Below, piece after piece: positions 1 through 61,739 of a stretch of DNA of 61,739 nucleotides. A program made the translations under genes and the position numbers. Where the stretch lies: contig JAGRPN010000267.1 of the NCBI GenBank assembly GCA_019449555.1, positions 1 to 61,739 on the forward strand, given 5' to 3'. The notes beneath the pieces are model-generated. The model had not been told where the DNA came from. It was given only the letters and a program-made list of their open reading frames with translations, and made no database searches. Each line of letters starts with the position of its first letter. Within the stretch, counting starts at the first letter, position 1. The DNA is from Ramlibacter sp. (GTDB lineage: Bacteria; Pseudomonadota; Gammaproteobacteria; Burkholderiales; Burkholderiaceae_C).

Positions 1-671
1 AGCAGGAAGGCGAAGACCAGCCACGACAGGATGGAGAACACCGTCTTGTGGTCCCACTTGATGGTGTGGCCCGGGCCGTAGAGTGCCTCACTGAAGAACA
101 CGCCGGCCAGCAGCGTGGCCGACAGCAGGATGAACCCGGCCGTCGCGAAACGGAACGTCAGTCGTTCGAGGGTCAGCAGGGGAACGCCGGCGTGCGGATC
201 GGCCGCCTGCCGGATCTGCTTTTCCGCGCGCGTCATCATCCACGCATGCACGACGGCCGCGGCGAACAGGCCGTACGAGGCGACGCCCAGCGCCAAGTGC
301 AGCGGCAGCCATGGCGAGGCGCTCGGGTGCAGCGCCGTGCCGGGGAAGACCAGCGCCAGCACCACCGCGGCGGAGCCGAGCCCGGCCAGGGCCCAGCGCG
401 CTTCGAGCTGCGGGAAAAGCTGCCGCTCGACCGCATAGACCGTGAGGACCAGCCAGGCGGTTACCGACAGCGCGGGTGCGAAACCGAAGCGCGGAGGCGT
501 GCCGAGCAGGCCGATGGCGAGCACGATCGCGTGCAACAGCCATGCCAGCAGCAGGGCATTGCGCGCGGCCCGCTCCGACAGCCGGCGCGCGGCCGCCGCG
601 GGCACCGCATAGGCCACCGCGGTGGCCACGGTCAACACCACGCTCGCTGGGGACGCACTGGCTAGAATCAT
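1..671 (-). CDS. ypjD: YpjD/CcsA-family inner-membrane cytochrome c assembly protein (3' end cut by window)
   Basis: The gene reads from an ATG at 669-671 leftward off the window edge; about 223 codons are visible without a stop. The translation is a string of hydrophobic helices separated by short loops, and the last visible stretch contains GPGHTIKWDHKTVFSILSW, resembling the conserved end of the CcsA/YpjD fold. Family members are multi-helix inner-membrane proteins related to haem handling for c-type cytochromes; the role of YpjD itself is less certain. It is divergent from ffh, a pairing also seen for ypjD and ffh in E. coli. The C-terminus is missing only because the window ends. Confidence 0.8.
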   Translation of the reverse strand, partial: MILASASPASVVLTVATAVAYAVPAAAARRLSERAARNALLLAWLLHAIVLAIGLLGTPPRFGFAPALSVTAWLVLTVYAVERQLFPQLEARWALAGLGSAAVVLALVFPGTALHPSASPWLPLHLALGVASYGLFAAAVVHAWMMTRAEKQIRQAADPHAGVPLLTLERLTFRFATAGFILLSATLLAGVFFSEALYGPGHTIKWDHKTVFSILSWLVFAFL

Positions 672-746
672 GGGTTCACAGTTTAGCCTTGCTTCGTTGC
701 TCGAAGCCCACATATCCGGCAGTGCCGACGTATTTCACGTATTTGT

Positions 747-2117
747 ATGGCATCCGCCCTCTCCGACAAACTCTCCCGCCTGGCCAAGGAAATCCGCGGC
801 CAGGCCCGCATCACCGACACCAACGTGCAGGACATGCTGCGCGAGGTGCGCATGGCGCTGCTCGAAGCCGACGTCGCCCTGCCGGTGGTGCGCGATTTCA
901 TCGCCCGCGTCAAGGACAAGGCCATGGGCCAGGAGGTCCTCGGCTCGCTCTCGCCGGGGCAGGCCCTGGTAGGCATCGTCAACCGCGAACTCGCCGCCAC
1001 GATGGGCCAGGGGGTGAGCGACATCAACCTGGCCGCGCAGCCGCCGGCCGTGATCCTGATGGCCGGCCTGCAGGGCTCGGGCAAGACCACCACCACGGCG
1101 AAGCTCGCCAAGCACCTGATCGAAAAGCGCAAGAAGAAAGTGCTGACCGTCTCGGGCGACGTGTACCGCCCGGCCGCGATCGAGCAGCTGAAAACCGTGA
1201 CGAAGCAGGCCGGCGCCGAATGGTTTCCGAGCACGCCGGACCAGAAGCCGGTGGACATCGCCCGTGCGGCGCTCGATTACGCGAAAAAGCAGTACTTCGA
1301 CGTGCTGCTGGTGGATACCGCCGGCCGGCTGGCGATCGACGACGTGTTGATGCGCGAGATCAAGGAACTGCACGCCGCCGTGCATCCGGTCGAGACCCTG
1401 TTCGTGGTCGATGCGATGCAGGGCCAGGACGCCGTCAACACCGCGAAGGCGTTCAAGGAAGCCTTGCCGCTGACCGGGATCGTGCTGACCAAGACGGACG
1501 GCGACTCGCGCGGCGGCGCCGCGCTGTCGGTGCGGCAGATCACGGGCGCGCCGATCAAGTTCGCCGGCACCAGCGAGAAGCTCGATGGGCTCGAGGTGTT
1601 CGATGCCGAACGCCATGCCGGCCGCATCCTGGGCATGGGCGACATCGTGGCGCTGGTCGAACAGGTCACCGCCGGCGTGGACATGGAAGCGGCGCAGAAA
1701 CTCGCGGCCAAAGTCAAGAGCGGCGGCTTCGACCTGAACGATTTCCTGTCGCAGATCCAGCAGATGAAAAACATGGGCGGCCTGTCCAGCCTGATCGACA
1801 AGCTGCCGGCGCAGATGGCGGCCAAGGCGGGCGAGGTCGACATGAACAAGGCCGAGCGCGAGATCCGGCGCAAGGAGGGCATCATCCAGAGCATGACGCC
1901 GCTGGAGCGCCGCAAACCCGAACTGATCAAGGCCACCCGCAAGCGCCGCATCGCCGCCGGCGCCGGCGTTCAGGTGCAGGAGGTCAACCGCCTGCTCAAC
2001 GAGTTCGGGCAGATGCAGGGCATGATGAAAAAGATGAAGGGCGGCGGCCTGATGAAGATGATGAAGCGCATGGGGGGCGGCAAGGGCATGCCCAAGCTGC
2101 CTTTCAATCGGCCTTGA
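747..2117 (+). CDS. ffh: Signal recognition particle protein Ffh (SRP54)
   Basis: This GTPase binds 4.5S RNA and signal sequences and delivers ribosomes to FtsY at the inner membrane. The 456-residue product has the N-terminal four-helix bundle, the G domain with P-loop GLQGSGKTTTT near residue 108, DTAGR near 190 and TKTDGD near 248. A methionine-rich M domain follows, ending in a run of MxxMMKKM-type segments that bind signal peptides and RNA. Length is normal. No clear Shine-Dalgarno precedes the ATG; instead a tandem 8-mer ACGTATTT lies at 728-735 and 737-744. The 3' end overlaps the convergent Bug gene by 14 bp. Confidence 0.97.
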   Translation: MASALSDKLSRLAKEIRGQARITDTNVQDMLREVRMALLEADVALPVVRDFIARVKDKAMGQEVLGSLSPGQALVGIVNRELAATMGQGVSDINLAAQPPAVILMAGLQGSGKTTTTAKLAKHLIEKRKKKVLTVSGDVYRPAAIEQLKTVTKQAGAEWFPSTPDQKPVDIARAALDYAKKQYFDVLLVDTAGRLAIDDVLMREIKELHAAVHPVETLFVVDAMQGQDAVNTAKAFKEALPLTGIVLTKTDGDSRGGAALSVRQITGAPIKFAGTSEKLDGLEVFDAERHAGRILGMGDIVALVEQVTAGVDMEAAQKLAAKVKSGGFDLNDFLSQIQQMKNMGGLSSLIDKLPAQMAAKAGEVDMNKAEREIRRKEGIIQSMTPLERRKPELIKATRKRRIAAGAGVQVQEVNRLLNEFGQMQGMMKKMKGGGLMKMMKRMGGGKGMPKLPFNRP

Positions 2118-3078
2118 TATTCGCCGCCTTCGCGACGGCCGTCCACTTCGCAATGTCCGCGGCGATCACCCGCGAAAATTCTTCCGGCGTGCTGCCGACC
2201 GGGTCCACGCCGAGCGTGGCGAACCGCTCGCGCACATCGGGCAGCTTGAGCACACGCACGATCTCTTCGTGCAGCCTGCGGATGACGGGCTGGGGCGTGC
2301 CGGCCGGCGCCAGCAGGCCCGTCCACAACTCGATGTCCATATCCTTGAAGCCCGCCTCGCGCATGGTCGGAACGCCCGGCCAGGCCGGATGCGCGGCCGG
2401 CGTCGTGATCGCCAGCGCCCGCACCCTGCCGGCCTTGAACTGGCCGACCACCGGCGGCGGGTCGGCCAGGGTCATGGTGATTTCGCCGGTGGCGACCGCA
2501 TTGACCGACTCGTTGCTGCCCTTGTACGCGATGTGCTGGAATGCGGTGCCGGTCTTCTGCTTGAACAGTTCGGCCGCGAGCTGGAACGGCGCCGCGCTGG
2601 CACCGTAATTGGCCTTGTCCGGATTGGCCTTGGCGTATTCGATCAATTGCGCAACCGACTTTGCGGGGTGCGACTGTCCCACGACGAGGATCAGCGGGAA
2701 CGAGCCGACCAGCGAAATCGGCGCGAAGTCGCGCAGCGGCGAATAAGGCAACTTGCTGTAGAGCGCCGGGTTCATCGACACCGGACCGCTCGGCCCCAGC
2801 AGCAGCGTGTACCCGTCGGGGTTGGCCTTGGCGACGTATTGCGCCGCGATGATCGATTGCGCGCCGACCTTGTTCTCGATCACGACCGGCTGCCCGAGGC
2901 CCTCCGCCATTTTCGCGGCGATGATCCGGGCGAGCAGATCGGTGCCGCCGCCGGGCGCATACCCGACGATCAGCTGGATCGGCTTGCCGGGATAGGGTGC
3001 CTGAGCCTGCGCTGCGGTGGAGGCAAGCACCGCGGCCGCGACGGTGACGATGCCGAACAACGCTTTCGTGAATCGCAT
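2104..3078 (-). CDS. Bug/TctC-family periplasmic substrate-binding receptor (orphan)
   Basis: A 324-residue secreted receptor of the tripartite tricarboxylate transporter type. The first 25-27 residues form a signal peptide ending in AQA. The mature part starts YPGKPIQLIVGYAPGGGTD, the typical Bug opening, and the family's Ca-x-Cb pocket features follow. The ATG at 3078 is preferred over the longer frame to 3336 because it follows AGGAG and begins the signal peptide. No tctA or tctB lies nearby, as is usual for expanded Bug families in Burkholderiales. It is last in a minus-strand run with the ThDP enzyme and aldehyde dehydrogenase, which hints that its ligand is their substrate; the ligand is unknown. 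Confidence 0.92.
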   Translation of the reverse strand: MRFTKALFGIVTVAAAVLASTAAQAQAPYPGKPIQLIVGYAPGGGTDLLARIIAAKMAEGLGQPVVIENKVGAQSIIAAQYVAKANPDGYTLLLGPSGPVSMNPALYSKLPYSPLRDFAPISLVGSFPLILVVGQSHPAKSVAQLIEYAKANPDKANYGASAAPFQLAAELFKQKTGTAFQHIAYKGSNESVNAVATGEITMTLADPPPVVGQFKAGRVRALAITTPAAHPAWPGVPTMREAGFKDMDIELWTGLLAPAGTPQPVIRRLHEEIVRVLKLPDVRERFATLGVDPVGSTPEEFSRVIAADIAKWTAVAKAANIKAD

Positions 3079-3133
3079 GACGAGTCTCCTTCGGTGTCTG
3101 GCGGCTTTGCGCCGCTCTGGGGTTGCTGATCGT

Positions 3134-4855
3134 TCAAAGCCGCGTGACGCGCGCGCACAGGACGGCGGCCCGGCCCGCGTCGATGGCGGCCACGCAGCGC
3201 CCGATCGCGGCGCCAAGCCGGTCGGGATCATCGACGGTTTCCGCGTGCGCGCCGAACGCGGCGGCGACCTGCGCGAAATCGCGCCGCTCGCCCTCGAGCC
3301 GCGCCTGGAACTCGTTGGACGCGGCAGCGGCGCCATCCGGATACACGCGCAGCACGGCCTCCTTCACTGCCTGCCAGCCGCCGTTGTCGAGGACCACGGT
3401 GAAGATCGGCAGCCGGTATTGCTGCGCGATAGCGTAAACCGCCGTGGGACTGGAAAAATGAAAACCGCCGTCGCCGACGACCTGCACCACCCGCCGGCCG
3501 GGCCGCGCCAGTTTCGCGCCGAGCGCCATCCCGCCGCTGAATCCGAGGCCGCCGCCCGCGAGGCCGATGTAGCTGCTCGGCCGGGTGCGCCGGATCTGGT
3601 TCAACACCGCAAAGTTGTTGCGGATGGCTTCGTTGACCAGGATGTCGTCCTCGCCCAGCACCTCGTTCAACGCCGCGCAAACGAAATCCGGTGAGATCGC
3701 ACCGACGCTGCCCGGCTGGCCCGCGGCCGCGGCGATCCGCTCGCGGCGCTGCGCCCGCTGCGGCTCCCAGCCCGCGATGCGCTGGGCCACTCGCGCGCGA
3801 TAGGCGTCGTCGGCCCGCGCGCGGACGATCTCCAGCACCTGGGCGAGCACCGTGGCGCAGTCGCCCTGGACTCGCAGCTCGCTCGGGAAGCCCCACATCG
3901 GGAAATCCTTCTTGATCGCATCGACATCGACCTGGATCCAGGCGAGCGACGGATTGTCGGGGACGTACTTCGGCAGCCACGGCACATCGACGTCGAGCAA
4001 CAAGCCCACGTCGGCCTGCGCGATCGCCGGGCCGGGGTCGTAGCCGGCGAAGCACGGAGAATCGCGCGGGATGCTCAGGCAGTGTGGGCTGGACTCGAAG
4101 ACGCGGATGCCGCACTCGCGCGCGAGCGCGTCCAGCACGCCGACCGCTGCCGGCTTGCGGCCGAGGTACGCCGTGACCGCGATCGGATCGCGCGCGGCCA
4201 GCAGCCGCTGGGCGATCTGCCCTGCCATCGCTGTATCCACGCCGCCGCCGTTCACCGGGCCGTAGCGCTCCGCGGGGAAACTGCGGATCTGCGATTCGTC
4301 CCAGTCCTGCGCCAGCGTTTCGCGCGGCAGCGTCATGAACACCGGCCCCGGCGGGTCGCTCTGCATCACGGCGTGGCCGCGCCGCAGCGCTTCCTTGGCA
4401 ACGACACCCGAAGGCAGCGTGTACTCCCATTTCACGTAAGGCCGCACGAGGCTGCCGAGATCGAACGGGTCCTGCACGAAATGCACGTAGTTGTCGCGCG
4501 AGCCCGGCAGCTCGCCATGGATCGTGTGGGGCGCCTTGCCCGCCAACAGGAACACCGGCAAGCGCGCCCGGAACAGGTTGTGCAAGGCCATGGCCGAATT
4601 GGCCGTCCCGGCATCGACATGGACCATGACCGCCTGGCCCCGGCCCGTCATCGCCGCATAGCCGCCCGCCATGTGCACCGCCACGTTCTCGTGCGGGCAC
4701 AGCACCATCGCCGGATGCGCGCGGCCGTCGCGCTCCCACTGGGCTAACGCCTCGATCAGCGACACATGGTCGGTGCCGAGGTTGGAGAAGACATGTTCGA
4801 TGCCGGCTTCGACCAGTCCCTCGAGAAAGAAATGAGCGGTGGAATGCGCAGCCAT
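3134..4855 (-). CDS. Thiamine-diphosphate-dependent enzyme, acetolactate synthase/benzoylformate decarboxylase superfamily
   Basis: The 573-residue product has the three-domain layout of ThDP enzymes. Glu56 in CPHENVAVHMAGGYAA matches the glutamate that activates the thiazolium cofactor. The C-terminal PP domain carries the metal/diphosphate motif GDGGF at 461-465, ending with Asn491. Superfamily members decarboxylate 2-oxo acids or condense them. The next gene upstream, 13 bp away, is an aldehyde dehydrogenase, so decarboxylation of a 2-oxo acid to an aldehyde is a reasonable inference. A housekeeping acetolactate synthase is less likely because no small subunit (ilvH) is present. The exact substrate cannot be read from the sequence. 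Confidence 0.88.
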   Translation of the reverse strand: MAAHSTAHFFLEGLVEAGIEHVFSNLGTDHVSLIEALAQWERDGRAHPAMVLCPHENVAVHMAGGYAAMTGRGQAVMVHVDAGTANSAMALHNLFRARLPVFLLAGKAPHTIHGELPGSRDNYVHFVQDPFDLGSLVRPYVKWEYTLPSGVVAKEALRRGHAVMQSDPPGPVFMTLPRETLAQDWDESQIRSFPAERYGPVNGGGVDTAMAGQIAQRLLAARDPIAVTAYLGRKPAAVGVLDALARECGIRVFESSPHCLSIPRDSPCFAGYDPGPAIAQADVGLLLDVDVPWLPKYVPDNPSLAWIQVDVDAIKKDFPMWGFPSELRVQGDCATVLAQVLEIVRARADDAYRARVAQRIAGWEPQRAQRRERIAAAAGQPGSVGAISPDFVCAALNEVLGEDDILVNEAIRNNFAVLNQIRRTRPSSYIGLAGGGLGFSGGMALGAKLARPGRRVVQVVGDGGFHFSSPTAVYAIAQQYRLPIFTVVLDNGGWQAVKEAVLRVYPDGAAAASNEFQARLEGERRDFAQVAAAFGAHAETVDDPDRLGAAIGRCVAAIDAGRAAVLCARVTRL

Positions 4856-4868
4856 CGCCCGGATTCTG

Positions 4869-6311
4869 CTACGTCTCGAAGTAGAAGTGCTTGGTCTGCA
4901 GGAAATCGTTCAGGCCTTCGATCCCGTGCAACTTGCCATACCCGCTGTCGCGGTAGCCGCCGGTTTCGGCTTCGGCGAACAGGCGGTTGTGCGAATTGCA
5001 CCAGACCGTGCCGAAATTCAGCCGCGTCGCGATGCGGCGCGCTCGCGCCGAGTCCTGCGTCCAGACGCTGGAGGCCAAGCTGTAGCGCGTGGCGTTCGCG
5101 CGGCGGATCGCGTCTTCCTCGTCCTGGCAGCGCTCGATGACCAGCAACGGCCCGAACAATTCCTGCTGGATGAAGGGCGACTGCAGGTTTTCGACCGCCA
5201 CCAGGCTCGGCTGGATGAATGCGCCGCGTGCGAGTTCGCCGCCGGGGATCGCGCCGCGCAGCAGCAATCGCTCGTCGCGTTGCGCGGTGTCCACGAGGCC
5301 GTCCATACGGTCGCGATTGAGCCGGTCGATGAGGCAGCCCATCTGGGACTGCGGGTCGTTGCCGAGACCGACCCGCACGGCCTTCAGCGCCTCGATGAGC
5401 CGCGCGGAGAACGTTTCATAAAGGCTTTCCTGGACCAGCACGCGTGTGATGGCGGTGCATTGCTGGCCGGCCAGGACCAGGGCGCCGGCGACGACGCCGT
5501 TCACCGCTTTGCCGAGGTCGCAATCCTCGAACACCAGGGCCGGCGCCTTGCCGCCGAGTTCCAGCGACAGCCGCTTGAGCGTGCCGGCCGATGCCTGCGC
5601 AATCAATTTGCCGACCTTCGACGAGCCGGTGAAACTGATGACGTCCACGTCCGGGCTCTCGCACAGGAGGCGCGATACGTCGGTGCCGGACTCGATGACG
5701 GAATTGACCACCCCGCGCGGCAGCCGCGGATCGGTCACCAGGCACTCGAGCGCCAGGTCATGGGCCATCGCGGTCTGATGCGCCGGCTTGAGCACGACGC
5801 TGCATCCCGCGGCCAGGGCGGGTGCGAGCGAGCGCACGAGCAGGGTGATCGGCGCATTCCAGGGCAGGATGATGCCGGCCACGCCGGCCGGTTCGCGCTC
5901 CAGCGACGAGTAGCAGCCCGGCTCCACCTCGAGGATGCGCCCGTACAGCGTGCGCGCCAGCCCGGCGTAATAGCGCAGTTCCGACACGCCGGCCATGATT
6001 TCGCCGATCGCTTCCCGGCGCAGCTTGCCGTTGAGCGTCACCAGCCAGTCCGCGATCGTGTCTTTCCTTGCTTCCAGCCGAGACGCGAATGCAAGCAGGA
6101 TGTCGGCGCGCAACCGCGGCGTGTGGCGCCAGGTGGTCTTGTCGAAAGCGTTCCTTGCCGCATGAATGGCGGCAGCTGCCTCAGCGGTGCCGCCGTTCGC
6201 ACAGCGGGCGGCGGGTTCCGCAGTGGCGGGGTTCAACGCCTCGCCGCATGCCGCGGTCCCCCCGGGCCCCGCGAGCCACTCGCCATCGATGTAATGTCGT
6301 GCTGTCTGCAT
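4869..6311 (-). CDS. NAD(P)-dependent aldehyde dehydrogenase
   Basis: This 480-residue aldehyde dehydrogenase oxidises an aldehyde to the carboxylate. The catalytic cysteine is Cys285 in AGQQCTA, the general base is Glu251 in LELGGK, and FTGSSKVGK marks the cofactor fold. The start at 6311 (MQTARHYIDGEW) is chosen because GGAGAAGCC precedes it and the family normally begins at this point; the open frame extends to 6383. It is followed 13 bp later by the ThDP enzyme and preceded 34 bp earlier by miaB on the same strand. Substrate unknown; context suggests the aldehyde made by the ThDP enzyme. Confidence 0.93.
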   Translation of the reverse strand: MQTARHYIDGEWLAGPGGTAACGEALNPATAEPAARCANGGTAEAAAAIHAARNAFDKTTWRHTPRLRADILLAFASRLEARKDTIADWLVTLNGKLRREAIGEIMAGVSELRYYAGLARTLYGRILEVEPGCYSSLEREPAGVAGIILPWNAPITLLVRSLAPALAAGCSVVLKPAHQTAMAHDLALECLVTDPRLPRGVVNSVIESGTDVSRLLCESPDVDVISFTGSSKVGKLIAQASAGTLKRLSLELGGKAPALVFEDCDLGKAVNGVVAGALVLAGQQCTAITRVLVQESLYETFSARLIEALKAVRVGLGNDPQSQMGCLIDRLNRDRMDGLVDTAQRDERLLLRGAIPGGELARGAFIQPSLVAVENLQSPFIQQELFGPLLVIERCQDEEDAIRRANATRYSLASSVWTQDSARARRIATRLNFGTVWCNSHNRLFAEAETGGYRDSGYGKLHGIEGLNDFLQTKHFYFET

Positions 6312-6345
6312 GGCTTCTCCAACGAAAGGCGCTGGGCCGAACGGG

Positions 6346-7704
6346 TCAGGCCGGGTCGGCTGCGTGCTCGGGCGGGATGGCACGGGCGAGCACCTCGCCG
6401 CGCAGCGAATGGGAGCTGGTGCCGGTGATGGTCACATCCACCATCTGCCCGACCAGGTGCGCCGGTCCCTTGAAGTTGACGACGCGATTGCACTCGGTGC
6501 GGCCGGCCAGCTCGCTCGCGTCCTTGCGCGAGGGGCCCTCGACCAGGATGCGCTGGACGCTCCCGACGCGGCTCGCGCTGATGCGCCGCATGTTGTCCTC
6601 GATCGCCGCTTGCACCTGCTGCAGCCGCCTGAGCTTCACTTCGTGCGGCGTGTCATCGTGCAAGGCCGCCGCGGGCGTGCCCGGCCGGGGGCTGAAGATG
6701 AAGCTGAAACTGTTGTCGTAGCCGACGCCCTCGATCAATTTCATCAGCTTGCCGAAGTCCTGCTCCGTCTCGCCGGGAAAGCCCACGATGAAATCGCTGG
6801 ACAACGCGAGATCGGGCCGCACCGCGCGCAATTTGCGCACCGTGCTCTTGTACTCCATCGCGGTGTAGCCGCGCTTCATGGCCATCAGGATCCGGTCGCT
6901 GCCGTGCTGCACCGGCAGGTGCAGATGATTGACCAGCTTGGGCACCCTGGCATAGACATCGATCAGGCGCTGCGTGAACTCGTTCGGGTGGCTGGTGGTG
7001 TAGCGGATGCGTTCGATGCCGGGGATATCCGCCACGTATTCGATCAGCAGGGCGAAGTCGGCGATCTCGCCGCTGTCGCCCATCGAGCCGCGGTACGCGT
7101 TCACATTCTGCCCCAGCAAGGTCACTTCCTTGACGCCCTGGTCGGCCAGCCCGGCCACTTCGACCAGCACGCCCTCGAACGGTCGCGACACCTCTTCGCC
7201 GCGCGTGTACGGCACCACGCAGTAGCTGCAGTATTTGGAGCAGCCTTCCATGACGCTGACGAACGCGGTCGCGCCGTCCACCCGCGCCGGCGGCAACGCG
7301 TCGAACTTTTCGATCTCGGGAAAGCTGATGTCCACCTGCGGGCGCCGCTGCTCGCAGCGTTGCCGCAGCAGCTCGGGCAGCCGGTGCAGGGTCTGCGGCC
7401 CGAACACGACGTCCACGTAGGGTGCGCGCTCGATGATCGCGCGGCCTTCCTGGCTCGCGACGCAGCCGCCGACGCCGATCAGCACGCCTTTTTCCTTCAG
7501 GTGCTTGACGCGGCCGAGATCGCTGAACACCTTCTCCTGCGCCTTCTCGCGCACCGAGCAGGTGTTGAACAGGATCAGGTCGGCTTCCTCGACGTTGCGG
7601 GTCGTCTCGTACCCCTGCGCCGCGTGCATCACATCGGCCATCTTGTCCGAGTCGTACTCGTTCATCTGGCAGCCGAAGGTCTTGATGAAGACTTTTCGCG
7701 TCAT
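6346..7704 (-). CDS. miaB: tRNA-2-methylthio-N6-dimethylallyladenosine synthase MiaB
   Basis: MiaB is a radical-SAM enzyme that adds the methylthio group to i6A37 of tRNAs reading UNN codons. The 452-residue protein shows the N-terminal UPF0004 domain with Cys12, Cys49 and Cys81, which hold the auxiliary cluster. The radical-SAM CxxxCxxC motif is at Cys155, Cys159 and Cys162, and a C-terminal TRAM domain binds RNA. The start at 7704 ([20 protein letters not shown]) is standard for the family. Length is normal. The small exported protein upstream lies only 13 bp away, so the two are probably co-transcribed. Confidence 0.96.
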
Positions 7705-7717
7705 GACCGCGCCCCGG

Positions 7718-8143
7718 TCAGCGGCGTGCGCCGAAGATGATTGCGAGCAGTTCCGCAAAACGTTTGTGACCTTCGGGGCTGCCACCCGACGCGCCGCCGA
7801 GCTTGCCGTACTCCTCTTCGGTCAAAACCCAGGCCTCGTGCACCAGGCCCGCGCCATCGCGGCGATACACCACCGGCAGCTCCTTGCCGACGATCGAGCC
7901 GGAAAGCACCAGCATGTTGTTGAGGTCGCGGATGCGCGATCCGGGCGAAAGCCGGTCGGGCTTGCCGTCCATCGTGACGATCGGCGGCTGGGTGACGACG
8001 AGGCGGCCGAGCACGACGTCTTTCGGCGCTTCGCGCCGGATGACCTGGGCGGAAGCCGCGGGGGGGAAAGCGAAGGCCAAGCCGGCCACAGCCGCGCAAG
8101 CGACCAGCAGGAGCCGGGCCATCGTCTCGTTGCAGCGATTCAT
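7718..8143 (-). CDS. Conserved exported protein of unknown function
   Basis: I do not recognise a named family. The 141-residue product begins with a short charged stretch and a hydrophobic segment ([17 protein letters not shown]) ending near ASAQV, so it looks exported to the periplasm. The mature part is compact and mixed in character, with no cysteine pair or catalytic motif that I can see. An alternative start at Met8 (8122) would give a more typical signal peptide. It sits just upstream of miaB on the same strand and just downstream of a minus-strand terminator, so it probably starts the miaB transcript. Confidence 0.7.
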
Positions 8144-8167
8144 GGTGTCAATCCAGAGGCTGTCGAA

Positions 8168-8195
8168 GTAAAAAAGGCGCTGCGCGCGCAGCGCC
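8168..8195 (-). terminator. Rho-independent terminator of the GDSL hydrolase gene
   Basis: A perfect 20-bp palindrome (8176-8195, GGCGCTGCGC and its complement) is followed on the minus strand by six T residues (8175-8170). It lies about 75 nt after the stop codon of the SGNH hydrolase gene and before the start of the small exported protein, so it separates the two transcripts. Confidence 0.85.
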
Positions 8196-8269
8196 TCATG
8201 GCGAGCGCCAAGTTTACACTGCGGCGCGCGGCGCGCCGGGGAAGCGCCTCGGCCGCAAGCGCGCGCGCT

Positions 8270-9670
8270 TTACTGCAGCTTCGCCAAATCCACCGCGTTG
8301 GCCATCGCCGCATAGCCGGCGTCGTTCGGATGGAGATGGTCGCCGCTGTCGTAAGCGGGATTGAGCGTGGCGGCATCATCGGCACTGCGCATGGCCAGGT
8401 CGAAGTCGACCACAGGCGCATCCGGATTGCCGCGGATCCAGGCGTTCACGGTTTGGCGGTTCTCTTCGCCCGCGGCGGAAAAATAACCCGCGCCCTTGAA
8501 TGGCAACAAGGTCCCCAGCAATGGCTTGAGCCCGGCCGCCTTTGCGCGCGCGGCCGCGGTCGCGATCGCGTCGATGATCTGCTGCGCCGAGACTTCCTGC
8601 GCGGGCGCGGGACTGACGGCGAAACCGATGTCGTTGATTCCCATCAGGATGATCGTGTGAGTGGCGCCGGCGACCCCCAGCACATCCCGATCGAAGCGGT
8701 TGTTGCCGCTCGGACCGGCGAAGTCGTGCAGCCAGCGGTTGCCGGGGATCCCCGCATTCACGACGCCGGTGCGCGTCGATCCGGCGGCCTTCACGCGGTC
8801 ATCCAGCAGATTGGGGTAACGGCGGTCGGCATCCATGGAAGAGCCGGTCCCGTTCGTGATCGAGTCGCCGAATGCGACCACGACTTTAGTGCTTTCCGCG
8901 CTCGAGGTTTCCACCGCCGCCAGGCCATAGTAGGAGTCGCGCCGGTCCGCCCCGCCGGCGTCGATCGATGGCGCCGCCAACTGGTTGCCGATCGCGAGAT
9001 AGGCGGTCTGGCGCGCGCCGGTGTGGATCGTCGGCATCGGGGTCGGGCCCGCGAAATACATGCTGACCGCGAGGTGCGACAGCGCGTTCACCGGCAGTGC
9101 GACAGGGTCGCTGAGCGCCTCCGCGCCGGCAGCCAGTGACACCGAGCCCTGTCCGCCGAACGTCACGGCGCGGTCGCTGGCGACATCGATCGCGGAGCCG
9201 CCGGTGCTGCGCGCCACCCGTACGGCGGAGATCGTGATGGCAGTTTTCCCGAACAGGTTCGACACTTTCAGCCGCAACGTACCGCCGCCGAGCGAAAGGC
9301 GCACGACCTGGCGGATGGTCTGGTTCGCGAACGTTTCCGGCGCGGGCGCGGTGGCGCCCGGCAGGACTGCCGTCGAATCCACGAGCGCCGCCGTCCAGGA
9401 CGCGTAGAAGACGCTCTGCGCAGGTGCGGGAGTGGTCGTGGTGACGGTGGTCGTGCCGGCGACGGTGTTCGACGGTGTCGTGCTCGCCGTGGTCGTCGCC
9501 GTTACCGGCGAAGTCACTGCCGTGTTGGTGTCCGGCGCCGCGCCAGCGGTCGTGGCGGCGCTGTCCACGACGCCCCCGCCTCCGCCTCCGCAGCCCGCCA
9601 GCCCAATGACGAGCATCGCGGCCGCGAGCAAGTGCTTCAACGGATCAATTTGTGCAAATGGGCTGCGCAC
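8270..9670 (-). CDS. SGNH/GDSL-family hydrolase, predicted lipoprotein
   Basis: The 466-residue protein has a lipoprotein signal with lipobox LAGC (Cys27), a Gly run, then a Thr/Ser/Ala-rich linker to about residue 85. A beta-rich region (about 86-260) precedes an SGNH hydrolase domain. The four blocks are visible: Ser270 in GDSIT, the Gly of GIPGN near 310, Asn346 in GINDIG, and Asp444/His447 in DHLHP. Such enzymes cleave ester bonds, often on polysaccharides or lipids; specificity is unknown. The start is GTG at 9670, supported by CGGAG eight bases upstream. The product probably sits on the outer membrane. It is divergent from a putative carbohydrate-binding secreted protein. Confidence 0.88.
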   Translation of the reverse strand: MRSPFAQIDPLKHLLAAAMLVIGLAGCGGGGGGVVDSAATTAGAAPDTNTAVTSPVTATTTASTTPSNTVAGTTTVTTTTPAPAQSVFYASWTAALVDSTAVLPGATAPAPETFANQTIRQVVRLSLGGGTLRLKVSNLFGKTAITISAVRVARSTGGSAIDVASDRAVTFGGQGSVSLAAGAEALSDPVALPVNALSHLAVSMYFAGPTPMPTIHTGARQTAYLAIGNQLAAPSIDAGGADRRDSYYGLAAVETSSAESTKVVVAFGDSITNGTGSSMDADRRYPNLLDDRVKAAGSTRTGVVNAGIPGNRWLHDFAGPSGNNRFDRDVLGVAGATHTIILMGINDIGFAVSPAPAQEVSAQQIIDAIATAAARAKAAGLKPLLGTLLPFKGAGYFSAAGEENRQTVNAWIRGNPDAPVVDFDLAMRSADDAATLNPAYDSGDHLHPNDAGYAAMANAVDLAKLQ

Positions 9671-9839
9671 TGTGTCGGCTCCGGTTGCATGGTGCGTCCG
9701 ATCCTATGCCAAACGTGGGCCCCGCGCGGGCTGCCGGATAGTCCGAACGCGCTATGGATCAGGCTGAGCATGGCCGATACAGTGGCCTGCACGATCGGGC
9801 ACCTCCGGCCCCGGTCCCCTTCATCAAGGAGAGACAGGC

Positions 9840-10835
9840 ATGGCAGATATCAGTGGCACCAGCGGCAACGACGTGATCCAGGCGAGCAGCGGCGGGACCC
9901 TCACGTTCCTGGCCAGCGGCACGACCCTTAACGGCGGCGGGCCTATCATCAATGTGCTCGTCAACGGCAGCCCTGTGTTGGCCGGTTTTCCAGTCACCGC
10001 CAGCCATGCCGCTGGCCAAACTCAGCTGGTGACCGTCGCCATTCCTGCTGGCACGATCGTCAGCAGCATCGGCATCGAGTTCACGAACGACGACCACACG
10101 CCCACTTACACCGAAGACCGCGACCTGTACCTGTCCAGCGTGCAACTCAACGGTATCGAGCTGCCGATCAGCGCGGCAAACTATCTCGCGTACGCCAGCC
10201 CCTACAACATCCCCGCCACGACCGACATGAAATGGGGCGGCACGCTCACTTACTCGGGCGCGGCGGTGGAGAGCGCCGGCGCGGCTGCGACCGGCAGCCT
10301 GCACATCGACGGCGGCGCGGGCATCGACACGGTCGTCTTCGGCGGAACGGAAGCAAGCTACGGCATAAGCCACCCTTCCTCCGGCTACCTGGTCTGGTCT
10401 ACGGAGCTGGTGAAGGTTGAGCGACTCCAGTTCGCCGAGACGAAGCTCGCGCTTGACATGAACGGCCACGCAGGAACGGCAGTCGAGCTGATCGCAGCCC
10501 TGTTCGGGCCGAGCGCGGTGGGCGTGAAGGGATTCGTGGGCGCGGTCCTGGGCCTGTTGGACGGCGGGATGGGCGAGGAGCAGCTCGCGAACCTGGCGAT
10601 CCACACGCCCTTGTTCCAGCAAATGGCCGGTTCGAGTTCGAACACCGATTTCGTGCGGCTGGTGGTCCATAACCTCCTCGGCGCGGACCCCAGCCAGCAG
10701 CTGCTCAATACGCTGGTCGGCGTGCTCGACAACGGCACGCTCACGCAGGCGTCGTTCGCTGTCATCGCGGCGGACAGCAGCTTCAACGCTGTCCACTTGG
10801 TGGGCGTGATGCAGAACGGGGTCGAGTTCGTCTGA
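9840..10835 (+). CDS. Putative secreted RTX-type protein with a CBM36/60-like carbohydrate-binding domain and DUF4214-like C-terminus
   Basis: The 331-residue protein has no signal peptide. It opens with GTSGNDVI, a single repeat of the haemolysin-type calcium-binding kind, and runs into a beta-sandwich (about 20-110). This contains LNGGGP, FTNDD and EDRDLYLSSVQLNG, the pattern of Ca-dependent CBM36/60-like domains. A second aspartate/glycine-rich turn lies near residue 155. The C-terminal 150 residues are helical, with FVRLVVHNLLGADPS and FVGAVLGLLDGG, resembling DUF4214-type repeats found in surface and type I-secreted proteins. Good ribosome site AAGGAGAGACAGGC. Type I secretion is an inference, since no transporter genes are here. 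A terminator follows. Confidence 0.75.
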   Translation: MADISGTSGNDVIQASSGGTLTFLASGTTLNGGGPIINVLVNGSPVLAGFPVTASHAAGQTQLVTVAIPAGTIVSSIGIEFTNDDHTPTYTEDRDLYLSSVQLNGIELPISAANYLAYASPYNIPATTDMKWGGTLTYSGAAVESAGAAATGSLHIDGGAGIDTVVFGGTEASYGISHPSSGYLVWSTELVKVERLQFAETKLALDMNGHAGTAVELIAALFGPSAVGVKGFVGAVLGLLDGGMGEEQLANLAIHTPLFQQMAGSSSNTDFVRLVVHNLLGADPSQQLLNTLVGVLDNGTLTQASFAVIAADSSFNAVHLVGVMQNGVEFV

Positions 10836-10860
10836 GCCGACCGCGGTTCGCCGCCGGAAA

Positions 10861-10890
10861 CGAAGAAGCCCGCGGTAGCGGGCTTCTTCG
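10861..10890. terminator. Bidirectional rho-independent terminator
   Basis: A perfect 13-bp stem (10861-10873 and 10878-10890) encloses a GGTA loop; the arms carry GAAGAAG and CTTCTTC, so it can act in both directions. It closes the RTX-type gene on the plus strand and the tRNA-Met transcript on the minus strand. Confidence 0.8.
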
Positions 10891-10900
10891 CTGCAGGATC

Positions 10901-10977
10901 TGGTGGCGCTTCACGGACTCGAACCGCGGACCTGTGGATTATGATTCCATCGCTCTAACCGACTGAGCTAAAGCGCC
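10901..10977 (-). tRNA. tRNA-Met (anticodon CAU)
   Basis: Read on the minus strand from 10977, the gene folds with a seven-base acceptor stem (GGCGCTT with AAGCGCC), a D arm, an anticodon loop ATCATAA giving CAU, the TTCGAAC T loop, and an encoded CCA at 10903-10901. The G1-C72 pair and D-arm form fit an elongator methionine tRNA better than the initiator. The lysidine-modified Ile2 tRNA also carries CAU and cannot be excluded by eye. Confidence 0.93.
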
Positions 10978-11081
10978 GAGCCGGTGATTATAGCCAATGG
11001 GCCGCGGTCCGGCAGCCGTCCGCGCATGACCCCAGCGCCCACCGGATCATCCGCGGCATACTGCGGCGGGCCCGTCGGCCG

Positions 11082-11861
11082 CTAGCGGTGCTTGAACTGG
11101 GCCTTGCGCTTGTTGACGAAGGCGTCCATGCCTTCCTTCTGGTCGGCCGTGGCGAACAGGGCGTGGAACATGCGCCGTTCGAACATCACGCCGTCCGACA
11201 AGGGGCTCTCGAATGCCCGGTTGACCGATTCCTTGGCGGCCATCACGGCGAGCTGGGAGTAATCGCAGATCGTGAGCGCCGCCGCCAGCGCTTCATCCAT
11301 CAACTTTTCGAGCGGCACGACCCGGCTCACGAGTCCGGAGCGCTCGGCTTCGACGGCATCCATCATGCGGCCGGTGAGCGCCATTTCCATCGCCTTGGCT
11401 TTGCCGACCGCGCGGGGCAGCCGCTGCGTGCCGCCCGCGCCGGGAATGATGCCCAATTTGATTTCGGGCTGGCCGAACTTCGCGTTCTCCGCCGCGATGA
11501 TGAAGTCGCACATCATCGTCAGCTCGCAGCCCCCGCCCAGCGCGAACCCCGCGACCGCGGCGATCACGGGCTTGCGGATGGAGCGGATCGTTTCCCAGTT
11601 GCGGGTGATGTAGTCGTCCCGGTACACATCGGCGAATCCGTAGCTCGCCATCGCGCCGATGTCGGCGCCCGCCGCGAATGCCTTCTCGCTGCCGGTGATG
11701 ATCATGCAGCCGATGGCCGGATCGGCGTCGAACGCCTTGAGCGCCGCGCCCAGCTCATCCATCAACTCGTTGTTCAGCGCGTTGAGCTGCTTGGGCCGGT
11801 TCAGCGTGACGATGCCCACCTTGCCGCCTTCCGTGCGGACCGCGATCGATTCATAGGCCAT
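11082..11861 (-). CDS. Enoyl-CoA hydratase (crotonase family; PaaF-like)
   Basis: The 259-residue crotonase-fold protein hydrates 2-enoyl-CoA thioesters. Both catalytic glutamates are present, in [13 protein letters not shown] and [18 protein letters not shown], so hydratase activity is expected. The start at 11861 follows GGAGAAACC; the longer open frame to 12710 is the shadow of paaG. It is divergent from paaG across a 115-bp region with a palindromic operator candidate. That context suggests the PaaF role (2,3-dehydroadipyl-CoA hydratase) in phenylacetate breakdown. A general fatty-acid hydratase is the alternative. Confidence 0.93.
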
Positions 11862-11905
11862 GGTTTCTCCTGTAGGAATTTTTTCGACTATACCCAAGGC
11901 CCGAA

Positions 11906-11929
11906 TTCGCCGACCGATCAGTCGGTGAA
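11906..11929. promoter_or_regulatory. Palindromic operator candidate in the divergent paa promoter region
   Basis: The 24-bp element TTCGCCGACCGATCAGTCGG followed by TGAA is an imperfect palindrome with 10 of 12 positions matched between half-sites. It lies midway between the divergent starts at 11861 and 11977. Its CCGAC-N6-GTCGG core is the size of a TetR-family site, and phenylacetate genes in several bacteria are controlled by the TetR-type repressor PaaR. No regulator gene is next to it, so the factor is inferred. Confidence 0.5.
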
Positions 11930-11976
11930 TGATAGAGTACCCCGAAGACTGCATTGATAACTGCGCAGGAGTCCCG

Positions 11977-12780
11977 ATGACAGAAGAATCCGTCCTGTAC
12001 GAAACGCGCGGCGCAGTGGCATTGATCACGCTGAACCGCCCGCAATCGCTGAACAGCTTCACGCGCCAGATGCATCGCGACCTGTGGGCCGCGCTGGACC
12101 GCATCGAGGCCGACCCATCCATCCGTGCGCTCGTGATCACGGGCGCCGGACGCGGCTTTTGCGCCGGGGCCGACCTCGCGGAATTCGATCTCGAGCCCGG
12201 CCCGGACCTGGTGCGCCGCGCCGACCCCGGGCCGGTGATCGAGGAAGCATTCAACCCCACGGTGCGCAAATTGCAGGCTTTGCGGGTGCCCACCGTCGCG
12301 GCGGTGAACGGCGTCGCCGCCGGAGCGGGCGCGTCGCTCGCGATGACCTGCGACCTCGCTGTGGCGGCGCCGAATGCGTCGTTCATCCAGGCTTTCAGCA
12401 AGATCGGCTTGGTTCCGGATGCGGGCGGCAGCTGGTTCCTGGTCAAGCGCCTGGGGCTGGCGCGCGCGATGGGCTGCGCGATGCTGGGCGACAAGCTCGG
12501 TGCGAAAGACGCCAAGGAGCAGGGACTGATCTGGGACGTCGCCGGCGACGGCGAGGACTGTGTCGAGGCGGCGCTGAAGCTCGCGCAGCGCCTGGCCGTG
12601 CTCCCGACCAGGGCGCTGGTCGCGACGCGCCAGCTGCTGCGCGGCGCCGCTTCCCGCGACCTCGACGCGCAGCTCGATGCCGAACGCGACATGCAGTCCG
12701 CTTTGGGCAAGACACACGATTACATCGAAGGCGTGATGGCGTTCCGCGAGAAGCGGCCGGCCAACTTCAAAGGCGAATGA
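11977..12780 (+). CDS. paaG: 2-(1,2-epoxy-1,2-dihydrophenyl)acetyl-CoA isomerase PaaG
   Basis: The 267-residue crotonase-fold enzyme isomerises the ring-1,2-epoxide of phenylacetyl-CoA to the oxepin form. The first hydratase glutamate is replaced ([16 protein letters not shown]). The second region reads [12 protein letters not shown] with an aspartate, the arrangement expected for PaaG and related isomerases rather than hydratases. The start at 11977 follows AGGAGTCCCG. The stop codon overlaps the start of paaI, and paaK follows, forming a paaG-paaI-paaK operon. The paaABCDE epoxidase genes are not in the window. Confidence 0.9.
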
Positions 12781-13229
12781 TGACCGACCGCGAGCTTGCC
12801 GCGAAGGTCGGCGAGGCGATGTACGCGGCGGATCGCGCCAGCAGGGACTTCATGCGCATGGAGCTGGTGAGCTGTGAGCCCGGCCGCGCCGTGATGCGCA
12901 TGACGGTGCGCGAGCAGATGCTCAATGGACACGACATCTGCCACGGCGGCCTGATCTTCACGCTGGCCGATTCGACCTTTGCGTTCGCCTGCAACAGCTA
13001 CAACAAGGCCACCGTGGCGGCGGGCTGCAGCATCGAATTCCTGCGGCCCGCGCATGCGGGCGACGTGCTCACCTGCGAGGGCGTGGAGCAGGTGCTGCAG
13101 GGCCGCAATGGCGTGTACGACATGAAGGTGCTGAACCAGCACGGCGAAGTGGTGGCGATGTTCCGCGGCAGGAGCAGCCACATCCGAGGGACGGTGCTGC
13201 CGGCCGACACGGCTTGGCCCCTTCGATAG
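12780..13229 (+). CDS. paaI: Hydroxyphenylacetyl-CoA thioesterase PaaI
   Basis: PaaI is a hot-dog-fold thioesterase thought to clear dead-end CoA thioesters and free CoA during phenylacetate catabolism. The 149-residue product contains NGHDICHGGLIFTLADSTFA, the conserved segment with the catalytic Asp/His/Gly pattern, followed by the SIEFLRPAHAGD strand. The start overlaps the paaG stop (an in-frame ATG at 12777 is equally possible), implying translational coupling. The last codons and the TAG stop fall inside a REP-like repeat, so the C-terminal residues were probably supplied by the repeat. Confidence 0.93.
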   Translation: MTDRELAAKVGEAMYAADRASRDFMRMELVSCEPGRAVMRMTVREQMLNGHDICHGGLIFTLADSTFAFACNSYNKATVAAGCSIEFLRPAHAGDVLTCEGVEQVLQGRNGVYDMKVLNQHGEVVAMFRGRSSHIRGTVLPADTAWPLR

Positions 13230-13275
13230 ACTCAGGACGGTCGGACCTGCTTCGACAAGCTCAGCATGGACGGAG
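13220..13275. repeat. Paired REP-like element
   Basis: Two related units, CTTCGATAGACTCAGGACGG (about 13221-13240) and CTTCGACAAGCTCAGCATGG plus ACGG (about 13251-13274), lie in direct orientation. The second matches the common proteobacterial REP-type core CTTCGACAAGCTCAG. The first unit contains the paaI stop codon and the second ends at the paaK ribosome-binding site. Confidence 0.65.
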
Positions 13276-13281
13276 GAGCGC

Positions 13282-14577
13282 ATGAAGAACTTTCCCCTCG
13301 AACCGATCGAAAAAGCGAGCGTGGACGAACTGCGCGCGCTGCAGCTCAAGCGCTTGCAGGCCACGCTGCATCATGCGTACGCGAACTCGCCGGTGTACCG
13401 CGCCAAGTTCAATGCCGCGGGGCTGCGGCCGGGCGACTGCCGCTCGCTGGAGGACTTGGCGAAGTTCCCTTTCACCAGCAAGAGCGACCTGCGAGACAGC
13501 TATCCGTTCGGCATGTTCGCGGTGCCGCGCCAGCAGTGCGTGCGGCTGCACGCCTCCAGCGGGACGACCGGCAAGCCGACGGTCGTGGGCTACACGCAGG
13601 GCGACATCGACACCTGGGCCCACCTGATGGCGCGCAGCATTCGCGCATCGGGCGCGCGGCCGGGCGACCTGGTGCACGTGAGCTACGGTTACGGCCTCTT
13701 CACCGGCGGCCTGGGCGCGCACTATGGCGCGGAAAAACTGGGGCTGACGGTGGTGCCGTTCGGCGGCGGCCAGACCGAGCGCCAGGTGCAGCTGATCAAC
13801 GACTTCCGGCCTGACATCATCATGGTGACACCGAGCTACATGCTGGCGATCGCGGATGAAATCGAGCGGCAGGGCCTGGACCCCACGCGGTCGAGCCTGC
13901 GGCTGGGCATCTTCGGCGCGGAGCCCTGGACCAACGACATGCGCGCGGCGATCGAGCAGCGCATGCAGATCGATGCGGTGGACATCTACGGCCTGTCTGA
14001 GGTGATGGGGCCGGGCGTGGCCAACGAGTGCGTCGAAACCAAGGACGGGCCGACGATCTGGGAAGACCACTTCTACCCGGAGGTGATCGATGCGACAACC
14101 GGTGAAGTGCTGCCCGAAGGCGAGTTCGGCGAACTCGTGTTCACCAGCCTGACGAAAGAAGCGCTGCCGATCATCCGGTACCGCACGCGCGATCTCACGC
14201 GCCTGTTGCCCGGCACCGCCCGCACGATGCGCCGGATGGAAAAGATCACCGGCCGCAGCGACGACATGATGATCGTGCGGGGCGTCAACGTGTTCCCCAC
14301 GCAGATCGAGGAGCTGATCCTCAAGCGCAGCGAACTCACACCGCATTACCAGTGCATCCTCACGCGCGAAGGACCGCTCGACGAGCTCACCGTGGCAGTC
14401 GAGACCCGCCACGGCCTGGCGCCCGATTCAGTGGAAGCGAACGCCGCCGCCCAGAAACTGGCGCACGAGATCAAGACCTACATCGGCACCTCGGCGCGTA
14501 TCGAGCTGCGGCGTTCCGGCGGCGTCGAGCGCAGCCTGGGCAAGGCCAAGCGCGTGCTCGACGAGCGCAAGCTGTAG
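13282..14577 (+). CDS. paaK: Phenylacetate-CoA ligase PaaK
   Basis: This AMP-forming ligase activates phenylacetate to phenylacetyl-CoA, the entry step of the pathway. The 431-residue protein has the adenylate P-loop SSGTTGKPTVVGYT at 92-105, YGLSEVMGPG, the hinge region around RYRTRDLTR, and GRSDDMMIVRGVNVFP, all characteristic of PaaK. Length is normal. The strong ribosome site GGAGGAGCGC overlaps the end of a REP-like unit, 52 bp after paaI. It is the last gene of the paaG-paaI-paaK run and meets a convergent DUF35 gene nine bases later. Confidence 0.96.
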   Translation: MKNFPLEPIEKASVDELRALQLKRLQATLHHAYANSPVYRAKFNAAGLRPGDCRSLEDLAKFPFTSKSDLRDSYPFGMFAVPRQQCVRLHASSGTTGKPTVVGYTQGDIDTWAHLMARSIRASGARPGDLVHVSYGYGLFTGGLGAHYGAEKLGLTVVPFGGGQTERQVQLINDFRPDIIMVTPSYMLAIADEIERQGLDPTRSSLRLGIFGAEPWTNDMRAAIEQRMQIDAVDIYGLSEVMGPGVANECVETKDGPTIWEDHFYPEVIDATTGEVLPEGEFGELVFTSLTKEALPIIRYRTRDLTRLLPGTARTMRRMEKITGRSDDMMIVRGVNVFPTQIEELILKRSELTPHYQCILTREGPLDELTVAVETRHGLAPDSVEANAAAQKLAHEIKTYIGTSARIELRRSGGVERSLGKAKRVLDERKL

Positions 14578-14586
14578 CTGCGCTCT

Positions 14587-15003
14587 TCAGCCGCGCGGCT
14601 TGAAGGCGGGAATGGTGCGTCCGTCGGCCGCCTCGATGAAGGTCACTTCGAGCGGCATGCCGCACTGGATCGCCTGCGGCTCGGGCTTCACCCCGACGAG
14701 GTACGTCATCATGCGAGGACCCTCGCGCAGCGTGACCAGCGCCGTCACGAACGGCACTGCCTCGCGCAGTTCGCGAATGCCGGTGTGGTGATGGATGCAG
14801 AACGAGTACAGCTCCGCGTGTCCGGACGCGCGCACCCACTCCAAGTCGCGCGAACCGCAACTCGGGCAGACGGAGCGCGGGTAGAAGAAGTGGCAGCGGC
14901 AGCCGCGGCAGAACGGAAGCATCAGCTCTTGCCGGCTGGCCGCATCCCAGAAGATGGCGGCATCGGGGCTGGGCGACACGACAGGTCGAGGCGTCTGGGT
15001 CAT
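14587..15003 (-). CDS. DUF35 OB-fold/zinc-ribbon protein, partner of the thiolase-like protein
   Basis: The 138-residue protein has the two-part DUF35 structure. The N-terminal rubredoxin-like zinc ribbon carries CRGC and CPSC, twelve residues apart, and an OB-fold follows. In known systems DUF35 proteins assemble with thiolase-fold enzymes and help bind or pass CoA substrates, for example the ChsH2 DUF35 domain with Ltp2 aldolase. Here the start lies two bases after the stop of the thiolase-like gene, so the two are almost certainly co-expressed and likely form a complex. It is last in a three-gene minus-strand operon. Confidence 0.9.
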   Translation of the reverse strand: MTQTPRPVVSPSPDAAIFWDAASRQELMLPFCRGCRCHFFYPRSVCPSCGSRDLEWVRASGHAELYSFCIHHHTGIRELREAVPFVTALVTLREGPRMMTYLVGVKPEPQAIQCGMPLEVTFIEAADGRTIPAFKPRG

Positions 15004-15005
15004 GG

Positions 15006-16160
15006 TCACGTCCTTGCGAGGATGGCTGTGGCGGCGCTCGACAGATAACCGCCCATGCCGTTGACGAGCGCGGTCTGCGCATTGGGGACTTGGCGCGGCC
15101 CGCATTCGCCGCGCAACTGGCGCACCGCTTCGATCATCAGGTACATGCCGAACATGCCCGGATGGTTGTAAGACAGGCCGCCGCCGCTCGTGTTCAGCGG
15201 AAAATCCCCGCCGGGTGCGGTCCGCTGCCCGGACACGAACTGGCCGCCTTCGCCCTTGGCGCAGAACCCGAGGTCCTCGAGCGTGACTAGCACCGTATAG
15301 GTGAAGGAGTCGTAGAGCTGGACCACGTCGATGTCGGCCGGATTCAGCCCCGCCTTCGCGAAGACCTCCGCGCCTGTGATGCGGGCCGGCGTTTCGGTGA
15401 GGTCCGGCATCTGCGTGATCTGGTAATGGCTGGTGGCCACTGCGGACGCCAGCACCTCGACCACCGGCACGCCGAGCTCCCGGGCGCGGCGGGCGCTGGT
15501 GAGCACGACGGCGCCGCCGGAGTCGGTCACGAGGCAGCAGTCGTTCAGGTGGAACGGGTACACGAGCCACGGCGAATTCATGACGTCGTCAATCGTGAGC
15601 GGCTCACGGCTGAATGCCTTCGGGTTAAGCGCCGCCCACTTGCGCGTAGCGACCGCGATTTCGGCCAGCTGCGCGCTCGTGGTCCCGTACTGGTGCATGT
15701 GGCGCGTCGCCGCGAGCGCATACGCGGCCGGGGGCGACTCGACGCCGTATACCCGTTCCCATTGCCAGTCGGGCATCCACGGGTCACCGTGGGTGGGGCG
15801 TGCCTGGACGCCGCGCTTGCGGTTCGAGCGGCGTGTCTCCCCGTGCGTGATGAGTGCCACTTCGCACGCACCGGCCTGGATCGCCTGCACCGCCTCGTGC
15901 AGGTGCGCCACGAAGGACGATCCGCCGATGGAGTTGCTGCCCGAGATTTTCGGCGTGATGCCGAGGTATTCGGCCACGAGCAGGCTGGGCATGAAGTCCA
16001 CCCCGCAGGTGAAGAGCGCATCCACGTCGCGTAGCGTCAGGTTCGCATGCGCCAGTGCATTCGCCGCGGCCTCCGCGTGCATCTGCATCGCATTCTTGTT
16101 TGGCACGACGCCGATCTGGTCCGCCTCGGCGGCGCCCACGAGCGCGACACCCGTGCTCAT
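15006..16160 (-). CDS. Thiolase-fold protein lacking catalytic cysteines (Ltp-like, probable CoA-thioester retro-aldolase)
   Basis: The 384-residue protein matches the SCP-x/lipid-transfer thiolase family, but both thiolase cysteines are absent. The nucleophile position reads GGSSF (81-83) and the C-terminal CxGxG motif reads NGMGG (367-371). Tyr283 in QLYDSFT, Tyr331 in GGLSYNHPGM and His333 are kept. Their spacing resembles the two catalytic tyrosines described for the steroid side-chain aldolase Ltp2. With its DUF35 partner encoded directly after it, a retro-aldol lyase role is more likely than a thiolase; this is an inference. The start overlaps the upstream enolase-superfamily stop by four bases (ATGA). 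Confidence 0.85.
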   Translation of the reverse strand: MSTGVALVGAAEADQIGVVPNKNAMQMHAEAAANALAHANLTLRDVDALFTCGVDFMPSLLVAEYLGITPKISGSNSIGGSSFVAHLHEAVQAIQAGACEVALITHGETRRSNRKRGVQARPTHGDPWMPDWQWERVYGVESPPAAYALAATRHMHQYGTTSAQLAEIAVATRKWAALNPKAFSREPLTIDDVMNSPWLVYPFHLNDCCLVTDSGGAVVLTSARRARELGVPVVEVLASAVATSHYQITQMPDLTETPARITGAEVFAKAGLNPADIDVVQLYDSFTYTVLVTLEDLGFCAKGEGGQFVSGQRTAPGGDFPLNTSGGGLSYNHPGMFGMYLMIEAVRQLRGECGPRQVPNAQTALVNGMGGYLSSAATAILART

Positions 16161-17320
16161 GACTCGGACCGGTAACGGTTGATGTACTCCCAATCCAGCT
16201 CGAGGCCCAGTCCGGGCCCCTGGGGGACGGAGTAATAGCCGCCGTCGAAGGGCCGGCGGTTGGCGATGATGTTCCAGAAGATCGGATCGCGGTCCGGGTC
16301 GAACGTCTCGACATAGGTGCCGTGGGGAATGGACGCGAGCAGGTGGGCCGAAACCTGCGGCTCTTCGTGGTGACCCATCTGCACCTCGTACGCCGAAGCG
16401 ATTGCGGCGACGCGCCGCCACTCGCTCGGGCCGCCGATCCAGCTGGCATCCGCGTTGCAGACATCGATCGCGCCGGAGGCGATCAGGTCGCGCTGGCCGG
16501 CGCGCGTCGATTCGCTCTGGCCGGCAGCCACCGAGATCGGGGCGGACAGGCGCACGTCGCGCATCGAGAAACGGTCGTTCAGCCACTGGCAAGGTTCCTC
16601 GAACCAGCGCAGGTTGACGTCCGACGTGGCGCGGGCGAACTGGATCGCCTGCTGGCGCGTGTAGCCCTGGTTGGCATCGACCATCAGGACGAAGTCGTCG
16701 CCGGCCGTCTTGCGCGCCAGCCGCGTGCGGCGGGCATCGACCTCGGGCGAGCGGCCGCCGACCTTGAACTTGCAGCCGCCGAATCCCAGGGTCATGTAGT
16801 TCTCGATCTGCCGCACGACATGGGCGTCTTCGTCGCCTTCGTCGCTGTAATAGCCGCCGATGCAGATCGCCTGCAGCCGGTCGCGGTAGCCGCCCCACAA
16901 CTGGAACAGGGGAACGCCCAGCGCCTTGCCGAGCAGGTCCCACAGCGCCGTGTCGACGCAAGCCATCGCCTGCAAGGACATCGAGCGGTCGCGCAGGATG
17001 TCGTAGGTGGAAGGAAGCATTGCCTCCCACGCGCCCTCGATGTTCAATGCCGAGCGGCCCAGCAGGTTCGGGGTGATCTCGTCGGTGAGGATGCGCACGA
17101 TGGTCGACTGCTCGGCGTCGGTGTCCCCGTTGTAGGCTTCGCCCACGAGGCCGCCCGCGGTGTACACGCGCGTGACGATCGTGCAGCGCGACGTCATCGA
17201 GTAGTGGCTGCCCTTGAACCGCTTCTTGAGTGGAACCCGCACGGGTGTGATCTCGATTCGTTCGATCTTGAGGTCCGCCGGGTTCAGGCGTGCCGCCGTG
17301 GGCGCTTTCATCGTAGTCAT
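16157..17320 (-). CDS. Mandelate racemase/muconate lactonizing enzyme-family protein
   Basis: The 387-residue protein is an enolase-superfamily enzyme. The capping domain is followed by a barrel with the Lys pair KFK (Lys184, Lys186). Candidate metal ligands are Asp215 (VDANQG), Glu241 (WFEEP) and Glu270 (GQSES), and a His pair sits at 317-318 (GHHEEP). These enzymes abstract a proton next to a carboxylate and catalyse racemisation, dehydration or cycloisomerisation; which one cannot be told here. The start at 17320 follows GGAGACCT. It leads an operon with the thiolase-like and DUF35 genes and lies next to a GntR regulator, so its substrate is probably a carboxylic acid of the same pathway. 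Confidence 0.9.
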   Translation of the reverse strand: MTTMKAPTAARLNPADLKIERIEITPVRVPLKKRFKGSHYSMTSRCTIVTRVYTAGGLVGEAYNGDTDAEQSTIVRILTDEITPNLLGRSALNIEGAWEAMLPSTYDILRDRSMSLQAMACVDTALWDLLGKALGVPLFQLWGGYRDRLQAICIGGYYSDEGDEDAHVVRQIENYMTLGFGGCKFKVGGRSPEVDARRTRLARKTAGDDFVLMVDANQGYTRQQAIQFARATSDVNLRWFEEPCQWLNDRFSMRDVRLSAPISVAAGQSESTRAGQRDLIASGAIDVCNADASWIGGPSEWRRVAAIASAYEVQMGHHEEPQVSAHLLASIPHGTYVETFDPDRDPIFWNIIANRRPFDGGYYSVPQGPGLGLELDWEYINRYRSES

Positions 17321-17425
17321 AGGTCTCCAGGAGTCAGGGGGATAAGCGAGCCGCAGGGGCCCGGGTACGGGCGCTCCTCACCGGCCACTCGGGATTCAAC
17401 GCTGCACGCGGCTACCCTCGCGCGT

Positions 17426-18256
17426 TCATGAATTGCTGCCGGCGCTCCTCGGCTTGCGGGCGCCGCGGCGCGGTGCCCGCAGATCGGCCTCGAACCGGTC
17501 GAAGCTCACGTGGGCCATCACCAGGCGCTGGGCCTGCGCGACATTGCGCGACCGCAGTGAAGCGAGGATCGCGCGGTGCTCGCTGTGCCACTCGGCGTAG
17601 CGGCTCACGCTCGCCTTCAGGCCGCCCGACAGCGACCGCCAGGCATCGCGCAGCATCATCTCGATCTCGTACAGCCATGAATTCCCGGTGATCTCGATCA
17701 GCGCGAGTTCGAATTCAAGCGGCTCCCACACGTAGGTGGGGTCTTTCCTCATTTGCTCGGCTTGCTGTTCGAGCAATTGCTCGAGCCGGTCGAAATCCTC
17801 GTCGGAGGCACGCTGGGCCACCGCGCTCACGACCGCCATCTCGATGCCGACGCGGGTCTCGACCAGGTTGCGCAGCGCGTTCTCTTCGGTGGCGTCGAAG
17901 ATCGCCGAAGACGATGCTTTCCATGCTGCGGTCGGAGCAGCGACGTAAGTGCCGTCGCCATGCCGCACTTCCACCAGGCCGAGCGTGGACAGCACCCGCA
18001 TGGCCTCGCGCAGCGAAGAGCGGCTCACCTTCAGCTGCTCGATGAAGTAGCGCTCCGGTGGCAGCTTCTGCCCCGGTTGAAGTTCGTTGGCCACGATGTA
18101 TGCACGGATTTCATGCACCACCCGTTCGGCCACCCTGCGTTCCGGAACCGTGCGAAGGGCGGACGTCTGATGTGGGTCGACGGCAGGAGTTTCCATGGTG
18201 CGTTTTGTGTCTCCGCTGGCCGGGCGAAATGCGCGTGAGACGGCAGGTTTGTTCAT
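17426..18256 (-). CDS. GntR-family transcriptional regulator, FCD (FadR) subfamily
   Basis: The protein has an N-terminal winged helix-turn-helix (PGQKLPPERYFIEQLKVSRS, then LREAMRVLSTLGLVEVRHGDGTYV) and an all-helical FCD ligand domain after about residue 115. FCD regulators typically sense small carboxylates and repress nearby catabolic genes. The start is uncertain. ATG at 18256 gives 276 residues; ATG at 18196 and TTG at 18295 are alternatives without a better ribosome site. It stands between two catabolic gene sets, the minus-strand enolase-superfamily operon and the plus-strand dehydrogenase/ABC operon, and probably controls both. Confidence 0.92.
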   Translation of the reverse strand: MNKPAVSRAFRPASGDTKRTMETPAVDPHQTSALRTVPERRVAERVVHEIRAYIVANELQPGQKLPPERYFIEQLKVSRSSLREAMRVLSTLGLVEVRHGDGTYVAAPTAAWKASSSAIFDATEENALRNLVETRVGIEMAVVSAVAQRASDEDFDRLEQLLEQQAEQMRKDPTYVWEPLEFELALIEITGNSWLYEIEMMLRDAWRSLSGGLKASVSRYAEWHSEHRAILASLRSRNVAQAQRLVMAHVSFDRFEADLRAPRRGARKPRSAGSNS

Positions 18257-18455
18257 AACGCAAGTAGAATACCGTACAAAGGTCTGATAAGTCAACCTTG
18301 CATCTTTGAAAATTGCATGGTAATCTGACGTCTGACCTTAGTAGCCATCAGCGCCTAGACATTGCCGGCGATGAGGTATTTTGGTTCGGACGTAGGATGT
18401 CTGCCCGCATTGGACCTGATGCGCGGCAATTCGAACACTAGTGGAGACAAGAGCA
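18257..18455. promoter_or_regulatory. Divergent promoter region of the GntR regulator and the dehydrogenase/ABC operon
   Basis: About 200 bp with lower GC than its surroundings. It contains AAGGTCTGATAAG (from about 18278) and, in the opposite orientation, TCTGACCTTA (18330-18340 region). Inverted AAGGTCWGA motifs of this kind resemble half-sites of FCD-type GntR regulators. No convincing -35/-10 pair could be fixed by eye. Confidence 0.4.
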
Positions 18456-19358
18456 GTGTTGAACTTCATGGACAGGTCTCGCGGCGTGAAACTTGTGGTG
18501 ATCGGCGCGGGCACGATGGGCCGCGGCATCGCGACCGTGGCCTTGCAAGCCGGACTGGGCACGACGATCGTCGATCTCGATCCGGCGGTGCTCGAAGATG
18601 CGCGGCAAGCCATCGAGCGGCGCGTGACGCGCGGCCGCAACGCCGATTCGACCGATGCGCTCCCACCCTCCTTGCGACTGAGCACCGATTTGCGCGCGGC
18701 GTTGGGCGATGCGGATGCCGTGATCGAGGCGGTGCCGGAGGTGCGCGATCTCAAGCGCGCCGTGTTCGGCCAGGTTCGGGAGTTCGCGCCAAAGCGCGCC
18801 CTGTTGGCTACCAATACGTCGACCATGAGCGTATCGGAGCTGGCGGAGGCGTGCGATGGGTCTGCCCGCGTGATCGGCATGCACTTTTTCAATCCGGTGC
18901 ACCGGATGGCCCTGGTGGAAATCGTCGTCGGCAACGGGACCAGTGAACAGACGAAGGCCGACGCCATTGCGCTGTGCGCGCGCCTCGGCAAGGAGCCGAT
19001 CGTCGTGCGGGACGTTCCCGGGTTCGTGACCAGCCGGTTGGGACTCTTGCTCGGGAATGCGGCCATGCGCCTGGTCGAAGACGACGTAGCGTCCGCGGCC
19101 GACGTGGACAAGGCCATGCGCCTGGGCTACGGCCATCCCATGGGTCCGCTGGAACTCGCGGACCTCGTCGGGCTCGATGCGCGATTGAACAACCTGCGCA
19201 GCATGTTCGCGCGTTCCGGCGACCCGCAGTACAGCCCGCCCGCGATCCTCGAGCGCATGGTGGAGGCAGGCCGGCGCGGCAAGAAAAGCGGCACCGGCTT
19301 CTACGACTACGACGAGCAGGGGCGCCGCGCCCCGTCCACGCAAGGCCTGGCGTCTTGA
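18456..19358 (+). CDS. 3-hydroxyacyl-CoA dehydrogenase
   Basis: This NAD-dependent enzyme oxidises 3-hydroxyacyl-CoA to 3-oxoacyl-CoA. The Rossmann motif GAGTMGRGIA lies near the N-terminus. The catalytic His is in MHFFNPVHRM with the paired Glu in LVEIV, and the C-terminal dimerisation domain ends GRRGKKSGTGFYDY. About 300 residues is normal for a stand-alone enzyme. The start is chosen as GTG 18456, nine bases after GGAG; ATG at 18468 would also fit the family. First gene of a five- or six-gene operon with an ABC importer, a CoA-transferase and a crotonase. Confidence 0.9.
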   Translation: MLNFMDRSRGVKLVVIGAGTMGRGIATVALQAGLGTTIVDLDPAVLEDARQAIERRVTRGRNADSTDALPPSLRLSTDLRAALGDADAVIEAVPEVRDLKRAVFGQVREFAPKRALLATNTSTMSVSELAEACDGSARVIGMHFFNPVHRMALVEIVVGNGTSEQTKADAIALCARLGKEPIVVRDVPGFVTSRLGLLLGNAAMRLVEDDVASAADVDKAMRLGYGHPMGPLELADLVGLDARLNNLRSMFARSGDPQYSPPAILERMVEAGRRGKKSGTGFYDYDEQGRRAPSTQGLAS

Positions 19359-19390
19359 CGTCGCGCTGACCAGAAGTTCCAGGAGCGGCA

Positions 19391-20254
19391 ATGACCACAT
19401 CAGTCCATACGGGGCGGATCGATCCGCCTGCGCAACAGGGCCGCGGCAGCATCGATATCCGCGGCGTCTCCAAGCTGTACCGGCGAGCGGGCAGTCCCCC
19501 GGTGCAAGCCTTGTTGCCCGTCAATCTCTCGATCGCGCCCGGCGAGTTCGTGAGCCTCGTCGGGCCCAGCGGATGTGGCAAGACGACGCTGCTCATGATG
19601 CTGTGCGACCTGCTCGACCCGACCACCGGAACCGTCCTGATCGATGGCCGGCCGGTGCTGGCGGCGGACCCCACCGTCAGCATTGCATTCCAGAAGCCGA
19701 CGCTGCTGCGCTGGAAAACCGTGCTGGATAACGTGCTGCTGCCGGCCCGCATCATGCACAAGCTGGACGAGGGCGCGCGACGGCGCGCCGATGAACTGCT
19801 GCAGATTACCGGTCTGAACGCGTTCAAGGACCGCTATCCGCACGAACTCTCCGGGGGCATGCAGCAGCGCGCGTCGATCGTGCGGGCGCTGGTCACCGAT
19901 CCGAACGTGCTGCTCATGGACGAGCCCTTCGCGGCGCTGGACGAATTCACCCGCGATCTGCTGAACGACGAGCTGCTGCGGCTCTGGACGAATCGCAGGA
20001 AAACCGTGGTCTTCGTCACACACAACATCAGCGAGGCGGTGTACCTGTCCGACCGCGTCGTGATCATGGCGCCCCGCCCCGGCCGCGTCCTGGACGTGAT
20101 CGATATTCCCGTGCCGCGTCCCAGGCGCGCGGAGATGCGGGACGACATCGAGTTCATGCAGGTCGTGCGAAGGATACGGACCTCGCTGAACGACTCGTCC
20201 GGCCCGACGGCGGGCGAAACGAAGCAGCCTGCCCTCGTGGAGGAGCAATCCTGA
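19391..20254 (+). CDS. ABC transporter ATP-binding protein (nitrate/sulfonate/taurine type)
   Basis: The 287-residue ATPase energises the adjacent permease. Walker A is GPSGCGKTT (58-66), the Q-loop FQKPT sits near 100, the signature LSGGMQQR is at 153-160, Walker B reads LLMDEPF (174-180), and the H-loop is VTHNISEAV. It belongs to the SsuB/TauB/NrtD group, whose importers take up sulfonates, nitrate, taurine, pyrimidine precursors or aromatic acids. The start follows AGGAGCGGCA, 32 bp after the dehydrogenase. The stop overlaps the permease start by one base. Confidence 0.94.
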   Translation: MTTSVHTGRIDPPAQQGRGSIDIRGVSKLYRRAGSPPVQALLPVNLSIAPGEFVSLVGPSGCGKTTLLMMLCDLLDPTTGTVLIDGRPVLAADPTVSIAFQKPTLLRWKTVLDNVLLPARIMHKLDEGARRRADELLQITGLNAFKDRYPHELSGGMQQRASIVRALVTDPNVLLMDEPFAALDEFTRDLLNDELLRLWTNRRKTVVFVTHNISEAVYLSDRVVIMAPRPGRVLDVIDIPVPRPRRAEMRDDIEFMQVVRRIRTSLNDSSGPTAGETKQPALVEEQS

Positions 20255-21129
20255 TGATGACACTCGACTTGAAATCCGACCAGCCGGCGGCCGCGGTCAG
20301 CCCGGCGCCGCCGGTGCGGGCAGCGCGTCCCGAGCCGCTCGGCGTGCCTGCCGAGCCCGCGTTTCCAAAGGACCGCACCAAGGCGCTTGCCGTCGGCCTG
20401 GCCATTGCCATGGCGTGCGCCATCCTGGGCCTGTGGGAACTGGCGGTGACCCGCGAGTGGGTGTCGACCATCGTGCTTCCCGCGCCGGAAGAAGTCGCCG
20501 TGGCCGTCTATCAGGGGCTCGTCGCGGGCAAGGTGACCTGGTGGGGCGACATATGGACCACGTTGAGCGAGACGGTCATGGGCTTTGCCTGCGGCGTGAC
20601 GGTGGCGCTGGTGCTGGGCGCGCTGTTTGCATATGTTCCGGTGCTGCGGATGGCGGCGTACCCGTTCGTCGTGTTCCTGCAGACGTTCCCGAAGATCGCC
20701 ATCGCTCCCGTGCTCGTGGCCTGGCTGGGCTACGGCCTGCTGCCCAAGGTCGTCATCGGCGCGCTGCTCGCGTTTTTCCCCGTGTTCGCCAACACGGTGG
20801 CGGGCCTGTCGCAGATCAACTCCGACGAGGTCCGTCTCATGCGGTCCTTCGGGGCCACACGTTGGCAGGAGCTCCGGTTCCTGCGGCTGCCCAACGCACT
20901 GCCCTACATCTTCGCGGCGATGGATGTGGCCGTGGTGGTGTCGCTGCTTGGCGTGATCGTCGGCGAGTTCGTCGGCTCCGAGCAGGGCCTGGGCTACCGC
21001 ATCCAGGCGCGCACCGGCTTCGGCGACATGGCTTCCGTGTATGCCGTCCTGTTCATCCTCGGCTGCATCGGCACCGGGCTGCACCAGTTGATGCGCCTGC
21101 TCAAGTCCCTGGTCATTTTCCAGGAATAG
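20254..21129 (+). CDS. ABC transporter permease (SsuC/TauC type)
   Basis: The 291-residue integral membrane protein has a proline/alanine-rich cytoplasmic N-terminus of about 45 residues, then six likely helices. The EAA loop that docks on the ATPase is recognisable as EVRLMRSFGATRWQELRFLR. It matches the BPD transport (MetI-like) permease fold of the sulfonate/taurine/nitrate group. Overlap with the ATPase stop indicates tight coupling. The substrate-binding protein follows 41 bp later, preceded by its own ribosome site. Confidence 0.93.
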   Translation: MMTLDLKSDQPAAAVSPAPPVRAARPEPLGVPAEPAFPKDRTKALAVGLAIAMACAILGLWELAVTREWVSTIVLPAPEEVAVAVYQGLVAGKVTWWGDIWTTLSETVMGFACGVTVALVLGALFAYVPVLRMAAYPFVVFLQTFPKIAIAPVLVAWLGYGLLPKVVIGALLAFFPVFANTVAGLSQINSDEVRLMRSFGATRWQELRFLRLPNALPYIFAAMDVAVVVSLLGVIVGEFVGSEQGLGYRIQARTGFGDMASVYAVLFILGCIGTGLHQLMRLLKSLVIFQE

Positions 21130-21170
21130 GCAGAACTGCCTGTTCCCCTCGTTCACTGAAAGGAACACAC

Positions 21171-22292
21171 ATGTCACAGCACCGTGCTGGAAGAACCGGC
21201 AGTTTCCGGCGCCATATCCTGATCGGAACCTTCGCGCTCGCGTCGCTTGCGGGCAGCGGGCTGAGCCTGGCTGCCGACGCCGGCAAGGATGCCACTGCAC
21301 AGGCAGCCAAGCATGTCGTCTTCGCCGTCGGCAATCCCGCGCTCGCCGTGGACACGGCTCCCTACACGTCCGTGCCGGCTGCGATGAACTACTGGAAGGG
21401 CCTGGACGTGAAGGTCCTTGTCACGCAGGGCGCGATCCAGAATCTGCAGGCGCTGCTGACCGGCCAGGCGGATATCGCCAACCTCGGCATGTCCGCCATG
21501 TATTCGCTGGCGACCAAGCATCCCGAGCTACAGGTGATCAGCCTCGCCGCCGGCAACATCTGGCACACCGCGGTGCCTGATAACAGCCCGATCAAGACCG
21601 AGGCCGACCTCAAGGGCAAGACGATCGGGGTGCAGACCTTGACCTCGGCCAGCTTCCTGTATGGCCGTGCCGCGCTCGTGGGTGCCGGGCTGGACCCGGA
21701 CAAGGACGTGAAATGGCTGCCGGTCGGCGTCGGCGCCGCAGCGGCCAACGCGCTGAAGCAGCACCACATCGATGCGTACGCCAGTTACGACGGCCCCATC
21801 GGCACGATCGCGAATATTTCCGACACGCAGATGCGGGTCCTGCCCAGCGTGATGGATGACCAGCGTGGCACGTTGGGTCTGGTCACGACCAAGAAATACC
21901 TCGCAGCCAACCACGATACGGTGGTCGCTTTCCTGCGCGGCTTCAACGCAGGCCAGCACTTCGCCGCCTTGAACCCACTCGCGGCGGTGCAAATCCACTG
22001 GAAGGCGCACCCCGACCAGAAGCCGACAAACGTGGATGAGGCGAAAGCGATCAGGCAGGCCCTCAGCCTGGTCGAGACACGGTTCAAGGTGATGGACCAG
22101 CCTGGGACCAACGGCCTCGTCGGCTATCTCGACCCGCCGACGGTGCAGAAGTCGCTCGACTTCTTCTTCAAGAACGGCGTGATCGAGCACCCCCTCAAAG
22201 CAGCGGCCGTGACGGCCCTGGACGTGGCCAAGGAGGCCGCCCAATTCGACGCGAAAGCGGTGGAGCGCGATGCGAAGGAATGGGCGAAATGA
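21171..22292 (+). CDS. ABC transporter periplasmic substrate-binding protein (SsuA/NMT1-like)
   Basis: The 373-residue receptor has a signal peptide (arginine-containing N-terminus, then ILIGTFALASLAGSGLSLAA). The mature domain follows the NMT1/SsuA pattern: QNLQALLTGQADIANLGMSA, then DLKGKTIGVQTLTSASFLYG. The family binds sulfonates, nitrate, thiamine-precursor pyrimidines or aromatic and aliphatic acids, so the ligand cannot be named. AAAGGAACACAC precedes the ATG. The gene ends in an ATGA overlap with the CoA-transferase. That places uptake and CoA activation in one operon and suggests that the imported compound is a carboxylic acid. Confidence 0.92.
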   Translation: MSQHRAGRTGSFRRHILIGTFALASLAGSGLSLAADAGKDATAQAAKHVVFAVGNPALAVDTAPYTSVPAAMNYWKGLDVKVLVTQGAIQNLQALLTGQADIANLGMSAMYSLATKHPELQVISLAAGNIWHTAVPDNSPIKTEADLKGKTIGVQTLTSASFLYGRAALVGAGLDPDKDVKWLPVGVGAAAANALKQHHIDAYASYDGPIGTIANISDTQMRVLPSVMDDQRGTLGLVTTKKYLAANHDTVVAFLRGFNAGQHFAALNPLAAVQIHWKAHPDQKPTNVDEAKAIRQALSLVETRFKVMDQPGTNGLVGYLDPPTVQKSLDFFFKNGVIEHPLKAAAVTALDVAKEAAQFDAKAVERDAKEWAK

Positions 22293-23533
22293 CAGGTGCG
22301 AACAAGGCTGACGCGAAATCCGCCGGACGCGACAAGCTGCCGCTGGCCGGCGTGCGCATCATCGACTGCACGCACGCCATGGCGGGTCCGTATGCCACGA
22401 GCCTGATGGGCGACCTCGGGGCCGACGTCATCAAGATCGAGGCACCCTCGGGAGATTTCCTGCGCAAGATGGACCAGAAGCTCGCTCCCGCCGAGAGCAT
22501 CTACTTCCACAGCATCAACCGCAGCAAGCGCTCCCTCGGCCTGGACCTGAAGCAGCCCGCGGGCCGCAAGGTGCTGGAGGCGCTGCTCAAGGACGCCGAC
22601 ATCTTCCTGACCAACCTGCGTGTGTCGGCGGTCCAGAAGCTCGGCCTGGACTACGAGAGCATCGCCCGCATCCGGCCGGAGATCGTGTATTGCTCGGTCA
22701 CGGCGTTCGGCGAGACCGGCCCGCGCGCCGCGGAGCCCGGACTCGACCTTCTGGGACAGGCGGTGAGCGGCATCATGGGCATGACCGGCGAGCACGATGG
22801 GCCGCCGCTGAAGGCCGGCCCATCCATCACGGACATCGTGACTTCGTTCCTGCTGTGTTTCAGCGTGACAGCGGCGCTGCGCGGGCGCGACCGCGACGGC
22901 AAGGGCCAAAAGATCGAACTGAACCTGGCGGACAGCGGTTTTGCCACCATGCCCAACCTGGTGACGGAGTATCTGCATACCAAGGCGCCGATGCGGCCCT
23001 GGGGGAGCGGCCATCCGCAGGCCGTGCCCTACCAGGCCTTTCTCGCGCAGGACGGGTACTTCGTCCTCGCGTGCCTGTCGGACGAGATCTGGAAGAAGAT
23101 TTGCGACGCGATCGATCATCCGGCGATCACCCAGGACGAGCGCTATGTCAAAAACGTCGGCCGTATCGAGCACCGCAAGGAACTGGTGGATGCATTGCAG
23201 CGGCTATTCGCGACCGCACCGCGCGAGCGTTGGATGCAACCGCTGCGCCGGCTGGGTGTGCCCTGTGCGCCCGTCAACAACCTGGAGGACGCGGTCGCCG
23301 ATCCGCAGTTCAACCACAACGGCATGCTGCTCAAGATGGAGCATCCGGTGTTCGGCGAGTACACGGTCGTGAACAACCCGATCAAGTTGAGCCGCACCCC
23401 CGCGGCGCCGTTCGGCTATGCGCCGGCCATCGGCGAGCACTCGGAACAGATATTGACCGAAGCGGGATTCTCGCGCGAGGCGGTCCAGGACCTGTTCGCA
23501 AGCGGTGTCGTCGTCGGGCGAGGGCGTGTATGA
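22289..23533 (+). CDS. CaiB/BaiF family (class III) CoA-transferase
   Basis: The 414-residue enzyme moves CoA from one acyl-CoA to a free carboxylic acid. The catalytic aspartate is in PGLDLLGQAVSGIMG (Asp153), and the fold opens with LAGVRIIDCTHAMAGPYAT, as in formyl-CoA transferase and relatives. The start at 22289 is preferred because it overlaps the receptor stop (ATGA) and has AAGGA nine bases upstream; an ATG at 22280 is in frame. It probably activates the acid brought in by the ABC importer, using succinyl- or acetyl-CoA. Acceptor and donor are unknown. Confidence 0.93.
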   Translation: MTGANKADAKSAGRDKLPLAGVRIIDCTHAMAGPYATSLMGDLGADVIKIEAPSGDFLRKMDQKLAPAESIYFHSINRSKRSLGLDLKQPAGRKVLEALLKDADIFLTNLRVSAVQKLGLDYESIARIRPEIVYCSVTAFGETGPRAAEPGLDLLGQAVSGIMGMTGEHDGPPLKAGPSITDIVTSFLLCFSVTAALRGRDRDGKGQKIELNLADSGFATMPNLVTEYLHTKAPMRPWGSGHPQAVPYQAFLAQDGYFVLACLSDEIWKKICDAIDHPAITQDERYVKNVGRIEHRKELVDALQRLFATAPRERWMQPLRRLGVPCAPVNNLEDAVADPQFNHNGMLLKMEHPVFGEYTVVNNPIKLSRTPAAPFGYAPAIGEHSEQILTEAGFSREAVQDLFASGVVVGRGRV

Positions 23534-24366
23534 ACGGCGCGGCATCGGTCAAGACCGCGCCGGCAGCGACGATCAATGCTCCGCACGACGCCACCGCGAG
23601 CGAACCTCTCGCAGTGCTGCAGGAAGGAGCTGTCGATCGTCTCCTGATCAACTCTCCCGCGAATCGGAACGCGCTCTCGATCGCAATGATGGAAGGGCTG
23701 GTCGCCGCGATCGAGCGTAGTGCCCGAAGGTCGGCCCGCGTGCTGGTGCTCGATCACACGGGCGATGTGTTCTGCGCCGGGGTCGATCTCAAGGAACGGC
23801 TCGCGATGAAGGACGATCCGCATCGGCATTCGCAGCTGCTCGGACGGCTCCTGGCAGCGCTCTGGAACTACCCTTCACCCGTGATCTGCCGCATCGCCGG
23901 CCGGTCCCGCGGTGGCGGGATGGGGCTGGCGGCGTGCAGCGACATGGTCGTGTGTTCACCCGGCTCGGATTTCGCTTTCAGCGAGGTGCGGGTGGGCGTC
24001 GCACCGGCCCTGGTCGGCACCTTCAGCCTGGCGGGCATTTCCTCGCGCGCGCTGAAGCCGTGGCTGCTCACCGGTGAAAGCTTCGATGCCCGGGAAGCGC
24101 TTCGCTTGGGGCTGATCACGCGAATCGCAACCGACGATGCGACTTCGATCGATCCAGAGCTCACCGCATCGCTCAAAGGCGCCCCGGAAAGCCAGCGTGT
24201 CACGAAACGGCTGGTGCGCGAGCTCGCCGGTGAGGCGCCGGGGAATGCGCTGGCCGCGATGCAGCAGCTCTCGGCGGAATTGTTTGCCACCGATGAAGCA
24301 GCGGAGGGCATGGCAGCTTTCCGCGAGCGGCGCCCGCCGGCATGGGCCGCTGGCGGGTCGAGGTGA
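23530..24366 (+). CDS. Enoyl-CoA hydratase/isomerase family protein
   Basis: A 278-residue crotonase-fold protein with a 25-residue low-complexity N-terminal extension. The oxyanion-hole region CAGVDLKERL and the core GRSRGGGMGLAACSDMVV are present. The first catalytic glutamate is replaced (GGGMGL), while a glutamate remains in FAFSEVRVGVAPAL. Family members with only the second acid include methylglutaconyl-CoA-hydratase-like and other specialised enzymes, so simple fatty-acid hydration is not assured. ATGA overlap with the CoA-transferase makes it the last gene of the island operon. A GC-rich hairpin follows. Confidence 0.88.
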   Translation: MNGAASVKTAPAATINAPHDATASEPLAVLQEGAVDRLLINSPANRNALSIAMMEGLVAAIERSARRSARVLVLDHTGDVFCAGVDLKERLAMKDDPHRHSQLLGRLLAALWNYPSPVICRIAGRSRGGGMGLAACSDMVVCSPGSDFAFSEVRVGVAPALVGTFSLAGISSRALKPWLLTGESFDAREALRLGLITRIATDDATSIDPELTASLKGAPESQRVTKRLVRELAGEAPGNALAAMQQLSAELFATDEAAEGMAAFRERRPPAWAAGGSR

Positions 24367-24369
24367 CTT

Positions 24370-24391
24370 GGGCGGCGGCTGCCCGCCGCCC
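24370..24391. terminator. GC-rich hairpin between convergent genes
   Basis: A 9-bp stem (GGGCGGCGG, 24370-24378, with its complement at 24383-24391) and a CTGC loop sit in the 27-bp space between the crotonase stop and the DUF3108 stop. No T tract follows in either direction, so it may work as an imperfect or Rho-assisted terminator. Confidence 0.45.
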
Positions 24392-24393
24392 GC

Positions 24394-25527
24394 TCAGCGC
24401 TGCTCGATCCTGTCCACCATCAGGTCGACGTAAGTGCCTTCGCCCATGCTGACGCGGATGCGCACCGGCAGGTATTGCAGGCTGGGCGCGAACCACAGCT
24501 CCGCCGTGATGTTGCCGCGCGGATTCACGATGGTGCGTGGCTTGAGGTGGAACGCCTCGACCGCGCCGAGCTGTCCCGTCTGCAGCGTCTCGCGCTCGAC
24601 GATGTCGTAGGTCCACAGGTCGACGCCGCCGGGGCGCGCCATCCAGAAGCTCACGCTGCGCCCCACCTCCAGCCGGTCCTGCCCCGTGGCGAAGCGGTGG
24701 CTGAGTTCCACGAACTGGCTCGCCGTATCCTGCACGCCATCCGGGCGCGGCACGCGGCGGCCGTCCCCGAGCGTGATCGTTTCGTCGGCGAGCCGCACGG
24801 CGCGCGGGCCGCTGCGCCGCAACTCCTCGTAAGCCCGGGGGATCAGGCCTTGCGGCGCGACTTCGCCCTGGCTGGTCAACACCAGGCTGGCCAGCAGCGT
24901 GATGTCGATGTCGACGCGGGTCTCGTAGCGGTCCCCCTGGCGCAGCCATTGCACCCAGGCCGCCCCGTGCAATTCGCCGCTGCGGAACTGGCCGCCCAGC
25001 CGGTAGTTCAAGCGCGTGTCGACGGGCCAGCTGTCCAGCGCCGTGGCATCGGTGGCGGGCCCGGCCGACGGGGCCGCGTCGGCGGCAGCCGGAACCGGCT
25101 CGCTCGCCGGCGTGCTTGCAACCTCCGGCTCGCGCGGCGCCGGCGCGACTGTGTCGGCGCCTTCGGCGACCGGTGCCGGTGCTTCTCCGATCGGTTCGGA
25201 CGCGGCCGGCGAAGGCTCATCCGATGCGTTGGCCGCTTCCGATGCGGCCGGTGCGGGCGGTTTCGCGCTCGCCTTCGCGACGGCAGTGATGGCGTTGCGC
25301 CGTGGCCGCGCGGGTGCGGCCGCAACGGGCGCAGGCGCCGGGGGCGCGACGCTTTCCTGCTGGAGCAGCCGCGTGAACATCGGCGTGGCCAGCGGCCGCA
25401 GCAGGGTGACCTGCTGCAACTGCGTGGCGATCCACTCCAGCCCCGCCAGGTGCAACAGCAGCACGGCCGCCAGCAGGACCAGCAGCCGCGCGCCGGTGCC
25501 CCGCGTCAGGCGTGCGCCGCCAGCCAT
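24394..25527 (-). CDS. DUF3108 domain-containing protein, membrane-anchored
   Basis: The 377-residue product starts with a basic stretch and one hydrophobic helix (LLVLLAAVLLLHLAGLEWI), then a Pro/Ala-rich linker to about residue 165. A beta-rich DUF3108 domain follows, with LNYRLGGQFRSGELHGAA near its beginning. DUF3108 proteins are predicted periplasmic or envelope beta-barrel-like proteins without a settled function. Its start lies inside the end of the M61 peptidase gene (22-bp overlap), so the pair is translationally linked. Confidence 0.85.
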   Translation of the reverse strand: MAGGARLTRGTGARLLVLLAAVLLLHLAGLEWIATQLQQVTLLRPLATPMFTRLLQQESVAPPAPAPVAAAPARPRRNAITAVAKASAKPPAPAASEAANASDEPSPAASEPIGEAPAPVAEGADTVAPAPREPEVASTPASEPVPAAADAAPSAGPATDATALDSWPVDTRLNYRLGGQFRSGELHGAAWVQWLRQGDRYETRVDIDITLLASLVLTSQGEVAPQGLIPRAYEELRRSGPRAVRLADETITLGDGRRVPRPDGVQDTASQFVELSHRFATGQDRLEVGRSVSFWMARPGGVDLWTYDIVERETLQTGQLGAVEAFHLKPRTIVNPRGNITAELWFAPSLQYLPVRIRVSMGEGTYVDLMVDRIEQR

Positions 25528-27266
25528 GGCTGCGCGCGGGCCGGATCGCGCAACAAGAGCCGCCAGGTCGTGGCTGCGGCCGGCAGATTCAGCTCCAGCC
25601 GCAGCAGCCGGCGGTCGCGCGCGACCAGCGCCGTCATCTTCTTGTGGTTGCCGGCGTACAGCAGCAAGTCATCCAGCTTGGCCAGGCGCCAGGCCGTTCC
25701 AGCGACTTCGACGCCCAGCCACTCGTCGTTCGCGGCGAGGCCGGCCTGCTCGGCCGCGCTGCCCCGCAGCACCGTCTTGACCAGGATGCCGGAGGTCTCT
25801 GTCACGCGCACGCCGAGCCGCTGCTGCAACTGCGACGGGTCCTCGAGCACCACGATGCCCTGGGCCTTCAGCAGCTCTTGCAGCGGCAGCTCCCGGGTCC
25901 CGTGCACCCATGCCGCGATCTCGCGCGTGAACGCGCGGCCCCCGAGCTCCTTCAGCACCGCGGCGAAATCGGCTTCGGTCATCGGACCGCCCTTGCAGCG
26001 CTGCCAGAGCGCTCGCATCACCTCATCGAGGTTCGTGTGGCCTTCCGCGCGCAGCGTGAGGTCGAAACACAGGGCCACCAGCGCGCCCTTGGTGTAGTAG
26101 CTGACCGTCGCGTTGGCCGTGTTCTCGTCCTGCCGGTAGTACTTGACCCATGCATCGAAACTGGCCTGGGCGACCGGTTGCACCTCGCGCCCGGGTGTCT
26201 GCAGCACCTGGTTGATGGTCTTGTTCAATAGCTTCACGTAGGTCACGTCGTCGATCAGCCCCGCGCGGCGCAGCAGCAGGTCGTCGTAGTAGCTGGTGAA
26301 GCCCTCGAAGAACCAGAGCAATTGGGTGTAGTTCTCCGCCCCGTAGTCGTAATGCGTGAACTCGGCCGGCCGCAGGTGCTTGACGTTCCAGGTATGGAAA
26401 TACTCGTGGCTGACCAGTCCCAGCAGCGTCACGTAGCCGTCCGAGGTGCGCGGGTCGTCGATCCGCGGCAGGTCGCGCCGGGACGCGATCAGCGCCGTGC
26501 AATTGCGGTGCTCCAGGCCGCCGTAGCCGTCGTCGACGGCGTTCAGGATGAAGAGGTAGTAGCGATGCGGCGGGCGTTTGCGGTCGTGCCAGAAGCGGAT
26601 TTCCGCCTCGCAGACGCGGTGGATGTCGGCCAGCAGGCGCGCGCTGTCGAAAGCTTCGCTCGCGCCGGCGACCGCCAGCCGGTGCGGCACGCCAGCGGCC
26701 TTGAACTCGCCGGTCCAGAACGTGCCCATCTCCACCGGGCAATCCACCAGTTCGTCGTAGTCGACCGCCAGGTAGGTGCCGAAGCCGCGCTTGCCGACCC
26801 GGTACGCCGCGAGGGCGGTCACGGCCTCCCAGTTCGGCGCGGCGCCCGGTCCGACCAGTTCGAGCGAGTGGACCGAACTCTCCTGCCCGTGCACTTTCAG
26901 GCACAGGCTGGTGCCGTTGAAGAAACCCCGCTGCGTGTCGAGCCACGCCGTGCGCACCGAATTGTCGAAAGCGTAGACCTCGTAGGCCAGCACCAACGGG
27001 CTGCTGGGCACGCATTCGACCTGCCAGCTGCACTTGTCGAGCTGCTGCACGGCGATCGCGCGGCCTTCCTGGCGCGCGGCAAGGCGCTGCAGGTTCTTCG
27101 AGAATTCGCGCACGAGGTAGCTGCCCGGAATCCAGATCGGCAGCGAAACGCGCTGCTGGGCCGCGGGCTGGTCCACCGTCAGCGTCACGCGAAAGAGGTG
27201 CGCGTGCAGGTCGGCCGCTTCGATGCGGTAATGGATGCTGGCGCTGCGGGGCGGCGGATTGGACAT
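25506..27266 (-). CDS. M61-family zinc metallopeptidase with PDZ domain
   Basis: The 586-residue protein has an N-terminal beta domain, a central peptidase domain with zinc motif HEYFH (about 285-289) in LVSHEYFHTWNVKHLRP, and a C-terminal PDZ-like domain (about 480-550). This is the glycyl aminopeptidase (M61) layout. The family removes N-terminal glycine or alanine from peptides; some members are exported, but no signal peptide is visible here. The start at 27266 (MSNPPPRSASIHYRIEA) is a good fit. The 3' end overlaps the DUF3108 gene by 22 bp. Confidence 0.92.
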   Translation of the reverse strand: MSNPPPRSASIHYRIEAADLHAHLFRVTLTVDQPAAQQRVSLPIWIPGSYLVREFSKNLQRLAARQEGRAIAVQQLDKCSWQVECVPSSPLVLAYEVYAFDNSVRTAWLDTQRGFFNGTSLCLKVHGQESSVHSLELVGPGAAPNWEAVTALAAYRVGKRGFGTYLAVDYDELVDCPVEMGTFWTGEFKAAGVPHRLAVAGASEAFDSARLLADIHRVCEAEIRFWHDRKRPPHRYYLFILNAVDDGYGGLEHRNCTALIASRRDLPRIDDPRTSDGYVTLLGLVSHEYFHTWNVKHLRPAEFTHYDYGAENYTQLLWFFEGFTSYYDDLLLRRAGLIDDVTYVKLLNKTINQVLQTPGREVQPVAQASFDAWVKYYRQDENTANATVSYYTKGALVALCFDLTLRAEGHTNLDEVMRALWQRCKGGPMTEADFAAVLKELGGRAFTREIAAWVHGTRELPLQELLKAQGIVVLEDPSQLQQRLGVRVTETSGILVKTVLRGSAAEQAGLAANDEWLGVEVAGTAWRLAKLDDLLLYAGNHKKMTALVARDRRLLRLELNLPAAATTWRLLLRDPARAQPWLAAHA

Positions 27267-27383
27267 TGCAGGGGACTATACGCAAGCGGCGGGTCGGGCG
27301 GACCCCCGGTCGAGCGCGGGTCGGGCGGGCGGCTCAGGCCCCGGCCGCCTTGCCGAACCTGCGAACCCGCCGGCGCGGTTTCA

Positions 27384-28100
27384 TCACCTGGCTTGGGCCA
27401 GCAGTTTCTCCACTTGGGCCGCGCCGACCGCGCCCGGCACCCGCGTGCCGTCGGCAAAGACCAGCGTCGGCGTGCCCGTGATCCTGAAACGCTTGCCGAA
27501 TTCGACGTTGCGCGCGAGCGCACCGGTGTCGCAGGCGGCGGCGGGGGCCGCCTGGTCGCGCACCATCCAGTCCTGCCAGGCCTTGCCCTTGTCACGGGCG
27601 CACCAGATGTTGCGCGACTTGTCGGCCGAGTCCGCCCCGAGGATCGGGTACAGGAACATGTAGACGGTGATGTTGTCCACCTTTTGCAGGTCGCGCTCGA
27701 ACCGCTTGCAGTAAGGGCAATTCGGGTCCTGGAACACGGCGACCTTGCGCTTGCCGTTGCCGCGCACGATGGTGAATGCGTCCTTCACCGGCAGCGCCGA
27801 GAAATCGATCGCGAGCAATTTGTTTTGGCGCTCCTCGGTCAGGTTGCGCTGCGCTTGCGTGTCGATCAGCTGGCCGTGGAAGAGGAAGTTGCCGTCGCCG
27901 TCGGAGTAGTAGAGGTCGGTGCCGACGCGCACTTCGAACAGCCCGGGCATGGCGGTCTTGCCGACCTCGTCGATCTTGCCCAGCTGCGGCAGGCGCTCGC
28001 CCAGGTGCTTGCGGATGGCGGCTTCGTCGGCCTGCGCCGTGGCGGCCAGCAGGCCGGCGGCGACCAGGATGGCCAGCGCCGCGTTCTTGATCAGTTTCAT
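27384..28100 (-). CDS. dsbC: DsbC-family periplasmic disulfide isomerase
   Basis: The 238-residue product has a signal peptide ending in TAQA (residue 24), a short N-terminal dimerisation domain, and a thioredoxin-fold domain with active site CPYC (Cys128, Cys131) in DPNCPYCKRFE. A second cysteine pair (Cys near 180 and 202) matches the structural disulfide of DsbC. The cis-proline segment is TGTPTLVF. DsbC reshuffles wrong disulfides in the periplasm and is kept reduced by DsbD. ATG at 28100 is preferred over the in-frame ATG at 28115 because GGAACAACA precedes it. Confidence 0.9.
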   Translation of the reverse strand: MKLIKNAALAILVAAGLLAATAQADEAAIRKHLGERLPQLGKIDEVGKTAMPGLFEVRVGTDLYYSDGDGNFLFHGQLIDTQAQRNLTEERQNKLLAIDFSALPVKDAFTIVRGNGKRKVAVFQDPNCPYCKRFERDLQKVDNITVYMFLYPILGADSADKSRNIWCARDKGKAWQDWMVRDQAAPAAACDTGALARNVEFGKRFRITGTPTLVFADGTRVPGAVGAAQVEKLLAQAR

Positions 28101-28134
28101 TGTTGTTCCATTCAATCCATATCGCCGGCCGGCC

Positions 28135-29253
28135 TCAAAGCCGGCCCATCGCCTGTCGCGCCACCCACTGCTTGAGCGGGCCGCTGCGGTCGAATCCCGT
28201 CATGCCCCAGTTGCGCAGCAGCGTCCAGGGCTCGCCCTGCTGCGCGAACAACTGCTGCAGCCCGTCCGTGGCGGCGCCCATTGCCAGCACGTCCGCCTTG
28301 CGCGATCGCTCGAACCTGCGCAGCAATTTCAAGTCGCCCACGCCACGCCAGTTCTCGCGCTCATGGAGCACCGCGGCCAGTTTCCTCGCATCCACCAACC
28401 CCAGGTTCAGTCCCTGGCCGGCCAACGGGTGCACCGTATGCGCCGCGTCGCCTGCCAATACCCAGCCCGGACCGCACCACCGGTCTGCCTGCGCGAGCTG
28501 CAGCGGCCAGGCCGCCCGCTCGCTGGCGAGCGTCAATTTGCCCAGGCAGTGGTGACTCACGGCTTCGAGCTGCGCTTCGAACGCACCGGCATCCAGCGCC
28601 AGCAGGTCCGGCGCGCGTTGCTCCTGGACTGACCAGACTATGGCCAGCGAGTTCCCGCCGGCGCCCGGGCCCGAACCGCCCAGCGGCAGAAAAGCGAGTA
28701 TTTCGCAGTCGCAAAACCACTGCCGCGCGATTCGGTCATGGGGTTTTTCACAGTTCAGGCGCGCGGCGATGGCGCGCTGCGGATAGCGCTTGACGTCGTA
28801 TTGCACGCCGAATTCGGCTCGCGTGGCGCTGGCCTTGCCCTCGCACACGACCGTCAGCGTCGCGGGCTGCGGCGCATCGAGCGACTCGACCAGCGGCTGG
28901 TAGCGCAAGGCGTCGCCCAGTCGCTCCTGCAACGCCTGGACGTCGACGATCCAGGCGAGGGCCGGCACGCCGTGGGCGTCCGCCTTGAAGCGGACCTGTC
29001 CGCCTTCGTCGCCATGCACCTGCATCGCCGCCACCGGGGTGGCGTGCTGGGCGTCGGGCCAGGCCCGCAACGTCTCGAGCAGGTCCTTCGAAGCGGCGTT
29101 GAGCGCGTACGCACGCACGTCGCTCGTCGCGCCGCCGCTCGCCGCCGCGTGCCGCACCAGCCCGACGCGCAGGCGGTCGCGGGCCAGCAGCAATGCCAGT
29201 GTGCGGCCGACGATGCCGTCGCCGCGGATACAAACATCAAGGGCCTGCGCCAT
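28135..29253 (-). CDS. UbiH/UbiF/VisC-family FAD-dependent monooxygenase
   Basis: The 372-residue flavoprotein has the FAD-binding GDGIVG motif (11-16), a mid-protein region with the family's DG-type residues, and the second FAD motif GDAAHTVHPLAGQGLNLGL near residue 270. This family hydroxylates the ubiquinone ring (UbiH, UbiF, UbiI, Coq6). Which position this member modifies cannot be decided here. The start at 29253 (MAQALDVCIRGDG) is family-typical; the open frame to 29850 is an upstream extension through the divergent MOSC gene. It lies 34 bp upstream of the dsbC-like gene on the same strand. Confidence 0.9.
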   Translation of the reverse strand: MAQALDVCIRGDGIVGRTLALLLARDRLRVGLVRHAAASGGATSDVRAYALNAASKDLLETLRAWPDAQHATPVAAMQVHGDEGGQVRFKADAHGVPALAWIVDVQALQERLGDALRYQPLVESLDAPQPATLTVVCEGKASATRAEFGVQYDVKRYPQRAIAARLNCEKPHDRIARQWFCDCEILAFLPLGGSGPGAGGNSLAIVWSVQEQRAPDLLALDAGAFEAQLEAVSHHCLGKLTLASERAAWPLQLAQADRWCGPGWVLAGDAAHTVHPLAGQGLNLGLVDARKLAAVLHERENWRGVGDLKLLRRFERSRKADVLAMGAATDGLQQLFAQQGEPWTLLRNWGMTGFDRSGPLKQWVARQAMGRL

Positions 29254-29361
29254 GCGACGATTGTAGGAGGGCGGCGACGTGTTGCCTTGCCTGCCCGGGG
29301 CGTTCCCGCCTGCGGGCACAATCGGGCTGCCGCCGGTTCCCGGTGCCTTCGACATCCGCTC

Positions 29362-30228
29362 ATGAGTTCTCCGATGCCCGACATGATGGGGCGCATTGCC
29401 CGCCTGTTCGTCTATCCCGTCAAATCCTGCGCCGGCGTGGAATTGACCGAAGCCGTGCTGACCGAAACCGGCCTGGACCTGGACCGTGCCTGGATGGTGG
29501 TCGACGACCGCGGCGAATTCGTCACGCAGCGGGAGCTCCCGCGCATGGCGCTGGTGCGCCCGCAGATCAAACACTATGAGGTGGTGCTGCGCGCGCCGGG
29601 CATGCTGGCGCTGCACCTGGCGATCGACTCGGCGCAGGAGCCGGCGACGGTGAAATTGTGGGACGACACGGTGCCGGCCTTCGACATGGGGGATGTGGCC
29701 GCGCAATGGTTCACCGATTTCCTCGGCCGCAAATTGCGCCTGGTGCGCTTCGACCCGCAGTGGCGCAGGCTGTCCGACCGGCAATGGACCGGCGGGCTGG
29801 AAGTGCCCAACCAGTTCAACGACGGCTTTCCGCTGTTGGTGCTGGCCCAAGCTTCAGTGGACGAGCTCAACCGCAAACTGGCGGCCGCGGGTCACGCCGC
29901 CGTCGGCATCGAGCGGTTTCGCCCGAACATCGTGCTGGCGGGACTGGAGGCGAACGACGAAGACCGGCTGGACGTGCTCACCATCGCCACCGGCGGCGAC
30001 GAGGTGTTGCTGCGGCCGGTCAAGCCGTGTGCGCGCTGCCCGATTCCGGACATCGATCCGGCCACGGCGGAAATCGATCCGCAAGTGAGCGGGACGCTGC
30101 GGTCCTACCGCAGCAACGAGCGGATGAAGGGGGCGGTCACCTTCGGCATGAACGCGATCGTGCTGGCGGGTGCCGAGCAGACCCTGCGGGTCGGCCAGGA
30201 AGTCACCGCGAGCTGGCGCTTCGACTGA
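29362..30228 (+). CDS. MOSC domain protein (YcbX-like)
   Basis: The 288-residue protein has the N-terminal MOSC beta-barrel domain (ARLFVYPVKSCAGVELTEA) and the C-terminal MOSC domain with RFRPNIVLAGLEAN and KPCARCPIPDID; the cysteine there is the expected molybdenum-cofactor ligand. YcbX-like proteins reduce N-hydroxylated compounds such as 6-hydroxylaminopurine with help from an NADPH-flavin reductase. The first ATG after the divergent ubiH-like gene is 29362, and Met5 or Met8 could also start. No strong ribosome site is visible. The gene stands alone. Confidence 0.9.
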   Translation: MSSPMPDMMGRIARLFVYPVKSCAGVELTEAVLTETGLDLDRAWMVVDDRGEFVTQRELPRMALVRPQIKHYEVVLRAPGMLALHLAIDSAQEPATVKLWDDTVPAFDMGDVAAQWFTDFLGRKLRLVRFDPQWRRLSDRQWTGGLEVPNQFNDGFPLLVLAQASVDELNRKLAAAGHAAVGIERFRPNIVLAGLEANDEDRLDVLTIATGGDEVLLRPVKPCARCPIPDIDPATAEIDPQVSGTLRSYRSNERMKGAVTFGMNAIVLAGAEQTLRVGQEVTASWRFD

Positions 30229-30355
30229 TCGCGTTCCTCGGCCATGCCGCTGCCGGCGCAGCCGCCCGCCACAGCAGCAGCGCAGGCGCGTGGCGCGGCC
30301 GAGGCCGCTCGGCGATGCATCGCATACACTTTCCGGTTGATTTTCTGGAACTGCC

Positions 30356-31450
30356 ATGAGCTTGAAGTGCGGGATCGTCGGTCTGCCCAACGTCGGGAAA
30401 TCCACCCTGTTCAACGCGTTGACGAAGGCCGGAATCGCTGCAGAAAACTATCCCTTCTGCACGATCGAACCCAACGTGGGTGTGGTCGAACTCCCGGATG
30501 CGCGGCTGGCCCAGTTGGCTGCGATCGTGAAGCCTGAGCGCATCGTCCCGGCCATTGTCGAGTTTGTCGACATCGCCGGCCTGGTCGCCGGCGCGAGCAA
30601 GGGAGAAGGCCTGGGCAACCAGTTCCTGGCGCACATCCGCGAAACCGACGCGATCGTGAACGTGGTGCGCTGCTTCGACGATCCGAACGTGATCCACGTC
30701 GCCGGCAAGGTGGACCCCGTGTCCGATGTCGAAGTGATCCAGACCGAGTTGTGTCTGGCCGACCTCGGCACCGTGGACAAGGGCCTGGCGCGCTATACCA
30801 AGGCGGCGAAATCGGGCAACGACAAGGAAGCCGCCAAGCTGGTGCAGGTGCTCACGCGCGTGCAGGCCGCGCTCGACCAGGGCACGCCGGCGCGGGCGCT
30901 GCAGTTCAGCGAAGAGGAGCGCGCGCTGGTCAAGCCGCTGTGCCTCATCACCGCCAAGCCCGCGATGTTCGTGGCCAACGTGGACGAGGGAGGCTTCGAT
31001 CACAACCCGTACCTGGACCGGCTGCGCGAATACGCGGCAAAGCACGATGCGCCGGTGGTGGTGATCTGCGCCAAGCTGGAAGCGGAGATGGCCGACATGA
31101 GCGAGGACGACAAGAGGATGTTCCTCGCCGAGATCGGCCAGGACGAGCCGGGCTTGAACCGCCTGATCCGCGCTGCATTCAAGCTGCTGGGACTGCAGAC
31201 CTACTTCACGGCGGGCCCCAAGGAGGTGCGGGCGTGGACCATCCACCAGGGCGACACGGCGCCGCAGGCCGCGGGCGTCATCCACACCGATTTCGAGCGC
31301 GGGTTCATCCGCGCGCAGACCATCGCTTTCGGCGACTACATCGCGTACGCAGGCGAGCAGGGCGCCAAGGATGCCGGCAAGATGCGCAGCGAGGGAAAAG
31401 AGTACGTGGTCAAGGACGGCGACGTGCTGAACTTCCTGTTCAACGTCTGA
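30356..31450 (+). CDS. ychF: Ribosome-binding ATPase YchF
   Basis: The 364-residue Obg-related P-loop protein binds the ribosome and is implicated in stress and redox responses. The P-loop is GLPNVGKST (9-17) and [17 protein letters not shown] is the G3 region. The NKxD motif is altered ([13 protein letters not shown]), which is why YchF prefers ATP to GTP. A C-terminal TGS domain begins around [15 protein letters not shown]. Length is typical. GGA lies six bases before the ATG. It is flanked by a MOSC gene upstream and a convergent membrane protein gene. Confidence 0.97.
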
Positions 31451-31453
31451 ACG

Positions 31454-31924
31454 TCACTTGGGAAACACCCACAGCAGCGCCATCGTCATGATCAGGTAGC
31501 GCAGGAATTTGCCGACGACCATATAGCCGACGCAGGGCCAGAACGACATCTTGAGCCAGCCGGCCACGGCGCAGAGCGGATCGCCGATGACCGGCAGCCA
31601 CGCGAGCAGGCAGGCTTTCGGCCCGAGCCGCTCCAGCCATTCGATCGCCTTCACGTGCGAGCGGGAGTGGCGGTACTTGTCCACGACCTGGTGGGCGCCG
31701 TAGCCCATCCACCAATCCAGTGCGCCGCCCAGCGTGTTGCCCGCCGTGGCCACGAACACGGCGCTCCAGAAAAGGTCGGGATTCAGCCGCAACAAGCCGA
31801 ACAGTGCCGGCTCCGAGCCCACGGGCAGCAGCGTCGCCGACACGAAGGCGGCGACGAACAACGTGCTGAGGCCATACTGCGGCAAGGCCAGCAAGGCCAG
31901 CAGCGATTCGAGCCAGGCGGCCAT
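31454..31924 (-). CDS. YqaA-type (DedA/VTT-related) inner-membrane protein
   Basis: The 156-residue membrane protein carries the short SNARE-associated/VTT core. Helices occur near residues 10-40, 45-70 and 100-150, with TAGNTLGGALDWWMGYGAH and WLERLGPKACLLAWLPVIGDP, as in E. coli YqaA. Related DedA proteins move lipids or keep the proton gradient; the role of YqaA itself is unclear. ATG at 31924 is chosen; the longer frame to 31969 would start with TTG and is rich in Arg/Pro. It is convergent with ychF, with three bases between stops. Confidence 0.88.
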   Translation of the reverse strand: MAAWLESLLALLALPQYGLSTLFVAAFVSATLLPVGSEPALFGLLRLNPDLFWSAVFVATAGNTLGGALDWWMGYGAHQVVDKYRHSRSHVKAIEWLERLGPKACLLAWLPVIGDPLCAVAGWLKMSFWPCVGYMVVGKFLRYLIMTMALLWVFPK

Positions 31925-32058
31925 ATCAGCGCCGGCCCATCCGCGTGGCGGACGGCGTTGACGCGACAACGGAATCGCGGCGAGCGGGCAGGAGCTTCAT
32001 CCGGGGCCAGTATAGGCACAGCCGCTGCGTGAAGTTGTAGGCAGAAAGCGGTTTTCCT

Positions 32059-32073
32059 TTTCAGCCGCTGAAA
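32059..32073. promoter_or_regulatory. Perfect palindrome upstream of dusB-fis
   Basis: TTTCAGCCGCTGAAA (6-bp arms, CCG centre) lies 48 bp before the dusB start, with a possible -10 box TACAAT at 32085-32090 after it. It could be an operator for the dusB-fis operon. The factor is unknown and no good -35 box is visible. Confidence 0.35.
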
Positions 32074-32120
32074 TGCCGCGGGCATACAATCGTGCCTCAT
32101 TTTTCAGCAGCTCGCCCCGC

Positions 32121-33167
32121 ATGAACATCGGCCCCCACGTCCTCGCGAACAACCTGTTCGTCGCGCCGATGGCAGGAGTCACCGACCGTCCCTTCCGCCA
32201 GTTGTGCCGCAAGCTCGGCGCGGGCTACGCGGTCAGCGAGATGGTCACTTCCAGGCGCGAACTGTGGGACAGCCTGAAGACTTCCCGCCGCGCCGACCAT
32301 GAAGGCGAGCCCGGCCCCGTCGCAGTGCAGATCGCGGGCACCGACGCGGCGATGATGGCCGAGGCGGCGGCGTACAACGTCGCGCGCGGCGCCCGGATCA
32401 TCGACATCAACATGGGTTGCCCGGCCAAGAAGGTGTGCAACAAATGGGCCGGCTCGGCGCTGATGCAGGACGAGGCGCTCGCCACCGCCATCGCGCACGC
32501 GGTGGTGCGCTCTTGCGCGCCGCACGGCGTGCCCGTGACGCTGAAGATGCGCACTGGCTGGAGCCGCACGCACAAGAACGCGGTCACGCTCGCGCGCGCA
32601 TTCGAGGACGCCGGCGTGCAGATGATCACGGTGCACGGGCGCACTCGCGAGCAGGGTTACGGCGGCGAGGCGGAATACGACACGATCGCCGCGGTGAAGG
32701 CCGCGGTCGCGGTGCCGGTCGTCGCGAACGGCGATATCAGGACACCCGAACAGGCGCGCGACGTGTTGTCCCGCACCGGCGCGGACGCGATCATGATCGG
32801 CCGCGCCGCGCAGGGCCGGCCGTGGATCTTCCGCGAAATCGCGCACTTCCTCGCAACCGGCACGCGGCTGGCCCCGCCGCTCGTGGCCGAGGTGCGCCGC
32901 CTGCTGCTCGAGCACCTGCGCGATCATTACGCCCTGTATGGCGAGTTCACCGGCGTGCGCAGCGCCCGCAAGCACATCGGCTGGTACGTGAAACACCTGC
33001 CCGGCGGCGAGGCGTTCCGCTCGCGCATGAATTCGATCGAGGACTGCGAGGCGCAGTCGCATGCGGTTGGCGCGTTCTTCGAGCGGCTCGGTACGATCAT
33101 GGACAGGATGCCCGCCGACAGCGCAGTGCGCCTCGGCGAGCCCGGGCGCGTGGAAGCCGGCGCATGA
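32121..33167 (+). CDS. dusB: tRNA-dihydrouridine synthase DusB
   Basis: DusB reduces specific uridines in the tRNA D-loop with FMN and NADPH. The 348-residue protein has the TIM-barrel opening VAPMAGVTDRPFR. The catalytic cysteine is Cys100 in NMGCPAKKV, HGRTREQGY and GNGDI-like strands follow, and IGRAAQGRPWIF ends the FMN site. ATG at 32121 fits the family better than the in-frame ATG at 32073, which falls at the end of a palindrome. It is directly followed by fis, the classic dusB-fis pair, with a 22-codon reading frame bridging them. Confidence 0.94.
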   Translation: MNIGPHVLANNLFVAPMAGVTDRPFRQLCRKLGAGYAVSEMVTSRRELWDSLKTSRRADHEGEPGPVAVQIAGTDAAMMAEAAAYNVARGARIIDINMGCPAKKVCNKWAGSALMQDEALATAIAHAVVRSCAPHGVPVTLKMRTGWSRTHKNAVTLARAFEDAGVQMITVHGRTREQGYGGEAEYDTIAAVKAAVAVPVVANGDIRTPEQARDVLSRTGADAIMIGRAAQGRPWIFREIAHFLATGTRLAPPLVAEVRRLLLEHLRDHYALYGEFTGVRSARKHIGWYVKHLPGGEAFRSRMNSIEDCEAQSHAVGAFFERLGTIMDRMPADSAVRLGEPGRVEAGA

Positions 33168-33232
33168 GTCCGGCGCGCCGCTTTCCGCTGCTGTTCGAAG
33201 GCCCGGAGGGGGCCGACGTGGGGTCTGAATGA
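33164..33232 (+). CDS. 22-codon mini-ORF linking dusB and fis
   Basis: An ATG at 33164 overlaps the dusB stop (ATGA) and the frame (MSPARRFPLLFEGPEGADVG, then SE) ends in a TGA that overlaps the fis ATG (again ATGA). The frame therefore fills exactly the 61-bp gap between the two genes. It may serve as a translational-coupling leader rather than a functional peptide. No homologue is known to me, so coding is uncertain. Confidence 0.35.
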   Translation: MSPARRFPLLFEGPEGADVGSE

Positions 33233-33465
33233 GCAAGAAGCACATAGAAGAATGCGTGCGCGCCAGTCTGGAAGGGTATTTCAGGGACCTGCACGGGACC
33301 GAGCCCGACGGCATGTACGAGATGCTGGTCAAGGTGGTGGAAAAACCCCTGCTCGAATTCGTCATGGCCAAGGCCGAACAGAACCAGTCCAGGGCCGCCG
33401 AGTGGCTGGGCCTGAACCGCAACACGCTGCGCAAGAAATTGCTCGAACACAGGCTTCTCAAGTAA
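33229..33465 (+). CDS. fis: DNA-binding protein Fis
   Basis: Fis is a nucleoid protein that bends DNA and activates rRNA and many other promoters in fast growth. The 78-residue product is somewhat shorter than the 98-residue E. coli protein, as usual in betaproteobacteria. It keeps the helix-turn-helix at the C-terminus ([19 protein letters not shown]) and the dimer helices [20 protein letters not shown]. It follows dusB as expected; the start overlaps the stop of a 22-codon frame. Confidence 0.95.
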
Positions 33466-33502
33466 CTTGCAGGGCAGCTCCTCCAGCTCTGTCCCACTGA
33501 TC

Positions 33503-35080
33503 ATGAACGCACTGATTTCCGTTTCGGACAAAACCGGCATCGTCGAGTTCGCCCGCGCATTGCATGCGCTGGGCATCCGGCTCGTCTCCACCGGCGGCAC
33601 CGCGAAACTGCTGGCCGGCGAGGGGCTGCCGGTGGCGGAAGTGGCGCAACTCACCGACTTCCCGGAAATGCTGGACGGCCGGGTGAAGACCTTGCACCCG
33701 AAGGTGCACGGCGGCCTGCTCGCGCGACGCGACCGCCCCGAGCACATGGCGGCGCTCAAGGCGCATGGCATCGCGACGATCGACCTGCTGGTGGTGAACC
33801 TGTACCCGTTCGAGGCGACGGTCGCGAAGGCCGGCTGCACGCTCGAAGAGGCGATCGAGAACATCGACATCGGCGGCCCGGCAATGGTCCGGTCGGCGGC
33901 GAAGAACTGGAAGGACGTGGGCGTGCTGACCGACGCGTCGCAATATCCGCTGGTGCTGCAGGAGCTGAAGTCGGACGGCAAGCTGTCCGAGAAGACACGC
34001 TTCGCCCTGTCCGTGGCCGCCTTCAACCGCATCAGCAACTACGACGCGGCGATCAGCGATTACCTCTCGAGCATCGAGGAGGGCGGCACGCGCGCGCTGT
34101 TCCCGGGACAGGCGAACGGGCGTTTCGTCAAGCTGCAGGATCTGCGCTACGGCGAAAATCCGCACCAGCGCGCGGCCTTCTACCGCGACCTGCACCCGGC
34201 GCCCGGCTCGCTCGTGACGGCCGCGCAATTGCAGGGCAAGGAGCTTTCCTACAACAACATCGCCGACGCCGACGCGGCCTGGGAGTGCGTCAAGAGCTTC
34301 GCCGAAACCGCTTGCGTCATCGTGAAGCACGCGAACCCATGCGGCGTGGCGGTGGGCGCCGACGCGCTGGAGGCGTACACGAAGGCGCTGAAGACCGACC
34401 CGACTTCGGCGTTCGGCGGCATCATCGCGTTCAACCGGACCGTCGATGCCGCGGTCGCGCAGGCGGTCGCGAAGCAGTTCGTCGAAGTGCTGATGGCGCC
34501 TGCTTTCACCGACGAGGCGCTCGCGGTGTTCCAGGCCGGAGTCAAGGCGCGGGTGCGCGTGTTGCGGATTGCGCTGCCGCCGGGCGGGCCGACCGACTGG
34601 GACAACGGGCGCAACGCGATGGACATCAAGCGGGTCGGCTCGGGACTGCTGATGCAGACGGCCGACAACCATGAACTGACCCAGGCCGATCTGAAAGTCG
34701 TCACGAAGAAGCAGCCGACGCCGCAGCAGCTGGCGGACCTGCTGTTTGCGTGGAAGGTGGCGAAGTACGTCAAATCCAATGCGATCGTCTTCTGCAAGGA
34801 CGGCATGACGGTGGGCGTGGGGGCGGGCCAGATGAGCCGGCTCGATTCGGCCCGCATCGCGAGCATCAAGGCCGAACACGCGGGACTCACGCTGCAGGGC
34901 ACCGCGGCCGCGAGCGATGCGTTCTTCCCGTTCCGCGACGGGCTGGACGTGGTGGCGGATGCCGGCGCGAGCTGCGTCATCCAGCCGGGCGGCAGCATGC
35001 GCGACGCGGAAGTGATCGCCGCAGCCGACGAGCGCGGCGTGGCGATGGTGTTCTCAGGCGTGCGGCATTTCAGGCACTGA
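33503..35080 (+). CDS. purH: Bifunctional AICAR formyltransferase/IMP cyclohydrolase PurH
   Basis: PurH carries out the last two steps of IMP synthesis. The 525-residue protein has the N-terminal MGS-like cyclohydrolase domain ([48 protein letters not shown]) and the C-terminal formyltransferase domain with [12 protein letters not shown] at 33503 is family-typical; the upstream TTG at 33467 is rejected. It lies 37 bp after fis, possibly on the same transcript. A palindromic repeat separates it from convergent hemL. Confidence 0.97.
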
Positions 35081-35090
35081 GGACACGGGG

Positions 35091-35111
35091 ATTGCGGGTC
35101 AAACCCGCAAT
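35091..35111. repeat. REP-like palindrome between purH and hemL
   Basis: ATTGCGGGT (35091-35099), a CAA loop and ACCCGCAAT (35103-35111) form a perfect 9-bp hairpin of the kind dispersed as intergenic palindromes in many proteobacteria. The last codons of hemL (LSLRV) and its stop are read through this element. It may also act as a terminator-like structure between the convergent genes. Confidence 0.6.
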
Positions 35112-36415
35112 GACAACGATTTGAACACGTCGCGCGCCACGGCGATCGTTTCAGCGATGTCCGCTTCGCTGTGCGCGGCGCTCACGAAGCCGGCTTCGTA
35201 GAGCGCGGGCGCGATGTACACCCCGCGGTCGAGCAGGCCGTGGAACAGCAGGTTGAATTGCGCGCTGTCGCTCTTCATCACCTGCGAATAGTTGTGCGGC
35301 AAGGCGGGCAGCAGGAAAAATCCGAACATGCCGCCTTCGCAATCGGCGCTGAAAGGCACGCCTTGCGCGGCCGCGGCGGCCTTCAGCCCATTCATCAGTG
35401 TGGCTGTCTTGCCCGCCAAACCATCAAAAAATCCCGGTTTGCGGATTTCTTTCAAAGTGGCCAATCCGCACGCGGTGGCCACGGGATTGCCCGACAGCGT
35501 GCCCGCCTGGTACACCGGCCCGAGCGGCGCCAGCTGCTCCATGATCGCGCGGGGGCCGCCGAACGCGGCCAGCGGCATGCCGCCGCCGATGACCTTGCCC
35601 AGCACCGACAGGTCGGGCTTGAAGCCGGGGATGGCTTTGGCATACACGCTCTGAGCGCCGCCCAGGGCAACGCGGAATCCGGTCATCACTTCGTCGAAGA
35701 CCAGCAGCGCGCCGTGCTGGGTGCACAGCTCGCGGCAGCGCCGCATGAAAGGCACGGCCGCCCGCACGAAATTCATATTGCCGGCGATCGGCTCGATCAT
35801 GAGGCAAGCGAGGTCCGCGCCGTGCAATGCGAACGCCTCCTCGAGTTGCGCGAGGTTGTTGTACTCCAGCACGAGCGTGTGCTGCACGACTTCGGGCGGC
35901 ACCCCGGCACTGGTGGGATTGCCGAAGGTGGCCAGGCCCGAACCGGCCTTGACGAGCAGGGCGTCGGCATGGCCGTGGTAACAGCCCTCGAACTTGATCA
36001 ATTTGTTGCGGCCGGTCGCGCCGCGCGCCAGCCGGATCGCGCTCATCGCCGCTTCCGTGCCTGAACTCACCAGCCGCACCATGTCCATCGACGGGACCAG
36101 CTCGATGATGGCCTGCGCCAGTTCCACTTCGCGCTCGGTCGGCGCGCCGAACGAAAAGCCCTCAGTTACCGCGCGCTGCACGGCATCGACGACCGCGGGG
36201 TGGCCGTGGCCGAGGATCATCGGTCCCCAGGACCCGATGTAGTCGATGTAGCGCTGTCCGTTGGCGTCCCAGAAATACGGCCCCTGCGCGCGCGCGACGA
36301 AGCGCGGCGTGCCGCCTACTGCGCGGAACGCGCGCACCGGCGAGTTGACGCCGCCGGGGATGAGCTGGCGGGCGCGATCGAAGAGCTGTTGGTTGCGGTC
36401 AGTGTTTGGTGTCAT
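35099..36415 (-). CDS. hemL: Glutamate-1-semialdehyde 2,1-aminomutase HemL
   Basis: HemL makes 5-aminolevulinate from glutamate-1-semialdehyde, the last step of the C5 route into haem. The 438-residue class III PLP enzyme shows [11 protein letters not shown] at the start, [15 protein letters not shown], the GHAD and DEVMTGFR motifs, and the PLP lysine Lys274 in [11 protein letters not shown]. Length is normal. The start lies inside the 3' end of thiD (17-bp overlap), so the two are linked. The C-terminal LSLRV is encoded within a palindromic repeat. Confidence 0.97.
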
Positions 36416-37337
36416 GGGCGGGCATGTCGAAAACTTGCAGGGCTTGCGCCTCTTCTTCCGTCAGCATTTTCGGCTCGCCTTCGGGTTGCGCCCAGAAGAG
36501 GCGGTCGGGCACCACGTTGCCCATGCCGGGGCGAAAGCCCGCGTCCAGGCAACGGTCCAGATAGCTCAGCGCTTCGCTGGCGGCCGCCGCCAGGTCGGTG
36601 CCGCTGGCGACCAACGCGGCGAGCGAGGCCGACAGGGTGTCGCCGGCGCCGGCAAAGACCGCTTCGAAACGCTCGAACTTCTCGCTGGCCAGCACGGCCT
36701 GCGGCGTGGCGAGCACGTTGTCGATGAACTGGTCGGGCAGCGGAATGCCCGTCACCAACGTGTACGGCACGCCCATCTCGGAAGCGGCCTTGGCGATGTC
36801 GCGCGCGCTCGGGCTGCGTTCGCTGCTCCACTCGGGAAGCAGCCAGCGCCACAGCGTGCTGTGGTTTCCTACCAACACGGTTGTCTGCGGCAGCATGAGC
36901 TCGCGAAATGCATCCAGATACAGATCGATCTGGCTTTCTTCCCACCATGAGAGGTCGGGCATGTACGCGATCAGCGGGACTTCCGAATAGTCGGCCGCGA
37001 TCTCGGCGACGGTGCTGATCGCCTCGGGGCTTCCGATGAAGCCGACCTTGAATACTTGCACCGGCGCGTCCTCGAGGATGGCGCGTGCCTGTTCGGACAC
37101 GACATCCTCGTCGAACGCGAAATGATCGAATGTTTCGGCGGTGTCGCGGGCATACGCGCCGGTCACGACGGGAAGGGCATGAGCGCCCACCGAAGCCACC
37201 GCCGTTACATCGGCCGCCAGTCCGCCGGCGCCGCTCGGGTCGCTCGCGTTGAACACCATCACGCATGCCGGGCTCGAATCGTCGTCCTCGGAATCGGAAG
37301 CGGAGCCGGTGGCGGCGGGTGAATTGGGGTTTGTCAT
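36399..37337 (-). CDS. thiD: Hydroxymethylpyrimidine/phosphomethylpyrimidine kinase (ThiD-like)
   Basis: The 312-residue ribokinase-fold protein resembles ThiD, which phosphorylates HMP and HMP-P for thiamine synthesis. The substrate region reads [20 protein letters not shown], and the anion-hole motif is [11 protein letters not shown] near residue 240, close to the usual GTGDT. An acidic, low-complexity stretch occupies residues 8-26. It is a divergent member with weaker sequence in the middle, so HMP specificity is probable rather than certain. It overlaps hemL and is divergent from rubredoxin. ATG at 37337 is used; a GTG at 37364 is also in frame. Confidence 0.82.
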
Positions 37338-37383
37338 AGGCCTGAATCTTCCAGCCGTTGGCACGCCGTGCAGGCTGGCTGCG

Positions 37384-37425
37384 AAGGGCCTCGATACAAT
37401 CGTTGCATTCTATTCGAAGGCCCTT
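37384..37425. promoter_or_regulatory. Inverted repeat over the rubredoxin leader
   Basis: AAGGGCCT (37384-37391) is complementary to AGGCCCTT (37418-37425), and a TACAAT box lies in the loop at 37395-37400. The right arm includes the only candidate ribosome site (AAGG) of the rubredoxin gene, whose GTG start is at 37432. The sequence could be an operator or, if transcribed from further upstream, an RNA hairpin hiding the ribosome site. Confidence 0.35.
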
Positions 37426-37431
37426 TAAGCT

Positions 37432-37605
37432 GTGACCGAAACGAAAACCTGGATGTGTCTGATCTGCGGGTGGATCTACGACGAAGCAGCCGGCGCTCCC
37501 GATCATGGTATCGCGCCCGGGACGCCCTGGTCGGAGGTTCCGATGAACTGGACTTGCCCGGAATGCGGCGCCCGTAAGGAAGATTTCGAAATGGTCCAGA
37601 TTTGA
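37432..37605 (+). CDS. Rubredoxin
   Basis: A 57-residue rubredoxin starting with GTG. The iron site is formed by two CxxC motifs, MCLICGWIYDE near the N-terminus and TCPECGARKEDFE near the C-terminus, with the usual aromatic core residues between them. Rubredoxins carry single electrons, for example to alkane hydroxylases or to oxygen and peroxide reductases. No partner enzyme is nearby. A hemL-thiD-rubredoxin-pilG order is common in Burkholderiales. It is preceded by an inverted repeat that covers its ribosome site and followed by pilG 68 bp later. Confidence 0.95.
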   Translation: MTETKTWMCLICGWIYDEAAGAPDHGIAPGTPWSEVPMNWTCPECGARKEDFEMVQI

Positions 37606-37673
37606 AGGGTGGCGCCTGTTACATCTTCGGATGATGCCGCCCCCACGCAGTTACAAAAGAGGAGCAGCGTCAA

Positions 37674-38054
37674 GTGAGCACGAGTGGGTTCAAGGTGCTG
37701 GTGATCGACGACAGCAACACGATCAGGCGCAGTGCCGAAATCTTCCTGAAGCAAGGCGGCCACGATGTATTGCTGGCGGAGGATGGATTCGATGCGTTGG
37801 CCAAGGTCAACGATTACCAGCCCAACCTGATCTTCTGCGACATCCTGATGCCGCGGCTCGACGGCTATCAGACCTGCGCGATCATCAAACGCAACGCGCG
37901 CTTCTCTTCCGTTCCGGTCGTGATGCTGTCGTCCAAGGATGGCGTCTTCGACAAGGCGCGTGGGCGCATGGTCGGCTCGCAGGACTACCTGACGAAACCC
38001 TTTACCAAGGACCAGCTGCTGCAGACCGTGAGGCAGTTCGGCGCCGCCCAATAG
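37674..38054 (+). CDS. pilG: Twitching-motility response regulator PilG
   Basis: A single CheY-like receiver domain of 126 residues with the acidic pocket VIDDS, phospho-acceptor Asp56 (IFCDILMPRLDGY), the conserved Ser/Thr region MLSSKDG and Lys in LTKPF. In Pseudomonas, PilG promotes pilus extension and cAMP production downstream of ChpA. The start is GTG at 37674, preceded by GAGGAG. It opens the type IV pilus chemosensory cluster; pilH follows ten bases after its stop. Confidence 0.94.
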   Translation: MSTSGFKVLVIDDSNTIRRSAEIFLKQGGHDVLLAEDGFDALAKVNDYQPNLIFCDILMPRLDGYQTCAIIKRNARFSSVPVVMLSSKDGVFDKARGRMVGSQDYLTKPFTKDQLLQTVRQFGAAQ

Positions 38055-38064
38055 GAGTGATGTG

Positions 38065-38430
38065 ATGGCAATACAAAAAATACTCGTCGTCGACGATTCG
38101 AAGACGGAGCTCATGTTCATGACGGACCTGCTGCAGAAGAACGGGTTTTCCGTCAAGACAGCGGAAAACGCGGAAGACACTTTCCGGCGCCTCGCCGAGG
38201 AAAAGCCGGACCTGATCCTGATGGACGTGGTGATGCCGGGCCAGAACGGGTTCCAGCTCACGCGCGCCATCACGCGCGATCCGCTGTACGCCGACGTGCC
38301 CATCATCATGTGCACAAGCAAGAACCAGGAAACCGACCGCGTCTGGGGCATGCGCCAGGGCGCGCGTGACTACATCACGAAACCGGTGGACGCCGGCGAA
38401 CTCGTGGCCAAGATCAGGGCGCTGGGCTAG
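38065..38430 (+). CDS. pilH: Twitching-motility response regulator PilH
   Basis: The second stand-alone receiver, 121 residues, has VVDDS, phospho-acceptor Asp54 (ILMDVVMPGQNGF), MCTSKNQ and ITKPVDAGE. PilH counterbalances PilG, favouring pilus retraction or acting as a phosphate sink. ATG at 38065 is preferred to the in-frame GTG at 38062 because TAGGAG lies at the right distance. It is in tight order with pilG and pilI. Confidence 0.94.
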   Translation: MAIQKILVVDDSKTELMFMTDLLQKNGFSVKTAENAEDTFRRLAEEKPDLILMDVVMPGQNGFQLTRAITRDPLYADVPIIMCTSKNQETDRVWGMRQGARDYITKPVDAGELVAKIRALG

Positions 38431-38458
38431 GCCTGCCCCAGGCGGGCATTTCAAGGCA

Positions 38459-38989
38459 ATGGCAAATCGCGAAGCGCTGCGTGAACTGCAGAACCGGCTG
38501 GCCAGCCGGCTGCAGGCGGCCCGCACCGAAGGCGTGCAGGCCGCCTGGCTCGCGGTGGAGGCCGCGGGCGCCCGGTATCTGTTTCCCCTGACGCAGTCGG
38601 GCGAGATCTTTCCCTTCGCGAGCGCGCAGCCTGTGCCCTACACGCAGCCGTGGTTCCTCGGCGTGGCCAACTTGCGCGGCGGCCTCTATGGCGTGGTGGA
38701 CCTGGCCGCGTTCGTGGGCGGCCGAGCGCCAGCCATCCGTTCGGACGCGACCCGCGCCGAGTCGCGGCTGGTCGCGCTGAACGCGACGCTCGAGGTCAAC
38801 TGCGCCCTGCTGATCGATCGGCTGGCGGGATTGCGCAACCTGGAAGCGTTTGCTTCCTCGAGCGAGCCGCCCGAAGGTTCGCCAGACTATTTCGGCAGCG
38901 GTTACACCGATGCCACCGGCGTCTTCTGGCAGGAGATCAACCTGCAGGCGCTGTCGCAACAACCCCAATTCCTGAGCATCAGCGCTTAA
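38459..38989 (+). CDS. pilI: CheW-like adaptor PilI
   Basis: The 176-residue CheW-domain protein couples the receptor PilJ to the kinase ChpA. The fold is seen in YLFPLTQSGEIFPFASAQPV, then TQPWFLGVANLRGGLYGVVD, the typical CheW strand pair, and a C-terminal segment ending LQALSQQPQFLSISA. The ATG at 38459 follows AAGG. It sits between pilH and pilJ, 28 and 24 bp away, as in other chp clusters. Confidence 0.92.
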   Translation: MANREALRELQNRLASRLQAARTEGVQAAWLAVEAAGARYLFPLTQSGEIFPFASAQPVPYTQPWFLGVANLRGGLYGVVDLAAFVGGRAPAIRSDATRAESRLVALNATLEVNCALLIDRLAGLRNLEAFASSSEPPEGSPDYFGSGYTDATGVFWQEINLQALSQQPQFLSISA

Positions 38990-39013
38990 GCCCCTCTCCC
39001 GGAAGGCCCGACC

Positions 39014-41254
39014 ATGTCCGTTGTTGACCAACTCAAAAACCTGTTCGCGACAAAATCGCCCGAGCCCGCGGTCGAAACCAGCGGCCAGCTGAGCCTGGGC
39101 ACGCCCGAGGGATCGGGCCTGCGGATGGCCGACCCCGACAGCGTCGCCGACGATTCCGTCGTGCCGCTGGAGTCCGCCCATGAAGCGGAACTGATTTCGG
39201 TCCCGCTGCTGGGCCGCCGCACCATCGGCACCCACCAGCGCGTGCTGTTCACGTTGCTGGCCCTGTCGCTGGTCGTGTTGGGCTCGGTCGCGGTGTTCGC
39301 GGTCCGCCAGGCCGATACGGTCGCGCAGCAGGTGGCGGGTACGGGCCAGTCCCTGATGCAGTCGCAGCGGCTGGCCAAGTCGGTGTCGCAGGCGCTGGTG
39401 GGCAGCGCGCAGGCCTTCCCCGACGTGAAGGAAAGCGCCGACGTACTGGCCCGCACGGTGCGCGGCCTGCAGTCGGGCGACGAAGCCTTGCGCCTGCAGC
39501 CCGTGATCGCCGAATTCCAGGACGATGTCGCGAAGATCCTCCCCCTCATGGAACGCGCCGAAAAGAATGCCGGCACCGTGATGGGGCAGCAGAAGATCCT
39601 CACGCAGGTGGGCACCGCCCTGCGCACGATCAACCGCCAGTCGTCCGACCTGCTGGAGATCGCGGAGACCGTTTCCTCGCTGAAGCTGCAGCAGAACGCC
39701 GCGCCGGCCGAAATCTCCGCGGCGGGCCAGCTGGTGATGCTGACGCAGCGTATCGGCAAGTCCGCCAACGAATTCCTGACGATGGAAGGCGTGTCGCCCG
39801 AGGCCGTGTTCCTGCTGGGCAAGGACTTGAATTCATTCAAGGAAATCGCGCAAGGCCTGCTCGAGGGCAGCCCCGAGCTGCGCCTTGCCGGCTCCAGGGA
39901 CCCGCAGACGCGCGAGCGGCTGCAAGCGCTGATGAAGCTCTACGAGCAGACCCGCACGCAGGCCGGCGCCATCCTGGGCAACCTGCAGGGCCTGGTGTCC
40001 GCCCGTGAAGCGCAGGCCGCGATCATCGCCGACAGCGAACCGCTGCGCCGGTCGCTGGAAAACCTGCAAGGCAAATTGTCGGCCGAAACCGGCCTCGGCG
40101 TCGGGGCGCTGGTCGCACTGGGCATCGCGGCGGTGTTCGCGATCCTGTGCTCGGTCGGCCTGGCGTACGTGCAGCTGCAGGACAGCCGCAAACGCCAGTC
40201 GGTGGCCGAACTGCAGCGGCAGGAAGCCGAACACCAGGAGCTGGAAGCCAAGCGCGTGAACGACGCCAACCAGGCGGCCATCTTGCGGTTGATGAACGAA
40301 CTGCAGACGGTGGCCGAAGGCGACCTCACGCAGGAAGCGACCGTGACGGAGGACATCACGGGCGCCATCGCCGACTCGGTGAACTACACGGTGGAAGAGC
40401 TGCGCCAGCTGGTGGGCAACGTGCAGAACACGGCCACCAAGGTGGCGCAGACGACGGCGCAGGTGGAAAGCACGTCCACCGAACTGCTGGCCGCGTCCAC
40501 CGAACAGCTGCGCGAGATCCGCGAAACGGGCCAGTCGGTGCTCGACATGGCCGGGCGCATCAACCAGGTTTCCGGGCAGGCGCAGGAATCGGCCCAGGTG
40601 GCGCGCCAATCGCTGGTGGCCGCCGAGTCAGGCCTGCAGGCGGTGCAGAACGCCATCGGCGGCATGAACTCCATTCGCGACCAGATCCAGGAGACCTCCA
40701 AGCGGATCAAGCGGCTCGGCGAATCCTCGCAGGAGATCGGTGAAATCACCGAACTGATCTCGGACATCACCGAGCAGACGAACGTGCTGGCGCTGAACGC
40801 GGCCATCCAGGCCGCGTCGGCCGGCGAGGCGGGACGAGGCTTCTCGGTGGTGGCCGAAGAAGTGCAGCGCCTGGCCGAACGTTCCGCCGATGCGACGCGC
40901 CAGATCTCGGCGCTCGTGAAGGCGATTCAGACGGACACGCAGGATGCCGTGGCGGCCATGGAGCGCTCCACGCAGGGTGTGGTGGAAGGAGCGAAGCTGT
41001 CCGACAACGCGGGTACGGCACTGTCCGAAATCGACCAGGTGTCGCGGCATCTCGCGGAGCTGATCGAGCAGATTTCGGCATCCGCCTCCAAGGAAGCCGA
41101 ATCCGCCAACGTGGTGGCGGGCAACATCCAGCACATTTTCGCGGTGACGGAGCAGACCGGAGAAGGCACGCGCTCGACGGCCCAGCAGGTGCGCGAGCTC
41201 TCGCGCATGGCCGAAGAACTGCGCCAGTCGGTGTCGCGGTTCAAGATCGCGTAA
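39014..41254 (+). CDS. pilJ: Methyl-accepting chemotaxis protein PilJ
   Basis: The 746-residue receptor has a cytoplasmic N-terminus of about 75 residues, a first membrane helix ([17 protein letters not shown]), and a periplasmic region of about 260 residues with PilJ-type helical bundles. A second helix near residue 360 ([20 protein letters not shown]) is followed by a HAMP domain and the signalling domain. The conserved hairpin tip [20 protein letters not shown] lies near 594. In Pseudomonas PilJ senses pilin or surface contact. It is followed by chpA after a 45-bp gap. Confidence 0.95.
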
Positions 41255-41299
41255 GGCGGCGCGCGCCGCGCGAGTCCCGAGTCCCAGCCAGAGCATTCC

Positions 41300-44200
41300 A
41301 TGCACGCCAACGAAATCGAACCCGACCTGGCCACCAACGACCTGGGCCCGCTGGCCTGGGTGCTGGACGAACTGCGCAAGTCGCTGGACTCGGCGTCCGC
41401 CGCGCTGCGACGTTTCGTGCGCGACACCACGCTGGCACGCGGCTCCGACATGGCGTCGGTCGATGGCGGCCACCTGCGTATCGCGCGCCAGCAGCTGCAC
41501 CAGGCGGTGGGCGCGCTCGAGATGGTCGGGCTGCCGGCGCCTGCGCACATGCTGCGCTGCATGGAAGCCGCCGTGCAGAAGTTCGTGGAGCGCCCGGAGT
41601 TGTGCAACGAGCCGGCGGCGGCCAAAGTGGAGCGCGCCGGTTTTGCGCTGACCGATTACCTCGAAGGCGTTCTGCTGGGCAAGCCCGCATCGGCCGTCGC
41701 CCTTTTTCCGCAGTACCGGGACGTGCAGGAGCTGGCGGGCGCCGACCGCATCCATCCGGCCGACCTGTGGGGCCTGGAGTGGCGCTGGAACGAGCCGCAG
41801 ACGCCGGCGATGGTGGAGTCCATGGTGTACGACCCGGCAGTGCGCTCGCGCATGGACCAGGCCGTCCTGAAGGTCATGAAATCCGGCGATGCGCAAGCGG
41901 CCCGCGAGATCGCCCGGATCAGCCTTTCGCTGGCAGCGACGCAGACCGCCCGCCAGCCCCGGATTTTCTGGAAGATCTGCGCCGGCTATTTCGAGGCGGT
42001 CGAGCTCGGCCTGTTGCCGCCGGACATCTATGTGAAGCGGGCCGGCTCGCGCGTGTTGCTGCAGTACGCGTCACTGGCCAAGGGCGAGCTCGGCGTGTCC
42101 GACCGGCTTGCGCAGGATCTGCTTTTCTTCTGCTCGCAGGCCGTGCCCGAGCGCGATACCGACGCGCCGGCGCTCGCCGCCGTGAGGCTGGCCTGGGGGC
42201 TTGCGCGCTTCAGCCCGGTGGATTACGAGACGGCCCAATACGGGCGATTCGACCCGGTCCTGCTGGCGCAGGCGCGCAAACGCATCGGCGCAGCCAAGGA
42301 GACCTGGTCGGCGCTGTCCGGCGGCGACACCAGCAAACTCAGGAGTTTGGCGGACCAGTTCCACCTGGTGACCGATTCACTCGTCAAGCTGCATCCGGCC
42401 AGCGGCCCGTTGGCGCATGCACTGTCGAGCGTGGTCGATACGGTCGTGCGGACCATGCGCCCGCCGGCCCCGGAACTGGCGATGGAAGTGGCCACGGCCG
42501 TGCTCTACCTCGAAGCCGCATTCGAGGACCTGGACCCGTCGGATGGGCAGCTCGGGGCGCGCACCGCTCGCTTGGCCGAGCGGCTCGAAACCGCCCGGCA
42601 GGGTGGGCACACCCAGCCGCTCGAGTCCTGGATGGAGGAGTTGTATCGGCGCGTGAGCGATCGCCAGACCATGGGCAGTGTCGTGGGCGAGCTGCGGGGC
42701 ACCCTGGGCGAGCTCGAAAAGCTGCTCGACCAATTCTTCCGTGACCCGGCCGACAAGTCGCCGTTGCGCGACGCGCCCAGCCACCTGTCGCAGATGCGAG
42801 GCGTGCTGTCGGTGTTGGGGCTCGAGCAGGCTGCGCAGGCCGTGCTGCGCATGCGCGAGAGCGTCGAGGCCATCATGGTCACCGAGGTCGACGAAGAACG
42901 CGCCCGTGCTGCGGGGACGTTCGACAAGCTCGGCAACAACCTCGGCGCGCTCGGCTTCCTGATCGACATGCTCAACTACCAGCCGGCGCTGGCGAAGAAG
43001 CTGTTCGTGTACGACGACAGCACCGGCGAGCTCAGGCCGTTGATGGGACGCGCGAGCACGGCCACGGCAGACGCCGGCGAAGTCCACGACCTTTCGCACG
43101 AGGTGCAGGCAGTGGTCAGCCACGCCGAACCCGGAGCCTCGCGCGAAAGTCTCACCGCCAGCCTCGACACGCTGGTGACGCACGCTGTTCTCGCCGACCA
43201 GACCCAGATCGCGCAGACTGCGCGCGAAGCCGCCGCGGCGGTGTCCGCGCAGGATTCGGGCGCGGCTGCGGCGGCCCTGAGCACCCTGGCGGCTGCCGTG
43301 CAGCCCGCGCCGCCGGCGACCGCCGCGCCCGCGCCCCAGGCCGAAATCGAAGAAGACGACCTGCGCGACATTTTTCTGGAAGAAGCGCGCGAGGTCATGC
43401 AGAACGGTTTTGCCGCGATCGCCGCGCTCGAGGCGGAACCGCGCGCGCTTTCGGAACTCACCACGCTGCGCCGGGCCTTCCACACGCTCAAGGGCAGCTC
43501 CCGGATGGTGGGTCTCACCGAATTCGGCGAAGCCGCGTGGTCGCTGGAGCAGGTGCTCAACACCTGGCTGGCCGACCAGAAGCCGGCGACCGAGGAACTG
43601 CGCCACCTGGGTAGCGAGGCGTTGCAGGGATTCGGCCGCTGGATCGAGGACATCACTGCCGGCACCGACGGCGGGTGGAAAGCGGCAATGTTCCGTGGCC
43701 CGGCGGACCTGTTTCGCACCGAACACCGGCGGGTGCCATTCGAGTTCGCCGAGGCTGCGGCCCCGGTACTGGACACAACGCCGGAGGGCACGCAAGCCGA
43801 AGCGCCGGTGGAAGAATTCTCGTTCGTCATCGACGGTGTACCGGGTGAGCCCGTGTCAGCCGCAAGCAGCCCGGAGCAGCCGGCGCGTGCCGAGGCCGCG
43901 GCCATTGATGAAGCGCTGCCGGACGGGTCCGCGCAGGGCGAACCCGTGCTTGCGGACGGCATCGGCGGCGACGCGCTCGAGGTGACCGAACTGGCCGGCG
44001 GTGAATTGCCGCCGGACTTCGATTTCGACATCACCGCCCCAGCTCCATTGCCGCTGGCGCCAGCCGAACCGCCGGTCGATCTGGTACTGGAATTCGACGC
44101 CATCGACTTCGGCAGCCTCGCGCCTGCGGGCGACGCGACGGGCGCATCGCCCGCAGGCGACACACCTGTGGCGGCAGAGCTTGCATCGAACGATTTGTCG

Positions 44201-47200
44201 TCCGAATCCCAGGAGTTCACTATCGACCTGTCGGATCTCCAGACGCTTGCCACGCCGGTTGCCCCAACCGGGTCTGCAGCCGGGCAGCCGGCCGGGCCGC
44301 TGGAAGAGACGGCCGAAGACATGGCCGAAGCGGACGAGCAGGTGAAGGTGATCGGGTCGCTGCGCATCGGCATTCCCCTGTACAACGTGTACCTCAACGA
44401 GGCCGACGAATGGTCGCGGCGGCTGGCCACCGAGGTGGCTGAATGGGCGCTGGAACTGAGTCAGCCCCTGCCGGACTCCACCGTCGGGCTGGCGCACGCG
44501 CTGGCCGGCAGCTCCGCGACCGTGGGCTTCCATTCGCTGTCGGACATCGCACGAGCCCTGGAAAGCACGATGATGCATGCCCAGACGCTCGCCTACGGCA
44601 CCGAGTGGCATGGCAAGGCCTTCACCGACGCGGCCGAGGAAATCCGCCGGTTGCTGCACCAGTTCGCCGCGGGATTCCTGAAGGAAGCCGATCCGCGGGT
44701 GATCGAGAATCTCCACGCCCTGAAGCACATCGAGGTGCCGCAACGCGAGGACCTTCGGGAAGAAGGCATCAGCGATTTCGGCGATCTCGAGTTCGACGTG
44801 CCCGAACCGATGCCGGCCGCACAGGCGCCGCTCGAAGCCGCGCCTGCCACTGCGCCGTCGGCACCCGCACCGCGGGCCTTCATGGCCGGTCCGGCCACTG
44901 GTCCGCGCGATACCGCCGCGCCGCAACGCCAACCGGCGATGCTGGCGCACGGCGAGGAAGCCGACATCGACCTGGTCGATGTGATCGACCCGGACTTGTT
45001 CCCGATCTTCGAGGAAGAAGCGGCGGAACTCATGCCCCAGCTCGGCGGCGCGCTGCGGCAATGGACGGCCCGTCCCGATAACCGCAGTGCACGCGACGAG
45101 GTGCTGCGCGCCTTGCACACGCTCAAGGGCAGTGCACGGCTGGCCGGGGCGCTGCGCCTCGGGGAGCTGGCGCACCGGATGGAATCGGAGGTCGAATACC
45201 TCGGTTCCGAGGTCCCGGCGGTGGCCGACCTCGAAGCCTTGCTGCAGCGTTTCGACGCCATGCAGGCCAGCTGGGATACGCTGCGCGCGACCGGCGGCGC
45301 GGTAATGGGCACGACCACTGCCGCGGCGCCGAGCGGCGACGCTGTCACGGCCCAGCCGCAGGCACCCGCGCAGGCCTTGCCATCCGTCGACACCGGCGAA
45401 GTGGCGCCGGCGCGCGCGCTGCTGGCCCGGCCGGTCGCGAGCAACCTTGCGCCGCAGCGGGCGTCCGCGAACCAGGCGGTTCGGGTGCGCTCGCAATTGC
45501 TGGACCGGCTGGTCAACCAGGCCGGCGAGGTGATGATCACACGCTCGCGGCTGGAGGCGGAGCTGGCACAGCTTCGCGGCTCGCTGGTGGACCTCACCGG
45601 CAACCTCGACCGTTTGCGCGCGCAATTGCGCGACATCGAATTGCAGGCCGAGTCGCAGATGCAATCCCGGCTCGCCCAGGCCAAGGACTCGGCGGCCGGG
45701 TTCGATCCGCTCGAGTTCGACCGCTTCACGCGCGTGCAGGAGCTCACGCGCATGATGGCCGAGTCCGTGAACGACGTCGCCACCGTGCAGCGCAACCTGC
45801 AACGCACAGTGGAGTCCACCGAGGACGACCTGATCGCCCAGGCGCGGCAGACCCGCGAGCTGCAGCGCGACCTGCTGCGCACGCGCATGGTGGAGTTCGA
45901 GTCGATCTCGGACCGCCTGTACCGCGTGATCCGGCTCGCTTCGAAGGAAACCGGCAAGCAGGTCAAGCTGGACATCACCGGCGGTTCGATCGAAATGGAT
46001 CGCGGCGTCCTCGATCGCATGACGCCCGCGTTCGAGCACCTGCTGCGCAATTGCGTTGCCCACGGCATCGAGGAACCCTCGGTACGCCTCGCGGCGGGCA
46101 AGGACCCGGCCGGCAGCGTGTTGATCGGGCTGCATCACGAGGGCAACGACGTGTCCGTGGAGTTCCACGACGACGGCGCGGGGCTCGACCTGGATCGCAT
46201 CCGCGACAAAGCCCTGCAGCACGGCCTGATCGCACCCGGCCACGAGCTGACTGAAGCCGAAGCCGCGAACCTGATTTTCATGCCCGGCTTCTCGACCGCC
46301 GCCGAGGTGACGGAACTGGCCGGGCGGGGCATCGGCATGGACGTCGTGCGCGCCGAAGTGAATGCCCTCGGCGGCCGGATCGAGACCACCAGCGCGCGCG
46401 GCCAGGGCAGCACCTTCAAACTGGTGCTGCCGCTGACCACCGCGGTGACGCAGGTGGTGATGATTCGCAGCGGCACGCTCGCGGTCGGCGCGCCGGCCAA
46501 CCTCGTCGAGCTGGTCCGGCGTGCCACGCCCAAGGAAATCCAGCAGGCTTACAACACCGGTTTCTACGAGTTCGGCGGCGAGCAATTGCCGTTCTACTGG
46601 TCCGGCGCATTGCTGCAGGCGTCCCGGCGCAGCATTGAACCGCAAAGCCGCACGCTGCCGGTGGTGATCTTCCGCAGCGCCGCGCAACGCATCGCGGTGC
46701 ACGTGGACGAGGTGCTGGGCAACCAGGAAGTGGTGGTGAAGAACCTCGGGCCGCAGCTTGCGCGGCTACCCGGACTGGCCGGCATGACCGTGCTGGCTTC
46801 CGGCGCCGTGGTGCTGATCTACAACCCGGTGGCGCTGACGACCGTGTACGGCGAGCAGGCGCGCCGGCTCAGTGCCGATCACGCGCAGCCCGACATGCTC
46901 GAACAGGCCGGCGCCGGCGCGCCCGACGCCCTGGCCGAGCCCGCGGCGCCGCAGATTCCCCTGATCCTGGTGGTCGACGATTCGATCACGGTGCGGCGCG
47001 TGACGCAGCGCCTGCTGCAGCGCGAAGGCTACCGGGTGGCGCTCGCTGCCGACGGCTTGCAGGCGCTCGAACGGCTGGCGGAGGAAAAGCCGGCGGTCGT
47101 GCTGTCGGACATCGAGATGCCGCGCATGGACGGATTCGACCTGGCGCGCAACATCCGCGGCGATACGCGAACCGCCAAGCTGCCGATCATCATGATCACC

Positions 47201-47332
47201 TCGCGGATCGCCGAAAAGCACCGCGAGCATGCCAAGGAACTCGGGGTCGATCATTACCTGGGCAAGCCGTATTCGGAAGAAGAGCTGCTGAGCCTGGTCA
47301 AGCATTACGCCGCCGCGGCGATCGAAGCCTGA
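41300..47332 (+). CDS. chpA: Hybrid histidine kinase ChpA/PilL (CheA-like) of the type IV pilus system
   Basis: A giant 2,010-residue CheA-type kinase. HPt-like modules are visible with His67 (QQLHQAVGALEMVG), His728 (FHTLKGSSRMVG), His1066 (AHALAGSSATVG) and His1273 (LHTLKGSARLAG), plus a degenerate copy without the histidine near 495. Pro/Ala/Glu-rich linkers separate them. Then come the dimerisation helix, the HATPase with LLRNCVAHGIEEPS, DDGAGLDLDRI and GRGIGMDVV, a CheW-like domain, and a C-terminal receiver with Asp1937 (LSDIEMPRMDGF). It phosphorylates PilG and PilH to steer pili. No methyltransferase (pilK) or methylesterase (chpB) follows. Confidence 0.95.
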   Translation: MHANEIEPDLATNDLGPLAWVLDELRKSLDSASAALRRFVRDTTLARGSDMASVDGGHLRIARQQLHQAVGALEMVGLPAPAHMLRCMEAAVQKFVERPELCNEPAAAKVERAGFALTDYLEGVLLGKPASAVALFPQYRDVQELAGADRIHPADLWGLEWRWNEPQTPAMVESMVYDPAVRSRMDQAVLKVMKSGDAQAAREIARISLSLAATQTARQPRIFWKICAGYFEAVELGLLPPDIYVKRAGSRVLLQYASLAKGELGVSDRLAQDLLFFCSQAVPERDTDAPALAAVRLAWGLARFSPVDYETAQYGRFDPVLLAQARKRIGAAKETWSALSGGDTSKLRSLADQFHLVTDSLVKLHPASGPLAHALSSVVDTVVRTMRPPAPELAMEVATAVLYLEAAFEDLDPSDGQLGARTARLAERLETARQGGHTQPLESWMEELYRRVSDRQTMGSVVGELRGTLGELEKLLDQFFRDPADKSPLRDAPSHLSQMRGVLSVLGLEQAAQAVLRMRESVEAIMVTEVDEERARAAGTFDKLGNNLGALGFLIDMLNYQPALAKKLFVYDDSTGELRPLMGRASTATADAGEVHDLSHEVQAVVSHAEPGASRESLTASLDTLVTHAVLADQTQIAQTAREAAAAVSAQDSGAAAAALSTLAAAVQPAPPATAAPAPQAEIEEDDLRDIFLEEAREVMQNGFAAIAALEAEPRALSELTTLRRAFHTLKGSSRMVGLTEFGEAAWSLEQVLNTWLADQKPATEELRHLGSEALQGFGRWIEDITAGTDGGWKAAMFRGPADLFRTEHRRVPFEFAEAAAPVLDTTPEGTQAEAPVEEFSFVIDGVPGEPVSAASSPEQPARAEAAAIDEALPDGSAQGEPVLADGIGGDALEVTELAGGELPPDFDFDITAPAPLPLAPAEPPVDLVLEFDAIDFGSLAPAGDATGASPAGDTPVAAELASNDLSSESQEFTIDLSDLQTLATPVAPTGSAAGQPAGPLEETAEDMAEADEQVKVIGSLRIGIPLYNVYLNEADEWSRRLATEVAEWALELSQPLPDSTVGLAHALAGSSATVGFHSLSDIARALESTMMHAQTLAYGTEWHGKAFTDAAEEIRRLLHQFAAGFLKEADPRVIENLHALKHIEVPQREDLREEGISDFGDLEFDVPEPMPAAQAPLEAAPATAPSAPAPRAFMAGPATGPRDTAAPQRQPAMLAHGEEADIDLVDVIDPDLFPIFEEEAAELMPQLGGALRQWTARPDNRSARDEVLRALHTLKGSARLAGALRLGELAHRMESEVEYLGSEVPAVADLEALLQRFDAMQASWDTLRATGGAVMGTTTAAAPSGDAVTAQPQAPAQALPSVDTGEVAPARALLARPVASNLAPQRASANQAVRVRSQLLDRLVNQAGEVMITRSRLEAELAQLRGSLVDLTGNLDRLRAQLRDIELQAESQMQSRLAQAKDSAAGFDPLEFDRFTRVQELTRMMAESVNDVATVQRNLQRTVESTEDDLIAQARQTRELQRDLLRTRMVEFESISDRLYRVIRLASKETGKQVKLDITGGSIEMDRGVLDRMTPAFEHLLRNCVAHGIEEPSVRLAAGKDPAGSVLIGLHHEGNDVSVEFHDDGAGLDLDRIRDKALQHGLIAPGHELTEAEAANLIFMPGFSTAAEVTELAGRGIGMDVVRAEVNALGGRIETTSARGQGSTFKLVLPLTTAVTQVVMIRSGTLAVGAPANLVELVRRATPKEIQQAYNTGFYEFGGEQLPFYWSGALLQASRRSIEPQSRTLPVVIFRSAAQRIAVHVDEVLGNQEVVVKNLGPQLARLPGLAGMTVLASGAVVLIYNPVALTTVYGEQARRLSADHAQPDMLEQAGAGAPDALAEPAAPQIPLILVVDDSITVRRVTQRLLQREGYRVALAADGLQALERLAEEKPAVVLSDIEMPRMDGFDLARNIRGDTRTAKLPIIMITSRIAEKHREHAKELGVDHYLGKPYSEEELLSLVKHYAAAAIEA

Positions 47333-47440
47333 CTGCGGCGGCGAACGCGCCAGGGAAACCATGACGGGCGCGCCGCTTTGCCGGCGCCCCGCACCGCGCG
47401 CGCACCGCTGGCCCGCGCCGGCCGGAGTTAAAATCCGCGC

Positions 47441-48040
47441 ATGCCTTCCGATGCTCATTCGATGGATCTGACGCATCACTTCCTGATCGCGATGCCGGGG
47501 ATGGAGGACGAGGCTTTCGCCCGCAGCGTGGTCTACCTGTGCGAGCACAGCGCGCGCGGCGCGCTCGGGCTGGTGATCAACAAGCCGAGCGACATCAACC
47601 TTCGGCACCTGTTCGACAAGGTCGAGCTGCCCCTCGGACGTGACGACCTGGCGCGCACGCCGGTGTTCCAGGGCGGACCGGTGCAGACCGAACGCGGCTT
47701 CGTGTTGCACGAGGCGGTGTTCGGCAAAGGCGCCGCTCCCAACGAGCCGGTCTACGCTTCCACGATGACCATCCCGGGCGGGCTGGAGATGACCACCTCG
47801 AAGGACGTGCTGGAGGCGTTGTCCACCGGCGCCGGGCCGCGCAAGGTGCTGGTCTCATTGGGCTATTCCGCCTGGGGCGAGGGCCAGCTGGAATCCGAAC
47901 TCGCCGAGAACAGCTGGTTGACGGTCGGTGCCGACCCCGCGGTGATTTTCGACACGCCCGTCGAGCAGCGCTACGACAAGGCCCTGTCCCTGCTGGGCCT
48001 GGAAGCCTGGATGCTTTCGCCCGGAGCCGGCCATGCATGA
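47441..48040 (+). CDS. YqgE/AlgH family protein (DUF179)
   Basis: The 199-residue protein matches the UPF0301 (YqgE/AlgH) family: LTHHFLIAMPGMEDEAFARS, GALGLVINKPSDI, FQGGPVQTERGFVLH and the C-terminal SLGYSAWGEGQLESE. Function is not established; AlgH was first tied to alginate regulation. It precedes ruvX (yqgF), the common pairing, with 27 bp between. TAAAAT at 47429-47434 lies directly before the ATG, so the transcript may start at or near the start codon. Confidence 0.93.
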   Translation: MPSDAHSMDLTHHFLIAMPGMEDEAFARSVVYLCEHSARGALGLVINKPSDINLRHLFDKVELPLGRDDLARTPVFQGGPVQTERGFVLHEAVFGKGAAPNEPVYASTMTIPGGLEMTTSKDVLEALSTGAGPRKVLVSLGYSAWGEGQLESELAENSWLTVGADPAVIFDTPVEQRYDKALSLLGLEAWMLSPGAGHA

Positions 48041-48067
48041 CGCTCGCCCCGACGCCGAGGCCGCGGC

Positions 48068-48481
48068 ATGAGCGCCCCGGTGCTCGACGTTCCTTCCCAC
48101 TTTCATACTTTTCTCGCTTTCGATTTCGGCCTCAAACGCACGGGCGTTGCCGTCGGCAACCGGCTGCTGCGCACCGCCACGCCCCAGGCGACGATCCGGG
48201 CGGAAGGCGCGGCGCGGCTGGCCGAGGCCGAGGCTCGGGTGCGTGAATGGCAGCCGGACGCCATCGTGGTGGGCGTGCCCTTCCATCCCGACGGGGCGAG
48301 CCACGAAAATACGGCCCGCGCCAGAAAATTCGCGCGCCAGCTGAGGGCCCGGCTGAAGCAGCCGGTGTTCGAGGTCGACGAGCGCTACAGCACCACCGAG
48401 GCACTCTCCGCTGGTGCGAACGACCCCGACGCGGGCGCCGCCTGCGTCATTCTTGAACAATTCTTGAGGAGTCTTCCATGA
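48068..48481 (+). CDS. ruvX: Putative pre-16S rRNA nuclease / Holliday junction resolvase-like RuvX (YqgF)
   Basis: The 137-residue RNase H-fold protein has FDFGLKRTGVAVGN with the first catalytic Asp, GVPFHPDG, the glutamate region VDERYSTTEA, and the last acidic residue in NDPDAGAACVILEQFL. YqgF is essential in E. coli and linked to 16S rRNA 5'-end maturation; resolvase activity was predicted from the fold. It is paired with yqgE upstream and pyrR downstream. Confidence 0.93.
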   Translation: MSAPVLDVPSHFHTFLAFDFGLKRTGVAVGNRLLRTATPQATIRAEGAARLAEAEARVREWQPDAIVVGVPFHPDGASHENTARARKFARQLRARLKQPVFEVDERYSTTEALSAGANDPDAGAACVILEQFLRSLP

Positions 48482-48535
48482 GCCATCGGGCGAATCGAAG
48501 GGCGAGCAGGCCGCACGCGGCGCGGAGGCGTTGCG

Positions 48536-49069
48536 ATGAGTGAACTCGTACTGGACGCGGAAGCGCTTTATCGGGAGCTGCTGCGCGGCGTGCAACAGCT
48601 GCGCACGCCGGACACCCGGCTGGTCGGCATCACCTCGGGCGGAGCCTGGCTGGCCGAACGCCTGCAGCGCGACCTGGCCCTGGCCGGCGAGGCCGGCGTG
48701 ATTTCGTCAGCGATGCATCGCGACGACTTCGCCAAACGAGGCCTGTCCGGTGCCGGCCAGCAGACCCAATTGGGGTTCGACGTCGACGACGCGCACATCG
48801 TCCTGCTCGACGACGTGCTGTACACGGGCCGGACCATCCGCGCCGTGATCAACGAGCTGTTCGATTACGGCCGCCCCGCCAGCGTGAAGCTGGCAGTGCT
48901 GGTGGACCGCGGCGGGCGGGAACTGCCGGTGCAGGCGGACTACGCCGCGGCGCGAGTCACACTGCCGCCGGCGCAATCGCTGGCCCTGGCGCGCGACGAG
49001 GCGGGCAGGTTCAGCTTCAAGGTGGAAGCGGCGGGAAGCATGACGGGCACCGGCCCGAAGGAGCATTGA
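48536..49069 (+). CDS. pyrR: PyrR-type uracil phosphoribosyltransferase-like protein
   Basis: The 177-residue type I phosphoribosyltransferase fold carries the PRPP motif [15 protein letters not shown] and [16 protein letters not shown]. In Bacillus, PyrR is an RNA-binding attenuator of the pyr operon with weak uracil phosphoribosyltransferase activity. In betaproteobacteria it sits at the head of pyrB-pyrC', but RNA control is not shown, and no attenuator hairpin is obvious here. It begins 54 bp after ruvX. pyrB starts two bases after its stop. Confidence 0.92.
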
Positions 49070-49070
49070 G

Positions 49071-50060
49071 ATGCTCTACAAGAGAAACCCCCAACTGAAC
49101 AAGAACGGCGAACTGGTCCACCTGCTCACGGTGGAGGGATTGCCGCGCGACACCATCACCCACATCCTCGACACGGCCTCCAGCTTCGTCAGCGTGAGCG
49201 ACCGCGAGGTCAAGAAGGTGCCCCTGCTGCGCGGCAAGAGCGTGTTCAACCTGTTCTTCGAGAATTCGACGCGCACGCGCACCACGTTCGAGATCGCGGC
49301 CACGCGCCTGTCGGCCGACGTGATCAACCTCGACATCTCGCGCTCTTCGGCTTCCAAGGGCGAGACGCTGCTGGACACCATCGCCAACCTGTCGGCGATG
49401 GCGGCCGACCTGTTCGTGGTGCGGCACAGCGAATCGGGCGCGCCCTACCTGATCGCGCAGCACGTGGCGCCGCACGTGCACGTGATCAACGCGGGCGACG
49501 GCCGGCATGCCCACCCGACGCAGGGCCTGCTGGACATGTACACGATCCGCCACTACAATAAGGACTTCACCAACCTGACGGTGGCGATCGTGGGCGACGT
49601 GCTGCATTCGCGGGTGGCGCGCTCGGACATCCACGCGCTGACCACGCTCGGATGTGCCGAGGTTCGCGTCGTCGGCCCGAAAACGCTGGTGCCGGACGAC
49701 ATGGCGCCGATGGGCGTGCGGGTGTGCCATAACCTGGAAGAAGGCATCCGCGGCTGCGATGTGATCATCATGCTGCGGCTGCAGAACGAGCGCATGAGCG
49801 GCGCGCTGCTGCCCTCGTCGCAGGAGTACTTCAAGAGTTTCGGCCTGACGCCCGAGAAGCTGCGCCTGGCCAGGCCCGACGCGATCGTCATGCACCCTGG
49901 GCCGATCAACCGGGGCGTGGAAATCGATTCGGCCGTCGTCGATGGCCGGCAGAGCGTGATCCTGCCGCAGGTCACCTTCGGCATCGCGGTCCGCATGGCC
50001 GTGATGAGCATCGTCGCGGGCACCGTCCGACAGGCACAGCACGATCGGGAGGCAGCATGA
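49071..50060 (+). CDS. pyrB: Aspartate carbamoyltransferase catalytic chain PyrB
   Basis: PyrB condenses carbamoyl phosphate and aspartate in pyrimidine synthesis. The 329-residue protein has the carbamoyl-phosphate motif [20 protein letters not shown], the aspartate loop region and [12 protein letters not shown]. The N-terminus is extended compared with E. coli PyrB, as in ATCases that assemble with a dihydroorotase-like partner. It lies one base after pyrR and overlaps pyrC' by four bases (ATGA), so the two chains are made together. No pyrI is present. Confidence 0.97.
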
Positions 50061-51361
50061 AGATCCTGATCAGGAACGGCCGGGTCATCGACCCGGCATC
50101 CAACTTCGACGAGACCTGCGACGTCGCGCTGGCGGCGGGCCGCATCCTCGCGATCGGCAACGTCGCGCCGGGGTTCGCGCCGAGCAGGGTCATCGACGCC
50201 GCCGGCTGCATCGTCGCGCCGGGCCTGGTGGACCTGGCGGTGCGGCTGCGCGAGCCGGGCCATGAACACGAGGGCATGCTCGAAAGCGAGATGGCGGCGG
50301 CGGTAGCCGGCGGCGTGACCAGCCTGGTGTGCCTGCCCGATACCGATCCCGTGCTGGACGAGCCGGGACTGGTCGAGATGCTGAAGTTCCGGGCGGAGAA
50401 ATTGCACCAGGCCCGCGTGTTCCCGCTGGGCGCGCTGACGCGCAACCTCCAGGGGGAAGTTCTTACCGAAATGGTGGAACTCACCGAGGCCGGTTGCGTC
50501 GGGTTCAGCCAGGCCGAGGTCGCCCTCACCAGCACCCAGGTGCTGCAACGCGCGCTCCAGTACGCGTCCACCTACGGCTATACCGTGTGGCTGCGGCCGC
50601 AGGAGCTGCATCTGGGCCGCGGCGTCGCCGCGAGCGGCGCGCTGGCGACGCGGCTCGGGCTCGCGGGCGTGCCGGTCGCGGCCGAGACCATCGCGCTGCA
50701 CACGATCTTCGAGCTGATGAAGGCAACGGGCGCGAAGGTGCACGTGTGCCGCCTCAGCAGCGCGGCGGGCGTGGAACTGGTGCGCAGGGCCCGGGACGAA
50801 GGTCTCGCGGTCACGTGCGACGTGAGCATCAACTCGCTGCACCTGACCGATGTCGACATCGGCTACTTCGACAGCCGCATGCGGCTCAATCCTCCCTTGC
50901 GCCAGCAGCGTGACCGCGATGCGCTGCGCGAGGCGCTGGCCGACGGCACCATCGATGCGCTGGTCTCGGACCACACGCCGGTGGACGAGGACGCGAAGAT
51001 GCTGCCGTTCGCCGAGGCCGAGCCCGGCGCCACCGGCCTGGAACTGCTGCTGGGCCTCGCCCTCAAGTGGGGCCAGGAGAGCGGAGTGGGCCTGGCTCGC
51101 TCCCTCGCGGTGCTGACCAGCCAGCCGGCCGGCGTGCTCGGGGCGGCGCTGGGCACGCTGCGGGACAGCGCGGGGCAGTTGGTGGAAGGCGGCATCGCCG
51201 ACCTGTGCGTGATCGATCCCCAGGCGGAATGGGTCGTGACCAGCGACACATTACGCAGCCAGGGCAAGCACACGCCCTTTTCCGGGTATGCGCTGCCGGG
51301 GCGGGTGCGCTGCACGATTGCGGCCGGGCAGATCGCGCACGAAGGCTGGGACCGGGCCTGA
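50057..51361 (+). CDS. pyrC': Dihydroorotase-like protein PyrC' (probably non-catalytic)
   Basis: The 434-residue amidohydrolase-fold protein aligns with type I dihydroorotase ([33 protein letters not shown]). The zinc-binding DxHxH motif is DLAVR here: the histidines are replaced by Ala61 and Arg63. The later histidine motifs are also altered ([22 protein letters not shown]). The protein therefore should not bind the normal metal pair. Pseudomonas has a similar inactive PyrC' that holds the ATCase dodecamer together; that role is inferred here from the pyrB overlap. A true dihydroorotase must be encoded elsewhere. Confidence 0.9.
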
Positions 51362-52107
51362 ACGCACCTACGAACTGGCTGCGTGCCGCGGCGCGGCTGG
51401 GCCGTGGGCTTGCGCATGCGTTCGCCGGATTGCTGATGGTGATTGCGCGATTCCCGCGCATGACCCAGGGCCAGCGCGATGCGCAGGTGCAGGCCTGGGC
51501 CCTCAGGATGCTCACCGTGCTGGGCGTGCGGCTCGAACTGCGCGGGCGCCCGCCGGTGCACGGCCCGGTGCTGCTGGTGGCGAACCATATTTCGTGGCTC
51601 GACATCCTGGTGATGCATGCGGCGCGCCATTGCCGTTTCGTCTCGAAGGCCGATGTGCGCGGCTGGCCGCTGATCGGCACGCTCGCGAGCGCAGCCGGCA
51701 CGCTCTACATCGAGCGACAGTCGCGGCGCGATGCGATGCGCGTCGTGCACCAGATGGCCGAAAGCCTGCGGCAGGGCGACGTGGTGGCCGTCTTTCCGGA
51801 AGGCACGACGAGTGAGGGCCTGGCGCTGTTGCCGTTCCATGCGAACCTGATCCAGGCCGCCATCTCGACCGACGGGCCGGTGCAGCCGGTGGGACTGAGT
51901 TTCCTGGACACGCGAACCCGGGCCGCGACGCTGGCGCCCTGCTATGTCGGCGACGATTCGCTAGCCGCGTCGATCTGGCGCACCCTCAGCGCGCCGTCGA
52001 TCACGGCCGTGGTCCATTACGGCGAAGCGCAAATGGCGCAAGGGCGTGATCGCCGCACCTGGGCTCGCGACCTGCGCTCAGCGGTGGATGCCCTGCGAAG
52101 CGGCTGA
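51358..52107 (+). CDS. 1-acyl-sn-glycerol-3-phosphate acyltransferase-like (LPLAT) protein
   Basis: A PlsC-type acyltransferase with NHISWLDILVMH (NHxxWxD block), the substrate block VFPEGTTS and downstream PVGLSF. It would acylate a lysophospholipid or related acceptor at the inner membrane. The start is unclear. The only in-frame ATG near the N-terminus is 51436 (223 residues), but the preceding codons (NWLRAAARLGRGLAHAF) look like the family's membrane helix. No ATG, GTG or TTG precedes them; the annotated start is a CTG whose last two bases form the pyrC' TGA stop. Confidence in the gene is high, in the start low. Confidence 0.85.
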   Translation: MNAPTNWLRAAARLGRGLAHAFAGLLMVIARFPRMTQGQRDAQVQAWALRMLTVLGVRLELRGRPPVHGPVLLVANHISWLDILVMHAARHCRFVSKADVRGWPLIGTLASAAGTLYIERQSRRDAMRVVHQMAESLRQGDVVAVFPEGTTSEGLALLPFHANLIQAAISTDGPVQPVGLSFLDTRTRAATLAPCYVGDDSLAASIWRTLSAPSITAVVHYGEAQMAQGRDRRTWARDLRSAVDALRSG

Positions 52108-52195
52108 ACGGCCGCCCCGCCGATGCTGTCGAGTCAGGTTTGCGCTTACGTTCGGGTTGACGCGGCGCCCAGGCAGGGCGTCGCAATGCGGTTGG

Positions 52196-52429
52196 CTACA
52201 GCTCGTCGCTGAACTCGGGGCGGCTCGACGCGGCTTTGCGGAAGACCACTTCACCCGTGGGCACATGCACGACACGGATTTCCTGGCCGGACGGTTTGGT
52301 AATGCTCTTGGCGGCCATCGCTACTGCCAGGGCGCGGTCGCTGAAAAAATACTGTTGGGATCCGGAGACGGGGAACAGCCGGCCCGAAATGGGATGGCTG
52401 CTTTCGACGCGGAAGTCGGCGGACGTCAT
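52196..52429 (-). CDS. Small protein of unknown function
   Basis: A 77-residue product that I cannot assign to a family. It is mixed polar, with SGSQQYFFSDRALAVAMAAK and IRVVHVPTGEVVFR suggesting a small alpha/beta fold. There is no signal peptide, helix-turn-helix or cysteine. ATG at 52429 is chosen because GAGGAAATTCCACC precedes it; the frame continues upstream to 52627, but that part reads as non-coding and contains a perfect CRP-type palindrome. It lies downstream of tRNA-Arg on the same strand. Confidence 0.65.
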   Translation of the reverse strand: MTSADFRVESSHPISGRLFPVSGSQQYFFSDRALAVAMAAKSITKPSGQEIRVVHVPTGEVVFRKAASSRPEFSDEL

Positions 52430-52478
52430 GGTGGAATTTCCTCGCTGTGAGTCTCTCTGCGGTTCTGTTTCGACTGCT

Positions 52479-52498
52479 GATGTGATCCTAGTCACATC
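52479..52498. promoter_or_regulatory. CRP/FNR-family-type binding site
   Basis: GATGTGATCCTAGTCACATC is a perfect palindrome with TGTGA-N6-TCACA at its core (52481-52496), identical to the consensus of CRP/Vfr-type regulators. Its centre is about 60 bp upstream of the start of the 77-residue gene on the minus strand. A possible -35 TTGCGC and -10 TAGGAT on the minus strand overlap it, so repression is as possible as activation. Confidence 0.6.
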
Positions 52499-52670
52499 CG
52501 ATGACAGCGCAATGACACCAGTGAAAGGTCGGGTCAGAGGTGTAACCGGCCGCAATGGTGCGTTGCAACAGGTTAATAAAACAGGGGCTTCGTCTGTAGG
52601 CCGGCAACCATTCCACGTGTAGGACATCTCCTGTCCGGCAAGAAAAACGGCCGGCAGTGCGGATACGCCG

Positions 52671-52745
52671 TGGTACCACCGACAGGAATCGAACCTGTAT
52701 CTAGCGCTTAGGAGGCGCTCGTTCTATCCATTGAACTACGGCGGC
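52671..52745 (-). tRNA. tRNA-Arg (anticodon CCU)
   Basis: On the minus strand from 52745 the sequence folds with a GCCGCCG acceptor stem pairing with CGGTGGT, a D arm, an AGCGC/GCGCT anticodon stem with loop CTCCTAA (anticodon CCT), the TTCGATT T loop, and an encoded ACCA end at 52674-52671. It reads AGG codons, a rare arginine codon in this GC-rich coding style. Confidence 0.95.
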
Positions 52746-52813
52746 AGGGCCGCGCCATTGTAAATGGCGTACCCTGCCGCCGTGCGGCCGTACTGACAGC
52801 ACCGCACTCCCGG

Positions 52814-52864
52814 CCTCCCTCTGCCAAGCGGAGGGAGGGGAGGTTCACCCGCGCGAAGCGCGGG
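52814..52864. repeat. Two tandem hairpins after the MoxR/VWA operon
   Basis: CCTCCCTC (52814-52821) pairs with GAGGGAGG (52831-52838), and CCCGCGC (52848-52854) pairs with GCGCGGG (52858-52864) around a GAA loop. They lie some 40-90 bp downstream of the VWA gene stop on the minus strand. There is no T tract; they may be REP-like elements or an mRNA-stabilising or Rho-linked 3' end. Confidence 0.45.
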
Positions 52865-52905
52865 GAAAAGGCGCGGGAGAAAACGAAGCGAGGCGAGGGC
52901 GAAGG

Positions 52906-54096
52906 CTACTTCGACAGCAGTCGCATCGCCTCTTCCAGGCCCTTGATGGTCAGCGGGTACATGCGCTGATTCATGAGCTGCTGGATGACACTGATGCTCT
53001 GGCGGTACTGCCACACGCCCTGTGGTTCGGGATTGACCCAGGCGAACTTCGGGAAGGCACTGGTGAGGCGCTGCAGCCATTCGACGCCGGCCTCCTCGTT
53101 GTTGTATTCGACGCTGCCGCCTGGCTGCAGGATCTCGTACGGGCTCATCGTCGCGTCGCCGACGAAGATGAGCTTGTAGTCCTTGTTGTACTTGCGAATG
53201 ATGTCCCAGGTCGGGAACTTCTCCGAAAAGCGCCGGCGGTTGTTCTTCCACATGAAATCGTAGACGCAGTTGTGGAAGTAATAGAACTCCAGGTGCTTGA
53301 ATTCCGCCTTCGCGGCCGAGAACATTTCCTCGACGCGATGGATGTGTTCGTCCATCGTCCCGCCGACATCCATCAGCAGCAGGATCTTCACGTTGTTGTG
53401 CCGCTCGGGCACCATCTTGATATCCAGGTAACCCGCGTTGGCGGCCGTGGACTTGATGGTGTCGTCAAGGTCGAGTTCTTCGGCCGCCCCTTCGCGGGCG
53501 AACTTGCGCAGCCGGCGCAGCGCGATCTTGATGTTGCGCGTGCCCAGCTCCTGCGTGTCGTCGTAATCCTTGTAGGCGCGCTGGTCCCACACCTTCACGG
53601 CGCTGCGGTTGCGGCCCTTGTCCTGCCCGATGCGGATGCCCTGCGGATTGAAGCCGTAGGCGCCGAACGGCGACGTGCCGCCCGTGCCGATCATCTTGCT
53701 GCCGCCTTCGTGGCGTTCCTTCTGCTCCTCGAAACGCTTGCGCAGCGTTTCCATCAGTTCGTCCCAGCCCATCTTCTCGATCTTGGCCTTCTCTTCGGCG
53801 CTGAGTTCGAGCTCCAGGTTCTTGCGCAGCCACTCGAGCGGGATGTCCTTGGTGAAATCGGCCACCATCTCCACGCCCTTGAAGTAGGCGGCGAAGGCGC
53901 GGTCGAACTTGTCGTAGTGCTTCTCGTCCTTCACCAGCGCGGTGCGCGAGAGGTAGTAGAAGTCGTCGATCTTGAAGCCGTCCTCGCTGGCGGGGCCGAC
54001 CACGCCTTGCCGCAAGGCGTCGAGCAGCATCAGGTATTCCTTGACTGACACCGGCAGCTTGGCGCTGCGCAAGGTATAGAAGAAGTCGATCAGCAT
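52906..54096 (-). CDS. VWA domain protein of the CoxE-like/MoxR-partner type
   Basis: The 396-residue protein has an N-terminal helical region (FFYTLRSAKLPVSVKEYLML) and a charged linker around 120-165. A C-terminal von Willebrand factor A domain begins with ILLLMDVGGTMDEHI (Asp243). The MIDAS DxSxS is altered to DVGGT, so metal binding may differ. Proteins of this kind work with MoxR AAA+ ATPases as chaperones that insert metals or mature enzyme complexes. The moxR gene is two genes upstream in the same operon, with a membrane protein and an acetyltransferase between. The client is unknown. Confidence 0.9.
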   Translation of the reverse strand: MLIDFFYTLRSAKLPVSVKEYLMLLDALRQGVVGPASEDGFKIDDFYYLSRTALVKDEKHYDKFDRAFAAYFKGVEMVADFTKDIPLEWLRKNLELELSAEEKAKIEKMGWDELMETLRKRFEEQKERHEGGSKMIGTGGTSPFGAYGFNPQGIRIGQDKGRNRSAVKVWDQRAYKDYDDTQELGTRNIKIALRRLRKFAREGAAEELDLDDTIKSTAANAGYLDIKMVPERHNNVKILLLMDVGGTMDEHIHRVEEMFSAAKAEFKHLEFYYFHNCVYDFMWKNNRRRFSEKFPTWDIIRKYNKDYKLIFVGDATMSPYEILQPGGSVEYNNEEAGVEWLQRLTSAFPKFAWVNPEPQGVWQYRQSISVIQQLMNQRMYPLTIKGLEEAMRLLSK

Positions 54097-54698
54097 GGCT
54101 CGGAATTTCCTGGCCTGGCGAGCTGGTATTGCAGATGGGCCTTGACCTCGGGCCACTCGCCCGCCGCGAGGCTGTACATCACGGTATCGCGCACCGTGCC
54201 GTCGCGCCGCAGCGCGTGGTGGCGCAACACGCCGTCCTTCCTCGCGCCGAGGCGCTCGATGGCGCGCTGGCTGGCGAAGTTGTAGTTGTCGGTGCGCCAG
54301 CCGACCAGCCGGGCCCCCAGGGTCTCGAACGCGTGCGTCATCAGCAGCAATTTGCACGTGGTGTTGACGTGGCTGCGCTGCCAGCTCCTGGCGTACCACG
54401 TGTAGCCGATCTCGAGGCGCTCGACCGCGCTCACGATGTCGTGATAGCGCGTGCTGCCGATGATCTTTCCGCTGGGCACGTCGCGCACGGCGAAAGGCAG
54501 CATGTGGCCTTCGCCGCGGCCCTTCAGCGCAGCAGCCACGTAGGCACCCGCTTCGCCCGGCGCGGGCACGGACGTGACGCGCAGTTTCCACAGCTCGCCA
54601 TCGCGTGCGGCTGTCTCGAGCGCAGCCGCATGATCCGCAGCGAGCGGCTCCAGCCGTACCAGCGTCGATTCGAGCGTGCAAGGTTCGATCTTGCGCAT
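54090..54698 (-). CDS. GNAT-family N-acetyltransferase
   Basis: The 202-residue protein resembles the RimJ/RimL-like branch of GNAT enzymes. TLVRLEPLAADHAAAL at the N-terminus, SGKIIGSTRYHDI, LEIGYTWYARSWQRSHVNTT for the acetyl-CoA region and RLGARKDGVLRHHAL near the end are typical. The acceptor, an amine of a protein or small molecule, is not known. The gene overlaps the VWA gene by seven bases and the small membrane protein gene by one base, so it is firmly part of the moxR operon. Confidence 0.9.
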   Translation of the reverse strand: MRKIEPCTLESTLVRLEPLAADHAAALETAARDGELWKLRVTSVPAPGEAGAYVAAALKGRGEGHMLPFAVRDVPSGKIIGSTRYHDIVSAVERLEIGYTWYARSWQRSHVNTTCKLLLMTHAFETLGARLVGWRTDNYNFASQRAIERLGARKDGVLRHHALRRDGTVRDTVMYSLAAGEWPEVKAHLQYQLARPGNSEPC

Positions 54699-54913
54699 CA
54701 GTCTTCCTTCTTGCGAGAGGTGCGCCAGCGCCGCGCCAGTTGCAGGCCGATGCCGCCGCCCAGTCCCACCAGCACGATGCCCACGAGGCTGGCGTTGCTG
54801 TAGCCGGCGGCGAACACGTCCGCGCCGAAAACGCGGGCCAGCCCATAGCCCGCCAGGGCGCCGGCCACGAAGCCGATCGCATCGGCCAGGCCTTCGAGCA
54901 GCAGCGGACTCAT
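54698..54913 (-). CDS. Small membrane protein of unknown function
   Basis: A 71-residue protein with two likely membrane helices (IGFVAGALAGYGLARVFGAD and LVGIVLVGLGGGIGLQLA) joined by a short loop, and a basic tail RRWRTSRKKED that should stay in the cytoplasm. I do not recognise a family. It starts 25 bp after the moxR stop and overlaps the GNAT gene by one base, so it may anchor or assist the MoxR/VWA system; that is inference from position only. Confidence 0.7.
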   Translation of the reverse strand: MSPLLLEGLADAIGFVAGALAGYGLARVFGADVFAAGYSNASLVGIVLVGLGGGIGLQLARRWRTSRKKED

Positions 54914-54938
54914 GACGCCAACCCCGGCAAATACAGCT

Positions 54939-55793
54939 TCAGCGATTGTGCCGCTGCATGAAGACCAGCTTCTCGAACAGGGTCACATCCTGTTCGTTCT
55001 TGAGCAGCGCGCCGACCAGCGGGGGCACGGAGACTTTCTCGTCCTTGCTCTGCAGCGCTTCGAGCGGGATGTCTTCGGCCACCAGCAGCTTCAGCCAGTC
55101 GAGCAGTTCGCTGGTGGAAGGCTTCTTCTTGAGGCCGGGCAGGTTGCGCACGTCGTAGAACGTCTTCATCGCCGCGGTGAGCAGGTCCTTCTTGAGCCCG
55201 GGGAAGTGCACGTCGATGATCAGCCTCATCGTATCCGCGTCCGGGAACTTGATGTAGTGGAAGAAGCAGCGGCGCAGGAAAGCGTCCGGCAGTTCCTTCT
55301 CGTTGTTCGACGTGATGAACACCAGCGGCCGATGCCGCGCCTTCACCAGCTCGCGCGTCTCGTACACGTAGAACTCCATGCGATCGAGTTCGCGCAGCAG
55401 GTCGTTCGGGAATTCGATGTCGGCCTTGTCGATCTCGTCGATCAGCAGCGCCATCGGCTGGTCCGCCGTGAACGCCTGCCAGAGCACGCCCTTGACGATG
55501 TAGTTGTGGATGTTCTTGACGCGCTCCGAGCCTTCCACATCGGCCAGCTGCGAATCGCGCAGCCGGCTCACCGCGTCGTATTCGTACAGGCCCTGCTGCG
55601 CCTTCGTGGTGGACTTGATGTGCCACTGCAGCAGCGGGATGCCCAGCGCCTGCGCCACCTCCTCCGCGAGCATTGTCTTGCCGGTGCCCGGCTCGCCCTT
55701 GACGAGCAGCGGGCGCTTGAGCGTGATGGCGGCGTTCACGGCAAGCATCAGGTCCTGCGTGGCGACGTAGTTTTGTGAGCCTTGGAACTTCAT
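54939..55793 (-). CDS. MoxR-family AAA+ ATPase
   Basis: The 284-residue ATPase has Walker A GEPGTGKT (33-40), Walker B LLIDEIDKAD, sensor 1 FITSNNEKELPDAFLRR and an arginine-finger region. MoxR proteins act as hexameric chaperones with VWA partners to activate metalloenzymes or envelope complexes. It leads an overlapping four-gene minus-strand operon: moxR, small membrane protein, GNAT, VWA. The start at 55793 (MKFQGSQNYVATQDLM) is typical. The divergent neighbour is a di-haem cytochrome c. Confidence 0.93.
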   Translation of the reverse strand: MKFQGSQNYVATQDLMLAVNAAITLKRPLLVKGEPGTGKTMLAEEVAQALGIPLLQWHIKSTTKAQQGLYEYDAVSRLRDSQLADVEGSERVKNIHNYIVKGVLWQAFTADQPMALLIDEIDKADIEFPNDLLRELDRMEFYVYETRELVKARHRPLVFITSNNEKELPDAFLRRCFFHYIKFPDADTMRLIIDVHFPGLKKDLLTAAMKTFYDVRNLPGLKKKPSTSELLDWLKLLVAEDIPLEALQSKDEKVSVPPLVGALLKNEQDVTLFEKLVFMQRHNR

Positions 55794-55830
55794 GGGTGTG
55801 CAATGAAAGGGCGGCCAACGGGCTGCCGCA

Positions 55831-55836
55831 TATAAT
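55831..55836 (+). promoter_or_regulatory. Candidate -10 box for the cytochrome c gene
   Basis: A perfect TATAAT lies 48 bp before the cytochrome start. No convincing -35 hexamer is seen at 16-18 bp upstream, so the promoter assignment is tentative. Confidence 0.4.
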
Positions 55837-55883
55837 GGAACGTTGATTCGAAGACTGACCCCTCACCGGATTGTGCTCGCAAA

Positions 55884-56576
55884 ATGAACCAGTTGTTGAC
55901 CACGTTTTTTGCCCTCGCTGTCGCTTGCGTGACGGGTCTGGCGCAGGCTCAGGCGCCCGCGGCGGGCACGGCGTCCGCCGCCGCGCCCTCGGGCAGTGCC
56001 AAGATCGAGGCGAAGGTCGCGATTTGCGTCGGCTGCCACGGCATCAAGGGCTACCAGGCCAGCTTTCCCGAGGTCTACAAGGTACCGATGATCGCCGGGC
56101 AAAGCGCCAAGTACATCGCCGCGGCACTCACCGAATACAAGCGCGGGGACCGCAAGCACCCGACGATGCGCAGCGTGGCCACCCCGCTGTCCGACCAGGA
56201 CATCGCGGAGATCGCTTCGTACTTCGAGGCGCTGGGCAAGGATCCGGCGGTGAACCTGCCGGCCACGGCCGACAAGACCCCCAGCCCGCAGGTCGCGGCG
56301 CTGCTGCAAAAGGCGGCCTGCGTGTCGTGCCATGGGCCGAATTTCGCCAAGCCGATCGATCCGAGCTACCCGAAGATCGCCGGCCAGCATGCCGACTACC
56401 TGTTCGTCGCCCTGAAGGGCTACAAGAGCGACAACAATCCGAGCCTGGGGCGCAGCAACCCCGTCATGGGCGCGATCGCGAAGCAGTTTTCAGTGGCCGA
56501 ACTCAAGGCGCTGGCGGCTTACGTGAGCTCGCTGGAGGGCGACTTGAAGACGGTGCCGGAGCGGCGATTCAGGTAA
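55884..56576 (+). CDS. Di-haem cytochrome c (c4-like), periplasmic
   Basis: The 230-residue protein has a signal peptide of about 22 residues ending in AQA and two haem c motifs, CVGCH (Cys48, Cys51, His52) and CVSCH (Cys146, Cys149, His150). Methionine ligands are probable in the regions following each (TMRSVATPLS and NPVMGAIAKQF). The two-lobed cytochrome c4 pattern carries electrons between the bc1 complex and oxidases or other acceptors. It is a single-gene unit closed by a strong terminator. Confidence 0.92.
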   Translation: MNQLLTTFFALAVACVTGLAQAQAPAAGTASAAAPSGSAKIEAKVAICVGCHGIKGYQASFPEVYKVPMIAGQSAKYIAAALTEYKRGDRKHPTMRSVATPLSDQDIAEIASYFEALGKDPAVNLPATADKTPSPQVAALLQKAACVSCHGPNFAKPIDPSYPKIAGQHADYLFVALKGYKSDNNPSLGRSNPVMGAIAKQFSVAELKALAAYVSSLEGDLKTVPERRFR

Positions 56577-56611
56577 ACCGAGCCCAGTAAACCGCTACGC
56601 TCCAGAGCGAA

Positions 56612-56638
56612 ACAAAGCCCCGCGATGCGGGGCTTTGT
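56612..56638. terminator. Bidirectional rho-independent terminator
   Basis: A 12-bp stem ACAAAGCCCCGC (56612-56623) with its perfect complement (56627-56638) and a GAT loop lies between the convergent cytochrome c and DUF1841 genes; its AAA and TTT arms let it serve both strands. Confidence 0.8.
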
Positions 56639-56648
56639 ACTTGTGGGT

Positions 56649-57083
56649 TTAATCTTTCGTCGCGCGGCGCTGCACGCACGCGATGTACGCGGCGCCGTCG
56701 GGCGGGCGGCCGGAGCGCTGGCTTTCCCACAGCATCTGGCCCAGGCACTCCATCGCTTCGTGATGCGCATCGTGCAGCGAGTCGCGCCGGCCGGCCAGCA
56801 GTTCGACCGCCTGGCGGATGCCGCGCGGCTGGTCGATCGAGCACTGCTCGCTGATGGACAGGTGCATCGCCAGGTGCAGGAATGGATTGGAGCGGCCGTC
56901 CTGCCCGTCGTAGCTGCGCGCCAGCGCGGCGTCCACGTCGGCGAGTTCGGCGTCGTACTCCGGATGCTCGTCGAGCCATTGGCCGGCCAGCGTTTCCAGG
57001 GCATCGAGCGGCTGGCCGGCGCGGTTCTTCCCGCGTACCGCGCAGAAGAAACGCCGCACGTCTTCTTGCGATGGATTGAACAT
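56649..57083 (-). CDS. DUF1841 family protein
   Basis: The 144-residue protein matches DUF1841: MFNPSQEDVRRFFCAVR at the start, NPFLHLAMHLSISEQCSIDQ in the middle and HEAMECLGQMLWESQRSG near the end. Members are small cytoplasmic proteins of unknown function widespread in betaproteobacteria. ATG at 57083 is chosen; longer frames run into the IclR gene. It is 28 bp downstream of the IclR regulator gene on the same strand. Confidence 0.92.
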   Translation of the reverse strand: MFNPSQEDVRRFFCAVRGKNRAGQPLDALETLAGQWLDEHPEYDAELADVDAALARSYDGQDGRSNPFLHLAMHLSISEQCSIDQPRGIRQAVELLAGRRDSLHDAHHEAMECLGQMLWESQRSGRPPDGAAYIACVQRRATKD

Positions 57084-57111
57084 GCGCCCAGCGTAGCATG
57101 GGCGCCTGCCT

Positions 57112-57906
57112 TCAAGTGCGCTGCGCTGCCAGCAGTTGCGATATCGATCGCGCCGCTTCCAGCAGCGGCGGCAGCATCGTTTCCTGCATGAGCCTGGCGC
57201 TGGTGCGGTTGGCCTGGCCGCTGATGTTGAGCGCCGCCACGGTGCGTCCCGCGCGATTCGCGAGCGGCGCCGCGATCGAAACCAGGCCCTCTTCCAGTTC
57301 CTGGTTGACGAGGCACCAGCCCTGCCTGCGCGCCTGTTGGACTTTGGCGAGCAGTGCGTCGACATCGGTGATCGTGTGCCGCGTCAGTTCGCTGCGTTTG
57401 CTGGCGCGCAGCCGCCGCAGCACCTCGTCGTCGGCAAGACCCGCCAGCAGCACGCGGCCCATCGAAGTGCAATAGGCCGGCAGGCGCGAGCCCACGCCCA
57501 GGCTGATACTCATGATCTTGCGCGTCGGGACGCGGATGACATACACGATGTCCGTTCCCTCGAGGGCGGCGGCCGAACAGGACTCCTTCACCCGCGCTAC
57601 CAGCGCCTCCATCACGGGTTCGGCCAGGTTCCAGATCGGCATCGACGAGAGGTAGGCGAAGCCCAGGTCGAGGATGCGGGGCGTGAGGGCGAACAGTTTG
57701 CCGTCGCTTTCCACATAGCCGAGGGTGTGCAATGTGAGAAGAATCCGGCGGGCGCCCGCGCGCGTGAGCCCCGCGCGGCCGGCGACCTCCGTCAAGGTCT
57801 GGCGCGGCGCCGCGGCGCTGAACGTGCGGATCACCTCCAGCCCGCGCGCGAAAGACTGCACGTAGCCGTCCCCCGGCTGGGCGGCGGCATGGGATGAAAT
57901 TGCCAT
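57112..57906 (-). CDS. IclR-family transcriptional regulator (PcaR/PobR-like)
   Basis: The 264-residue regulator has the winged helix-turn-helix (QTLTEVAGRAGLTRAGARRI, then LLTLHTLGYVESDG) and the IclR effector domain (SCSAAALEGTDIVYVIRVP; GSRLPAYCTSMGRVLLAG; GWCLVNQELEEGLVSIAAPL). The pattern YVQSFARGLEVIRTFS at the start is common in the Pca/Pob branch. It is divergent from pcaI-pcaJ-pcaF, so it is expected to control 3-oxoadipate breakdown, often as an activator responding to 3-oxoadipate. A palindrome with an extra half-site lies between the two genes. Confidence 0.93.
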   Translation of the reverse strand: MAISSHAAAQPGDGYVQSFARGLEVIRTFSAAAPRQTLTEVAGRAGLTRAGARRILLTLHTLGYVESDGKLFALTPRILDLGFAYLSSMPIWNLAEPVMEALVARVKESCSAAALEGTDIVYVIRVPTRKIMSISLGVGSRLPAYCTSMGRVLLAGLADDEVLRRLRASKRSELTRHTITDVDALLAKVQQARRQGWCLVNQELEEGLVSIAAPLANRAGRTVAALNISGQANRTSARLMQETMLPPLLEAARSISQLLAAQRT

Positions 57907-57936
57907 GGCGGCCGTTTGCTCCTAGAATTCAATATA

Positions 57937-57962
57937 CGAACAGATGTTCGCTATTAGAACAA
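57937..57962. promoter_or_regulatory. IclR-type operator candidate in the pca divergent region
   Basis: CGAACA-GA-TGTTCG is a perfect palindrome (57937-57950), and a third half-site AGAACA follows in direct orientation, nineteen bases after the first. IclR regulators such as PcaU and PobR bind a palindrome plus one direct repeat, so the layout fits. It lies 30-60 bp from the regulator start and 65-90 bp from pcaI. Confidence 0.6.
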
Positions 57963-58025
57963 TGGCGCACCCTTTCCGCAAGCGGCCCTGTTCACCTGGC
58001 CGGCCCTGTTTCCACCCAACCCAAC

Positions 58026-58727
58026 ATGATCGACAAGATCGTCCCCTCGATTGCCCAGGCGCTGCATGACGTCCGCGACGGCGCGACGGTGATGGTCGGC
58101 GGCTTCGGCACGGCCGGCATTCCCAACGAGCTGGTCGAGGGCCTGATCGCGCAGGGCGCGCGCGACCTCATCATCGTCAACAACAATGCGGGCAACGGCG
58201 ACCACGGGCTGGCCGCCCTGCTGAAAACGGGCCGGGTGCGCAAGGTCATCTGCAGTTTCCCGCGCCAGGCGGACAGCCACGTGTTCGACGCGCTGTACCG
58301 CAGCGGGAAGATCGAACTCGAACTGGTGCCGCAAGGCAACCTGGCCGAGCGCATCCGTGCCGCGGGCGCCGGCATCGGCGGCTTTTTCACGCCCACCGGC
58401 TACGGGACCGAGCTCGCCAGGGGCAAGGAAACGCGCGAGATCGACGGCCGCCATTACGTGCTCGAATACCCGATCCATGCCGACCTGGCACTGATCAAGG
58501 CCGAGCGCGGCGACCGCTGGGGCAATCTCAATTACCGCATGGCGGCGCGCAACTTCGGGCCGGTGATGGCGATGGCGGCGATATGCACCGTCGCGACCGT
58601 GCACGAGATCGTGCCGCTGGGCGCGCTCGACCCGGAAAGCGTCGTGACGCCGGGCATTTTCGTGAACCGTGTCGTGCGCATCGAGCGTGTGGCCACGCGT
58701 GCCGGCGGGTTCCGGCAGGCGGCGTGA
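58026..58727 (+). CDS. pcaI: 3-oxoacid (3-oxoadipate) CoA-transferase subunit A
   Basis: The 233-residue alpha subunit of the succinyl-CoA:3-oxoadipate CoA-transferase. It shows the glycine-rich CoA loop VMVGGFGTAGIPNELVEGL, NNNAGNGDHGLAALL and FTPTGYGTELARGKETREI. The enzyme moves CoA from succinyl-CoA to 3-oxoadipate at the end of the beta-ketoadipate pathway. The closely related acetoacetate (ScoA) enzymes cannot be ruled out by sequence alone, but pcaF directly downstream favours 3-oxoadipate. ATG at 58026 fits the family; upstream in-frame sequence is promoter. Confidence 0.9.
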   Translation: MIDKIVPSIAQALHDVRDGATVMVGGFGTAGIPNELVEGLIAQGARDLIIVNNNAGNGDHGLAALLKTGRVRKVICSFPRQADSHVFDALYRSGKIELELVPQGNLAERIRAAGAGIGGFFTPTGYGTELARGKETREIDGRHYVLEYPIHADLALIKAERGDRWGNLNYRMAARNFGPVMAMAAICTVATVHEIVPLGALDPESVVTPGIFVNRVVRIERVATRAGGFRQAA

Positions 58728-58734
58728 GGGCGGC

Positions 58735-59381
58735 ATGACCTACCACGGACGCAACAAGGAGCAGCTCGCGCAGCGCGTGGCCCGCGACATCCACGAAGGC
58801 GCCTGCGTGAACCTCGGTATCGGCATGCCCACGCTGGTCGCCAATCACCTGCCGGCCGGCATCGAGGTGATCCTGCACAGCGAAAATGGCATCCTCGGCA
58901 TGGGCCCCGCGCCGCCGGCCGGCGAGGAAGACTACGACCTGATCAACGCCGGCAAGCAGCCGGTGACCCTGCGGCCCGGTGGAGCGTTCTTCCATCACGC
59001 CGACAGTTTTGCGATGATGCGGGGCGGCCACCTGGACATTTGCGTGCTGGGTGCCTTCCAGGTTTCGGCGACCGGCGACCTCGCGAACTGGCACACCGGC
59101 GAGCGGGACGCGATTCCCGCCGTCGGAGGCGCCATGGACCTCGCGGTCGGCGCCCGGCAGACCTGGGTGATGATGGACCTGCTGACCAGGAAGGGCGAAA
59201 GCAAGATCGTGGAGCGCTGCACCTACCCGCTGACCGGCATCGGTTGCGTGAAGCGCATCTACTCCGATCTTGCGACCCTGGAATGCACGCCGCAGGGCCT
59301 CAAACTCGTCGATGTGGTCGAAGGGCTGGACCATGCGGCGCTCGAGAGAATCGTCGGCCTGCCAATTTCCAGGAGCACACC

Positions 59382-59385
<4 letters not shown>
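58735..59385 (+). CDS. pcaJ: 3-oxoacid (3-oxoadipate) CoA-transferase subunit B
   Basis: The 216-residue beta subunit carries the catalytic glutamate Glu50 in SENGILGMG, which forms the enzyme-CoA thioester. GGAFFHHADSFAMMRGGHLD and CTYPLTGIGCVKRIYSDLA are further family blocks. It starts seven bases after pcaI and overlaps pcaF by four bases (ATGA), so the three proteins form one operon. Confidence 0.92.
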
Positions 59386-60587
<1,202 letters not shown>

Positions 60588-60594
60588 GCGGCGC

Positions 60595-60613
60595 GTGCAT
60601 TCGGCGCATGCAC
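60595..60613. terminator. Weak hairpin between pcaF and the racemase-like gene
   Basis: GTGCAT (60595-60600) and ATGCAC (60608-60613) form a 6-bp stem with a 7-nt loop in the 40-bp space between convergent genes. No T tract follows, so termination is uncertain. Confidence 0.35.
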
Positions 60614-60627
60614 CCCCGGTGCTCTGA

Positions 60628-61338
60628 TCAAAGCCGGCGGTCGGCGCCGTGCACGGCTCGCTGTAGCGCGGCTCGCGCGAGCAGACGGGTCGAGTCGAGC
60701 GTCGGCAGTGGTGAGTTCGTGTCGTTCATGAGCAAGGGAATTTCGGTGCAGCCGAGTACGACGGCATCGCAGCCGTCCTCGCGCTGCATCCGGCCGATCA
60801 CCTGCTGAAAATAGCCGGCCGACCCGGACTTGAAGACGCCGTACACGAGCTCGTCCATGATGATGCGGTTGATCTCCTCGCACTCGGCCGCGGCCGGTCG
60901 CGCGTACGCCAAGCCCTGCGCCGCGAGCTTTTCCGGATAGACCTCGCTGGCCACCAGCCAACGCGTTCCGGTCAGCGCGAGCCGGCGCAAACCGCGTTCC
61001 GCGGCGTGCGCGGCCACGACTTCGGCGATGTGCAGCCAGGGCAGTGGCGAGCGCGGCTGCACATATGCGAACGCCTGGTGGATGGTGTTGTCAGGGCAGA
61101 TCAGGAAATCGGCGCCGCTCTTCGCGAGCTTGCGCGCCGACGCAAGCATGAGTTCGCCCACGCCTTGCCAATCGTCGCGGTAGATGCAGTCCATGTACCG
61201 GGCAAGCGACGGCGTGTGCAGCGAGACTTCCGGGTGGGCGTGCGGCCCCAGCAATTGAGCACCTTCGACGCAGATGGTCTGGTAGCAAAGCGCGGCTCCT
61301 TCGGCGGAGCAGCCGACGATTCCGATGTGCTCGGGCAT
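60628..61338 (-). CDS. Aspartate/glutamate racemase-family protein
   Basis: The 236-residue two-domain protein carries the two catalytic cysteines of the PLP-independent racemases, Cys81 in LICPDNTIHQ and one near residue 195 in VLGCTEIPLLM. Members racemise Asp, Glu or other amino acids, or act on hydantoins or arylmalonates, so the substrate is open. The start at 61338 (MPEHIGIVGCSAEGAALCY) is normal. It stands alone; the minus-strand DUF2917 gene upstream is 81 bp away across a region with the perfect palindrome GATCGCGCGCGATC (61378-61391). Confidence 0.9.
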   Translation of the reverse strand: MPEHIGIVGCSAEGAALCYQTICVEGAQLLGPHAHPEVSLHTPSLARYMDCIYRDDWQGVGELMLASARKLAKSGADFLICPDNTIHQAFAYVQPRSPLPWLHIAEVVAAHAAERGLRRLALTGTRWLVASEVYPEKLAAQGLAYARPAAAECEEINRIIMDELVYGVFKSGSAGYFQQVIGRMQREDGCDAVVLGCTEIPLLMNDTNSPLPTLDSTRLLARAALQRAVHGADRRL

Positions 61339-61419
61339 GGTCCGGTCTTTCCTGCTGGCGACCGGTGGATTGTGCAGGATCGCGCGCGATCAATTTAACC
61401 GATCAGCATGCGCGCAGGA

Positions 61420-61710
61420 TCACGCCACGCCGGGCATGAAGCTGATGCGGGGCGCATGAGCGGCGGCTCGCACGCCGGCAGGCGGCCGCAGAGCCACGGT
61501 CGCAGGACCGAAGGCATAGAGCAGCGCGCGCCGATGCTCCGTGCTGAAGAAGACGTCGCCGGGCTCCAGCACGATGTCGCGCGTGTCGTTGTCCAGCGTC
61601 AGCCACACGCTGCCGTCGCTGCAACTGAGCTGCACGCCGGCGACGTCGGGAATCTCGAGCAGCCCGCGCGCGGCGATGCAGACTTCGTAACGGTGGGGCG
61701 TGGTGTTCAT
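61420..61710 (-). CDS. DUF2917 family protein
   Basis: A 96-residue protein of the small cupin-like DUF2917 family: VQLSCSDGSVWLTLDNDTRDIVLEPGD, cut here as two adjacent blocks, is the hallmark, followed by VFFSTEHRRALLYAF. Function is not known. ATG at 61710 is preferred to the longer frame because a ribosome site (GAAAGG) precedes it. It is the last complete gene before the right edge of the window. Confidence 0.85.
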   Translation of the reverse strand: MNTTPHRYEVCIAARGLLEIPDVAGVQLSCSDGSVWLTLDNDTRDIVLEPGDVFFSTEHRRALLYAFGPATVALRPPAGVRAAAHAPRISFMPGVA

Positions 61711-61739
61711 GGCTGGCCTTTCGCATGCATCCGGCAAAT

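Follow-up and report, generated by a model that had tools for sequence, protein, structure and literature searches.

The question raised by this locus is whether ten neighbouring genes on the two sides of a regulator gene degrade one acid together, and by which reaction such a degradation would end. The locus lies in a Ramlibacter sp. contig (JAGRPN010000267.1), of which a stretch of 61,739 nucleotides, here called the window, was analysed.

Ten genes and a proposed route

Pfam domain matches on the predicted proteins indicated ten intact genes at 14587-24366, and Pfam and NCBIfam together recovered every gene family of a preliminary description in its place, the receptor included. On the minus strand lie genes for a DUF35 protein with ChsH2-type zinc ribbon and OB fold (14587-15012; PF01796, PF12172), presumed to be the partner of the thiolase-fold protein encoded next to it (15009-16160; PF22691, PRK06158), a mandelate-racemase-type enzyme of the enolase superfamily (16157-17320; MR_MLE_N, MR_MLE_C) and a GntR/FCD transcription regulator (17426-18256; GntR, FCD). 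Each of the overlaps between the three enzyme genes spans 4 bases. For the regulator, a start at TTG 18295 was disfavoured and 17426-18256 (276 aa) is the best reading. The plus strand carries a 3-hydroxyacyl-CoA dehydrogenase (18441-19358; 3HCDH_N, 3HCDH), the ATPase (19391-20254; ABC_tran), permease (20254-21129; BPD_transp_1) and NMT1/SsuA-like substrate-binding protein (21171-22292; NMT1) of an ABC importer, a class III CoA-transferase (22280-23533; CoA_transf_3, 418 bits) and a crotonase of the enoyl-CoA hydratase family (23530-24366; ECH_1), at spacings of 32, -1, 41, -13 and -4 bases.

The best explanation, to which as a whole we give a probability of about 0.55, is that the ten-gene module is a horizontally spread catabolic unit for one organic acid, comprising import, conversion of the free acid, CoA loading, hydration and retro-aldol cleavage under GntR control. 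The ABC importer would bring the acid into the cell, where the mandelate-racemase-type enzyme would racemise, dehydrate or cyclo-isomerise it in its free form before the CoA-transferase attaches CoA. The crotonase would then hydrate an enoyl-CoA, and the thiolase-fold protein with DUF35 would cleave the 3-hydroxyacyl-CoA by a retro-aldol reaction with Tyr283 as the base, while the dehydrogenase may oxidise another hydroxyacyl-CoA intermediate. The GntR/FCD protein would govern both operons via sites between them. We infer each reaction, the order of the steps and the GntR control; the gene content, co-conservation, insertion, promoter blocks, nucleophile loss and aldolase-type tyrosine are read from the sequence. 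A complete pathway, as initially proposed for a possibly cyclic or branched acid, is unproven, since the reactions are proposals and Pfam matched no acyl-CoA dehydrogenase among the ten genes.

The individual proteins are consistent with these roles. The enolase-superfamily enzyme has 4h83, 3no1 and 3msy as its nearest solved chains (about 448 bits over some 370 residues); their molecule names give no specific function, and a literature search on these structures found no paper. K184 and K186 (KxK) and the His-Asp pair H318 and D291 are present in 38/38 rows of at least 40% identity, and presumably have the roles that this motif and pair have in the mandelate-racemase subgroup. Of the expected metal ligands Asp, Glu and Glu, D215 and E241 are kept; the third position, Glu in 12 of 13 remote rows, is Gln268 here, followed two residues later by E270 (38/38 rows). 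The CoA-transferase is full-length (Pfam positions 1-366 of 366), and the Asp of its TD motif, which we take to be catalytic, aligns with that of 9br7; its best solved relative is a succinate--hydroxymethylglutarate CoA-transferase (293 bits). The crotonase is nearest to 3oc7 and 4knp, and the receptor to 3qsl (E 1.4e-9), with the NCBIfam model SsuA_fam below its cut-off. A structure model of the receptor, meant to point to its ligand, was set aside (two-row alignment, mean pLDDT 31.5). In other groups, relatives of the enolase-superfamily enzyme have as neighbours sugar-type or other importers, lyases, a second enolase-superfamily gene or E1-like genes; as these point several ways, no substrate is named.

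The reaction of the thiolase-fold protein

The thiolase-fold protein matches the NCBIfam model PRK06158 'acetyl-CoA acetyltransferase' above the cut-off. In the alignment with solved relatives, however, Gly80 takes the place of the nucleophilic Cys of thiolase 7yvy (the aligned part of BbsB lies elsewhere), and Gly is found there in 37/37 family rows, one of which has a Cys one residue later. The histidine of the thiolase motif HDAF/HDCF is likewise replaced by Tyr in 37/37 rows. The island protein reads YDSF, compared to HDAF in thiolases and YDHF or YDCY in the steroid retro-aldolases, so that the tyrosine of the YDxF/Y motif of Ltp2 and Sal is present as Tyr283; Gly80, Tyr283 and Asp284 are invariant in the family (37/37). 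The second thiolase cysteine is also absent, but this is uninformative, as the aligned thiolases 7yvy and BbsB lack it at the same place. Because the key cysteine of a thiolase is missing, the protein appears more likely to be an aldolase than a thiolase, and the aldolase-type ending suggested in the preliminary description gains support from the tyrosine as well. Strict beta-oxidation, also implied there, is not supported, given the lost cysteine and an island without an acyl-CoA dehydrogenase.

The closest likeness is to the steroid side-chain retro-aldolases Ltp2-ChsH2 and Sal-Shy (PDB 6ok1, 9myr), with which the island pair shares the thiolase fold, the Gly at the nucleophile position, the Tyr-Asp motif and a DUF35 partner. 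The DUF35 gene overlaps the thiolase-fold gene, and the best solved relative of its product is ChsH2 (6ok1_B, E 5e-22). Steroid degradation as such was rejected, since the resemblance is limited to this aldolase-type pair and Pfam matched no further steroid gene families in the island.

Among relatives of the thiolase-fold gene, 33 of 41 family rows have a DUF35 gene no more than 400 bases away, and of nine regions read, five had a class III CoA-transferase relative and six an annotated or matched hydratase gene nearby. Directly before the gene stands an SDR in two relatives (L118, L119) and a member of the 3-hydroxyacyl-CoA dehydrogenase family in a third (L120); together with the island dehydrogenase, this would suit an oxidation followed by thiolysis.

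Ordinary beta-oxidation, in which the 3-oxoacyl-CoA formed by crotonase and dehydrogenase would be thiolysed by the thiolase-fold protein together with DUF35 in the manner of BbsAB, is the foremost alternative and draws on these dehydrogenases, on the NCBIfam label and on the His-Pro of the thiolase GHP motif, retained in 37/37 rows. We consider it unlikely, as Gly replaces the nucleophilic Cys and Tyr the His of HDAF, and the DUF35 protein is far nearer to ChsH2 than to BbsA, a remote match (E 7e-4). The bbs system resembles the island in its thiolase fold with DUF35 and in a class III CoA-transferase relative (157 bits), but BbsB has HDAF, and the bbs (benzylsuccinate) pathway includes an acyl-CoA dehydrogenase, which the island lacks.

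The likeness to the steroid enzymes is itself partial. The third motif residue of the island protein is Ser285 (Ala in 30/37 and Ser in 7/37 family rows), neither the His of Ltp2 nor the Cys of Sal, and the island protein keeps the His-Pro that both have lost. In the tree its closest companions are 4u4e and two plasmid proteins (93/94), in a lineage separate from Ltp2 and Sal, although the branches of Ltp2, Sal and 7yvy are long and unsafe. According to PMC12329534, the motif tyrosine is the catalytic base of both Ltp2 and Sal, and Cys304Ser inactivates Sal; with Ser after Tyr-Asp, the acid catalyst of the island protein would thus have to differ. It could be argued from the deviating third residue and the separate lineage that the protein of an otherwise catabolic unit does neither reaction and instead performs, for example, a decarboxylation or Cys-free acyl transfer, but the invariant Tyr-Asp of the aldolase motif and the ChsH2-kind partner make this quite improbable. 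Retro-aldol cleavage stays the preferred reading. A further parallel, by description, is the thiolase-annotated pair ipfD/ipfE of ibuprofen degradation, which PMC9195938 credits with removing propionyl-CoA from the CoA-activated acid; as described there, the ipf system relies on a CoA ligase together with a ring dioxygenase, unlike the island.

One unit with a shared promoter region

The island (14578-24393) is bounded by paaK, which ends at 14577, and a DUF3108 gene (24394-25527), and in 6 of 9 same-genus regions these two genes adjoin directly, leaving the site empty. Judged from this comparison, the island is a clean insertion between two core genes. A part in the phenylacetate pathway was rejected, as most of the same-genus regions read have paaG and paaK but no island.

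Allopusillimonas ginsengisoli carries all ten genes at 63-87% protein identity, with their order and relative orientation unchanged, so that two distantly related bacteria share the module and a chance grouping is improbable. None of the ten genes has an internal stop codon in either genome. With dN of 0.10-0.31 between the copies and synonymous sites at or near saturation, the comparison of rates indicates that all ten are under purifying selection.

Two blocks in the divergent promoter region are candidate operators: AAAGGTCTGATAAGTCAA (18278-18295) and TAATCTGACGTCTGA (18321-18335), identical in Allopusillimonas at 18/18 and 15/15 bases and equally spaced in both genomes. Together they agree at 33/33 bases, compared to 27/61 in the surrounding sequence, and the longest word common to the two promoter regions is 18, compared to at most 11 in 300 shuffles. 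The second block has a single match in the host genome with up to 2 mismatches allowed; a second target in Allopusillimonas (one mismatch) lies inside a long frame, metH-like by eye, and was rejected. Given the two identical blocks, both halves of the island are probably controlled by the GntR protein.

The original proposal of one unit, probably for one acid, is upheld by the co-conservation of all ten genes, the shared blocks and the clean insertion. A lack of co-conservation in relatives, which would have contradicted it, was looked for and not observed, with one second genome as the basis; the module is held by these two genomes only, and outside them the enolase-superfamily and thiolase-fold genes occur separately. 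Two unrelated operons side by side, one based on the enolase-superfamily enzyme and the other on importer and CoA enzymes, would fit the separate occurrence and the single locus (Allopusillimonas), of 33 found with the enolase-superfamily protein and in part on short contigs, that joins the two genes, but are very improbable given the ten genes kept in order around one common promoter region with conserved blocks.

Distribution and meaning

The module is rare: in 398 further genomes of the order and 368 of the class, no relative of the receptor passed the cut-offs applied, and its plasmid relatives reach 31-34% identity only. The literature searched held no description of the ten-gene set. Relatives of the thiolase-fold protein, by comparison, were found in 36 of the 398 other sampled order genomes (E 1e-100 or better) and in 88 plasmid records (E 1e-80). 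We tentatively suggest that they may form a third class of CoA-dependent retro-aldolases, widespread but so far unrecognised and marked by YD[A/S]F and HPGM, Gly at the nucleophile position and usually a DUF35 neighbour. Annotated as acetyl-CoA acetyltransferase, they would provide many modules for acid degradation with an exchangeable unit for C-C cleavage, and would here end a new pathway whose first step is the action of the enolase-superfamily enzyme on the free acid.

If the retro-aldolase reading is true, many thiolase-labelled genes carry the wrong reaction, and pathway reconstructions that use the label need mending. The island also offers a compact and movable system for tests, in which 9.8 kb with a single regulator encode the importer and the steps of activation, hydration and C-C cleavage, and the inducer of that regulator would reveal the substrate.

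The ten-gene unit and its control region

The ten genes at 14587-24366, each assigned by a family match, form one unit. The minus strand carries DUF35 (14587-15012), a thiolase-fold gene (15009-16160) and a mandelate-racemase-type enolase-superfamily gene (16157-17320), an operon with 4-base overlaps, followed after 105 bases by the GntR/FCD regulator (17426-18256). A further 184 bases separate the regulator from the plus-strand genes, which encode a 3-hydroxyacyl-CoA dehydrogenase (18441-19358), an ABC ATPase (19391-20254), a permease (20254-21129), a substrate-binding protein or receptor (21171-22292), a class III CoA-transferase (22280-23533) and a crotonase (23530-24366), spaced in this order by 32, -1, 41, -13 and -4 bases.

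Scanning the enolase-superfamily protein against genome contigs gave 33 loci, and one of them, L007 from Allopusillimonas ginsengisoli, holds all ten genes in the order and relative orientation of the window; the preliminary description was correct in what it observed and in how it grouped these genes. At the other 32 loci no thiolase-fold, DUF35, dehydrogenase, permease, receptor or crotonase relative was found at E 1e-10, in a scan that misses relatives because it depends on exact 8-residue words; several of the contigs are only 3-7 kb long. Protein identity between the two blocks ranges from 62.8% (DUF35) to 86.5% (thiolase fold), with dN of 0.10-0.31, synonymous sites saturated or nearly so and no internal stops in the ten genes. 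Judged by eye, one border of the L007 block has frames resembling IS66 parts, a recombinase fragment and a group II intron maturase, and the other an IS3-type transposase pair.

The gaps between GntR and the dehydrogenase gene share two blocks, AAAGGTCTGATAAGTCAA (18278-18295) and TAATCTGACGTCTGA (18321-18335), both containing GTCTGA. All 33 block bases are identical between the two genomes, compared to 27 of 61 in the remainder of the compared stretch; the inter-block spacing is the same and the distance to the GntR start differs by one base. The longest word common to both gaps is 18, against a maximum of 11 over 300 mononucleotide shuffles. With up to two mismatches allowed, the host genome contains a single match to block 2 and none to the reversed control, whereas the Allopusillimonas genome contains three to each, the exact match to block 2 being the island site. 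We infer that these are candidate operators bound by the GntR protein, and this sequence conservation suggests that both halves of the island are probably under common control.

Insertion site and rarity

The island came in as an insert between paaK and a DUF3108 gene. We compared nine same-genus genomes, picked from the 43 of 46 genomes with a match to the DUF3108 gene (own genome included), and in six of them (L100, L102, L103, L104, L105 and L108) the two genes adjoin directly, the matched frames being 8-25 bases apart. In L101 the junction holds another insert, about 5.8 kb long (7500-13300), and in L107 one of about 1 kb (4070-5060), indicating that the site has been used repeatedly, while paaK is absent from that place in L106. 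This junction is possibly a hot spot for insertions. The family search of the ten island proteins gave no match to a transposase or integrase family. Mean GC3 is 0.85 in the island genes and 0.89 in sixteen hand-picked other genes of the window, so composition by itself would hardly reveal the island. A second accessory block, 8 kb away at 2104-6308, encodes a thiamine-diphosphate enzyme (PRK08327, scoring above its cut-off) and an aldehyde dehydrogenase and also contains a receptor-like gene; the genes on either side of it adjoin directly in L100 and L103, and it could feed the island.

The module is rare. Among 398 further genomes of the order no receptor relative was found at E 1e-50, nor among 368 others of the class at E 1e-40, counts that rest on at most four or five scored candidates per genome. 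Enolase-superfamily relatives at 1e-125 occur in four of 268 genomes of the Allopusillimonas genome's family, itself counted, none but its island copy exceeding 58% identity, and in three of 79 others in the set of relatives of the window (48-49%). The thiolase-fold protein is commoner, with relatives at 1e-100 in 36 of the 398 genomes (best 53%) and at 1e-80 in 88 plasmid records (best 57.6%). The genome samples overlap one another.

Substrate hints from the accompanying enzymes

In the enolase-superfamily protein K184, K186, D215, E241, D291, H318 and E338 are kept in all 38 rows of at least 40% identity. Gln268 is likewise present in 38/38 close relatives, and 12 of 13 remote rows have Glu at this position, which we take to be that of a metal ligand. 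Enzymes of the mandelate-racemase type act on free carboxylates, which would place this step ahead of CoA loading. The nearest solved chains carry no specific function in their names, and a literature search on structures 4h83, 3no1 and 3msy found nothing. In a tree of 51 rows the window and L007 proteins pair (100/100), two Conexibacter proteins being next by path. A class III CoA-transferase cluster is found in seven of the 34 neighbourhoods compared; the actinobacterial ones additionally hold, by eye, LacI-type regulators, E1-like pairs, SDRs and MmgE/PrpD. At five loci (L124, L134, L135, L136 and L008) a 56-60% identical relative has another, remotely related enolase-superfamily gene (25-31%) close by, in most cases together with a different importer; this paired arrangement looks undescribed. 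According to a SAR202 study, many members of the superfamily are tied to sugar-acid use (PMC10444878).

Among solved structures the CoA-transferase comes closest to succinate--hydroxymethylglutarate CoA-transferase (293 bits), benzylsuccinate CoA-transferase scoring 157; for the crotonase the closest are 3oc7 and 4knp, and isohexenylglutaconyl-CoA hydratase 4zu2 ranks sixth. These relatives hint weakly at a dicarboxylic or branched acid. For the receptor, the search of solved structures gave no close relative. Literature searches, at the level of titles and abstract openings, found no description of the island's gene combination, a claim limited to these searches. A cluster on Bradyrhizobium guangxiense plasmid p53363 (L115) has a related importer (ATPase and permease 52% identical), a CoA-transferase, an enoyl-CoA hydratase family gene, MmgE/PrpD, a cysteine dioxygenase and a split thiamine-diphosphate enzyme, and is possibly another acid module.

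A thiolase fold without the nucleophilic cysteine

The NCBIfam label of the thiolase-fold protein is acetyl-CoA acetyltransferase (PRK06158, 484 bits against a cut-off of 421). Alignment with solved relatives puts Gly80 at the cysteine position of thiolase 7yvy. The labels "beta-oxidation" and "complete pathway" in the preliminary description exceed the evidence. The second thiolase cysteine is also absent, as it is in the aligned 7yvy and BbsB, and its absence is thus no argument. Where 7yvy and BbsB have HDAF, the island protein has YDSF, compared to YDHF and YDCY in the steroid side-chain retro-aldolases Ltp2 (6ok1) and Sal (9myr). It retains His-Pro, which both of these aldolases have lost. 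By this motif the protein probably works like an aldolase, and we make no claim that it belongs to the Ltp2 or Sal family. Gly80, Tyr283, Asp284, Phe286, Thr287 and His-Pro-Gly-Met are invariant in 37 distinct rows, residue 285 being Ala in 30 and Ser in seven; one row has Cys at 81, adjoining the nucleophile place. Literature searches brought up papers on steroid aldolases and on ibuprofen aldolases, the latter in PMC9195938. The Sal study assigns the role of catalytic base to the motif tyrosine and reports that Cys304Ser inactivates the enzyme (PMC12329534), so a protein with Ser at that place would need a different acid.

A DUF35 gene lies on the same strand within 400 bases in 33 of 41 rows, a count that takes in three second views of loci already counted (L126, L127 and L128), and long open frames may explain the other eight. 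Of nine regions around relatives (L118-L123 and L126-L128), five contain a match to a class III CoA-transferase relative (L120, L121, L123, L126 and L127) and six contain a hydratase, by annotation or by match (L118, L119, L121, L122, L123 and L126). In L118 and L119 the gene immediately before the thiolase-fold gene encodes an SDR, and in L120 it belongs to the 3-hydroxyacyl-CoA dehydrogenase family; these neighbours count against the aldolase reading. In a tree of 44 rows the window and L007 proteins cluster with 4u4e and two plasmid proteins (93/94), apart from Ltp2, Sal and 7yvy, whose placement is unsafe because of long branches. We consider this cysteine-less thiolase-fold family the most interesting part of the island.
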